Positions 1 to 64,000 of a stretch of 64,000 bases of DNA are shown one piece after another. Under the pieces are notes generated by a model. That model saw only the letters and a list, made by a program, of their open reading frames with translations. It made no database searches and was not told where the DNA came from. How positions within the stretch are numbered: the stretch's first letter is position 1; every line of letters starts with the position of its first letter. The position numbers and the translations under genes were made by a program. Source of the stretch: Owenia fusiformis (taxonomy: Eukaryota > Annelida > Polychaeta > Sabellida > Oweniidae); the NCBI GenBank assembly GCA_903813345.2, contig CAIIXF020000002.1, forward strand, positions 62,001 through 126,000, read 5' to 3'.

Positions 1-143
1 TATTGCGTCATACCATCACTTTTCATGTGACTCACACCGTCTCACCCTCTTTAGATAAACGAACAAACTCGCTCAAGCCAATCGGATGATACCATTCTTC
101 TAAGATTGCACTTCATGTATAGAAGCATATTAAACTTTATAAT

Positions 144-487
144 GATCGCTCCTACTTAGAGGGTGCTGCACAAACCAGTTAGCTCATGTAAACTGATCGC
201 TTCTAGTTAGAGGGAACTGCACTAACCAGTTAGTTCATATAAAATGATCGCTCCTAGTTAGAGGGAACTGCACTAACCAGTTAGTTCATATAAAATGATC
301 GCTCCTAGTAAGAGAGTATTGTACAAGCCAGTTGGCTCATGTAAAATGGTCACTCCCAGTTAGAGGGTGCTACACAAGTCAGTTAGCTCATGAAAAATGA
401 TCCTTCTTAGTTAGAGGGTACTGTACAAGCCAGTTGGCTCATGTAAAATGGTCGCACCTTGTTAGAGGGTGCTGTACTAGCCATTTG
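144..487. repeat. 51-bp minisatellite, about 7 units
   Basis: The word GATCGC or a variant recurs at 144, 195, 246, 297, 348, 399 and 450, exactly 51 bp apart, inside a longer conserved unit containing TTAGAGGG and ACCAGTTAG. Units differ by a few substitutions and no indels. No coding potential is seen. Confidence 0.9.
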
Positions 488-1379
488 ATTAAAACGTATA
501 TGATTTTATCATTTTTATTCTATTATTTTGTTGTATAAGGTAGAACTTTCCATGGCTTTGTAAAATGTAGAGCTTCAAATTGGGTTAATAAAGGTAAACA
601 TTTCTCACTCAGGCATGTCAGGTATACGATTTGATGCAAGATTGATCCGATGGTTCAAATAGAAAACAAGTGCTGAGCAATCTGGATTCGATGAGAGATA
701 TGTGTGTTTTAGCTGTATATGGAGTTTTTCTGTGAGGACCAGATATGATATGCACACTCATAAATGACGGTACACCTATCACAACTTGCCTTCTTGACCT
801 AAATTGAGATGTTGGTATAATTTCATTAGAAACCCCCACGGGGGTAAAGCAGACCCGATGATGCAATGAGCTTGCTCGGCGGTATCATGACTGTGTAACG
901 GGTCTTAATGTATAAGTGTGCTCGGCGGTACGGGTAGGTTCAAACAACGCGGATCCTCAAAGCATGTGCTCATGGTATATTCGTGTTTTAACACCCGTGA
1001 ACCCTTGTAACTATCTTAAAAATGAAGTATTTTACGTGTACTAGTTGTATTCTTATGTAAATGTCAATCTGACCTTCCGAATAGAGAAAGGTACAATTGT
1101 ATTTGAAACAGGTTTTAAAGAATTCTTATTCAATTTTCAAGGGCAAACAAAGACCTCTTTTGTCTTGTGGATAAAGTAGGAAACACGCGAATGCGAATAT
1201 TTACGATATCCATAAATACGTGCAGGCCTATGAGAAAAGCATAATATGACCGATTAAAGAGCTGCTTGGTGTATAGGTTTATGTGAAACACTAAGTTGCT
1301 TAAAAGAAATACGATATCGTCCACCATGATGCAATTTTGTCAAAACTTTATACTGGACGTTGAATAAAAAATACAAAGC
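488..1379. other. Non-genic stretch, nothing recognised
   Basis: Only short open frames with no recognisable family are present. The phrase TGCTCGGCGGTA occurs twice near 870-930. I see no transposon ends. Confidence 0.5.
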
Positions 1380-1830
1380 TATCAACCGGATGTGCCATTT
1401 ACGTAGCCAAAACCGTAACCTGTCAATCAAAAATACCAAATTGTCAACAAGAAGTGCCATTTACGTAGCCAAAACCGTAACCTGTCAATCAAAAATACCA
1501 AACTGTCAACAAGAAGTACTATTTACGTAGCCAAAACCGTAACCTGTCAATCAAAAATACCAAATTGTCAACCAGAAGTGCCACTCACGCAGCCAAAACA
1601 ATAGCCTGTCAATCAAAAATACCAAACTGTCAACATGAAGTGCCATTTACGTAGCCAAAACCGTAACCTGTCAATCAAAAATACCAAATTGTCAACCAGA
1701 AGTGCCATTCACGCAGCCAAAACAGTAACCTGTCAATCAAAAATACCAAACTGTCAACAAGAAGTGCCATTTACGTAGCCAAAACCGTAACCTGTCAATC
1801 AAAAATACCAAACTGTCAAAAAGAAATAAG
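1380..1830. repeat. 62-bp minisatellite, about 7 units
   Basis: Units carry GTGCCATTTACGTAGCC and AACCTGTCAATCAAAAATAC; unit starts near 1392, 1454 and 1516 are 62 bp apart. A subset of units carries the variant CACGCAGCC. The array decays downstream into irregular ATACCAAACTGTCAA-like words up to about 2,110. Confidence 0.88.
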
Positions 1831-3240
1831 AAATACAAAACAAACAGCAAGAAAGACCAAGCTGTCTTCAAAAAATACATTGTTAACAAGTTATACCAAA
1901 ACTGTCGACAAGAATATATACATAAATAAAATCTCAACTGTTAGTAAAATACCAATCTGTCATTAAGAATACAAAACTCTTGACTAGAAATACCACTGTG
2001 CGAACCAGATAAAACAAACTAATTGTCAATCATAAATACTAAACTGTCAACAAGAAATGCCAGACCGTCAATCAAAAATACCAAAGTGTCAACCAAAATT
2101 ACCATACCGGAAATGTATATAACATTTATCTGTTATCGCGCCGCTCTTCATATCTAGCTGGATCGCTCAGTCAATGTTTTATGATTCTTTATCTGAATTA
2201 TATCAGTATAATTTTAGATGAACTCCATATTTCAGTCAAGTAGTAAATTAACACACATTGTCATTTCTTATAGATAAGTAGACGCTGGACCAAGTTGTTT
2301 AGAGTTGCCTTGCGTTGGACAATGTTGTAGAAATGTTAGAGTGAATTGTTGCTAGGCAATATATATCCAGGGTAAACTGCAAATTAAGCTTCGGACAATG
2401 TTGTAGAAATGTTGTAAGAGTGTATTATTACTAGGCAATATAGACCCAGGGTAAATTGCAGGGCTTTGGACAATGTTGTAGAACTTGTGGATTTTCTCCA
2501 ATAAAAGTTCAAATCAAAAGATATGGAGGAGAATAAAAATGATATGTGAGACAAGCAGGCAAATCCTAATCAAAAAGTTGTAGATGTGTTAGAGATCGTA
2601 TAACAATCCGAGTGATCTATTGTAAAGAGGGGGGAAGTGTTGCGACTATGAAATCTATAAATAGTCCCACAACGGTAATACCGACAAATATCACTAGCCA
2701 ATTACGACTTTTGAATCATTCAATGTCTTGCAAATAAACACATGACCTCGATTCAATATCGATCTCCGTAGCAATATACTCGGATCATCTTCTAATTAGA
2801 AATGTAAATGGGGGTATTTAAGAAGTCCACTGGGTCCAAAACACAATATGTTCAACTGGCCGAGTGTGATGTGGAAAACAAGCGCCTTGGGAACGAATGT
2901 CCATTAATAAGTATTTCTACATTGGCTCTTAGTAAATATTGCGTACCAAATAACAAACAGATAATCAACTGTCAATCATAGATATTAAATAGCATATTGT
3001 AATTAGAAATAGTACAATGTCAAATGACGATCCATACTGTTAACATAGAGTACCAAACTGAAAATCAGAAATACAATATCATATTGGCAATCGGAAAAGG
3101 TAAAATACCAAAAAGAGATACAATATTGACGAGTAAAACTGTTAACCCAAAGTACCAAACTGAATATCAGAAATACAACAATATCCAATAAATATAATAA
3201 TATCAAACAAATACAATAATATTTAAACAAATACAATACT
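1831..3240. repeat. Degenerate repeat-rich non-genic stretch
   Basis: Decayed relatives of the preceding array run to about 2,110 and again at 2,950-3,240 (words such as ACCAAACTGAATATCAGAAATAC). At about 2,285-2,480 there are three imperfect copies of a segment containing GGACAATGTTGTAGAA and CTAGGCAATATA. The remainder holds nothing recognisable. Confidence 0.55.
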
Positions 3241-3299
3241 ATTTGTTTTCGTCAATTCTTTATGATTTCGTTTCTAAAAGGAATTCCTGCCCTTGCTTA

Positions 3300-3465
3300 T
3301 TGTACCCCTCATTAACATCCTGTTTGTTGGCCCTCATTTACATGCTGTGTGTACCCTTCATTAACATGCTGTTTGTCACCCCTCATTTACATGCTGTTTG
3401 TTACCCCTCATTAACATGCTGTTTGTTACCCCTCATTAACATGCTGTTTGTTACCCCTCATTCAG
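3300..3465. repeat. 25-bp minisatellite
   Basis: The unit containing ACATGCTGTTTGTTACCCCT repeats with 24-25 bp spacing (CATGCT or variant at 3316, 3341, 3365, 3390, 3415, 3440). An open frame over it is a by-product of the repeat. Confidence 0.85.
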
Positions 3466-3797
3466 CCTACGGGTCAACTCAAAGGAGAAATGATAGATCT
3501 TTAATTTTAAAAACCCAGACTGTTGGCTTCTTCACTGCTTTACATTATGTGCTCTATTAGATCAAGAACATCTTTTAAAGAAGCAAAACAAACCGTTCGA
3601 AGTGGTAAATGTACCCTGATCCCGACACCGATTTATTTTCCTGCACCGTTCCCGGGACAGAGACATTCAGATGCGTGTAGTCCTCGGGTTTAAACGTTTC
3701 CGTCCCTGTGACCTCCCCCCCCACGATACCCCACCCCTAGACATACTCATATTGTACTGGATTGATTTTGTTAGCCACTTGTTATTCTGGGCTCCCC

Positions 3798-6359
3798 AAA
3801 TGTTCTGGCTTTTGCCCAACTGTTCCAACAACCTAAATGTTCTGGCTTTTGCCCAACTGTTCCAACAACCCAAATGTTCTGGCTTTTGCCCAACTGTTCC
3901 AACAACCTAAATGATCTGGCTTTTGCCCAACTGTTCCAACAACCTAAATGTTCTGGCTTTTGCCCAACTGTTCCAACAACCTAAATGTTCTGGCTTTTGC
4001 CCAACTGTTCCAACAACCTAAATGTTCTGGCTTTTGCCCAACTGTTCCAACAACCTAAATGTTCTGGCTTTTGCCCAACTGTTCCAACAACCTAAATGTT
4101 CTGGCTTTTGCCCAACTGTTCCAACAACCTAAATGTTCTGGCTTTTGCCCAACTGTTCCAACAACCTAAATGTTCTGGCTTTTGCCCAACTGTTCCAACA
4201 ACCTAAATGTTCTGGCTTTTGCCCAACTGTTCCAACAACCTAAATGTTCTGGCTTTTGCCAAACTGTTCCAACAACCTAAATGTTCTGGCTTTTGCCCAA
4301 CTGTTCCAACAACCTAAATGTTCTGGCTTTTGCCCAACTGTTCCAACAACTTAAGTGTTCTGGCTTTTGCCCAACTGTTCCAACAACCTAAATGTTCTGG
4401 CTTTTGCCCAACTGTTCCAACAACCTAAATGTTCTGGCTTTTGCCCAACTGTTCCAACAACCTAAATGTTCTGGCTTTTGCCCAACTGTTCCAACAACCT
4501 AAGTGTTCTGGCTTTTGCCCAACTGTTCCAACAACCTAAATGTTCTGGCTTTTGCCCAACTGTTCCAACAACCTAAATGTTCTGGCTTTTGCCCAACTGT
4601 TCCAACAACCTAAATGTTCTGGCTTTTGCCCAACTGTTCCAACAACCCAAATGTTCTGGCTTTTGCCCAACTGTTCCAACAACCTAAATGTTCTGGCTTT
4701 TGCCCAACTGTTCCAACAACCTAAGTGTTCTGGCTTTTGCCCAACTGTTCCAACAACCTAAATGTTCTGGCTTTTGCCCAACTGTTCCAACAACCTAAAT
4801 GTTCTGGCTTTTGCCCAACTGTTCCAACAACTTAAGTGTTCTGGCTTTTGCCCAACTGTTCCAACAACCTAAATGTTCTGGCTTTTGCCCAACTGTTCCA
4901 ACAACTTAAGTGTTCTGGCTTTTGCCCAACTGTTCCAACAACCTAAATGTTCTGGCTTTTGCCCAACTGTTCCAACAACTTAAGTGTTCTGGCTTTTGCC
5001 CAACTGTTCCAACAACCTAAATGTTCTGGCTTTTGCCCAACTGTTCCAACAACCTAAGTGTTCTGGCTTTTACCCAACTGTTCCAACAACCTAAGTGTTC
5101 TGGCTTTTGCCCAACTGTTCCAACAACCTAAATGTTCTGGCTTTTGCCCAACTGTTCCAACAACCTAAATGTTCTGGCTTTTGCCCAACTGTTCCAACAA
5201 CCTAAATGTTCTGGCTTTTGCCCAACTGTTCCAACAACTTAAGTGTTCTGGCATTTGCCCAACTGTTCCAACAACCTAAATGTTCTGGCTTTTGCCCAAC
5301 TGTTCCAACAACCTAAGTGTTCTGGCTTTTGCCCAACTGTTCCAACAACCTAAGTGTTCTGGCTTTTGCCCAACTGTTCCAACAACCTAAATGTTCTGGC
5401 TTTTGCCCAACTGTTCCAACAACCTAAATGTTCTGGCTTTTGCCCAACTGTTCCAACAACTTAAGTGTTCTGGCTTTTGCCCAACTGTTCCAACAACCTA
5501 AGTGTTCTGGCTTTTGCCCAACTGTTCCAACAACCTAAATGTTCTGGCTTTTGCCCAACTGTTCCAACAACCTAAGTGTTCTGGCTTTTGCCCAACTGTT
5601 CCAACAACCTAAATGTTCTGGCTTTTGCCCAACTGTTCCAACAACCTAAATGTTCTGGCTTTTGCCCAACTGTTCCAACAACTTAAGTGTTCTGGCTTTT
5701 GCCCAACTGTTCCAACAACCTAAATGTTCTGGCTTTTGCCCAACTGTTCCAACAACTTAAGTGTTCTGGCTTTTGCCCAACTGTTCCAACAACCTAAATG
5801 TTCTGGCTTTTGCCCAACTGTTCCAACAACCTAAATGTTCTGGCTTTTGCCCAACTGTTCCAACAACCTAAATGTTCTGGCTTTTGCCCAACTGTTCCAA
5901 CAACCCAAATGTTCTGGCTTTTGCCCAACTGTTCCAACAACCTAAATGTTTTGGCATTTGCCCAACTGTTCCAACAACCTAAGTGTTCTGGCTTTTGCCC
6001 AACTGTTCCAACAACCTAAATGTTCTTGCTTTTGCCCAACTGTTCCAACAACCTAAATGTTCTGGCTTTTGCCCAACTGTTCCAACAACCTAAATGTTCT
6101 GGCTTTTGCCCAACTGTTCCAACAACCCAAATGTTCTGGCTTTTGCCCAACTTTTCCAACAACCTAAATGTTTTGGCATTTGCCCAACTGTTCCAACAAC
6201 CTAAGTGTTCTGGCTTTTGCCCAACTGTTCCAACAACCTAAATGTTCTGGCTTTTGCCAAACTGTTCCAACAACCTAAATGTTCTGGCTTTTGCCCAACT
6301 GTTCCAACAACCTAAATGTTCTGGCTTTTGCCCAACTGTTCCAACAACCTAAGTGTTCC
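3798..6359. repeat. 37-bp minisatellite, 69 units without an indel
   Basis: The first unit starts at 3798 and the last, partial one at 6351; the distance of 2,553 bp is exactly 69 x 37. The unit contains TGTTCTGGCTTTTGCCCAAC and TGTTCCAACAACCT. The junction varies between CCTAAATG, CCCAAATG, CCTAAGTG and CTTAAGTG, giving internal higher-order structure, including a 222-bp (six-unit) block at 5798-6019 repeated at 6020-6241. Because 3 x 37 is a multiple of three, one 37-residue repeat can be read across all frames, so the open frames here are not evidence of coding. Confidence 0.95.
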
Positions 6360-7227
6360 GAGTTCATTTACTTTACCAGATCTGAAAAGAGAGAGTGCAA
6401 AAGCATTATTTTGCTTGAAAATGTTGGCACCAAAATGGTATCCTTTTTTGAACAATTGAGCCAAAATATATTGATATATTCTATTTTGATATTCTATTGC
6501 TATAAATTGAATTGAAAATCACCTTATCGAGTGTATTTTATAAAAGAGTAAACCTAGAATACTTGGGTCAGGTCAACACACTTGGGTAGACCAGAACACT
6601 TGGGGCTTCACACATATTTTCGTTTAGCCCTCCTCTTACACTTCTCACCCCATAAGGGGAAATAAACTGAGCCTCGGAGAACCACCGACTCGATGTATCT
6701 GACTGACAGCTCGGGGCCTTTGGTATAAGAAAGTTACTAAGTTCAGGAAGTTAGTAACAATCTGTTAAGTACAATATGTGCCAGATGGCCATGTTCTCTC
6801 TCCATAGACATGATAGAGTTACATCTACAATATGGAGGACTTAATCACTGAGTATTACACATGGCTGTAATTACTAGACTTAATTGGGGTTACTTCGAAT
6901 TACGTTATGTGTGGTGCCCTATGTCGGAATAATACACAGTAAAACCAAACATGGTTGTTGAACACTACCAGTCAAGTCCAAGTGGAATATGAAAAGGTAA
7001 CTTAAAACTAGGATCAAGACCGAGCTCTGCCTAATAATGACGTAATAATCCAACTAAAAAATTATTTTGTTGCCCATATCACCCGTTGCAAAAACAAATA
7101 AATACATGTATTATACCATCTCATTTCTCTCAGTCGTAAAAATTGCCATGGTGATACTTTGAATAATGTTTCGTGATCCATCTAGCATGTCTATGCTTTT
7201 GCCTTGCTTAATCTCAATTCAAAGGAA
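6360..7227. other. Non-genic stretch, nothing recognised
   Basis: It follows directly from the 37-bp array. The phrase ACACTTGGG occurs twice near 6,575-6,605. No family-level open frame or transposon end was recognised. Confidence 0.5.
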
Positions 7228-7598
7228 AGTCTCGGTTTGGAGAACAGTCTCCTGGGCTAATAATATTTGATGAAAAATATAGAAATATCACCAAAATTAA
7301 ATTATGAATATTCAAAAGAGGACATATAAATCTACACGATGTAAAAATATCAAAATTGTCCGAAGCAGGCGTAACTTGCAGTGGACCGATTCAATAAAAG
7401 ACAAGTCTCGATTTGGAGAAAGAAGTTCATCAGTGTACTGCACTACTAATTTCTAATGAAAGAAATATCACCCAAATTAAATTATGGATATTCAAAAGAG
7501 GACATTTAAATCTACGAATGTAAAAAGATCAACATTGTCCAAAGCAGGCGTTATATACGTGCAGTAGACTGATGAAATTCGTTCTCCAAACCGAGACT
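7228..7598. mobile_element. Short inverted-repeat element (MITE-like), 371 bp
   Basis: AGTCTCGGTTTGGAGAAC at 7228-7245 is the exact reverse complement of 7581-7598. Just outside, TCAAAGGA on the left and the complement of TCAAAAGA on the right extend the symmetry weakly. The interior is two direct copies of about 180 bp, the second starting near 7397 with a diverged copy of the terminal motif. There is no coding capacity. The superfamily is not determined and no clear target-site duplication was seen. Confidence 0.7.
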
Positions 7599-7904
7599 AG
7601 TCTTTTGATATAGTTGGGTCTTAAATCCAGTGGAGATGACGATACAAATAAATAGACGTTAAACAGAAACACGTTTGACTGTACTATAAAAATGGAGGTT
7701 TCTAATCGACAGGGGTTAACATACTAATGAACATAATCATCACTATTAATTTTACAATACCCAACTGACTTCAAATAGTGTGCGGTGCATTCTAATCATT
7801 TTAATACAGCGGGGAAGTTGGCACAAAGATGAGTTCATGGAACAGTAAAGACACCCTTTGAATGAGATTGTCTTCGTAGACCCTCTTAAACACTTTATGT
7901 ATAA

Positions 7905-8166
7905 ACTATTTATATGTCTAACATTACATCACTACATCGTTGCCTATACATAGATTGAAAACAATCATTTTAAGTCCGATACAACCATAGAACCTCCTAA
8001 ATATTGACACAAAAACTGTATAAACTATTTATATGTATAAATTATGTATATGTATAAACTATGTATGTATAAAGTATGTATATGTAAAAACTATGTATAT
8101 GTATAAACTATGTTTAGGTATAAACTATGTATATGTATAAACTATTTATATGTATAAACTATTTAT
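7905..8166. repeat. AT-rich short tandem repeat
   Basis: Irregular copies of TATGTATAAACTAT, mostly between 8,015 and 8,166. Confidence 0.75.
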
Positions 8167-8189
8167 AAACTAATGTGATATAGTCAGAG

Positions 8190-9535
8190 GCAAGAATGGC
8201 TTGCAGATTGGGAATTAGGGTACATAAAGGGAAGGCAACAATGAGATATATACAAGTTAATTATATATTTGTTATTTTGGGCGTTGAAAAATTGAACCTT
8301 AAGTTGTGTAATCTTTATTAGTATTACCTTACGATTGAATTGTAAACGTCTTTTCATCTTTTTCGTCTTATCGTCTTTGTTAAATTAGAAAATGTAATAT
8401 AATGTAATATATATCTTCAGACTGAATTTTAATGGGTTCCTCTTGGTAATCCAAGATGTGAAAGAGGGCATACAGAGAATCTTGAACAGAGAGTAAATGA
8501 CCCATTCACTTAACCAACGCCCCCCCCCCCTCACACACACACACATGACACACTTTTTCTCAGTATGTCGCTGCTGCCTCTTAATGGCAGATCTGCATGA
8601 TGATTTTCTAGAGTTATCTATACATTCTAAAGAACAAGTTAACACTCAATTAATAATCTGGGTACACTAAAGTACATTTTATGAAAAAATGAGAAATTTA
8701 GGCCGTGTTTAGAATAATTTACCAATGTATGTTAATCTGAAAAAAAGACATGGTCATTAAAATGGTAGAAAGTGCAATCTGACCTTAAGTCAAATGTGAC
8801 GATAGGAGGCAGGAGCATCGTGTTAACTAATGTCATGAACGTGGGCACTGTTGTTAACATACCTTTAAACGTGAAAAATATGCAAAATATTTCAATTCAA
8901 AATATATGTATAATAACGATACGTGTATGTGGACGCCAAGGTCATATACTGCAATCAAATTCTATTTTGAATGGCTCTACCTTACAATAGACTTTACTTA
9001 CGTTGAACTTCATGTGATCAGTCTAAGTACATTGCTTCGTAATGGACAGCTAGTATGCCTATTAGTGTTGTTATGATTATATCCAACTGTTAATGTGTCC
9101 TACATACGATATATAATCCAAAAAATCCACTGGCGAAAAGTAAAGCTATTGCTGAAGTATTTGATTAAATAGTAATATTTAGTTGGCGAAACTCTCCAAG
9201 CAGTTTTATATGTCCATTGAAACGCTAATCAAATACTCCAGTATTAAGTTTATTCGCATTTATCGCAGCGTGTATGTTCTATTGATACAAACCGCGACTG
9301 CGAGGAGGATTGAATACCAATATAATACATGTTGAAATGGCTATATACAAATAGTCGAATACACTAAAATACGTAGGTCAAAGTTCAAAGATAACGTCTG
9401 GCTAAAGGCGTTTTTTATTTCCCCAGGAATCTCTTGTGCGGCTTTTTGGGAAATGATGTCAATTTTATCCTAGCGGCAATGAACTTAGTTTAATAATGAT
9501 ACGTACACTCCCCTCCATAAGTTTGGCAACCTTTG
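8190..9535. other. Non-genic stretch, nothing firm
   Basis: It contains a C run followed by a CA microsatellite at about 8,521-8,545. CCTCCATAAGTTTGGCAACC occurs at about 9,512 and again near 9,700. A 72-codon open frame at 8772-8990 has no recognisable similarity, and I do not call it a gene. Confidence 0.4.
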
Positions 9536-10300
9536 CTCCCCCATTGAACTACGTGTTAAAGCCTCTTTATGTTTGACTTTTTATTATTTACTTACCCTGG
9601 GATGAAATTACTTATAATATTAATGGAAACGTAACTTGACTTTCATTTAGCATTCGTTTCCCATTGAAAAATAACCACCACACGCAATGTTACAAGCACC
9701 TCCATAAGTTTGGCAACCTAAGCTCCCCCATTGTTACTTCGGTCCAAAGCCTTCTCTATATTCCGGCTTTGAGGAGGAAGATTGAGCTGCCTTAGTATTA
9801 TAAATATTGTAAATCATTGTGTCACACGCACAGTAAATATGGCATAATAATATGAAATATACCTTTATGTATAGATTTGAAGAACATCAGCTCACATGCC
9901 CGTCTGAATCTATTGTTATATTTGATTTCTTTAAGCGAGAATAATTTCAAATGTTATTCACGTCCAGAACCGGAAGCCATTTTTAGCTACAGCGAGAAAA
10001 TTTCACCATGTGTCAAACTCCGAAATGAAATTTTGAAATATCTAAATCCAGACAAGCAACGCTTCATCCTAAATATGATTAATATTCTTTAAAATATTTA
10101 TAAAATTTATTAAAAATGAGTTCTAGGTGCGTGTAGGTGCGTGTAGCACAGTACATACGAAATCAATGAAGTTTCGTCTAGCTGTAAGCTAGAGACTCGA
10201 GTAACCCCATTGAACTACGTTAAAGCCTCTTTACGTAAGACTTTTTATTTACTTACCTGCGATAAAATTAGTTATAATATTTATGGAAACGTAACTTGAC
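9536..10300. repeat. Direct repeat pair, about 110 bp each
   Basis: The segment at about 9,538-9,645 (starting CCCCCATTGAACTACGT) recurs diverged at about 10,203-10,302. Shared words include TTAAAGCCTCTTTA and GGAAACGTAACTTGACTTT. It is an unassigned dispersed repeat. Confidence 0.7.
9856..10092 (+). other. Unassigned open frame, possible exon
   Basis: From 9856 to a TAA at 10090-10092 one frame stays open for about 78 codons in AT-rich DNA. The translation has mixed, non-repetitive composition and ends KQRFILNMINIL. A possible 3' splice site (TATAG, ending at 9874) precedes the better part. There is no in-frame ATG at its start, so as a stand-alone gene it is weak. It could be a terminal exon, a fragment of a gene, or chance. 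I recognise no family. Confidence 0.2.
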
Positions 10301-10379
10301 TTTATTTCAAATCCCTCGAAGGCAGTCACGAGCAAAATATATCCAGCAGTTCCAATAATCAAGTATGAATTCCTCACTA

Positions 10380-11460
10380 GTACCCCGGACAGGTTGTATG
10401 ATGCAGTCGTTTTTTTACTCTATATTTGCAATAGAACAACCATTTTTATTGAAATTTTCAAGATTTCTTCTAGAGACAATTTCCAACATGGAAAATAAAT
10501 ATTTTATCAAAATTTCCAATTTTATGATTTTGACAGGCTTTTTTCAAAAACACTACACTGTCAATAAAATACAGGTTTTTGCTTGAACAATTGAACTTTT
10601 AACGTCATTTTAAATATTGTCTGGCTATGGAATTTCCAGCCACCTAAAGTCTTTCCAGATATATCTGTTGCCATATTCATAATAATGGCTGATTATTGTT
10701 ATTCACTTGAGTCATATTCAGTATTATTACAGTGCATTAGGCGAATAAAAATTTGTTGCTCTGGACCTCGTTTTGTGAAGCGTTCCCTAGATTGAGCCCA
10801 GATAGAGGAGGTCAATCTTCTTGTCCACAGACATGAGTTCAACCAGGTCCAAAATAAAGTAAAACATTACGAATCTCCTATTTGAAGTATTCTTGGCAAT
10901 AGATCCTTCAGAGATGTTAATACAGCTGTGTCAAATTTCAACATGAAATTGTCAGGGAGACCTGACATTTTAAAAGCATGGTACAATTTACGTGCCACAG
11001 GCTCGCATTGCTGAGTGACGGTGGCGGAAAAAGCCAGTGGAGAAAAAGGTGCGTTTTCAGAGAAAACGTGACCCAGAATGACAAGTTCATTGGCCTAATG
11101 CACTGTAATAATATTAGGCCTATTGAATATGACTAAAATGAATAACAATAATCAGCCATAATTAATATGGCATCAAATACATCTGGAAAGACTTTAGGCT
11201 GTCAAAAATCCAATAGCTAGACAATCTTTGAAATGACGTCAAAAGTTCAATTGTTTAAGCAAAAACCTGTATTTTATTGACAGTGTAGTGTTTTTGAAAA
11301 AAGCCCGTCAAAATCATAAAATTAGGAATTTGACAAAATATTTATTTTCCATGTTGGAAATTGTCTCCAGAATAATATATGAAAATTTCAATAAGAATGG
11401 TTGTTCTATTGCAAATATAGAGTAAAAAAACGACTGCATCATACAACCTGTCCGGGGTAC
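10380..11460. mobile_element. Palindromic element with arms of about 370 bp, TA-flanked
   Basis: The left arm (10380-10743) starts GTACCCCGGACAGGTTGTAT, and the right arm (about 11092-11460) is its reverse complement with moderate divergence. A central spacer of about 350 bp separates them. TA dinucleotides flank both ends (10378-10379 and 11461-11462), as in Tc1/mariner insertions. No transposase frame was found, so it is a non-autonomous fold-back element. Confidence 0.85.
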
Positions 11461-11817
11461 TAAGCAAATAGGACGTTATCGGCCAACACAACGCAACCAA
11501 GACAGACGACAGTATCGTCCTGACCATACTCAAATTCACATGAACAAGAAAGTTCGATGCATTGATTAGTGCGACATCTTTTAATAACGTAGAAAGATTT
11601 CAAGCATTATAATAACTGTCACAACAACATAAATATAAAAGTGCCTTTACATTTGCCCTGCATTTTAAATATCGGTAATGGTACCTGTTTTGATAACTTT
11701 TGAGAATGTTTCCATGAATTCAACTATCATTCGAAAAACAAAGGCAGTCACGAATTGAAATGTGAAAAACAAGGCAATCACGAAATGGGCAAGCGTGCTG
11801 TTCCCTTAAGACTCTTA

Positions 11818-12575
11818 AGGTGCTATGGAAGTTAACAGGAAATGACAAAACAAAAAATGTCAAAACCATGCTGGATTTTGAACATTTTTTGAACCAAGAT
11901 AACAGAGTTCTGTTTGGACCTCCAGTCAGTTTAACTAGTGTCATATCATTTACATGACCGGGAACACAATGGAAATGGTCAGAATGACCATAAACATGAT
12001 GAAATAACCTTTTCAGCCCTCTTAAAATGTGACTGAAAAATAGCTAAAAGTACGTGCTCAGGAAAGGTCAATGAACAGAATCTTTTGATTTTTTCAGAAA
12101 ATGTGTCTAATATATTGCTCTAAATGATACAATCTTTGAAATTTGAAAAAAATCGTCTGAAACAATAATGGCTGTAGTTAAAAGGAAAATAGATCGATTT
12201 TAAATTCATTTTTTCATTTCTTTTTCTTTTTCTAAGAATGATATGAACATTTTTAAAATTGTATCATTTAGAGCAATATATTGGGCACATTTTCTGAAAA
12301 AGTCAAAAGATTCTGTTCAGTGACCTTTCCTGAGCACCTACTCTTAGCTATTTTTCAGTCACATTTTCAGAGGGCTGCAAAGGTTATTTCATCATGTTTA
12401 TGGTCATTCTGACCATTTCCATTGTGTTCCTGGTCATGTAAATGATATGTGGAACTAGTTAAACTGACTGGAGGTCCAAACAGAACTCTGTTATATTGGT
12501 TCAAAATATTTTCAAAATCCAGCATGGTTTTGACATTTTTTGTTTTGTCATTTCCTGTTAACTTCCATTGCACCT
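11818..12575. mobile_element. Second palindromic element, TA-flanked, 758 bp
   Basis: Arms at about 11818-12150 and 12242-12575 are inverted copies with ends AGGTGC...GCACCT and flanking TA (11816-11817 and 12576-12577). Shared words include GGAAATGACAAAACAAAAAA and GCTCTAAATGATACAAT. A 118-codon frame on the - strand crosses the right arm and is not treated as a gene. A diverged copy of one end lies at 35,863-35,957. Confidence 0.85.
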
Positions 12576-12688
12576 TATTAGAAGTTTGTATTTTCGAATG
12601 AAAAGATCGGACACTGAAATGAATTATTATAGTATACTCTATATTACCCCCTATGAATATCAAAGAAATGCCAATCAGTGATCTAGTA

Positions 12689-13091
12689 CAGTAAAACCTA
12701 TGTCGAATGAACATTTCTGTCAAGAAAAGCCGTTCATTGTAGGTAGGTTTTCACTACAGTCATTTAAAGGTCGTATCATGCTCACAAACCAGTGGCTCAA
12801 CAAGGCTATTAAAAGGAAATGTGCAATTTAATTTGATATCTTATTCTGCGTCTGTATTCAGTTAGCACAAGAGATAAAGATTAATAGATGACGTTGGGTA
12901 ATTGCGGATAGAGGTAATGCTCATAGTAGTTCGATAGGTGTTCTTTGTAGGAATGTATTTTAACATGAAAGTCAATGGGAAAAATAGGTTCTGTCATATA
13001 ATAATACTCACTGTAGACTGAAGACTGTAGATTGTAGACTGATACTGTAGAGTGCCCAGGGGAAAGGTGTTCACTAACACAGGTTTTACTG
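12689..13091. mobile_element. Tc1/mariner-type MITE, 403 bp, TA target site
   Basis: Left end CAGTAAAACCTATGT (from 12689) and right end ACACAGGTTTTACTG (to 13091) are inverted repeats with one mismatch. Weaker symmetry runs inward (TGAACA / TGTTCA). TA dinucleotides at 12687-12688 and 13092-13093 form the target duplication. CAGT-type termini with TA duplication fit the Tc1/mariner/pogo group. There is no coding capacity. Confidence 0.8.
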
Positions 13092-13249
13092 TATTTGATG
13101 GATATATCAATATATTGACAATATGTTTTTACATGAGGAATATGGAAATCCTTTTACAACCTGATCAAATAAAACAACGAACCACAAACCATGCAATTAT
13201 GAATTGCGTAGTTTTCTAAATGATTCGGAAAAAGCTGATCAAATACCCT

Positions 13250-13320
13250 TTACATTCGTTCGACTGCACTTCTTAAAAGAGAACTTCTTTTATAACTAGT
13301 CTCTGTGCGCAGGGGACTGA
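13250..13320. repeat. Dispersed segment shared with serpin-1 intron
   Basis: ACATTCGTTCGACTGCACTT and the next 50 bases resemble 24,420-24,490, which lies just upstream of exon 2 of the first serpin gene. It could be a dispersed repeat or a remnant of a local duplication. No serpin coding sequence follows it here. Confidence 0.5.
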
Positions 13321-14035
13321 TCAAACCAAACTGCCGGCCATTTCCACCTCTAAAAATGTGTTGGGATATTTATATTCATCATGTTGATCTTTCCCATAAA
13401 CGTTCATCAGCTTTAAGATAAATAATTTTGTTATTGATAATTATACCATTGGAATTATGTCCAGTAAAAATAACATTATCTGTTCAATTCGAGGAAAGCT
13501 TCTCCGCTTTTTGTGATTTATTAATTTTCCGAGGAAAGAAATATTTTTGAATTTGGAAATATTCGAAAAACAACATAATATTCTATAGTAGTTCCCGTTG
13601 TTATCCGTGAATGGAGAGGTTAAGCTTTGCATATATAATCGAAACTGAACCTGTACGTATCACTCGACCATATACAAATTCATGTAGCTTTCTCATATAA
13701 ATAGCCGTTCAAATCCAGTGTTTGTTTAGACTACACCATAGCGTGTAATGATTCTATACTATGTCATTGATGCGGTTTTATAGCTGGTTTTCTAATACAT
13801 ATTTTAAACGAGCTCGTTTCGTAAGATTTTTGGCGCTAAATCATGCATGACATACATCATCGTGTTCAGCAAGAATTCAACTGTGCATCGAAATCAAAAT
13901 TGACAGCATAGTGTTCAATAGACACGAGTAAAATGGTTCCCGTTGACCCAACGTCAAATATTCAAATCTCCCGTTCTAAACCCGAAACTCTGAAGCTGAA
14001 AGAGTATCTGAAGTAGACTAAGCGCGCATAAAACT

Positions 14036-14137
14036 ATGAGCGCTCGATACATTCCTTTGTTAATTTTTGTACTTTGCGTTCACGGTTACGTTGTGAAAAA
14101 CATCGTTAGCTTAACCTCTCCAATATTTTTTGTTTAA
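14036..14137 (+). CDS. Possible short secreted-peptide start or exon
   Basis: A 33-codon frame, MSARYIPLLIFVLCVHGYVV and 13 more residues, has the shape of a signal peptide: a basic residue, then a hydrophobic run, then a small residue. CATAAAA lies just upstream, and a good 5' splice site (AAAG then GTAGGT) follows at about 14,180, after the stop codon. No partner exon or family is recognised. It may be chance in AT-rich DNA. Confidence 0.15.
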   Translation: MSARYIPLLIFVLCVHGYVVKNIVSLTSPIFFV

Positions 14138-14727
14138 GACGTCACTTTCCTTGAGGAAGAATAAAAGCGGTAGACGAAAGGTAGGTAAACCATATATATT
14201 TCTGGAAATAAGATATTTAAATCTTTGAGTGGGTATGATTGTTTAACATTTAATATGAAATTAATGCTGACATTCATTGACTTTCTATTTTATGTGAAAT
14301 ATATGATACTGATGAATTTACATGAACAGATATTTGAAATAATTAATGATCGAAAACTTACATAAATAATTGTTCATATTAATTACATCAAGCGTTTCAT
14401 ATTTATAGATTGCAATTAAACTATTTTAGGAATATAGCTATCATTAAACACCCGGATGCATTGTTTTCAAAATTATATTGTTTGAATAAAATAACGAAGA
14501 GGCGTTATTCTATTTATTCCAAACAGTATTAATTGAAATAAGTGGAATAAAACAGGTTGGTGATATGTAACAATGCACTTAAAACCCATCCCCCCGGCCC
14601 TAACTTCAATAGCGCGCAAAATTCCATATCTCAGACCGTGCACCTATTCAAAATTTTACTGATTTGTTAAATTTTCAAACGGAAATATTTAAAACACAAA
14701 CCTTTATATTTTGTCCTGGTGATCAGG

Positions 14728-14730
<3 letters not shown>

Positions 14731-14770
<40 letters not shown>

Positions 14771-14772
14771 AT
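14731..14772. repeat. (TA)n(GA)n microsatellite
   Basis: A run of TA dinucleotides is followed by GA dinucleotides. Confidence 0.95.
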
Positions 14773-14774
14773 AT

Positions 14775-16490
14775 AATATATAGAGTGAGGATATCCTATG
14801 ATTTTTGAGAGATACCATTTTAATGGTATCTTTTACAAAAAGTTACATGTGCCATGCGATTTTAATCTGGTTTATTGTATAGGAAAAAAAGGAAATGAAT
14901 TAATTGAGGATAATATGAAATCATATAGCTATTATGACTAGGCTTAATTATTATTTCTGGTACACTTATTGCAAAGATTAGTGCGCTCTTGGGTCCAGGG
15001 GAGATGCAAACAACCCACCCATATGCTTTTTGAAATGTTGTCCTGATTTCCACCCCTGCTTTTTAAATTTTTGTTGCATTAATATGTTGCGTTTTGACAC
15101 ACGGTTAACCCCGTTAAAAGATAAAGTGGAAAGCAATGTAATCCATTGCTTTCGGCTTATTTTGATCACCCATAATGGATATCTTTAAAACGCCTGAAGG
15201 AATTACTTTAAAGGGGTTAATATGACACATAAATAAACGGCAGATATTGGTCAGGTGTTTGGGGGGGGGACTTATTTTAGAAGATGTAACATGGTACAAT
15301 TTTTCAAAATTTTGAAAAATTCGAACTAACATACGTACAGATATATTGTAGACAAGACTTAACAGACAAGATCTTACGACTGAAAATTCAAAATAGCCGA
15401 AAATGAAAAGCGAATATATTTTTTGCCCATTTTTCTATAAAATGATCTCACAAACTTTCCATTAACAGTGACATGGCGGGTTTTATGATGCACAACATGT
15501 GGAATCTTTTTTAAAGCTACCAATATGATACCGTATGAATTTAAATAAAGTTAGATAATAAACAGTATCTTTCACTATCCTAGTTTCGATAATATCGAAT
15601 TTTATTTTGTACAATTATCTGTTTTATCGAATCATTATCATGGTCTATAAAATGTTTTTTTGGGGAAATGACAATGAATCATACTTGAAAGACTTGAAAT
15701 GATTCTTGAACAAATTGTCTATTTTATTAGCTTCAAGTCAGGTGACGATACCAGGATATCGTCTTTTATTAAAGGCTGCGGGCTGAAGGACGATCGTGAT
15801 TGGTACCCTGTAATTTGACAATTACTTTAAACTTATGAACTGAGTCGTATATTTTCGAACTATGGAATCGTGATTCTTGGCGAATCTAAACGCAAAATAA
15901 CTAAACAACAAATCTCGGAGGCAACGTATATGGAAATGACGTAGTTTAGGTGGAAGTATAAATGTTTGTTTTTGGAAGCAAAATGCTAGGGGGTCTGTGT
16001 ATACAAAATAATGTTTACGTATATTTGTTGTAAACACAATGATAGGAATGCTTGTAGGTAGTAGTGTCTAGTTTTGTTTACGTTTTTATATTAGTGCCTG
16101 TTTGGTTATGACACCATATCCAGTGACATATCATGTAACCCTTATTATCATAAAGCCACACAACCAGAACCATACATTTTAGTTTTATGTTTGACAAATA
16201 TTATATTGTAACAAGGGTTGGGTGACAAACGCCTTTTATTTTTATTGTACTTACTCTAAAACACAAAGTTTATGTAAAAAGTAAAGAAAACAACCCTTAA
16301 AACAAAATAAAAATTTGATCATTTATATCTATGTATAGGCAGTTACCGCTAAACATATATTAAGGTGCGGGGTCCTCAGTGTGATGTAGCATGGTGAGTA
16401 ACTGCGACGTCTCTTGTTATCATGATGTGGTTATAACGAATCCGTTTTGTGATGCAGTAAATAAAAGATAAATCACTGAGTAATGAGACC
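14775..16490. other. Upstream region of serpin 1, nothing recognised
   Basis: This AT-rich stretch contains a G run near 15,263. Open frames are short and have no recognisable family. I see no transposon ends. Confidence 0.5.
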
Positions 16491-16501
16491 GGAACATCCA
16501 A

Positions 16502-16508
16502 TATAAAT
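16502..16508 (+). promoter_or_regulatory. Candidate TATA box of serpin 1
   Basis: TATAAAT lies 54 bp upstream of the ATG at 16562, leaving room for a short 5' UTR if transcription starts about 30 bp downstream. This is a position-based inference only. Confidence 0.5.
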
Positions 16509-16561
16509 GCCAAGCAAGCTGTGGATTAGATTATATCAGACATAAATATTGTGTAACAAAT

Positions 16562-19500
16562 ATGAACACATACCTTGGATTTATTCTCGTATGCTTAGCG
16601 TTAACGACGCTTGGACAAGAAGACGCTGAGGTGAAAACATGTGATTCGAGTGATACAGAAGCGTTGACGAAAAGTATGAATGCATTTGCGATAGATTTGT
16701 ACAAGGAAATTGTAAAGCAGAATAAGGGAAATGATACTGAGAATGTCTTCATAAGTCCAATCAGTATTTCAATGGCATTGTCAATGATGTTATTAGGGAC
16801 AGCCGGGGATACGAAGACACAAATGGTTGAGACACTTCACCTAAAGGACACACCTGGCGACATTTTCCACTCAGCATATGCGTGCTTGAAAGATTTCCTC
16901 TTCAAAGATAGAAAAGCATTTGCACTGCAATCCGCGAACAAGTTATATCGAGACAAGACTCTGAAAGTGAAGGAACCATTTCTTGAATCTTTAAACAAAT
17001 TCTACGATGGTGCAATTGAGGAGTTGGACTTTAAAGACAGCGAAACGAGTACCAAAATTATTAACAATTGGGTAGCAGAACAGACCATGCAAATGATTAA
17101 AGAGGTCCTAGTACCGGGCGACATAGACACTATGACAATCATGGCGTTGGTAAACGCTATATACTTTAAAGGCAGTTGGGTCAGTCAGTTCAAGCCAGAA
17201 AACACCAAAGAACGGATTTTCCACAGACTTGATAAAACTACCACCCCAGTTACAATGATGCATCAGCCTGAAGCGTTCCTGCATGTATCAAGCCCGGATC
17301 TAAAAGCTCAAATTTTAGAGCTCCCATACGTCCAAGAAAAAAAAGATAAGAACGCCCCAAAATTATGCATGGACATTATCCTCCCAAATGAAAAGGATGG
17401 CTTGCGAGACACCGAGTCGAGACTTACAAGTGAACTGTTTAAAGAAGAGCTTTATTTTCTTAACGCAAAGCCTGTCTATGTCGATCTGCCACGGCTAAAA
17501 TTAAAATCGAGGTACGAAATCTCAAGTATGCTGGAAACACTGGGAATGAGAGATCTGTTTTCCTCGAAAGTTGATTTGACGCCTTTTAGCGACGACCCCA
17601 GAGTCGACGTGTCCAAGGTAATTCACGAAGCTGTTGTAGAGATGGACGAGAAAGGTGAGTCTACTAATTAAGTGAAATATACTAGTATGATTTCATTATA
17701 TAGGCAAAATCTAGTTTTTGCATTTTAATACACTTTGCAAGGTTGACAATATGCATGTTCACTTAATTGCTCATCGTAATCCCATAATTTGTCATTGTAC
17801 ATGTATTTTATACGACAAGATAATATCAGTATTACTGGCAAAACATTGTTTAAAGCCTACCTGTGGTAATAATTCATTACTTATAAATAAAAACTTTAAA
17901 CACAGCATTAATGTGGAATCGATATGTTTATTGCCTGATAAATGGGAATAAATAAAATGGAAGGCAGCATCCGTATCAATATTGTTGCACAAAACCGACT
18001 TTCGTGTTAACTTGACATAATAAAAGGTTGAACCTTCTCGCACGCCTATTTTAGGTTGAATCTATTAATACACCTAAATACATGTGATATATCTGATATA
18101 ATAAAGATTCGTGGATCATTCATCAGACGTAAATGAGTTTCGCTCATTGAAACATTAGCTCATTTTACATACCCCCATAAATGTGGGTTAATTCGGTTTG
18201 CTTTTTTAAAACTCTCTGACTTTGATAAGGCAAACCTCACCCACAGCTGACACCTATTCCAAATTGGGGTGTTGGATACCTTGATGAATCGAAGAAGAAG
18301 ATCAGGACTATGTCAGCAGTTTCCTTACATATTCTTTTGTTTTCTTTGACAAAACACTTTTACCAATGTGATGAAAGATTGATTACTGGAAACAATGCTT
18401 CATATCTGCCTTTTTTCTGCATTTATATCTGGGTCTTGAAATTTTTCCAATTGTCCACCATTTTTAGTGGGATACCTTGATGAATTGAGTATGAAAATCA
18501 GCTCTTATATCGGCATTTTCCTTACCAAATCTCTTGTTTTCTTTGACAAAACACGTTTCCCAATGTAATAAAGTGATTGATTACTGGAAACAAGCTTCAT
18601 ATAGGCAATTATTCAGCAATTATATCTAGGTCCACCATTTGTCCAACTACAAGATAACTCGAATAATTAACATTTGTGGATGAGTTTTAGTTACCACTAA
18701 ATGTCAAAAACAAGAAGAAGGCAAAACACATTCATGGGCGGGGTAATTTTACATGTCATTTTGGATGGATGTGTGTGTCTCATTTATATATACGACAATG
18801 AAGTTGTCCATACAATATTTCAGACCATGCAGGACGATACCTGTTAATTCCATTGATTTCTTCGAAAAGTATTTGTGATTTCAATGATTGACTTTTCAGT
18901 GTAGTTCCTTAATCTGTTCATTCCAATGTGTTTGCAGCGCATTATTTGATCAATCTTATCTTCATTCAAAAGTCTGTTCACCTCAATTGCATATACGCAA
19001 CAATAGCTGTTCATTCCAATGGTTTATATGAAATGATACTTGTACACACTTGGTTCTGCAGGATTGATTTGCAGGGCATTTGGACTTTTTTCACATGCGC
19101 TTGGATACACTTCCCTTCATAAGTTTCTAAACCTAGAGATTCAATGGATACCAAATAAAGGCCCGTTTATGTTGAACCTTTATTGCTTGTACTCAATGGA
19201 TGTCATATTAAGGCCTGTTTATGTTGAACCTTTATTGCTTGGACTCAATGGATGTCATATTAAGGCCTGTTTATGTTAAACCTTTATTGCTTGGACTCAA
19301 TGGATGTCATATTAAGGCCCGTTTATGTTGAACCTTTATTGCTTGGACTCAATGGATGTCATATTAAGGCCTGTTTATGTTGAACATTTATTGCTTGAAT
19401 ACACTCGAACCTTAATTGCATGTTTTCAATGCATGTCATATTAAGGCCCGTTTGTGTTGAATCTTAATATGGGTGCTATGGTCAAAGATAGAATGGATAA

Positions 19501-22500
19501 TGAGTTGGAAAATTAACCGTAATCGCTTGTTTTCAATTGATGTCATATTAAGGTTCGTTTATGTTGAACCTTAATGGCTTGTTTTCAATGGATGTCATAT
19601 TAAGGCCCATTTATGTTGAACCTTAATTGCTTGTTTTCAATGGATGTCAAATTAAGGCCCGTTTACGTGGATCCTTACTGGCTTGTTTTCAATGCCTATC
19701 ATATTAAGGCCCGTTTATGTTGAACCTTAATTGCTTATTTTCAATGGATGTCATATTAAGGCCCATTCATGTTGAACCTTAATTGCTTGTTTTCAATGGA
19801 TGTCATATTAAGGCCCGTTTGTGTTGAACCTTAAATTGCTTGTTTTCAATTGTTGTCATATTAAGGCCCATTTATGTTGAACCTTAATTGCTTGTTTTCA
19901 ATTGATGTAATATTAAGGCCCGTTTATGTTGAACCTTAATTGCTTGTTTTCAATTGATGTCATATTAAGGCCCATTTACGTTGAACCTTAATGGCTTGTT
20001 TTCAATGGATGTCATATTAAGGCCCGTTTATGTTGAACCTTAATTGCTTGTTTTCATGACAATTGATGTCATATTAAGGCCCGTTTATGTTGAACCTTAA
20101 TTGCTTATTTTCAATGGATGTCATATTAAGGCCCATTTATGTTGAACCTTAATTGCTTGTTTTCAATGGATGTCATATTAAGGCCCGTTTATGTTGAACC
20201 TTAATTGCTTATTTTCAATGGATGTCATATTAAGGCCCGTTTATGTTGAACCTTAATTGCTTGTTTTCAATGGATGTCATATTAAGGCCCGTTCATGTTG
20301 AAATTTAATTGCTTGTTTTCAATGGATGTCATATTAAGGCCCGTTTGTGTTGAACCTTAATTGCATGTTCTCAATGGATGACATATTAAGGTCCTTTTGT
20401 TTGAACCTTAATTGCATGTTCTCAATGGATGTCATATTAAGGCCCGTTTATGTTGAACCTTAATTGCTTATTTTCAATGGATGGCATATAAAGGCCCGTT
20501 TATGTTGAAACTTAATGGCTTGTTTTCAATGCTTATCATATTAAGGCCCGTTTGTGTTGAACCTTAAATTGCTTGTTTTCAATTGTTGTCATATTAAGGC
20601 CCGTTTGTGTTGAACTTTTTTTTTTTTGTTTAAAATGTATTTATTTTAAGAGGATTGCCCAGAAGCATTTCGCTTATCGAGGGGCTCTCCTCTCTTTATT
20701 ATTTACATTATACTAGTAATTAGAGATGTTGGAATATACTATAATAATTGAAGTTTAAATTAGTAAGTGTGTTTGACGATTATCATGGAAAACGTCCAGT
20801 GTTTTTTATGTAGTTTTGACAAAGCATTAGGATATTTTGGTTTGATGTTGGGGTTAACAAGGGGCTACCATGAATGAGCAATTGAACCTTAGATGCAATG
20901 GATTTGAGGTTATGTCTGGTTTTAGGAGGGTATTGTTCAATTATTCTATCGATTCCTTCGAGTAGGATGACCCGTTGGTGTTCGTATAGGGGACATTTTA
21001 GGAAGTAGTGTGTTACGTCTTCCCTGTTTGAGGGACAATTGTCACAACTACCATCGGGTATGAGCTGGTACATCATGCGCTGATTATTCAGGGCACTGAG
21101 TCCCATTCTTATTCTTGAGAGGTTTATGTGATGTTTTCCTTTTCCTTGTGAGAATAGCTTGTTTGGTTTGCTTAGAGAGGCTTTTTTGTAGTCAATTTTG
21201 AAACGACCAACAGAGTCTGTTGTTTTCAGCTCTTCTCCGAGAGAGTTCCACGTGGTAGCGACACTGTATAGGGTAGACCTTTTCACTTTATCACTTCTAC
21301 TTAACATTGTTTGCATGTTAAAATGGCGAGTGTTCAGACGACTTGGTCTTTTTGGGCTAACTTCGAGTAGATATTTGGGTAGATTTTCATTCATTATTTT
21401 ATATCCGAGTATCATTTTGTAATATTTTCGTCGCTCAGCAAGTTTGTCCCATCCAAGCTCTTTAAGAATTTCACCCGTGTCGGTTCTCACGTAGGCCCTG
21501 GTGCATGCTAGTGCTGCTTGCCGTTGTATACCCTCGATGCGAAGACTTTGCTGGTTAGTACAGTTATCGTAGAGGATGCAGGCGTACCTAATGATCGGTC
21601 TGATGTAGGTTTTATAGTATGTTTCTTGAAGTTGCCTAGGGACGCGTCCGCTGAGTCTCAATAGGTTTCCTATTTGTCTTCTTGTTTTCTCACTCAGATT
21701 GTTTATGTGGTTTTCCCAATTTAGGTTTTCTTGAATGGTCAAGCCAAGGTGAGTGTGTGATGTTACCTTTTTTATTCTTTTGTCACCTATGGATAAGGTT
21801 AAATTCAGATCGTTTGTTGTCACAGGTAATGACGTTATCACCATGTATTCTGTTTTAGTGGGGTTGTAATGCATTTTCCACTTTTGTGCCCATTCGTTTA
21901 GCATGTCTAGGTCTGCGTTGATTTTTGTTGTTTTCTCATGCACATTTGCTCGATTTATGAATGTCATTATACTGGTGTCATCCGCAAACAAGTGGGGTCA
22001 CACTGTATTCCTTCGATGATGTCGTTTGTGTATATCAGAAAGAGGAGAGGGCCTAAGATAGAGCCCTGTGGTACTCCACAGTTTGTGCGTTGTGAGGTTG
22101 ATTTTTTTCCTTCAATGACAACTTGTATCTCTCTTTTTTCTAGGTAACTTTGGAACCATTTAAGCAATTTTCCTTGAATGCCAAGTGAGCTGAGTTTGTA
22201 GAGCAGGCCTCTGTGCCAAATTCTGTCGAAGGCTTTGCTTGCATCTAGGAACACAATACAAGCTGCAGTCCTTTCTTCGAATCCTTGATAAATTTTATGC
22301 AAGATATAAGTTAGTTGATTTACCGTCGAGTCTTCTTCTTTGAAACCAGAGTTTCTCCAAGTCAGCAGGTTGTTTTCCATGCAGAAGTTGTAGACTCGTT
22401 TGTGTATTAACCTTTCCATTATTTTCGCGACGTTTGATAGCAGGGATATTGGACGATAATTTTCTCTTTCGTGTTTGTCCTTTTTCTTATACACTGGTGT

Positions 22501-25124
22501 GACATAAGCTTCCTTCCACATTTTAGGGAACGTCTCCGTGGTGAGAGATTTATTTAGGAGTTTGGCTATGCTTGGGGAAATTGAGTGTGCGGTTTTCCTC
22601 AGGAGTGTATAACTAATTCCGTCTTTTCCATTTGCTTTTGTGGTGTCTAAAATAAGTAATGTGTCTCTAACTTCTTCGACGTTGAATTCAATGTCTCCCA
22701 TGACGTGTATGGGATCGGGGGGATTTTCTATCCAATCTGGGTCGTATTCTTCCATTCTTGATTGTTCAGCAAAGTAGGAACACAGGAGTTCTGCTTTATT
22801 TCTAGGGTCTGAAATCAGTCTGTTGCCAAGTCTGAGCGGTGGGATGGAGGGTTTCTTTTTATCACCATTGTACAGATATCTCGTAATACGCCAGCGTGAT
22901 TTGTCCGATTTTGACATATTTTCGATCTGCTGGTTAGTTTTATCTTGGAAGTCCAGTTTTGCTTGCTTGATACTGATAATCGTATCATTCTTTGCTTTTG
23001 AGTAGGCCGTGTAGTCTCCTGTGATCTTGGTTCTTTTGAATTTGTTATAGAGCCGTTTTTTATTTCGTATGTTTTTCTTCACTTTACTAGTTATCCATGG
23101 TTTATCCTTGTTATTTACTGTGATCGTTTTGAAGGGTATGTATTTCTTGGCTAGTTCTAAGAATTTTCCAGACCAGGCTTTGCAACAATCTTCTATGTCT
23201 GGGGTGTTTTCAACTAGTTCTTCTAGATTTGCAGAACTTATCGCCTCATTTAACAAATCGTAGTTTCCTTTGTTGTATAACCATATGTCCCTTTTAAAAG
23301 ACGCTTGCTTTTTCATTGTTGAGAGCACGTGACAGTAGACAAGGGAGTGGTGAGATGTCCCTATTGGATCTTCGGTTCCTTGATCAATAACATTTTCGGG
23401 CGAATCGGTGATTATAACATCTAGTTGGTTCTGGGAATTAGGAAGTATGTAGGTCGGTTCGTCTATTATTTGGTCAATACCCATCGCATTTAGCAAGTCA
23501 ACCAGGGTATGTTTTAGTTCACTATTTTCGTGAGAATCAGACCAGTTTTTGCATCTATCGTTTAAGTCTCCAAGTATGAATATGGATTTTGGATTTTGGT
23601 CTTTAATGCGCAGGATTGATTCTTGGAAAGATTCTATGAAGTTTTCACGTGTCACTCTTGTCTGGTTTGGAGGGCGGTAGCACACCCCTATGAACGACGA
23701 TGCGTGCATGTTGTGCTGAAGTTCGAGCCACATTAATTCAATGTGGTTGTTTTCCAATTCAAAACGTCTTTTGACAGGGAGGCCGTGCTTATAATAGACT
23801 CCTACTCCCCCGCCGTTAGTTTCTCTTTCTTTGCTACTGAAATCGTAGCCATTGATTTCAATTGAATTTACGTCGTAACCTTGCTTGAGCCAGGTTTCCG
23901 TGATGCAGATAAAGTCAAACCCTTTACTAAGACATAACCTTGTTTCGATTTCGTCGATTTTGAAGTTTGCAGGTTCAAATGTGTTAGGGCCCCCTGTTTT
24001 TATACTTTGAATGTGTTGAACTTTAATTGAATGTTCTCAATGGATGTCATATTAAGGCCCGTTTGTGTTGAACCTTAATTGCATGTTCTAAATGCATGTC
24101 ATATAAAGACCCGTTTATGTTGGAATATAAGAAATGCAAACGACCGTGTAAAGAAACCTTAATTGCATGTTCTCCATGGTTATCATATTAAGGTCAGTTT
24201 TGTTAAACTTTAATTGTATGTTTGCAATTAATATCATATAAAGGCCCATTTATGTTGAACCTTAATTGCTTGTTTTCAATGAGTGTCATAATAAACGCTT
24301 GTTTTACCCTTATTTTGGTCAGGAGCAAAATCAGGATTCTTCATTAGCGAGTATGTAAACATGCAATTAAGGATTTACATTACATGCAATAGATTGGAAC
24401 TTAAAACAAATTTAATACCATTTGCATTCGTTCGACTTTACTTCTAAAAAGAGGGCTTCGTCTTCCCTAGACTCTGCGTGCAGGTAACAAAGATGAATGT
24501 TTAAATCGAAACAAACATACTTGTAAGGAGGCTTTGATAAATGAATAAAAGGGAGACTTTTGGTTAAAGAGGGGTGACATTTTCTATTTTAGGAACAGAA
24601 GCTTCGGCTGTAACAATTTTAACAGGAGGAAGATCAGGTATCTCTTCACCAGTGCACTTCACATGTGATCATCCGTTCATATTCATCATACGGGACACAA
24701 CGACCAACACCATTTTGTTTATGGGGAGAGTGACGAACCCAGAACTGCGACCAAACATACAGATAGACGACGAGCCGTTAGATCTCGATGAACCAAATGG
24801 TGATTCCAAGAGGGACAGGCGTAAGGGTAATACATGATCTGTTTTTTGTGTTGAATATTCAAATCCAGGTTCAAAACAGAATGTACATTTTCAAATATGA
24901 ACTTTGAGTATCGCACCAATTTCTCCCGGGTACTTTCGACACTGCAGATGAATACTTTTATTTTCGTAGAGTGTAAGATGGCATGCAGAAAGAAGTGCCG
25001 GGCTGATTGTAAAGAGAGTATGGAACTAGAGAAAGGCTTCAAGACGGACGCGGCCACATTCCTGGAATATAAGGACTGCAAACGACCGTGTAAAGAAACT
25101 TGCTTCGCAGCATGCAGAGTCTGA
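16562..25124 (+). CDS. Secreted serpin 1 with cysteine-rich C-terminal tail
   Basis: The exons are 16562-17654, 24593-24820 and 24970-25124; both introns are GT-AG in phase 1 and the spliced frame gives 491 aa. Residues 1-18 look like a signal peptide (MNTYLGFILVCLALTTLG). The serpin body follows, with FISPISISMALSMM and LVNAIYFKGSW. Exon 1 ends inside the reactive-loop hinge, and exon 2 continues GTEASAVT, an inhibitory-type hinge, then GGRS and the signature FTCDHPFIFII and LFMGRVTNP. Counting from hinge Gly365, Arg378 sits 14th, the place of the P1 Arg in C1-inhibitor and alpha2-antiplasmin, so a trypsin-like protease target is inferred. Exon 3 adds eight cysteines in two CX3CX3CX3C blocks (Cys442-454 and 477-489) absent from ordinary serpins, which stop near VVNP. 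The serpin identity is sure; the tail joining rests on splice sites, frame and the paralogue. Confidence 0.93.
18275..18612. repeat. Two-copy direct repeat in serpin-1 intron 1
   Basis: GGATACCTTGATGAAT and the next 130 bases at about 18,274 recur about 196 bp downstream (18,470-18,612), including TTTGACAAAACAC and TTGATTACTGGAAACAA. Confidence 0.75.
19138..20618. repeat. 52-bp minisatellite, left part (serpin-1 intron 1)
   Basis: The unit contains GGATGTCATATTAAGGCCCG, TTTATGTTGAACCTTAATTG and CTTGTTTTCAAT, with a period of about 52 bp and about 27-28 units. A LINE splits the array at 20619; it resumes at 24012. Confidence 0.93.
20619..24011 (-). mobile_element. 5'-truncated LINE (Jockey/CR1-like) in the 52-bp array
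   Basis: The element runs on the - strand, with its A-rich 3' tail at 20,619-20,630 and its truncated 5' end near 24,011. A 13-bp target-site duplication, TGTGTTGAACTTT, lies at 20606-20618 and 24012-24024, and matches the array unit apart from one base. The body encodes an apurinic-type endonuclease and reverse transcriptase. The clade is inferred from the protein's general look; a tree would be needed to separate CR1, Jockey and relatives. Confidence 0.92.
20783..24000 (-). pseudogene. LINE ORF2: endonuclease plus reverse transcriptase, frameshifted
   Basis: Reading from about 24,000 leftward, the protein begins inside the endonuclease domain (FICITETWLKQG, then SFIGVCYRPPN, ILGDLND, GTSHHSLV), so the N-terminus is missing through 5' truncation. 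The reverse transcriptase follows with ENYRPISLLSNVAKIMERLI, DASKAFDRIWH (motif A), GVPQGSILGPLLFLIYTNDI (motif B) and FADDT (motif C). One single-base frameshift lies just before FADDT, near 21,990, so the two parts are in different frames. The C-terminal part ends with a CX2CX8HX4C-type knuckle (CDNC...HYFLKC). Few other defects are visible, which suggests a fairly young insertion. Confidence 0.9.
24012..24300. repeat. 52-bp minisatellite, right part
   Basis: This is the continuation of the array interrupted by the LINE. Units are more diverged and irregular, and one junction holds the exon-3 fragment at 24121-24157. Confidence 0.85.
24121..24157 (+). other. 37-nt stray copy of serpin-1 exon 3
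   Basis: This segment matches 25063-25099 in the coding part of exon 3 at 35 of 37 positions, and includes TGCAAACGACCGTGTAAAGA. It is in the same orientation and is embedded between array sequences (TTTATGTTG before, CCTTAATTGCATG after). It has no splice sites of its own. Confidence 0.88.
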
Positions 25125-25153
25125 TTAGTTGTTAACAGTGGAGAAGGAATATT

Positions 25154-25569
25154 GTGTACTGGCTTCCGTATATTGAGTCCATACTTATAACTGATAAAGA
25201 ATAATGTGTACTGGCTTCCGTATATTGAGTCCATACTTATAACTTATAAAGAATAATGTGTACTGGCTTCCGCATATTGAGTCCATACTTATAACTTATA
25301 AAGAATAATGTGTACTGGCTTCCGTATATTGAGTCCATACTTATAACTTATAAAGAATAATGTGTACTGGCTTCCGTATATTGAGTCCATACTTATAACT
25401 TATAAAGAATAATGTGTACTGGCTTCCGTATATTGAGTCAATACCTATAACTTATAAAGAATAATGTGTACTGGCTTCCGTATATTGAGTCAATACTTAT
25501 AACTTATAAAGAATAATGTGTACTGGCTTCCGTATATTGAGTCCATACTTATAACTGAAAATTTGTATT
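25154..25569. repeat. 52-bp tandem repeat in serpin-1 3' UTR, 8 units
   Basis: GTGTACTGGCTTCC recurs every 52 bp from 25154 to 25518. The array begins 30 bp after the stop codon and ends before the poly(A) signal, so it should be transcribed in the 3' UTR. Its sequence is unrelated to the intron array. Confidence 0.93.
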
Positions 25570-25590
25570 TTCTTAAGATTACCCTTTTGT

Positions 25591-25596
25591 AATAAA
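25591..25596 (+). other. Poly(A) signal of serpin 1
   Basis: AATAAA lies 467 bp after the stop at 25124 and just beyond the 3' UTR repeat. Confidence 0.6.
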
Positions 25597-25714
25597 TTAA
25601 TTACACAATCCTATTGATTGAGTTTTAATTCTATCTATACTAAACCCCCAGTGGTTACCAGACCCTGGACTGCCTTAAATAATGAAGTGTCGTTGTGCGG
25701 TACTCCGTGACATA

Positions 25715-26604
25715 CACTGTTGCTCATAAATATGGAATATTAGATTTTTCAGATCAGAATTCAAGTTCTGGATGAAGACAACATTTATTTGGAGTCGTTT
25801 AAGCAATTTCTTTTCTAGGCAAATCATCAACACATATTTAATCTGCAAATTAACATTTTTAGGGAAACATTATTTACATTTAAGTTTAGAAATTTACTGT
25901 CGTTTAAAATGGGGTAGTCTAAAACATTTTAAACAATTTTAATGTAAACCGGATCAAACAAACTAAACATCAGGTCATGAAGATGAATGAGTCCTCTATC
26001 CCATAACAGCACTAATATGCGGTATGACTTCCTAGTGCCGCAATCAGAGCATGCTATCTCGCGGGGCTTGCTGTCAATGAGATGTCCGACCTGTCTATGC
26101 GGAATAAGGTCCACTACTCAATCAGAGGAGAATATAACTCTGCTAATTTTTGAGATAGGGGATCCGTGTCAAGAATTGCGCTATCAGTCTCATCCCACAT
26201 GTACTCTACAGGAGCCTGATCAGGTGACGTTGGTGCCTTTGGTAGCTGCTCCACATTGCCTGCCCTGGTGGAACCCACACAATGCAGCTATGATGCGCAG
26301 GAGCTTGATCATAAACGCCCAAAGACTCTGTTTGCATGTTGTAATAGATGTAGGTCCAAAAGGTCACTGTATCTCTCACCGCTGACATTACAGTTCAGAC
26401 TCACCAAGGGGATGTGACTCTCCTTGGTGAACACCACCTCAAATACAAACAGGACCACCTCCACGAATTACTTTTAATAACAATCAGTTTTTTATGCAAA
26501 TATGAAGTGGAAATCGGGAGGCAATAAACATTTTTAACAAATTATTATCATTTGTAAGAACTATACCAAACAATTAATAATATCCATATTTATGGGCAAC
26601 AGTG
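25715..26604 (-). mobile_element. Degraded Tc1-like transposon, 890 bp
   Basis: Ends CACTGTTGCTCATAAATATG and the reverse complement of CACTGTTGCCCATAAATATG are flanked by TA at 25713-25714 and 26605-26606. The - strand interior still carries pieces of a transposase C-terminus: TSPDQAPVEYMWDE matches the SPDLNPIEHVWDE motif around the last catalytic Glu of Tc1 DD34E enzymes, and ALIAALGSHTAY matches its usual end. Frameshifts, stops and a missing N-terminal half make it dead. Confidence 0.85.
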
Positions 26605-26606
26605 TA

Positions 26607-27262
26607 CTGACTTACCTTGATAAAAACATTTCGTTCTAATTCTTAGATAGGCTTTGGCTTTTAAAATGGAGTCACACAAGGTTGCCATCTAAAAACTTTT
26701 TTTACTTTTTCCGATATAAAACTACCTTTTAAATATTAAAATATGATTTCAATTTATTTTGATAAAAATTAAGTACTTTTGATTATCAAGAGAATATAGA
26801 ATTTGAAAATGTTAAAAAGATGCCATCTTTTAATCTCTACGGGACCCAAAACATCAAATTCAAAGGAAACAAGAGGGAAATGGTTTTCAAATATGACTAT
26901 GAGCTATCTGAGATCTTAATGTGAAATTGTAGTTAAAACATTGCGATGGACTAGTCTGATATAATGCTATTTAAACATTGCGATTGACTAATCTGGCATG
27001 TTGCTTAACATCAGAAGTTTAGGGTACCTCAAACTCCATTAGTATAAATATTTTATCTCTAATATAAATTATCTGGCGTAATTACTCAATTATTCTATGT
27101 GGTTTGTTATTTTTAACTGTTTGTCGACTGTTATAATCATATTCATAATATTTGTAGAGAAAACACTGATACATGGTACTTCTAGATATAGCTGTTTTGT
27201 TTGAATTTACCGTCGTAAATCATGCGGAAACGTTTGGTTATTAACTATCAAACAAAAGATAA
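26607..27262. other. Spacer upstream of serpin 2
   Basis: This AT-rich stretch holds no gene. TATAAATA at 27043-27050 is a possible core promoter for serpin 2, about 360 bp before its start codon, but this assignment is weak. Confidence 0.4.
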
Positions 27263-27406
27263 ATGTATAACAAAAGCAATGCAGAATATGAATTATTGAA
27301 TTGCAAAAATGAGTTTCTTTGTTTGTTCTATCTTCCTTGGGTTGGTACTCGAATTTACAATATCACATTTAATATTTGCAAAGTGTGCAATTGGATACAA
27401 CACACA

Positions 27407-30400
27407 ATGGCTCTATTGAAGGCCGTCATAACGTTGACCATTCTTAGCATTTGCTTCAAGCTGAATAACGCCAAGATAGACGGCATCACAATCGGCAAAG
27501 GGAAAGGAAAGGGCAAGGGTGGGTCTATTAAAGAAGCAGGTGGAAATACAGGAGACAGCGAATCGAGCGAGGAGACCAAACTTAAAAAAAGCAACTCTTC
27601 TTCCAAATATGGACCTGGGAAAAAAGCGGTTTGTCCGGACGTAGATCGCTTGACAAAAGCCATAGACAACTTCTCAGTTGATGTGTATAAAGCATTTGTT
27701 AAGAATAAGCAAACGGAAAATGTCATCTTCAGCCCGTTAAGCATTTCAATTATAATGTCAATGGTTATGCTCGGGGCAGAGGGAAGTACTTTAGATGAAC
27801 TAAAGAGGGCATTGCATGTTGGCTCACTTGTTGAGAAAGGCGTTTTACATCAAGCGTACAAGTGCGTAAATGATGAACTTTGGAATGACAGTACCGATAA
27901 CATGGCCTTAGCAGCCAATCGCATATACCATGATATTAGCTTTGACGTCAAGGCAACCTTCATTGAAGACATTAAAACATTTTACAGAGCAAGTGTAAAA
28001 CAATTAGATTTTACAGATATTGAAGAAAGCATGGAAGAAATAAATGATTGGGTAAGTTACAGAACGAACAAATTGATCCCAAATATTCTCAGTGAGGGAG
28101 ATATCGACAGTCTCACAGTAATGGTTTTAGTGAATGCTATATATTTCAAAGGACAATGGCTCGAGAAGTTTGATCCGGCTTCGACCATAGCAGACACATT
28201 TTTTATGAGCCATAATAGAAGTATCCAAGTGGCCATGATGAGGCAGGCGGGCAGTCATCGCTATTACCACAGTTCTGAGCTCAAGGCCCAGTTTGTTGAA
28301 CTATCCTATTCAGCAAACAAGGACTCTGAGACAGTTATGATTATCGTCCTACCCGATGACCGTGGCGGTCTTGAAGAACTAGAAAATACTCTTACTGATG
28401 ACGTTCTAAACACAGCACTGGAAAAACTTGTAAATGTTGAAAAGGCATTTGTTTATTTGCCAAGATTGGCATTCAAATCCAAAGTGAAGCTAAGGAATCT
28501 TTTAAAAGATATTGGGCTAGTAGATTTGTTTTCAGGTAATATAAATTTGAATGGATTGAGTGATGATCCAAGAATGGACATTTCGGAGATAATACACGAG
28601 GCTGCCATTGACATACATGAAGAAGGTTTGTTATGCCCATTATTATGTCGTTGTTTTTATTGTAGAAATATTATAATTGTAGATGCAAGTAGAAATAACC
28701 TTGATTTACGTCATTAAATATTCAAAACGTGGTGATATCATTTGAGATCTACATGTAAAAATACATCTTTGAAAATCTATATCTTTGCAACCATGGGATA
28801 ATGTTAGATAATCACAGGAATACCCCGACAACATCGACATCAGATTTCGTTGTCCAAAATTGCTAACGTAACCGTTTTTAATATCATCAAAGACAATGGA
28901 TCCGTTGTCATGTACCATATCATTAATTAATTATTGATTTAATTTGTAGGTCTTTTTAACGAAGTGAGAACATATTGAACTTAACGATTAGTAAAAATAC
29001 ACTTTTATTGATTTTTGTGCCAAAGGAATTTAATCTACGAATTCTGTTAAACATGCAGTGGAAGAACATTGAAAAGAATATGAACCTTCGTCCGCAATTT
29101 TGGATAACGGAATCAGACGTCTCCGTTGTCAGTGTGTTCCCCGTGGGATAGAAATGTTACAAATGCAATACTAGAAGTGAAAATTATCTTGAAACTTAAG
29201 TCCAAATGCCGAACCAGCGTAAAATATATATGCATCGAGTACTATTTTGAAATGGAATTTAACCTAAAAAGTAGCCTTTCCGATCGAACTCGGTAGGTAA
29301 CATATTTTACCCGGGATTGTATATATGGAAGGTAACAAAGTAGAGATCTTGGACACTTTTCAAATGTTTAATGCATTTTGCCTGTAGGTACAGAAGCGAT
29401 GGCGATGTCTGCACTTGTGTCAAGTCGATCAATATCTGAGCCACCAGTCACCGTTCATTGTAACCATCCTTACATGTTACTGGTCAGGGACAGGTCTAGG
29501 CATGTAACATTATTCATGGGACGAGTAACAAATCCAGAACCACTGCGAACCCAGAACATCGCTGACGATTCAGCGCCACTGAAAAGGGCGTTCAAGATGG
29601 TTAGAGGTAACAGTGTGCCCAAATTCAACTACAATGAACCACCGCCAAAGATGAAGCCAAATGTTGATAAACGTAAAAGTAAGGGATATTTTCGTCACTT
29701 TCATGTTGGGCCTAATTTTGGGTTTTAGGGGCCAACAATCGAGATTTGCAACCCAACATGTGTAAAGGCATGAAATTATAGATTTATAAAGAATTTCGAT
29801 GACATTTGATTCCAAGGCTCATTCATTACGTAGAAAGGCCGTTCGAGTCCGCCAGAACGCTCTTGCTTTTGATAAACTGAACAAAAACTGTGTCATAATG
29901 AAATAAGAAATTCAAGACTATTGTGCAACAATATATAAAAATAGTTTTATATTACATACGAATGACATTTGTAGATCTTGAATTGCTTGTGAATTCGCTT
30001 ATCAAGTCTGTACCTCTTATATTTTTTGCTTTTCTGCCATGTTGATTTTGGAAAAAATAAGATGTCGGATAGACTTCACATTACAAGAGGGCACAGTAGG
30101 CGTATTGCACTGAAAACTAAATAATCTGAAATATATAAATGTCATTCGTGTGCAGTATGAATATGTAGGTTTTCTATACATTATTGCACAATGGCAAATA
30201 AATATGAACGTGTCGCTTTTTGAAATCATGGTTTTCTCCAATTTTGTCATTCTATGAATATTTAGACATGAGTAGTATGTTCACAATGAATAGTCATATC
30301 AACTTAGCAGTTAACTTGAATGCCTCACGATTAACAATTAAACTACATTCGTATTTAAGTTAAAACGAATAAGTGCCGCAATATTTCTTTTAATTTGCAA

Positions 30401-30542
30401 CTGATCTTTCCAACTTTCAGAATGCAAGCAGCTCTGTCGATATAGAAAATGTGCGAAGAACGTGTGTAAGAAAAGCAAGAAGAAGAAGCAGTGTATGGAG
30501 AAATGCACTAAACAGTGTTTCAAACAGAAATGCAATAAATAA
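27407..30542 (+). CDS. Secreted serpin 2 with cysteine-rich C-terminal tail
   Basis: The exons are 27407-28625, 29388-29672 and 30421-30542, spliced in phase 1 as in serpin 1, giving 541 aa. The frame is open further upstream, but the ATG at 27407 starts a signal-like MALLKAVITLTILSIC, so I chose it. A Lys/Gly-rich stretch (GKGKGKGKGG) and a Ser-rich linker precede the serpin body (FSPLSISIIMSMVMLGAEG, LVNAIYFKGQW). The loop reads GTEAMAMSALVSSRS, with hinge Gly407 and Arg420 again 14th, so a trypsin-like target is inferred. The signature is VHCNHPYMLLV, with Tyr for the usual Phe, then LFMGRVTNP. Exon 2 adds a linker ending DK. The last exon gives eight cysteines spaced 3,4,4,(8),3,3,4 in a Lys-rich background. 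It is a tandem paralogue of serpin 1. The exon-2 donor used mirrors that of serpin 1; an earlier donor near 29,607 would also keep frame. Confidence 0.92.
29921..30191. mobile_element. Palindromic MITE in serpin-2 intron 2
   Basis: TTGTGCAACAATATATAAAA at the left is matched by an inverted right end ...ATTATTGCACAA, with CGAATGACATTTGTA / AAATGTCATTCGTG further in. The same sequence, inverted, forms the core of the element at 38,869-39,229. There is no coding capacity. Confidence 0.8.
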
Positions 30543-30579
30543 GCTCATTTTCGCTTTGTATGTTAAAACCTGTTTATTA

Positions 30580-30585
30580 AATAAA
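30580..30585 (+). other. Poly(A) signal of serpin 2
   Basis: AATAAA lies 38 bp after the stop codon. Confidence 0.65.
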
Positions 30586-30599
30586 TTGTGGTTTAAGGA

Positions 30600-31080
30600 A
30601 TGAATTGTTCAGACAAGTACATTGCGCAGATAAACATTGCAATTTAAACAACAAGATTCCCCCGGCTATCCAGATACATCCACGTCCATCAGCACATAGA
30701 CGACTTGAATATGACCACGTTTGCGTTACATGTACATGTAGATAACATGTATATCATGTCCACTTTTATAAGTAAGAATATTCCAGAGTAAAAAAAGATT
30801 ACATAGTTTTCAAACTATAAGTGTCACAAATACGTTCTCCCATATTCAAATTAAATAATTTAATATATGTTAATGCTTATTTAATGTACTTTAAAATATT
30901 TGAAAATAGTCTGTCTCAGAATGCCAATGCCACACACTATACAGTTCATTCATTTTTAATTTGCATAATATAATGATTGTTTGAGGACATATTGCGTTCA
31001 CTTTGATATGCAAAGTGTGAGCATTCTAAGATTGGGACAACACAATAGATGACAGCACCATTCAACATGTCGACATAAGG
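30600..31080. other. Spacer after serpin 2, nothing recognised
   Basis: AT-rich sequence with no gene, no inverted repeat and no array. Confidence 0.5.
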
Positions 31081-31490
31081 TTGTGTTTTACCATTTTGGT
31101 GAGGCTAAGAGAATCAACTCGCAAAAGTGATTAACCATTTTGACGAGGCTAAGAGAATCAACTCGCAAAAGTGATTAACCATTTTGGTGAGGCTAAGAGA
31201 ATCAACTCACAAAAGTGATTAAACATTTTTGTGAGGCTAAGAGAATCAACTCACAAAATCGATTAACCATTTTGGTGATGCTAAAGAGAATCAACTCACA
31301 AAAGTGATTAACCATTTTGGTGAGGCTAAGAGAATCAACTCGCAAAAGTGATTAACCATTTTGGTGATGCTAAGAGAATCAACTCGCAAAATCGATTAAC
31401 CATTTTGGTGATGCTAAAGAGAATCAACTCGCAAAAGTGATTAACCATTTTGGTGAGGCTAAGAGAATCAACTCGCAAAAGTGTTTAACT
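31081..31490. repeat. 44-bp minisatellite, about 9 units
   Basis: Units contain GATTAACCATTTTGGTGAGG and CTAAGAGAATCAACTCGCAA, spaced 44-45 bp. Confidence 0.92.
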
Positions 31491-31734
31491 AACAAAGGTG
31501 AAGCAAGAACCAAATAAGATGGCAGCACCGCCAATACAATATACAAATGGTATCAAAACAGAAAAACAAGTTTGTTTAGAGCTCATATATTTTATGTGTA
31601 AAAAGGAGATATATAAAACAAGCGATCATAAAGGGTATGTTGAAAATTACATGCACTCTTGGAGTGAGAATGTAGAAGTCTAGTATTATCAGAAGTTTTA
31701 CATAGTATGTTTATATTAGTAAGCTATTCAATAT

Positions 31735-31920
31735 ACTGTATTTTATACAAAATACTTGTACTATTTATTACAAAATACTTGTATTATTTAATACAAAATA
31801 CTTGTATTATTTAATACAAAATACTTGTATTATTTAATGCAAAATACTTGTATTATTTAATACAAAATACTTGTATTATTTAATGCAAAATGCTTGTATT
31901 ATTTAATACAAAATACTTGT
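31735..31920. repeat. 23-bp AT-rich minisatellite, 8 units
   Basis: The unit TACTTGTATTATTTAATACA plus AAA is itself partly palindromic (TTATTTAATA). It lies just beyond the candidate RBX1 poly(A) signals (AATAAA on the - strand at 31960-31965 and 31967-31972). Confidence 0.9.
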
Positions 31921-32198
31921 ATGCTTCTGCTCTTTATAGTTTACTTTTGTTTTTTTCAATTTATTGTTTATTAATTCTGATTTGTTTTCATACTACCATG
32001 ACAACTAAGATGTTTTAGGTTGGTAGCTCTAAAGTATGAAAGTGTTTTATAAGATGATAAATATTTACACAAGTCTGCTTTGGTAATATTTACAAGTCTC
32101 TATTTGTATCTCTAGAGTACAAATCTCTATCTTTAAAGGAGTCTGGAATTTCTTAATTCATAAGACATTGTCCTTTACAGCAGGACCTCCACATAGTA

Positions 32199-36863
<4,665 letters not shown>

Positions 36864-37276
36864 TTTTAGAATCATGAAAAGCATGTACGCAAGATTAACC
36901 CTTTACGAAATATCAAATAAAACTATCATTAGAACAAATAGATCAACTTTTGAATCTTATTTAATGTAATCAGATGCCAAAATTGGAAATACCGATCGAG
37001 TCATATAATCAAATGTTGATTATCTGAAAGACATATTTAGAATGTATTTGTGTAACAGTTATTTCCTAGTTTCCATAAAACAGGTCTTAATTATTCAAAT
37101 ATATTTAATTTATTTATGGTGCATTGCCAATATTGAGTATACATATTTTGCAAATCGACGAAATCTTGTAAATAATAATTATATACACATTAGTTTAAAC
37201 AATACATATTCGACAAAAGGTGTCAGTTATTCATCTAGATCAGGAATCAAAACAGACCTGATCATAAATTCCAAAC
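36864..37276. promoter_or_regulatory. Shared head-to-head promoter region
   Basis: 413 bp separate the RBX1 ATG (- strand, 36863) from the acyltransferase ATG (+ strand, 37277). Both 5' UTRs and any promoter elements must lie here. The region is AT-rich, with no clear TATA box in the expected place for either gene. Confidence 0.6.
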
Positions 37277-40200
37277 ATGGCGGTTGCTCCGCAAAACGAT
37301 GAAACTCAAAATTTGATGGAAAACAAGCATAAACACCAGCATGCAGGCGATGGTTGCTGCTCAGGTGGCAATGGAACAACTACTCCTAAAATGCCGACCA
37401 TATTTGATGTGGTAAAGTCGGGGTAAGTTCTACCAGTTTGGCATGTTTCAATGTTTTTCTTGAATTTTCCGTTGCACTTCAACTTCACTTGAACTTCCAA
37501 ACAATTTTTTTTGAAGTTCTAGACCTAAGATTTTTGAAATTTTTTCGAGGTCTCCTCTGACGAAGGCAGTGCAAAGTAGGAGCGTAGCAACTATTTTTGG
37601 GAGACCTCGAACCATTGAGCACGTTTGCTCCCAAACTCACATGCAGTGTCTCGGTATACAGTCTGTTAGAATCTGAACACAAATTCTCGGTAGAAGTTCA
37701 TATGGTGAAAATAACAAAATAATGAAATGTTACCGTGTGTCTACTTAGCAGTTTGTTCTATGTCATCCCTCCAGCAAGATTACATTGTTGAACTCAGCCA
37801 AACATGACAATGAAGGCAGTATTCTGAGTAGTCTATATCCAATAGACTGAATTTCCTGAGAATTCAGTCTATTGATCATTATGTCCCTCCTGTGGGAAAA
37901 AACAGGAAATTTCAGGCACACAATTATCAATTTTAAGAAACTTCCCTTCCCAAAAATAAGCATTATAACAATTCAATTAAGTAGTAAAGTACAATTAAAT
38001 GCTATGAAAAGTAACACAGCATATTGTCAAATGGAAATAAAGCTAGGGGAAGTAACAAGTATGCAAATTAATTTACCCAGTCGGCCTTTCCTATGTAAAC
38101 AAATATTTTTCAATCCCAAATTTTAACATATGTGAATATTTTCATTCCAAATTTCAAAAAAATTTCAGACTAGAGGATATAGTCTAGTATTCTGAGGTTA
38201 TAAAATCTAAATCGTAAAAATTTCCCATTTCTTCTTCTGCAGCCCCTTAGAGACTTCCAGAATTGAACAAAGTAGCGAACGTTGCGATCTTTCAATTTTA
38301 GTTCATTGTTTTTCACCACTTTATGTGTAGTGTTTTCATTTAGGAGGCGGTCTTATTTGAATGCATCATTTCAGGTCTTTATGAATCAATAGATCAATAA
38401 GCAGACTAAAAATACAATTTTTAGCAGTTTCTTTCATTGCGTACTGGGCCTGTTAGGCATGAAATACAATTAGCAGTTTCGTTCGTTGCGTAATTGGGCC
38501 TTCTATAATCAGTGGCAAATGCTCGGAAAACATTTTCCAAAATATTTACTTCCATTTTCCTTGAAGACATGGTTGGGTGACACGTCATTAAGTCACATGA
38601 TCGATACGGTAACTAGTCACGTGATCAGACACGTGTCACATGTCAGTCACGTGAGCTTGCAAAATGGACGATCTAAATTTCTAAAAATTCTGCTAAGATC
38701 AACATCGACATGTTGTTGCCTTCATTGTCATGTTTGGCTGCGTTCCACAATGTAACCTAGCAGGATGGATGACATAGAACAAACTGCTAAGTAGACACAC
38801 GGTAACATTTCATTATTTCGTTATTTTCACCACATGAACTTCTACCGAGAATTTGTGTTCAGATTTTACACTGCTTCAAAGGCAAGCAGTTGAACCTGAA
38901 AATTTAGAAATCTAAAGACCATTTTGCCATAATATATAGAAAAATATATTCATACTGCACACGAATGACATTTGTATATTTCAGATTATTCAGTGTTTAG
39001 TGCAATAAGCCTGTGCCCTCTTGTAATTTGAGGTCTGTCCGTCATGTTATTTTTTTGAGAATTAACATGGTAGAGAAGCATCAAAATATAAGAGGTTACA
39101 GAGTTTATGAGCCAATTTACAAGAAATCCAACATTCGTGTGCAATATGAATATATTTCTCTATATTTATTGCACAATATTATTTAGATTTCTTATATTTC
39201 AGGTTCAACTGCTTGCCTTTGAAGCAGTGAAACAGACTGTAGACACTGTGGCGGGCAGATGAAGAAAATCCCCAAAATAGGGGAAAATAGTTCCCCTTTC
39301 ATCATATATGTGGTCAATTTTCACACAACTTATGAAATATGTAATCATGAATGTTCCCCAAACATTATTTTGTCAAAATATTTCAAAATTATTGAAATAT
39401 GAGAAGAAATCACCGCGGAAGGAATTCTGAGTAAAAGTTGTGTTGATAATAGTTTACCGCACATGTTGTTTATTAGTTAATACGCGCAATTCAACCAATA
39501 AAATTGTCTAAATTTTACAATCACGCAAAAATCTAAATCTAAATAAATTGTCTAAATTTTACAATCACGCAACCTGAGCATGGGACTAGAACCAGCCCTC
39601 TTGAAATGTGACAAAATGATTGTTAAGATTGCACAAAAACATGTTCTGTTTTGACCTTTCTATAATATCCCCAGCCACTTTTCACCGGGCACCGTGCCCA
39701 GTTGGACCTTAAAGTGCTCTCAGTTTGCGCCCAGATGATGAAATGCGCAAAGTTGAAAACTTCTATTCGCCTTATACAAATGATTGAAATTTCTTTTAAT
39801 TTGGATGGGCTATAATAGAGTTAGTACAAACTGAAAAATAGTTAAAGTTAGTTAGTTATTTAGAAAGGTGACCAAACAGAGCTTTTGAATTTTTCTGCAC
39901 AAATGATAGGAGCTTTGAAAATTTGATAGAAGCTTTGAAATTCGAATGGTCCGAGGAATCCCAATTGTGTGAATCCCAAGCATCTCAATCCCATTCATCC
40001 CAATCTCAATCATCTGAATTCTATTGGTCTGAATCCCATCTTGTAATTATATATTAAGATAAAATGCGAGATTAGAAATGTGTGAAGGACGAAGGTTGAA
40101 TAAAGTATCACTCCGACTCTAATGTGGGATTTTTGAATAAATGTTTGGTGTTAATATTATCTTTAGTGTTAATATTATGTTAAAGTTTTAATATTATGTT

Positions 40201-43200
40201 TAGTGTTAATATTATGTTAAAGTCCCCGTCTAAAGTTTGAAAATATTTTTTTATCATTCATTTACTAATTGTCATTACTTAAAAAGTTATTCTAGAGATT
40301 TTTGAAAGAAAATATTTTTTGAAAAAAAAGTTGTGAGCATTTCATTTCTCAAATATTCAAATTTCCCGCCATTTTTCAAAAAATTTGACATTTTTTAATC
40401 ATCAAATATTTCTTAATGCATTTCAAAAAAGATTATCTTTTTAACACCAATGCAAAGATTGATCAAAGGACACACTATTTCAATAATAAAATGCCATATT
40501 TAATAGGCCACTTTAATGTTTTAGCATATCAAAAATATTTTGAAACATTAGGGGCGGGGTCAAAATATCGATGTTCATATGGAGACGAAAGTACTTTCGC
40601 GAGGGGGGGGGGGGGGAGGGGGTTTTGGGCACTTTCGTTGACCAAAAAAACATCGATAATTCGGATCAGATATACAAAAAATAATTGGACTTACCCACTT
40701 TTTCTGGCGCTATGTTCTGATAAAAAGCCTTGTTTTCAATAGTTCGTGAGCTTTTTTGTGTGATAGGTCCAAAATATCGGTAGATATAGACGATAATTCG
40801 ATCATTTTTCAAATAAATTCCGTACTTTTCCCTCCTCCTTTTGAAGAGTTCAATGCAGTTAAATTGCGAACGTGTGTTAATTCACCGTAATAATAACCCG
40901 GCAAATAGGATACGATTATTAATCAATGTTTTTTTGAAGTGACCTAAGCTTTCGTCTAGAGGGGGGGTGGGGGGGTTGTTGTCCAAACGAAATTACTTTC
41001 GTCTCCATATGAACATTGATATTTTGACCCCGCCCCTTAGTGATGTCACAAAGGTAACAAAAACTTTTTGAAAAAAATAGAAAATTTTTTTTCGATGCCA
41101 ATCTTTTCTGAATATGCTAGACTTCAATAATATACCAATGTTGATTGTCTAACCAGGTTAAAAGGAAGAATATATTATGTTTTAGATATCATTGTACCAT
41201 TGGTTTCTATGAGAACTAGAATTTTTAAATGCATTTTTCTCGGAACCATTTTCATGCACTGATAAGTTCATTTCTTGCTTATTTATGAACTGATTTTCTT
41301 AATTTTTTCAGCAAAAACATGCGTGGATGAATGCTATGCATTGGTATGAGTTTTGGCTAATTAAAAGATATGTGTGACCTCTGAAAGTTAGTTTTAAATA
41401 AATTCACAAATTTTGGAACAAAAAGTCTATCAAAAACCACTTTTTGAAATTTAAAAAAAAAGTTTCACATATCACACTTTGATAACATTGGGTAAGACTA
41501 CAATATAAGCCAAAGTGGTTTAAACTTTAGATGGGGACTTTAAGTGTTAATATTATGTTTAGCGTTTTACACTTTGTATATTCTACTGCCAATTTTAGTC
41601 AATCTTGGGCTTTATTTCTGATTTGGGTTCAACAGAAAAGCGACTCACTTGCTTGTAAAACTAATTCTTTAAAAACGTCCAACAATTAAATGTTAAAATT
41701 AGATGCGTTAATTTCCAACTTACAACTCTCATTTTCACGTTTGCCGTAACCTTACATGACTGCACATTAAGTGATGAACAGCATATTCATAGATTTGATC
41801 AAAAAATTTGAATGCTAAAAAGTTAGGCAAAGTCTTTCTATCATGATATTTCCCTGTGGTCCTTACGAAAAATATCGACAATATTGTTAATTTTAGGATC
41901 ATTAGGTTTCGGACAAATGGGATATGGACCAATAAGATTCTGACTTTGGGATTCGGACGATTGGGATTCAGATCAATTGGATTCAGATGAATGGGATCCA
42001 GACGATCGGGATTTGGACGAATGGTGTGTCCTCTTGGCTAAGAGCCATGCATCCATGTGCAAAGTAAAATTTGAAATCATGGAAATATCAGTTATCTCTG
42101 TTTGTTTCAGATGAACATCATCAATTCTTAACTTCAAAATCGGTCATCAAAGGAGACATCTCTCAGAGTATGAAATGGAAGCCATTTCTTAAGTTGTACT
42201 TAAATGGTTTTTACTGCGATTTACTGCGCTTCGACATTGCTGTTATGTATCCAGTTTTTTTATTTTCTTTCCAGAATGTTAATTCCTGTTCAGACTCTAG
42301 TCGAAACTGATGGTGAGGAAATTCTAAATAGCCGGGATGACAAAGGACACACTCCTGCTCACTGGGCAGCCCTTGGGGGTCAGCTACAAATCCTCAAGTT
42401 CATTCTAGACAATAAGGGGTTAATAAATGAACCAAGTGACAATGAACTAGGGCAACGTCCCATACATTGGGCATGCGTCAATGGACATGTGTCAATAGTG
42501 GATTTACTGCTGCAGAAAGGTGTGTCGATTGATGAAGTAGACACAAAAGGATGTACTCCTCTTATTGTTGCCTCACAGTATGGCAAGACTGTATTAGCTG
42601 GCTACCTTATGGGGAAAGGAGCACGACTCCAGATAACTGACAAAGATGGTGATAATGCTTTACACTGGGCGGCATTTAAAGGTTTGTATAATTCAAGTGC
42701 TGTAAGAGGGGACTTCATAGCTGAACCTTCCTATATCTTCATAGATGGCCTTAGGTTAACCTGTGAATTCAGGGGTATTTTCCCCTCTCTGTCAGGTTAT
42801 TAACTAATATTACATCGTACAGGGTCAAATCTGTTTTCCCCCTTAACTTGTTTTAGTTTAGAAATTATAACGTACTGGGTAATTATATATCATTTTAAAG
42901 GGAATCCAATTTGCTGATCAAACACCAGAGTGATGACATTTTTTTGTTGCACTTAAGTTTTTGCATTCAGATTGTGACATTTTGTCACGTTAATACATTC
43001 TTTGTTAATACCAAATTTCAGAGTGATGATATACAAATTGTTGCACTGAAGTTATTGCATTCAGATTGTGACATTTTGTCATTCCTTGTTAAAAGTTTGT
43101 ATAATGCCATCAAAATTATCAGACAATTAATACAGTTACTATGATTATTTTCACAAAGATTGATATTATCTGGGTCTTTCTGTTATGCTGTCTTGTAGTG

Positions 43201-46200
43201 AAGCTGTACACAAATGAACATGTACCACCAGTCCTATAGATTTTAATTGCATTAATTCATGTTCTGCATGTTGGTTGTAACATTGATAATGAATAGAAAT
43301 CAATTCAGGTTGTTCAATTCTGGATTAAAATAGAATTTCCTTTCATAATGTTTACATATTCTGGTCACATTTCTCATGTTCCAATTATTGGAAAATCTCC
43401 TAGTCTCCGTTATAGGCATATTAATTAGCAGCCCTAAAGGAAAATTGAAAATTTGCCTGTAGACTGTGAAATAGCCTGTGGCTACCTGTAGAGCTCTAGG
43501 CAAAAATCTGAGATGAAATTTGATGAAGATTTATTGAAATCTATTTGATTCTGATTAAACCTGACTAAGGTCTTGGCTGCTTGCAAAACCATCCAGCAAA
43601 CTAAGATTATCAGTAAATCAACATGGGATGATTCATTTAACATGGAATATTATTGATTCTTCACTGTTTTACTGCTACAATATCAGCACATTGCTTAGCC
43701 AAGCAGATAGTCTCTTGTATCATATGTTGGATTTTCGTGTGAAGTCATATACAAAAATTGTTATCTTCACGAGGATCTTAATTGAAGCGTTGCAGAGTTT
43801 ATATTTCCTGATTTTGTTTTTAAGTGAAGTGAATTTGTAGAAATCGAATGAACTACAAACATGGCAATGGAGAAAGAGTTTTTTTTAAGATTGTTATGAT
43901 AAACATGGCAATGGAGAATCTGTTTCTATTGTTTTTATGGATTTCCAAAACAAACAACTCACATTAGATGAATGAATGAAAGTAGAATTTGACATGTGAA
44001 TTGAAATATCATTTTTTAAACAAAATGAGAAATAATTCATATTTTTGGAAACTACTATGAAACTACAAATGGAAATAGGAAAAATGAAGAACTGGCAGAC
44101 GTGTGCAATATCCATACTGATACTCGTATATGATATTATATGTTCTATTATATCATTACTGATATAATTTCTGCATGTTCAATTCAAGTCAATGAGATAT
44201 TGCCTTGAGGCAACCAAACAAAAGTCAAAAAGTTACATGAAGTTTATTCTATGGATTCATGTCATTTCACTCTACATTTATTGGAATTTATGGGAATCTA
44301 CTAGTGCCTCAAAGATATCAGTTTCAAACTTGAAATAGTTATTCCAGTAACCTTGTTATAAATAAAATGTCTACGTCAGAGATTTTCATCATCTTTCAAA
44401 GAATAAGAAAGTTTTACTGAACCATTGACTATGTTTTATGAACTCATTATTTGATTTAAAGGAATATTCCTTGCCAGACTCTTTCTCTCTTGATATGGTA
44501 GCTATAATCATATATATAGTTTCCATATTTAGCAAAACATGGGAAAATGTTTTAATATGGTCAATATTGATCATTTAAAAATCTAGTGCTTATTTCCAGT
44601 GAGCTGCCATCTTTTAAGATTTCTTGCAGGAAGTGATGTCATCAACTCTCAACTTCTATAACCTTGCCCATAACAGTATAGGGAAGTAGCACAAAATCAC
44701 TTCTAGACAAATGATCATTACTTTCTGGGCAAAAATATTTTCAAGGCTTGTTAACTTAGAATAAAAGAAGAGATTTTCAGAAGGATTAAATAAGATTCAA
44801 AGTTGAAAAAGAATATTTAGCTGGTTTTGTAATTCTTAATAGCTCCTCACCCAATGCTATATGCAAAGTTGAGAGTCGATGACATCACTTCCTGTGTGAA
44901 ATTTTAAAAGATGGCAGCTTACTGGAATTGAGCATCACATTTCTAAGTGATCAAATTTGACCATATCAAAACATTTTTTGTGTGTTTTTTCTAAACATGG
45001 CAAGCATATATATGGTTATAGCTACCATATGAGGAGAGAGATGGTTTGGCAAGGAATATTCCTTTAAATGAATCCTAATGCTGAGATGGAGATATTGAGA
45101 CAACAGGCAACAGAGCACAAAATCATTGATCCAATTATTGTTTCTTTTTCAGTAGAAATAATTTTGGGTTAAGAATCTGTATGTATCAATATTAACAAAG
45201 TTAATAATTATGAGGTGACAATGACGTATCACTGAGAAAACTTTTATCATGAATAGTATAAAAGAAGATTGTATCGTTAATAGTGTTAAAAAATCATAAA
45301 CTGCAATAAGAAAGACTAAATGATCATGAACTTCATGTGAATATAACAATTCATAAGAATCTAGAATGACTGTTCGATTGAGAAAGAGAAACCCACATAT
45401 ATTAGAACAGGATTGGAAGTTTTGCAAAGATGTGCTGGGTTTGAAAGTTAATAAACAGTCGCAGAAACATGCATTACTAAGATATCTATATTCTGAGGAA
45501 GGTATTCAGCCCTTTTTTGATTTTTAATAATACAACAATTTTTCAATTAACTTGTGATAATGTATTCATGTCAATAGTTAGAGAAATTGATGTTAGTTTT
45601 CAGTTTATTTTCAGCAATCTAACATGACTTAATTGTATTTCAGGCCAGACAGAGTTAATGCGACTTCTTATCTACTCTGGGTTTAACCCAAAACAGCCTG
45701 ATAACTTCCAACAAACCCCCCTTCACCTGGCATGTATAAATGGAAACCTTGCAGGAGTGAAGGAACTCTGTGAAAATGTAAGTATTTATATGATACTTGG
45801 GTCCGGTTTTGGAACTGTTGATGAACATACGATTTGGTCGCAAGTAATTGTTCGTCAAAAAGTAGACGATGGTTTTCTCAGAATCGTAAGTTACGATCGT
45901 ACCAAATACAAACCTTTGAGAAGAGAATACAACAAGAATGACAATTCCATTTAGTAGATCTTAGCAATATAACACATACAGCTGTATGGTCCATACTTCA
46001 TTCCTATAATCCTGAGTTGCTTGGTTCAGCCAATATTTGTCTAATGTGTGTTTATTCAAATATGATCCTGTAATATTGATGTTACACTTTAAATTGTAGA
46101 TAAGATTGATAAATAACCATCACATAGAGTAGAATAAACACAGGAAATGTGTATGTTTTAGCTGAATGTATTACCATGGACTGGACTTTTATACCTGTAA

Positions 46201-49200
46201 CTAAGGCCTGCTGTTATTGAACTGCAGCCAGTGTTACCTGCCTTTATTTAAATATGACAAATAGGGGGGGGGGGGTTAAATGCCCTTAAGTAAGTGACTT
46301 TATCTGAATATATTCAATTTCATTCTATTAGGGTGAATGAGGGGTCACAGTCAAGTATATCATAAAATTCTATTTTGGGACAAAATCAACATTTTTAACC
46401 TGTCCCTACACTCTAATTTATGAGAGTTTTTCTCACCTCACATTTTCCTCCTTACAATTAGTCACATTCTTGTCATAAGGGATGAATAAATCCTATGCTT
46501 TTTATTATTATTACTAAATCACATTCTTGTCATTGGGGGTGAATAAATCGTATGCTTTTTATTATTACTAAATCACATTCTTGGCATTAAGGATGAATAA
46601 ATCCTATGCTTTTTATTACTAAATCACATTCTTGTCATTGGGATGAATAAATCTTATGCTTTTTATTACTAAATCACATTCTTGTCATTGGGGATGAATA
46701 AATCTTATGCTTTTTATTACTAAATCACATTCTTGTCATTGTGGATGAATAAATCTTATGCTTTTATTACTAAATCACATTCTTGTCATTGGGGATGAAT
46801 AAATCTTATGCTTTTTGTTACTAAATCACATTCTTGTCATCGGGGATGAATAAATCTTATGCTTTTTATTATTACTAAATCACATTCTTGTCATTGGGGA
46901 TGAATAAATCCTATGCTTTTTGTTACTAAATCACATTCTTGGCATTAAGGATGAATAAATCTTATGCTTTTTATTACTAAATTACATTCTTGTCATTGGG
47001 GATGAATAAATCTTATGATTTTTATTACTAAATCACATTCTTGTCATTGGGGATGAATATATCTTATGCTTTTTATTACTAAATCACATTCTTGTCATTG
47101 GGGATGAATAAATCTTATGCTTTTTATTACTAAATCACATTCTTGTCATTGGGAATGAATAAATCTTATGCTTTTTATTACTTAATCACATTCTTGTCAT
47201 TGGGGATGAATAAATCTTATGCTTTTTATTACTAAATCACATTCTTGTCATTGGGATGAATATATCTTATGCTTTTTATTACTAAATCATATTCTTGTCA
47301 TTGGGGATGAATAAATCTTATGCTTTTTGTTACTAAATCACATTCTTGTCATTGGGGATGAATAAATCTTATGCTTTTTATTACTAAATCACATTCTTGT
47401 CATTGGGGATGAATAAATCTTATGCTTTTATTACTAAATCACATTCTTGTCATTGGGGATGAATAAATCTTATGCTTTTTATTACTAAATCACATTCTTG
47501 TCATTGGGGATGAATAAATCTTATGCTTTTTGTCACTAAATCACATTCTTGTCATTGGGGATGAATAAATCTTATGCTTTTTATTACTAAATCACATTCT
47601 TGTCATTGGGGATGAATAAATCTTATGCATTTTGTTACTAAATCACATTCTTGTCATTGGGGATGAATAAATCCTATGCTTTTTGTTACTAAATCACATT
47701 CTTGGCATTAAGGATGAATAAATCTTATGCTTTTTATTACTAAATTACATTCTTGTCATTGGGGATGAATAAATCTTATGCTTTTTATTACTAAATCACA
47801 TTCTTGTCAGTGGGGATGAATATATCTTATGCTTTTTATTATTACTAAATCACATTCTTGTCATTGGGGATGAATAAATCTTATGCTTTTTGTTACTAAA
47901 TCACATTCTTGTCATTGGGGATGAATAAATCTTATGCTATTTATTTTATTACTAAATCACATTCTTGTCATTGGCAATGAATAAATCTTATTTATGCTTT
48001 TTATTACTTAGTCACATTCTTGTCTTTAGGAATGAATATATCTTTTGCTTTTTATTTTTTTCAGGATGGAGTTGAGATTGAGCTTCCAGACAAAAATGGC
48101 AAAACTCCCATAATGTTAGCCATGGGACGCAAACATGAAGACATTGTCATTTACCTGAAGAAAAAGGCTCAAAATAAAAACAGACTAATACCTAAGATCG
48201 ACTTCTGGTGAGAAATAGTTAACTTCATAATGAGGCCCTATTATTGCCAACCATTATCCATTTTGTCTGTATTTTCTCCCCTACTCCAATTAGCTCTCAG
48301 TTTGGCCTTTAGTATACACTTTACTCAATACATTCTTGTCATTTTGCTTTACTCGATACATTCTTTTTATATTGCTTTTAAATTTGACATAAAATTTTAA
48401 CTTTTGAAGGTCAAGGCTTACAGTCATTAAACTGGGTCACAGATATTATCAAGGTTTCTTAAAGTTGTAGACTTTGGATCAATATTTTTGGATGAAATTA
48501 AGAAAATAAACAAACCTAAATTTAAGCTTAATTCATGTACTTTAAACATGATCAAGGTGAAAATTTCCCTTACTTCAGATTAAACCAATCATTTTCAAAA
48601 CAATATTTTCGAAATGTGGAAGGTTTATGTGGGCCTCTCGAACAAATGATTGATAATCAGAAATGTTAAAAGAAAAATATTTCAAGGAGATTCTTATGGA
48701 TAATTTTATTTAATGCCAGTAGTTTACCTGTAGTGCTAAAGTAAACAATGTTTCTTTTAAATCAAAGTGTCACATATATGGATACAAATCAAAGTGTTAC
48801 ATATATGGATACAAATCAAAGTGTTACATATATGGATACAAATCATAGTGTTACATATATGGGTACAAATCAAAGTGTCACATATATGGGTACAAATCAA
48901 AGTGTGACGTATATGGGTACAAATCAAAGTGTTACATATATGGATACAAATCAAAGTGTCACATATATGGGTACAAATCAAAGTGTTACATATATGAATA
49001 CAAATCAAAGTGTTACATATATGGATACAAATCAAAGTGTTACATATATGGATACAAATCGAAGTGTTACATATATGAATACAAATCAAAGTGTTACATA
49101 TATGGATACAAATCAAAGTGTTACATATATGAATACAAATCAAAGTGTTACATATATGGATACAAATCAAAGTGTTACATATATGGATACAAATCGAAGT

Positions 49201-52200
49201 GTTACATATATGGATACAATTCAAAGTGTTACATATATGGATACAAATCAAAGTGTTACATGTGGGTACAAATCAAAGTGCTACATATATGGATACAAAT
49301 CAAAGTGTTACATATATGGGTACAAATCAAAGTGTTACATATATGGATACAAATCAAAGTGTTACATATATGGGTACAAATCAAAGTGTTACATATATGG
49401 GTACAAATCAAAGTGTTACATATATGAATACAAATCAAAGTGTTACATATATGGATACAAATCATAGTGTTACATATATGGATACAAATCAAAGTGTTAC
49501 TTATATGGATACAAATCGAAATGTTACATTTATGGGTACAAATCAAAGTGTTCCATATATGGATACAAATCAAAGTGTTCCATATTTGGATACAAATCAT
49601 AGTGTTACATATATGGATACAAATCAAAGTGTTCCATCTATGGATACAAATCAAAGTGTTACATATATGGATACAAATTGAAGTGTTACATATATGGGTA
49701 CAAATCAAAGTGTTACATATATGTATACAAATTATAGTGTTACATATATGGATACAAATCAAAGTGTTCCATATTTGGATACAAATCATAGTGTTACATA
49801 TATGGATACAAATCAAAGTGTTCCATCTATGGATACAAATCGAAGTGTTACATATATGGATACAAATCGAAGTGTTACATATATGGGTACAAATCAAAGT
49901 GTTACATATATGTATACAAATTATAGTGTTACATATATGGATACAAATCAAAGTGTTCCATCTATGGATACAAATCAAAGTGTTCCATATATGGATACAA
50001 ATCAAAGTGTTACATATATGGATACAAATCAAAGTGTTACATATATGGATACAAATCAAAGTGTTCCATCTATGGATACAAATCAAAGTGTTCCATATAT
50101 GGATACAAATCAAAGTGTTCCATCTATGGATACAAATCAAAGTGTTACATATATGGATACAAATCAAAGTGTTACATATATGGATACAAATCAAAGTGTT
50201 ACATATATGGATACAAATCAAAGTGTTACATATACATGATTGTTTTCTCTTTTTCAGGGCACTCTTATTTGGTCCCCCAGGAAACAGTAAAGGAGCTCTG
50301 CTATTCTTCTTAGTGAATATTTTATTTTGGGGATACCCCATGTACATAATTAAGGTACAGCATTACACATCAATATTTTATCCATACCTATTAAAATTTG
50401 CCTTATTATTCTGCTAAGTTAAAATAATTATTTGGTGACTTTGTTAAAAGATGAAGTATCAGAGCTTTGAGATCATCTGTTTTTAGTGCCAACGGGAGTA
50501 TTCAGTTAAATGCCCATGGGTGCTACTGACAAAGAATAGTGAATAAATAAAATTAAATCTAATGAAATTAAAATGAAATTGTACTTTAAATGAAAATATT
50601 TGTTTTGTAGGCTATTCCATATACTTGGTATGATCTGCAAATTCTCCATGTCATATTTATTGTGTTGAACGTCATTATGTGGATCTCATTGTACCACTGT
50701 AACACTATAGACCCAGGGTACTTGCCTAGGAATATTCCAGAATATGATCTGGCCATTAAACAGGTAGGTGGAGTTCTCAATTCTAAAATTGACTTAAGTG
50801 AGGCCTTTTTGTTCATTTTGAAATCTTGTTGGCCAATCTTGTGATTCTTAGTTTTATGTCACTTATAAAGTGAAGACAATGTTTGGTGTAACAAATGGTA
50901 CATTATTGTGTGTTGCAACCATGCATTCACATTTTCACATTATAATGTTTATTATAATAATATTTGTATCATTCAGACAAACATAAATGAATTGAACATT
51001 TTTCATTAATGATATTTCTTGGAACATGAAATATTCTATGCATTACCAAATTAAAAGTTCAAATGATTAAAAGCTGGCAATAATTTCAGGTTGCACATTT
51101 TGATGAATGGAAACAAGGACGTAATCCACTAAGTCGACTTTGCCATACATGTAGAACAGTTAAAACAATCAGAAGCAAACATTGTAAAATATGTAACCGA
51201 TGTATTAAACAGATGGATCACCATTGTCCTTACATATACAATTGTGTGGGCTACAATAACAGGTGGGTCTACCATTATGGTTGGATTTTCTCAAAAGGGG
51301 AGTAGGTCTGGTAATCACATGTGTCACAACTGTTCTTTAAACATGACTGTGCTCTAATTGAATTTCTCAACCAATCAAAATGCAGCATAGCCAATAAACA
51401 TTGTTCTCTATTTCTCCATAGATGCACGACTGTGCTCTATTCACACACCTTGGAATGGTGAAAATAGCAGCAAGTTTGGTTATTTCATTTTCATAAATCG
51501 CTGATTCTCTGAACAATCTTTTAATTTTCTATGTTTGAATTTGAATAAATAATGATAGGCCATTCAATATGGTGAAGTTCTACACTCGTTGGACAATGTC
51601 AGTGCAAATGCACTCAGCTTCGGTTTGTGCTTTGTATGACATTCAGTCTTACTCGTGCTGAATTTCACCATATTAAATGGCCTATCATTATTTATTCCTT
51701 AAACAAATCATTCTTAAAACCCATTAAGATGAATAACTCATTCAATCCAGTAGTTTCAAATTAAGAAATTACTGATTCATCATCTTACAATATTTGCATG
51801 TTTGAATGTGACACATGTACGAGTACAACCTGCTTTTTACCTTTATGTTCCCTTTTTATGCTTTCAATGTTGTGAAAGCCGAAGTTTATCAAGATTCGTT
51901 GCTATGGCTACATTGATGCTGCTTGTCCAATTATAGTATCAGTTTTGTTATTAAGTAATTTAGTAAATAAGTAAATTAAGTCTCAGTTTTCTTTACTATG
52001 GTAATTAAAGTTAATATATAGATTCAGCAAATTCAAGTTCAGTTTATTGCATTAATTTAAATATAATTTAAAATATTTCTTGAGCATGGGAGACATGTTG
52101 AAGAGAGATTTGGTTTGAGAAGGACAACCTTGTCATTCTCAGTTTATCTTAAATTTTTTGAATTAGAAATGTTATAGTCACACAGCATTGTCTAAATGTC

Positions 52201-55200
52201 TTAAATCTACTTGGGAGATTGAGACTACTCCTATATTATGGTCATATCTCCAAGACCCACAAAAAATACAACGTTGTAGAGAAGTTAATGAAATCAATCC
52301 ATTCATTTTAAAGTTAGAGAAAAGAATATGTATGTAAAGAGAATATATTGAAACAGCCATTCTACAATTGAATCTCTCTTCTCAAGTCTGCTTTTCTCTG
52401 ACTTTACATGTTTCAGTATTGTTGCATTGTATTTTAAGTAAATATACAATTTGTAAATCTGTCCTATATATTATTTGGTTTTCACTATAGACATACTTGA
52501 TTCTTCTAGTATTTGGTATGCATGAATTGGGCTTTGGTTATTAACATTTCACCAGTGTTTACTATGTTTATGTATGCCACTGTTATGATAAAGTGATAAT
52601 GGAAAGAGGTTTGCTTGAGGCATATGGACTTTCTCTGAGATTATTAAACAATCATAATTCAGCCAGACTCTAAATGAAAAGGCTTGGAGTTAACACAGAC
52701 TCTAAATGAAGAGGCCTGGAATTAACACAGACTCTAAATGATGAGGCCCTAAATGATGAGGCCTGGAATTAACACAGACTCTAAATGATGAGGCCTGGAA
52801 TTAACACAGACTCTAAATGATGAGGCCCTAAATGATGAGGTCTGGAATTAACACAGACTCTAAATGATGAGGCCTGGAATTAACACAGACTCTAAATGAT
52901 GAGGCCTGGAATTAACACAGACTCTAAATGATGAGGCCTGGAATTAACACAGACTCTAAATGATGAGGTCTGGAATTAACACAGACTCTAAATGATGAGG
53001 CCTGGAATTAACACAGACTCTAAATGATGAGGTCTGGAATTAACACAGACTCTAAATGATGAGGCCTGGAATTAACACAGACTCTAAATGATGAGGCCTG
53101 GAATTAACATTTGTTGATGAGATCTGGACACCTTCTTTGGAATCTGCATCAACCCATCTATTAAAAAGGACTCTTTAAAATGTAAAGTTTTTCACCATAC
53201 CTTTTCTATATAAGTCAACTTGTAGTACATAAAAAATGATCATTTTAGACAGGATTCACTTTTCAATATAGGAACATTGCTACAACATTCACATGGGACC
53301 ACAGACACCTTGTATAAATGTAGTTTTACTTATTAAAATCTAATTGTTTTGGTTTATTAAAGTTAAGTTTGTCTTTGCATGAAGCATTGAAAATCTGTTG
53401 ATACATTGATTCCTCTTCAAACTGAGTCTGATTGACTTTTTCAATGATCATTGTACTTTTCTTAGAGGTAATATGTTGACCTAAAAGGCATACCTGCTTC
53501 CATATGATCATTGTACTTGTCTTAGAGATAATAGGTTGACCTAAAAGGCATACCTGCTTCCATATGATCATTGTACTTGTCTTAGAGATAATATGTTGAC
53601 ATAAAAGGCATACCTGCTTCCATATGATCATTGTACTTGTCTTAGAGATAATATGTTGACCTAAAAGGCATACCTGCTTCCATATGATCATTGTACTTGT
53701 CTTAGAGATAATATGTTGACCTAAAAGGCATACCTGCTTCCATATGATCATTGTACTTGTTTTACAGATAATATATTGACCTAAAAGGCATACCTGCTTC
53801 CATTGCCCAAAAAGTTCCCACAATCCTAAATATAACTGACTTCAGCAGTGCCTTATGCTCTCTCTCTTGTAGTCTACTCTTTCATTGCAGATCAGTTTTT
53901 ATTCAATTAATCATACATAAGTACGTGGTGGACATTAATCCTGTTTAAGTTCAAAACACAATCTCTTTCTCTAAATTTAACCCAAATGAACACAATTGAT
54001 GGAATATGAAGAACTTAAAAATATCCATTTCTGCTACTTTTGGCATGAATCAGAAATGAATCATATTGTTTGGAATATAGTGCTGCTCCATTTATGTGCC
54101 AACTACTATTTTTAATGATTACCTGCATGCATATGATCCTCTCTAGTAGATATAATGTCTTGATCTACAGTCCTTGCATGTTCTATCATAATACTATGAA
54201 ACATTCATTTTATCATAACTTCAAATCAGAATGTTCATATTAAGGTCAAAATACAAACTGGTGTTTATAAAATGCATTGTTATTATAGCTCTTTATCTTC
54301 TATTGAAACAATCAGGTACTTTTTTAGAATATAAAAATCTTAAGTTTGATTAAGGTCACTTAGTTACATTATTCTTAACTAAATCATTCTCTATTTCTAG
54401 GGTATGGTTCTTTGCTTTTGCGGTGTCCACCACGGTCAATGTCCTCATAACTCTGTTCTTCATATATGTGATCTGGTCGATGATGGGATTTGACATCTGG
54501 CTTGTGATTGGTTTGTTAGATGCCTTATTAGGAACAGTCATAGGTGGTGTTGTCACAGGCATGACGGTGAGTTTAAATAACCAAAGCTCATTTCATGTGT
54601 TTTGTCATTTGTCCAGTTTTGTTCTATCATTCAAAAGTGAACCTTGACCAAGTCACCATATCTGTCTGTGTTTATGACTTGAGCTGTTTTCATAATCTCC
54701 CAACTCAGTGTTTAGCCACCTGAAATCAACATTATCCTCCAATTTGAGGTGCAAAGTATGTGTACAATTTGAGGTGCTGGTTTTAAATTCCATGTTTTAG
54801 ATCTAAATCCCTTGCATTTAAAGTTAGTTACTTCTATATAAAAAGTATGATGGAACACAAAACTGGACATTCGACAATTACATCATATTTGTTCATCACT
54901 AACCCATAAACTCTTCTCTTTTATTGCAGATTTGATCGAACACATTTATCAGAAACAAAATCAGACCTATATGCTGATTGAACTGATATTCATTCTCTTA
55001 TAGGGGTTGAACATTTGCAATATACGCTGATATTCATTCTCTTATAGGGGTTCATTTGCAATATTTTGCTGTAGTTGCCTCCTCAATGGACTCATTTCTT
55101 GGTTCATTGGTGGTGTGTGTTGGAGCATGGAGGGTTTTCCTTTCAATGTTGACTACGTAGTAGGTGTGCTCATGCATGGCCTCTTCTTTGAAGGAGTGGC

Positions 55201-58200
55201 TATAGTATTAGCTGGTTCAACGGTAAGAATACTTCATAGGGTATATCGCCTCCTCTTGTGGAGATTGTCCTTGAATGGTAGGGTTCAGGGTCAAAAATGC
55301 ACATTTCCTTATTGGTCAAGTCGAATCGTTAGCTATAGGATCCGACTGGGGTAGACTCGAAGGCCTAAACTAGTTGATAATCAGCCCATTGTTCCTCCCC
55401 TGATGAACAGTGCTTTATTTGACCCTTATGAGCCTTTGTCCCCTGAGAAACCTGCCATTCAATGATGACCACTTTTGGTTATTAGTATGATTGCCCTGAA
55501 CCTATAGGGCACTCAACCTTGCCTTTTGCAGACTAAGATGCTTGCGCTGTAAGATAGAACCCTCCTATAGATTTGCTTACATGAGCAAACACATATCATT
55601 AATTTTATGAATTTATATTACAGGGGTCATAAGCCATTTTTACTCACATCATTGTATGCCTTTTTTATAGGGGCTAACTTGCTACATTCCTACTAATATC
55701 ACAGCATGCCTTTTATTTTAGGGGCTCGTTTGCCATATTTTGCTGTGCTGCTTTCTTAAATGGCTCCCTTGCATGGTTGATTAGCTTAAATTGTTGGCGA
55801 ATGGATGACTATCCCATTTTTCATCCCCCAGATTATATGCTGGGTGGACTCATCCATGGCCTTGTCTTCATGGCCTTAGCCACTTTTTTGGCTGTTAGTA
55901 CGGTAAGGCAACAAGCAAGTGTGTCCTCATCCATCTTGTCTCACCTTAAAAAGATGGAAAAAATCTCGATCTGTGTTTATCTATTTTTCTTGGCTGCTCA
56001 TTGTTTAAATTAGATCTGTTGTAAATTATATAAGATTTGTAGATGTTATAGCCCTGACTGTTAAAACTGCAAGCTCTTTAACATTAATTAACAGCTGCTT
56101 TAACTTAACCCATAAACCTCATTAATTTTGGCATTTTATTTTGATATTTGATTTTTGTGTTTTTGTTTTACTAATCCTTCGTTTTTAGGTGTTGCAGAAA
56201 ATCCAATAAAACCATACTAATTTGTAATATTTTCTCTTATAAATAACAAGCACTAACATTTGCAGCTAATAATGCTGATATTATTCATCAAGGTGAAGGG
56301 ATGTTACATATTAACCTTGCCTAATGGCTATTATTTCTCATGGCACCTGGCTGGCTTTGTAGGTATTCATTCTTTGGATTCTGTGCTTGTGTGTGGCTGA
56401 TGGGTCTCATCACATGGGTTATGTTGTACAATGTGTGGGCAGAAGAGGGCTTTCCCTTGTGGTGCCCTGACTATTTCATTGCTCTCATCCTACATGGAAT
56501 CTTCTTTCAAAATGTTGCCACTTGCTTAACATTTGCCACGGTAAGATGGAGGGATGTAAAGTTGTAGTTTCACCCATCACATCAAATATTATGTGGAAAT
56601 CTGTATGAAATTATACAGTTTCACATGTCACATCAAACAATATGTGAATATCTGTATGAAATTATACAGTTTCACCCATCACATCAAATATTATGTGGAA
56701 ATCTGTATGAAATTATACAGTTTCACATGTCACATCAAACAATATGTGAATATCTGTATGAAATTATACAGTTTCACTTGTCACATCAAATCTTATGTGA
56801 ATATCTGTATGAAATTATACAGTTTCACTTGTCACATCAAATCTTATGTGAATATATGTATGAAATTATACAGTTTCACTTGTCACATCAGATATCAAGT
56901 GAAAATCTGTTTGAAATTATACAGTTTCACTTGTCACATCAAAGCTTAAATGAACATATGTATGAAATTCACTCGTCACATCAAATATCGTGTGAACATA
57001 CATATAAAATTATACAATTTCACTTAATGTCACATCAAATATTTCGTGAACATCTGTATGAAATTATACAGTTTACTTGTCACATCAAATATAATCACAT
57101 ATTGTGGGGGAACATTCCATATTTACTCAATTTGTTTACATTAATGCAAAATAAAATTGACCATTTTATAAAGATTGGTGACCTTATCCTATGGAAATGA
57201 CTAAATGAAGATTATGTTTCACAGCAAGTTTGGATGGTGATACTGTAGAGCTTAGCAGCTTTTATTCTAGTCCTCCATGAAATGAACAGGTCAGTGTCAA
57301 TCGTTTAAGGTCTAACTGTACGATTTCAGCAGTTTAAAAGATTCAATGCAAGTCTTAGTTCAAGATTCATTGACCCATTTCATAAATAACACTGATTCAG
57401 ATGACCCATTCTGTAATAACAAGTTAATACGGAAAGGTCACCCACAGTACATGTAATGTGAAGATCTCTAGTAAATTACCCATTGCACTTAGTCTATCCC
57501 AGTGTGCCACATCTATCCCAGTGTGCCACATCTATCCCAGTGTGCCACATCTATCCCAGTGTACCACATCTATCCCAGTGTGCTATGTCTATCCCAGTCA
57601 GTGTGCCACATCACATCTATCCCAGTGTGCCACATCTATCCCAGTGTGCCACATCTATCCCAGTGTACCACATCTATCCCAGTGTGCCACATCTATCCCA
57701 GTGTGCTATGTCTATCCCAGTGTGCCACATCTATCCCAGTGTACCACATCTATCCCAGTGTGCCACATCTATCCCAGTGTGCTATGTCTATCCCAGTGTG
57801 CCACATCTATCCCAGTGTGCCACATCTATCCCAGTGTACCACATCTATCCCAGTGTACCACATCTATCCCAGTGTGCCACATCTATCCCAGTGTACCACA
57901 TCTATCCCAGTGTGCTATGTCTATCCCAGTGTACCACATCTATCCCAGTGTGCTATGTCTATCCCAGTGTACCACATCTATCCCAGTGTGCTATGTCTAT
58001 CCCAGTGTACCACATCTATCCCAGTGTGCCACATCTATCCCAGTGTGCCACATCTATCCCAGTGTGCCACATCTATCCCTATGCAAATCTGCCTGCAAAG
58101 TCTTCACTTGTTAAAGCCACTAATTTGAATAGCACCAAATTCTGAACTTTTTTCACAACTTCTTGATACTCTGCTGTGTGTGATTAGTATATAGTTATCC

Positions 58201-60184
58201 CACCAAATACAGATTGATGTATTAAGTTCAAATTTTGTTAGCTGGTGCTCTTGTCAAGGAGCAATTCTTAACATAACCACTTACTTCAAAATGGCCACAA
58301 TAATTCGATAACTCAAATAGACTGGCATTCAACTTTGTCTAATGGGCCATGTCTAAACCACGTAATTGTTAGTGAATTTGAAACATTTCAGAGGCCATGA
58401 CTTACAGACAATGAAACTGTGGTTTGCATAGCAACTTTGTGCATTGACAGAGGATATGACTTTTATTCAATTTTGCTCTATTCTGAAACTTCATCAAAGA
58501 AAGTGCATTTTTGTAAAAAGTAATTTTTTTATAACTCTATGTTGGTATTATTTTGTTTTTCAATCAATATCATATTGTCCCTTGGGATGAATTCAATATT
58601 CAGTCCCTCCTAGATAACCCTATTTATCCTATGCAGAGTAGAGTTTTAGGGAGGTAAGTTGTTAAGATATATCCCGTATCCTGATTTTGAGGTTTCCATA
58701 TCCAGAACCTCCATATCTCCCACCATATCTCCCGCTTTGGTGCATATCTTCCCGCTTCGGTGCATATCTTCCCGCTACAATGTATTTAAAATTTAAAAGT
58801 GAAAATGCAATACAATGACTTTGCATATGAATGATTTTTACATCTTGTACTATTGAAATGGCCATATGCCCCTGAAAACTCTACTTGGTATAGGATAAAG
58901 CAGTTATGTACGGTTGGTTTGGATATTGGGTCCATCCCTCGTGAGATATGCAAATATAACCTTCGGTCCCTACAGTCCCTAACGTAGATATGTATATCTC
59001 CCTTTGGATAAACCCCATATCCAAAACCTCCCAGTACATAACCATTATATATGCATGATGTTGATGTGATCCAATGACTTTCAATTGTACTGTAACCAAT
59101 GAACATTACTAAGACTAGAGGAATTCCATTTAAAGTTTTGTATTATCTCATATTTGCAGAAAGATGATAGAATGAGGCTGCCCTTGCATCATCAATGATG
59201 TAGCTTATAAGTAAAAATGATGACACAGTTTGCCATATTTATAAATGGATATTCAGAACATTGCTTAATATTTTATTTATTAGCCTTAGGCTACTCTAAT
59301 TAGATGAGTGCTTTGTGCACATGTTGTCTTGTTTGTTGATTGATTTCAGCCACATGATACTTATATCCACATGATTATCATATGCAAATGATTTAAACAT
59401 TGACTTCACATATCCTTGTATATATACACTATTAATACATAGCAAACTTCTATAATTGTAAATTTAACAGATAAGGAAAATTAAGTTTATCCTTTTCATT
59501 GACTTTTAGCTCTAAAGTATATAGTTTTATAATTTGTAGAATAATGTGTAATATGATAAATAAAAAAAAACTGAAAATCATATTGAAATGTTTTTAAGTC
59601 TGGGTATCAACTAGAAACGGAGACATTTTGTTTCAAGAATTTTTATTTTCTTGACTTTATCACTTTTATCCTTCTCTGGCACTCATGCAGTGTGCAGATT
59701 CCAGTTTTGAAATATGATTGATTATACCTAAGAAAAACAAACAGGCATTGTTTGGATAATTACAAAACAATTCGCTTGCTAAGGAAATGACGACAGTTTC
59801 TCAGAGTCAAATACGAAGGATAAAGTTGATAAATCAAAAACAAATTCTTATGAAAATCTTCAACCGGAAGTCCTGCCACATTGAAGTAAGACATAATGTC
59901 TTTGTTCCCAGTTGATCCCCATTGTTTAATTGCACTCATAAAGTGATGGTGTTACTGATTATTTAAAACTGTCTTCAATTTCATTGCAGTTATTCCATGC
60001 AGCTTTCAATCTCACAACAAACGAGCGCATTAACAAGAAACGTTATGACTATCTCAAAGACGGTAAAGGCAATTATTACAACCCATTTAATCGAGGATTT
60101 AAATCAAACATGCTGGAGTTCTTTCATATAAAGAGAGGACTGACAGAGGATGAAGTGGAATACTTAAATGTTCAGTGTGTGTAG
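37277..60184 (+). CDS. Ankyrin-repeat DHHC S-acyltransferase (TIP1/PAT24-like)
   Basis: The constant exons are 37277-37422, 42275-42681, 45644-45777, 48065-48207, 50258-50354, 50611-50763, 51090-51262 and 59990-60184, plus one of four alternative exons (54,401-56,540). All junctions are GT-AG and in frame; products are 537-542 aa. Six ankyrin repeats (about residues 70-265) precede TM1 (about 288-308), TM2 (about 320-338) and the DPG motif (343-345). The cysteine-rich domain reads CHTC...HCKICNRCIKQMDHHC, with catalytic Cys406. The alternative exon supplies TM3 and TM4. The last exon holds TTNE (the TTxE motif) and NPFNRG, then the C-terminus. The family transfers palmitate or other acyl groups to protein cysteines in Golgi or plasma membranes, with ankyrin repeats selecting substrates. 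DHHC is followed by PYIYNCVG, with Tyr where Trp is usual. The layout and VETDGEEI and LHWAAFKG blocks look closer to plant TIP1/PAT24 than to animal HIP14; this is from memory and untested. Confidence 0.93.
37644..39248. mobile_element. Fold-back element in acyltransferase intron 1, interrupted
   Basis: The left arm 37644-37820 and right arm 38716-39248 are inverted repeats, sharing for example GCTAAGTAGACACACGGTAA and TTCATTGTCATGTTTGGCTG. Both outer ends begin CAGTGTC. The right arm is interrupted by another palindromic element at 38869-39229. The inner 900 bp is unique and non-coding, with a hairpin at about 37,841-37,874 and clustered CACGTG/CACATG words at 38,593-38,652. Confidence 0.85.
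38869..39229. mobile_element. Palindromic MITE nested in the fold-back element
   Basis: Ends CACTGCTTCAAAGGCAAGCA and its exact inverse enclose arms of about 130 bp. The core matches the MITE at 29,921-30,191. The left arm of the host element (near 37,667) preserves the uninterrupted sequence, giving an empty site. TA precedes the left end and AA follows the right, consistent with a TA duplication plus one substitution. Confidence 0.87.
40221..41539. mobile_element. TTAA-flanked element, 1.3 kb, non-coding
   Basis: AGTCCCCGTCTAAAGTTT at the left and AAACTTTAGATGGGGACT at the right are inverted, with one mismatch in 18. Both ends are flanked by TTAA (40217-40220 and 41540-41543), the duplication used by piggyBac-type transposons. 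The interior has no transposase and is interrupted by a second element. Confidence 0.78.
40551..41036. mobile_element. PIF/Harbinger-like MITE nested in the TTAA element
   Basis: Ends GGGGCGGGGTCAAAATATC and the inverse are part of about 50-bp inverted repeats that include TTCATATGGAGACGAAAGTA. TTA flanks both ends (40548-40550 and 41037-41039). G-rich ends with a 3-bp TTA duplication fit PIF/Harbinger. Long G runs lie inside both arms. No coding sequence is present. Confidence 0.78.
42840..44455. other. Acyltransferase intron 2, first part
   Basis: Nothing is recognised apart from a short direct repeat near 42,920-43,085 (CAGAGTGATGA and GCATTCAGATTGTGACATTT twice). Confidence 0.5.
44460..45063. 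mobile_element. Palindromic TTAA-flanked element, 604 bp, intron 2
   Basis: The ends are AGGAATATTCCTTGCCA and its inverse, with arms of about 200 bp (44460-44660 and 44870-45063) sharing TTTTAAGAT/ATCTTTTAA and GTGATGTCATC words. TTAA flanks both ends (44456-44459 and 45064-45067). The outermost 10 bases are themselves palindromic (GGAATATTCC). It is non-coding and distinct from the element at 40,221. Confidence 0.85.
46458..48055. repeat. 51-bp minisatellite abutting acyltransferase exon 4
   Basis: About 31 units contain ATCACATTCTTGTCATTGGG and GATGAATAAATCTTATGCTT. The last, diverged unit supplies the pyrimidine tract of the 3' splice site of the exon starting at 48065 (CTTTTTATTTTTTTCAG). 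Confidence 0.93.
48759..50234. repeat. 27-bp minisatellite in acyltransferase intron 4
   Basis: About 54 units contain CAAAGTGTTACATATATGGA. The length is a multiple of three, so a nonapeptide NQSVTYMDT can be read for long stretches on the + strand and an unrelated repeat on the - strand. It ends 23 bp before the exon at 50258. Its position inside an intron and its openness on both strands argue against coding. Confidence 0.94.
51543..51697. mobile_element. 155-bp MITE-like hairpin in intron 7
   Basis: 34-bp terminal inverted repeats with one mismatch include AATAAATAATGATAGGCCAT and its complement. The interior is short and non-coding. The target duplication is not resolved. Confidence 0.75.
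52670..53110. repeat. 32-bp minisatellite, intron 7
   Basis: Units TTAACACAGACTCTAAATGA plus TGAGGCCTGGAA are spaced 32 bp. Some units carry an extra CCTAAATGATGAGG. Confidence 0.9.
53455..53800. repeat. 60-bp minisatellite, intron 7, 6 units
   Basis: The unit contains AAAAGGCATACCTGCTTCCA and TATGATCATTGTACTTGTCT. A 165-codon - strand frame is a product of the 60-bp period. Confidence 0.92.
54401..54566 (+). CDS. Alternative exon A (TM3-TM4 hairpin)
   Basis: 166 nt, entering in phase 2 and leaving in phase 0. With AG from exon 7 it encodes R, then VWFFAFAVSTTVNVLITLFF, a short loop containing WSMMGF, a second hydrophobic run and GMT at the end. The 3' splice site is TCTATTTCTAG and the 5' site is ACG/GTGAGT. 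It is the most diverged of the four but shares the Phe pair, Asn and WSM.GF positions with exon B. Confidence 0.87.
55048..55222 (+). CDS. Alternative exon B (TM3-TM4 hairpin)
   Basis: 175 nt, phase 2 to phase 0. It encodes GSFAIFCCSCLLNGLISWFI, the loop CWSMEGFPFNVDY, a second hydrophobic run with MHGLFFEGV, and GST. The splice sites are CTTATAG and ACG/GTAAGA. A partial duplicate of its 3' splice site lies about 45 bp upstream. Read after exon A it would hit TAG in the ninth codon. Confidence 0.88.
55722..55902 (+). CDS. Alternative exon C (TM3-TM4 hairpin)
   Basis: 181 nt, phase 2 to phase 0. It encodes GSFAIFCCAAFLNGSLAWLI, the loop CWRMDDYPIFHPPDY, then a hydrophobic run with IHGLVFMAL, and VST. 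The splice sites are TTATTTTAG and ACG/GTAAGG. Two diverged copies of its 3' splice-site region lie upstream. It is closest to exon B. Confidence 0.88.
56363..56540 (+). CDS. Alternative exon D (TM3-TM4 hairpin)
   Basis: 178 nt, phase 2 to phase 0. It encodes YSFFGFCACVWLMGLITWVM, the loop VWAEEGFPLWCPDY, then LHGIFFQNVATCLTFAT. The splice sites are CTTTGTAG and ACG/GTAAGA. The 51-bp array begins about 35 bp after its donor. Confidence 0.88.
56575..57095. repeat. 51-bp minisatellite next to alternative exon D
   Basis: About 10 units contain TGTATGAAATTATACAGTTT and CACATCAAAT. Two overlapping open frames across it are repeat artefacts. Confidence 0.9.
57494..58078. repeat. 19-bp minisatellite, last intron, about 30 units
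   Basis: The unit is CCCAGTGTGCCACATCTAT with variants GTACCACATC and GTGCTATGTC. 19 is not a multiple of three, so the same heptapeptide-like blocks appear in all three + frames. This is not coding. Confidence 0.95.
58905..59060. repeat. Dispersed repeat, second copy
   Basis: It matches 32,640-32,815 in the same orientation (ATCCAAAACCTCCCAGTACA and flanks). A weaker relative lies at 58,665-58,770. Confidence 0.55.
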
Positions 60185-61429
60185 GCTGATACCCCTTATA
60201 TTATCTCATACACAGTGATAGACTCTTCCAAAGTTATTCTAGAGGGGAGACAACATACGTATAGGTCTAACACCTCTCATGTCATTACTAAACTCTTCCA
60301 ATATATGACTTGGAGAAGCCATATGAACAATGAAAATTAAAAATGATAATGTTTTTAAAGAGAAACAAGTTGTTGAACGAATGTTGTAGAGACGACGAAT
60401 ATAGTGCTCAATACTGTAACTGGAAAGGAATGCCAGAAAATAACATATGTTAGTGACTATTTGTGCCAAGCAAGATTGCTAATTGTAATATAGAGACCAT
60501 CCTCCATTGACTGGCGTGAATCAGTTTAGTAATACTATTATTACCCATGTTGAAGAGTTTAAATATTATCACAATACTGTACTCATACTCTCACTAATTT
60601 ATACTTGATCTTAAGATGAAATATTATTACCAAATTGTTCTGTGCCAGGAAATGGAGAATCATGGCTGTCTATCCTCCTTTTATTTGGCCATATAAATTC
60701 ATATTAAAGGTACAAAGCTGTAATTCTCACCTCAATAACCTTATAATATTTTCAATTTAAATTCAAAGTGACATTTAACTTACACAATCCATGTTTTTTT
60801 TCAATTTTAAGACTATCCATACTTAGAAACAGACCTGCTTTATTGTTATTGTTGAACTGTAGTCTTAAAATAATAACTAAGATTTCTCATTTTGAAGCCT
60901 ATAGATCAGTTCTGATAATCCATCATCCAAAGGATGAGTCTGGGAATGCATCTGGGTATCGACTTAAAAAATATTGAAAATTGTAATATCTGAAAAACAA
61001 ACTCAATTACACATACTATGAACCCTCAACATCTTATCCTTCTTCTGAGAGTACAAAAATATCAACTTTCAATATTTTAAACTAACCTTGATGACATCAT
61101 CAAAAAATGTGATTTGAGAAATCAGAACATTTTTCTTGTAATAAAATTTCAGTTCAGTGAAGGTCTTACATATTGCAGATTATGAATTAAGGCTATTTTT
61201 CTGTTATGAATGATGAAAATTACAACTATTGACCTTTTAATGTTTTAATTTAATCATTTTTGGAACTAAATTGGATGCAAGACTATTTGGCGAGGAAAAC
61301 TTCCTTGACCAGTCTTTCAGATGCTAAGCTTTTGGAACATTTTATTTATAGTACTAAACAAAAATTTCTAAAAGGCCTTAGTTAAGCTTTAAAGTCCTGT
61401 AAAACCCCTACTCTAACGTTTGAAAAAAA
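60185..61429 (+). other. Probable 3' UTR of the acyltransferase gene
   Basis: AT-rich sequence after the stop at 60184. There is no strong gene-like frame and no strong poly(A) signal before the palindrome. Confidence 0.45.
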
Positions 61430-61708
61430 GATTCTACCAATACTATCCAACAGGAATCTACTTCCTTCTTACTTCTACTTCGATCAGCTTGAATTCCTCT
61501 GAGAAAATGAGGATTTTGGCAGGGGTTCATTGACTTTACATGGTGACAAACCTGATGGTATCCCCATGTTAAGTCAATGGTCAATGGTGTGTCCGACTCG
61601 TCTCCATGTTGAGTCAATGTACCCTTGCCAAATCCTCATTTGCTCAGAAGAGTTGATAGAGGCTCAACAAGTAGATTCATGTTGGATAGTATTGCTAGAC
61701 TAGAATCC
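61430..61708. mobile_element. Palindromic element in the probable 3' UTR
   Basis: The arms at about 61430-61540 and 61600-61708 are inverted (AATACTATCCAACA / TGTTGGATAGTATT, and AAATGAGGATTT and its complement). The spacer is about 60 bp and contains a direct repeat TCAATGG. Confidence 0.75.
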
Positions 61709-61871
61709 ATTTTCAAAAATAAGAATACGTTTTTTTTTAACAGACCATTCGACTGATTTTTAGAACTTTTTGTCGGTACTATTAGTTGTATATGCATTTA
61801 GTGTTTTTTGTATTTTTATTTAAAATGGTTTGATTGATTTTTGTGAGTATTTTTTACTCAAGTTATGTCAC

Positions 61872-61896
61872 AATAAATATCATAACATGTAATAAA
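61872..61896 (+). other. Candidate poly(A) signals of the acyltransferase gene
   Basis: AATAAA occurs at 61872 and 61891, about 1.7 kb after the stop codon. If used, the palindrome lies within the 3' UTR. Confidence 0.4.
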
Positions 61897-61970
61897 TTCT
61901 TTCTGTAGTTGTATAAATCTTCTTTTGAGACAAGGATCACATTTATTTTTTCAAAACGAATTAACTAATA

Positions 61971-62118
61971 GTTGCTACATTGATAAAAAGATGCTGCAGT
62001 TGCATTGGCCAGGCAATATACCAGTATTCGCCTGTAAAACATTGGATAGTTGCTACATTGATAAAAAGATGCTGCAGTTGCATTCTCCTGTAAAACATTG
62101 GATAGTTGCTATATTGAT
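61971..62118. repeat. Short three-copy tandem repeat
   Basis: AGTTGCTACATTGATAAAAA and GATGCTGCAGTTGCATT occur at about 61971 and 62049, with a partial third copy from 62103. Confidence 0.8.
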
Positions 62119-62164
62119 AAAAAAGGTGGCAGCAAAAATGATTTTGACTGGTGAATACCTATAA

Positions 62165-64000
62165 ATTCATTGAAACTGAAGAAACATCAAATTTTGTTAG
62201 GCAAGCAATTCCACTTATCTACTTAACTTGTATTTTTGCGAAAACTCGGATGAATATTTCATGTAATTTGACTTATGGCAACCATGTTGACAACACACGC
62301 AATTTATGAGTGAATCACCTGCATTTCTATTACAGGTACTTCTCATATAGTCACATGAATTTTCCAAAAATCGTTCTCCTTCTTGGTGAAAATGATGAAA
62401 ATTAAAAGTCTCTTCGGCGGAATTTCATCCATTTTCTTATAAATAGAGTAGTGAAAGTTCTCTCGTATTTGATGCAGTAGCTGACGTAAATCAGTACGTC
62501 AGTAAATTAAAACAAGTCAACGATAAAATTATAAAAATATAACCTTCAAAAGGTGGCATGTATAAGTAGACTAGCGTGTACGCAAACTTACCTACTCATA
62601 CATGTTATTATATTTGATAGTATTATAAAGATGGCACATGTGTATGTTACATCAGTAGGTTCCCAAGTTAAATCGTTCATGACTATTAGTCTGAGCAATA
62701 AATAAATGAGTAGTTAATTTGCTGAAATGAGGATTCCCATGTTAGAAATAAGGGAATTTTCGAGAGACCATGTACTTTAATTCAACAGGTTGGCTTTTCG
62801 ATTTTAAGTGCCATCTTAATCTCTCCATTCTCTTGCAAAATTCCAGGCAAAATTCGAATAAACTATTTTTTCTTTATTTTATTTCTTTATTTCAAATTGA
62901 TTCAATTACACAATGATAAAGATTTTAACAGTAGACATATGTTTATGTGTATATACTGAGTTTACAATTAAAGATGTATGAATATAAAATAGTACCTTTA
63001 ATTTATAAGAAAGTATGAGTAACTTATTGGGAGCAGGAGCAATGGGGACACCTAACTGATACTAGAGATATTGTATTATGTGTAACATAATGACATCTAC
63101 TAAGGATATTAATATGATGAGTTAACATACAAGGAAGAATAAAAATCAATGTTTACTATGCCCTTAATTAATGATTATTTGGAATTTTACTGATCAGGAA
63201 GTTTTTTAGTCTTGATTTAAAAATACTCATAGAAGGGCTATTTTTTTAGATGCAAAGGTAAATTATTCCAAATGATTTGTCCTTGGGTTTTACTTTAACT
63301 ATTACTTGTGTGTTTCTGGTAACACTGTCACATACACTGTCACAATCATTGTTTTTGGCGTCACTTGGATCACTAGCTACTTACAGTCTCTTCTTTTATT
63401 TTTCTCCTGTATTTGTGGCGGTATCTGGGATCAAAATAAAATGTCTCGGGCGCTTTGACATTCTTCATTCTTTAATGGTCTTTGCAAACTAGTGCATACA
63501 GCTATTAAGACAATATATTTATGAACATGAATACATTCTTTTGGCGCCTTTTCCGCTCACGACAGTCTTTTTGAATTTCAGCAGGGGTCTTTCCCATCTA
63601 CGAAAAGTACAAGTTGATAAATGATCATATCGGTAAGGATTTGACGACAGAAAATGTGTGCATCAGTAACGCAATTTATGACAGAGAAAACGCACGACCA
63701 TAGCTTCAGTGTAAAATATCTGATAGAAAAATGTTTTATGTGACAATGAAATGTGATAATAGTACATGCCAGTCTAATTATACATGGCATCTTTGGGATG
63801 CTATAAAAGTTTAAAGATGCAATAAAATCGTTTTACTCGAATTAGATTATATTTATACAACTTTCCCGTATGGAGGCAACATTTACGATGGTGAACTACC
63901 AACACTTTCTAAAGTTCATTTGATAATGATAATTTGATATGATATAAAATGATGAAAAGTCGGGGTTTGGAAAAAAATAAGAAGGAGAAAATTGGGATGG
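62165..64000. other. Terminal stretch, one exon-like segment
   Basis: Nothing firm is recognised. At 63582-63632 a possible exon lies between a good 3' splice site (TTTTTGAATTTCAG) and GTAAGG; one frame reads GVFPIYEKYKLINDHI. No family is recognised, and it could be a chance combination or an exon of a gene running off the window. Confidence 0.2.

Follow-up and report, generated by a model that had tools for sequence, protein, structure and literature searches.

Can one gene supply four versions of a lipid-modifying enzyme by swapping a single exon? The window, a 64,000-nucleotide stretch of Owenia fusiformis DNA, contains a putative DHHC S-acyltransferase gene for which an initial annotation proposed four mutually exclusive exons, each encoding a membrane hairpin. 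Here we establish how these exons, A to D, are laid out, that they are homologous and constrained as coding sequence, and how their lengths govern the frame. As a reading of DNA, their mutually exclusive splicing is probable. It is the most economical account and the coding constraint supports it, but the stop codons invoked in its favour add little.

Layout of the gene

The exons of the gene model, with the evidence for each, are as follows.

42275..42681, + strand: ankyrin-repeat exon (the joined protein matches Pfam Ank_2 at 8.6e-42; splice borders and phase; 5' end of the gene uncertain)
45644..45777, + strand: ankyrin exon 2 (open frame, join in compatible phase)
48065..48207, + strand: ankyrin exon 3, running into TM1 (phase-compatible join, TG|G = Trp)
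50258..50354, + strand: TM1 exon (hydropathy peak at residues 241-259)
50611..50763, + strand: TM2 exon with the DPG motif (hydropathy peak at residues 269-287; DPG at residue 294)
51090..51262, + strand: catalytic cysteine-rich DHHC exon (5' partner common to the four alternative exons)
54401..54566, + strand: hairpin exon A, 166 nt (phase, borders, open frame; leave-one-out profile 22.5 bits)
55048..55222, + strand: hairpin exon B, 175 nt (phase, borders, open frame; leave-one-out profile 76.4 bits)
55722..55902, + strand: hairpin exon C, 181 nt (phase, borders, open frame; leave-one-out profile 60.7 bits)
56363..56540, + strand: hairpin exon D, 178 nt (phase, borders, open frame; leave-one-out profile 57.0 bits)
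59990..60184, + strand: last coding exon, 195 nt (end of TM4, TTxE, C-terminus, stop at 60184; common 3' partner)

Exons A to D follow the DHHC exon and precede the last one. When re-derived from the sequence, the coordinates, lengths and phases in the initial annotation were right. So was a start spacing of 641-674 bp (recomputed as 647, 674 and 641 nt). Each exon has AG before it, GT after it and a length of 1 modulo 3.

The DHHC exon carries C-x2-C-x9-HC-x2-C-x2-C-x4-DHHC-x5-C, the pattern of the zinc-binding cysteine-rich domain (CRD). The joined protein has the features of a zDHHC enzyme: a zinc-binding CRD with DHHC, DPG at residue 294 and TT.E at residue 433 (isoform A). At a threshold of 1.4 there are four hydrophobic regions, two before the CRD and two after it, the TM4 region in B and D comprising several overlapping hydropathy windows. 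Judged by these features, the locus is an animal-like, ankyrin-repeat, four-TM DHHC S-acyltransferase gene.

The Pfam DHHC profile (PF01529) scores isoforms A to D at 81.1, 73.3, 83.7 and 83.2 bits, and the constant part alone at 58.7 bits. As controls, each hairpin was shuffled once and reversed once with the rest of the protein unchanged, giving 85.8 and 64.1 bits for A, 54.9 and 66.1 for B, 62.2 and 74.9 for C, and 76.8 and 81.1 for D. The real hairpin scored higher in 7/8 comparisons, by a margin down to 2 bits. The Pfam score is therefore too unspecific to serve as proof that the hairpins are DHHC-like.

The ankyrin part matches the ankyrin domain of HIP14 (3eu9, 2.4e-25), with 59 other ankyrin chains ranking higher. 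Like zDHHC13 and zDHHC17 (HIP14), the gene combines N-terminal ankyrin repeats with a DHHC-CRD, DPG and TTxE. Those enzymes are predicted to have six TMDs in the excerpts of PMC8059564, whereas the present gene, whose 5' end is perhaps incomplete, has four hydrophobic regions. It also differs from them in its four alternative hairpin exons. No relatives were found in viral contigs (isoform D query) or in plasmids. A 24-residue match in a Poribacteria contig, among the prokaryote genome contigs, was set aside as chance, the 596-residue bacterial ORF around it having no other DHHC match. These viral, prokaryote and plasmid collections, almost free of animal DNA, yielded no orthologue of the gene, and Rfam and tRNA scans (ARAGORN, bacterial setting) were empty.

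Reading frame and the choice of one exon

Each of exons A to D completes an identical split Arg codon (AG|G) and exits in phase 0. Any one of them alone leaves the frame open to the stop at 60184, giving isoforms of 488 (A), 491 (B), 493 (C) and 492 (D) aa in the full gene model. In the pathway we propose, an exon for TM3, a short lumenal loop and TM4 would have been tandemly duplicated to four copies (step 1). In the pre-mRNA, 51262 would be joined to one of the four acceptors (step 2), and the donor of that exon to 59990 (step 3). The products would be four full-length enzymes with the same ankyrin repeats, TM1-TM2 and catalytic centre, differing in half of the membrane core. Messages with two or three of the exons would shift frame and a four-exon message would meet a stop in B, all being exposed to nonsense-mediated decay (NMD).

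The initial annotation took the stops produced by faulty joins as support for exclusivity. Double inclusion does place a stop in the second exon in 6/6 joins. When synonymous codons were resampled (5000 trials), a mean of 5.35/6 joins contained a stop, and all six did in 71% of trials, so that double-inclusion stops lie near chance and are weak evidence for exclusivity. Truncation of two-, three- and four-exon joins (11/11) is likewise largely expected by chance given lengths of 1 modulo 3; by length alone the four-exon join is back in frame (4 x 1 mod 3), but it meets the stop in exon B. Skipping all four exons shifts the frame into a stop, as claimed, but this stop lies at +139 in the last exon, which is 195 nt long. 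Because it falls inside that exon, the message would probably be spared by the exon-junction rule of NMD. On the sequence, the informative facts are the common length class, common phase and homology of the exons.

Splicing could also be loose, producing several combinations, with NMD clearing the faulty messages and the unproductive output tuning the enzyme level. This is a variant of mutually exclusive splicing and overlaps with it, so their probabilities do not sum to one; we hold it possible while leaning against it. In two-exon messages the premature stop precedes the last junction by 148 nt (in B), 118 nt (in C) or 70 nt (in D), in line with NMD. A further 13 acceptor-like sites precede B, C and D, and 13/13 give a truncated frame. 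The regions scanned also revealed no mechanism that would physically exclude joint inclusion. On the other side, human clusters of mutually exclusive exons with non-triplet lengths have two-exon reads in 83/377 cases, according to the excerpts of PMC5740500, leaving room for physical exclusion elsewhere. This argument is weak because decay can also hide two-exon reads.

Several routes to physical exclusion were considered. Exclusivity through steric hindrance in short introns or through U2/U12 incompatibility finds no support, as the introns separating A, B, C and D measure 481, 499 and 460 nt and every splice site is GT-AG. A docking-selector scan, not exhaustive, paired 7 candidate docking regions with 3 selector sets; in the two long introns, the repeat arrays and a few further segments lay outside the docking regions. 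No common helix stood above shuffles in these 21 tests, the best being matched by 11-40 of 40 shuffles in each. The summed docking score was high at 52530-52537, where 1, 3 and 1 of 40 shuffles matched it for the three selector sets. We rejected this position as a common docking site, since the signal is one inverted repeat pairing with a single intron.

At the exon A donor, a long-range duplex is predicted between two arms.

52510..52551, + strand: arm within the intron, able to pair around the donor of exon A (approximate bounds; a lead only)
54566..54605, + strand: opposite arm, made up of the donor of exon A and the start of the intron after it (approximate bounds)

An inverted repeat of 22 nt, 91% complementary, links the arms. 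The predicted duplex (52510-52551 x 54566-54605) has an energy of -40.0 kcal/mol and would enclose the exon A donor, G|GUGAG. Its ungapped score was matched by 0/60 intron shuffles (2/500 in a longer run) and by 0/150 arm shuffles. Control windows reached -41.5 kcal/mol in 0/250 cases, in a random draw with some windows overlapping or repeated. Windows within exons C and D gave -37.0 to -38.8 kcal/mol, so the control tail is populated. The other three introns have no comparable pairing, 37, 58 and 54 of 60 shuffles matching the score. As a prediction from one genome, the duplex is a lead.

Homology and coding constraint of the four exons

By alignment, exons A to D are homologous to one another. 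Their pairwise protein identity ranges from 11/56 (A-C) to 31/59 (B-C). Global alignment gave z values of 6.1-18.3 for 5/6 pairs, with scores matched by 0/1000 shuffles; the A-C pair is weak (z 2.4, matched by 19/1000). Leave-one-out profiles scored 22.5-76.4 bits, and for each exon 0/2000 segment-preserving shuffles reached the real score. A six-frame scan of the window's ORFs of at least 15 residues found the four copies, the next best match having an E of 0.78. GC content is 0.44-0.45 in the exons versus 0.32-0.40 in the surrounding introns.

Across exon pairs, pN lies well under a saturated pS. The ratio pN/pS, with its bootstrap interval, is 0.42 (0.29-0.62) for B-C, 0.58 (0.38-0.84) for B-D, 0.67 (0.51-0.88) for A-B and 0.66 (0.50-0.88) for A-D; the intervals for A-C (0.64-1.09) and C-D (0.46-1.03) span 1. 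Since the first four intervals lie below 1, each exon belongs to at least one constrained pair. By this measure the proteins of exons A to D are under constraint despite saturated synonymous sites, a saturation that hides whether the latest branch of each exon is constrained.

If only one or two exons were used, the rest would be decaying duplicates, open by chance. Exon A, the most divergent (pN versus the others 0.50-0.56), could be such a copy, and so could exon D, whose pyrimidine tract is weaker (9/15), although two acceptors used constitutively in this gene have even fewer pyrimidines, 7 and 8. Against decay, all four frames and all eight splice borders have stayed intact while synonymous divergence reached saturation, and every exon has a partner with which pN/pS is below 1. 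In neutral simulations at 50% divergence, the open frame was kept in 6.6-10.1% of copies. We regard decay as quite improbable. That A to D are cassette exons freely combined in functional proteins is barely conceivable, as the frame excludes full-length products, with 11/11 multi-exon combinations truncated and total skipping out of frame.

Known clusters and the acyl pocket

In the excerpts of PMC5740500 and PMC9741552, known clusters of mutually exclusive exons (Dscam, voltage-gated calcium channels, SLC25A3 and others) consist, as here, of tandem homologous exons of similar length and the same phase, non-triplet and encoding the same protein stretch, often in membrane proteins. The present exons combine homology, like phase and length, rescue of the frame by a single exon and disruption by joint inclusion. 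Unlike those clusters, this one lies in a DHHC acyltransferase, would swap the entire TM3-TM4 lipid-pocket hairpin and is known from DNA alone. Another DHHC gene, C. elegans dhhc-4, likewise has an alternative exon that shifts the frame and is under cell-type control, in the excerpts of PMC13247117. There, however, a single cassette exon outside any homologous set alters a disordered C-terminus and leaves the membrane core untouched.

The initial annotation knew of no published precedent among these enzymes. The open-licence literature agrees: the matches listed, including the excerpts of PMC13247117, PMC5740500 and PMC9741552, contain no DHHC or palmitoyltransferase exon cluster of such a kind. 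Within that literature the cluster would be new to the DHHC family, tandem clusters of mutually exclusive exons themselves being known. The features of DHHC enzymes that govern fatty-acid choice, and those that govern protein choice, are usually studied through different genes or point mutants, with examples in the excerpts of PMC8059564. If mutually exclusive splicing holds, nature would have swapped the pocket-forming hairpin alone four times on one constant enzyme. That enzyme could have four differently shaped fatty-acid pockets, making acyl selectivity and substrate choice directly separable. Substrates would be recruited by the ankyrin repeats, as they are in known relatives, while the exon swap would alter the acyl-CoA pocket and membrane contacts.

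The acyl pocket of human DHHC20 (6BML) is lined by TM3 and TM4 in the excerpts of PMC9105814. Phe is present at Cys+15 and Cys+18 in 4/4 hairpin exons. The hairpin holds 3/4 of the residue positions named for the DHHC20 acyl-chain ceiling. In A/B/C/D, Tyr181 becomes N/N/N/M, Val185 T/S/A/T and Ser217 A/G/G/G, in an ungapped mapping of a stretch where HMMER and MAFFT place gaps. Because these positions lie in the hairpin, the isoforms may differ in acyl selectivity.

A fuller scheme would make the four hairpins four acyl-cavity ceilings, with four chain preferences, under one ankyrin receptor. It would also have the exon A donor masked by default through a 2-kb duplex with the intron 51263-54400 and freed by a helicase or RNA-binding protein. 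Taken whole, this scheme is rather unlikely. The hairpin of exon D, the one folded, from an alignment whose four rows were the four hairpins, is predicted to form two helices (2-27 and 35-58), with a mean pLDDT of 81.7 and a pTM of 0.51.

A DHHC gene with four alternative hairpin exons

A DHHC S-acyltransferase gene lies on the + strand; its multi-exon structure makes the window look eukaryotic. Its exon model was assembled from splice borders and phases, and the gene may start farther upstream than 42275. Exons A to D are four tandem alternatives, each preceded by AG and followed by GT.

42275-42681, +, exon
45644-45777, +, exon
48065-48207, +, exon
50258-50354, +, exon
50611-50763, +, exon
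51090-51262, +, exon just before the alternatives
54401-54566, +, exon A
55048-55222, +, exon B
55722-55902, +, exon C
56363-56540, +, exon D
59990-60184, +, exon after one of the four alternatives

The joined protein contains ankyrin repeats (Pfam Ank_2, 8.6e-42) and a DHHC domain. Its C-x2-C-x9-HC-x2-C-x2-C-x4-DHHC-x5-C pattern is complete. It also carries the DPG and TTxE motifs and has four hydrophobic regions. Exon 51090-51262 has a Tyr two residues after the catalytic Cys (DHHCPY); the DHHC20 counterpart is the conserved Trp158, described as the cavity gate (PMC9105814).

Each alternative completes a split Arg codon (AG|G) at its start, ends on a codon boundary and has a length of 1 modulo 3 (4/4). 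Splice borders and open frames thus bear out the coordinates, shared phase and length class in the initial annotation. Including a single exon gives a full-length product (A 488, B 491, C 493 and D 492 amino acids), and all 11 multi-exon combinations are truncated. Two-exon joins had been described as stopping within the second exon, and 6/6 do. Synonymous resampling expects this in a mean of 5.35/6 joins anyway, with 6/6 in 71% of trials. Stops after double inclusion are therefore near chance, and the common length class and phase are the informative part. Omitting all four exons also leads to a stop, as had been claimed: the frame shifts and ends at +139 of the last exon. This message would probably escape nonsense-mediated decay (NMD), yielding a protein without TM3-TM4.

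Pairwise identity among the hairpins ranges from 11/56 (A-C) to 31/59 (B-C). Alignment scores exceeded all 1000 shuffles for five of the six pairs; A-C was matched by 19/1000. Leave-one-out profiles scored 22.5, 76.4, 60.7 and 57.0 bits for A, B, C and D, values reached by 0/2000 shuffles for each exon when TM-loop-TM composition was preserved. A search of six-frame ORFs across the window revealed no fifth hairpin copy. Synonymous differences have reached saturation (pS 0.67-0.80) and pN is lower (0.31-0.56), with pN/pS at 0.42 for B-C and 0.58-0.84 for the remaining pairs. Bootstrap intervals of pN/pS exclude 1 in 4/6 pairs, every exon belonging to at least one of them, and include 1 for A-C and C-D. 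Because of the saturated pS, the lower pN and the intervals excluding 1, we read the cluster as the product of old duplications in which each of the four copies stayed protein-coding; saturation masks the latest part of this history. GC content is 0.44-0.45 in exons A to D versus 0.32-0.40 in the surrounding introns. The Pfam DHHC score was a poor witness for the hairpins: in the same context, real hairpins (73.3-83.7 bits) beat scrambled ones (54.9-85.8 bits) in 7/8 paired comparisons.

Possible enforcement of single inclusion

The initial annotation proposed mutually exclusive splicing. The exon anatomy it relied on is confirmed; exclusive use of A to D is likely, judged from the DNA. Introns between A-B, B-C and C-D measure 481, 499 and 460 nt and borders are GT-AG throughout; these lengths and borders show no sign of exclusion by short introns or by spliceosome incompatibility. 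When the sequence was searched for a docking site able to pair with elements next to every exon, none of 21 tests gave a shared helix better than shuffled sequence, the best common helix being reached by 11-40/40 shuffles per test.

Summed scores near 52530-52537 were high (reached by 1-3/40 shuffles), a signal traced to a single inverted repeat, 52521-52542 with 54576-54597. Extended (52510-52551 with 54566-54605), this repeat covers the exon A donor G|GUGAG at a predicted -40.0 kcal/mol. The donor A region reaches -41.5 kcal/mol, versus a control mean of -24.5 (sd 4.3, minimum -38.8; 0/250 as strong); the B, C and D donor regions lie at -27.3 to -28.8. The ungapped duplex score was reached by 2/500 shuffles. 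Such a long-range duplex, predicted from one sequence, could keep exon A silent.

In the default reading, frame-shift and NMD, together with splicing factors, would enforce single inclusion. Premature stops in two-exon joins end 148, 118 and 70 nt upstream of the last junction. Among human mutually exclusive clusters, 377 (60%) have non-triplet lengths and 83 of those have joining reads (PMC5740500).

No mutually exclusive or duplicated exons in DHHC enzymes appeared in the open-licence literature, among the matches listed, in agreement with the earlier claim of no described case. The gene family is therefore new, as far as searched, for a known kind of cluster. The nearest case is C. elegans dhhc-4, where a single non-triplet cassette exon alters the C-terminus (PMC13247117).

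Predicted effects on the acyl pocket

Hydropathy gives two membrane segments in every alternative exon. The predicted fold of the D hairpin, based on a four-row alignment of the hairpins, has helices at 2-27 and 35-58 (mean pLDDT 81.7, pTM 0.51). The acyl-chain cavity of human DHHC20 is formed by its four TMs and has a ceiling of Ser29, Val185 and Ser217; Tyr181, in TM3, pairs with Ser29 (PMC9105814). The Tyr181-equivalent residue also distinguishes zDHHC3 from zDHHC7 (PMC8059564).

As in DHHC20, A to D retain Phe at catalytic Cys +15 and +18. Counted from that Cys, Tyr181 becomes N/N/N/M and Val185 T/S/A/T in A/B/C/D; counted backward from TTxE, Ser217 becomes A/G/G/G. This mapping is provisional, since HMMER and MAFFT put gaps inside the stretch. 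Counted from the catalytic Cys to the second Thr of TTxE, A, B, C and D have 77, 80, 82 and 81 residues, versus 85 in DHHC20. Because of these residues and spacings, isoform choice is predicted to change the acyl pocket and membrane surface, with the ankyrin part and catalytic centre constant. Since three of the four exons have Asn at the Tyr181 position, chain-length choice need not differ between every pair.

Repeats and neighbouring genes

At 54983-55064, the 3' splice site and first bases of exon B are copied once upstream (26 nt identical, 44 nt away). By eye, those of exon C have two degenerate upstream copies (55624, 55671; about 55600-55740). Of the extra acceptor-like sites tested ahead of B, C and D, 13/13 lead to a truncated frame; they may be decoys. 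An inverted repeat, 51543-51594 with 51646-51697 (52-nt arms, 85% complementary, 51 nt between), looks like a small foldback element. Minisatellites occupy introns on either side of the cluster; within the short A-D introns, none was found but the two-copy 44-nt repeat before B.

48759-50234, intronic minisatellite, period 27 nt
52664-53109, intronic minisatellite, period 32 nt
53444-53803, intronic minisatellite, period 60 nt
56566-57092, intronic minisatellite, period 51 nt
57493-58079, intronic minisatellite, period 19 nt

Other ORFs noted in the window are as follows.

16487-17671, 24568-24837, 27263-28717 and 29372-29728, +, serpin ORFs (Pfam Serpin)
20783-24036, -, endonuclease-reverse transcriptase retrotransposon ORFs

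Paired by order, the serpin ORFs would form two tandem genes. In both, a separate 3' ORF matches profile positions 321-370, the final 50, which hold the reactive loop. ORF 21967-24036 matches RVT_1 (1.2e-26) and Exo_endo_phos_2, and ORF 20783-21997 has no Pfam match at 1e-5. These retrotransposon ORFs separate one part of the first serpin from the other.
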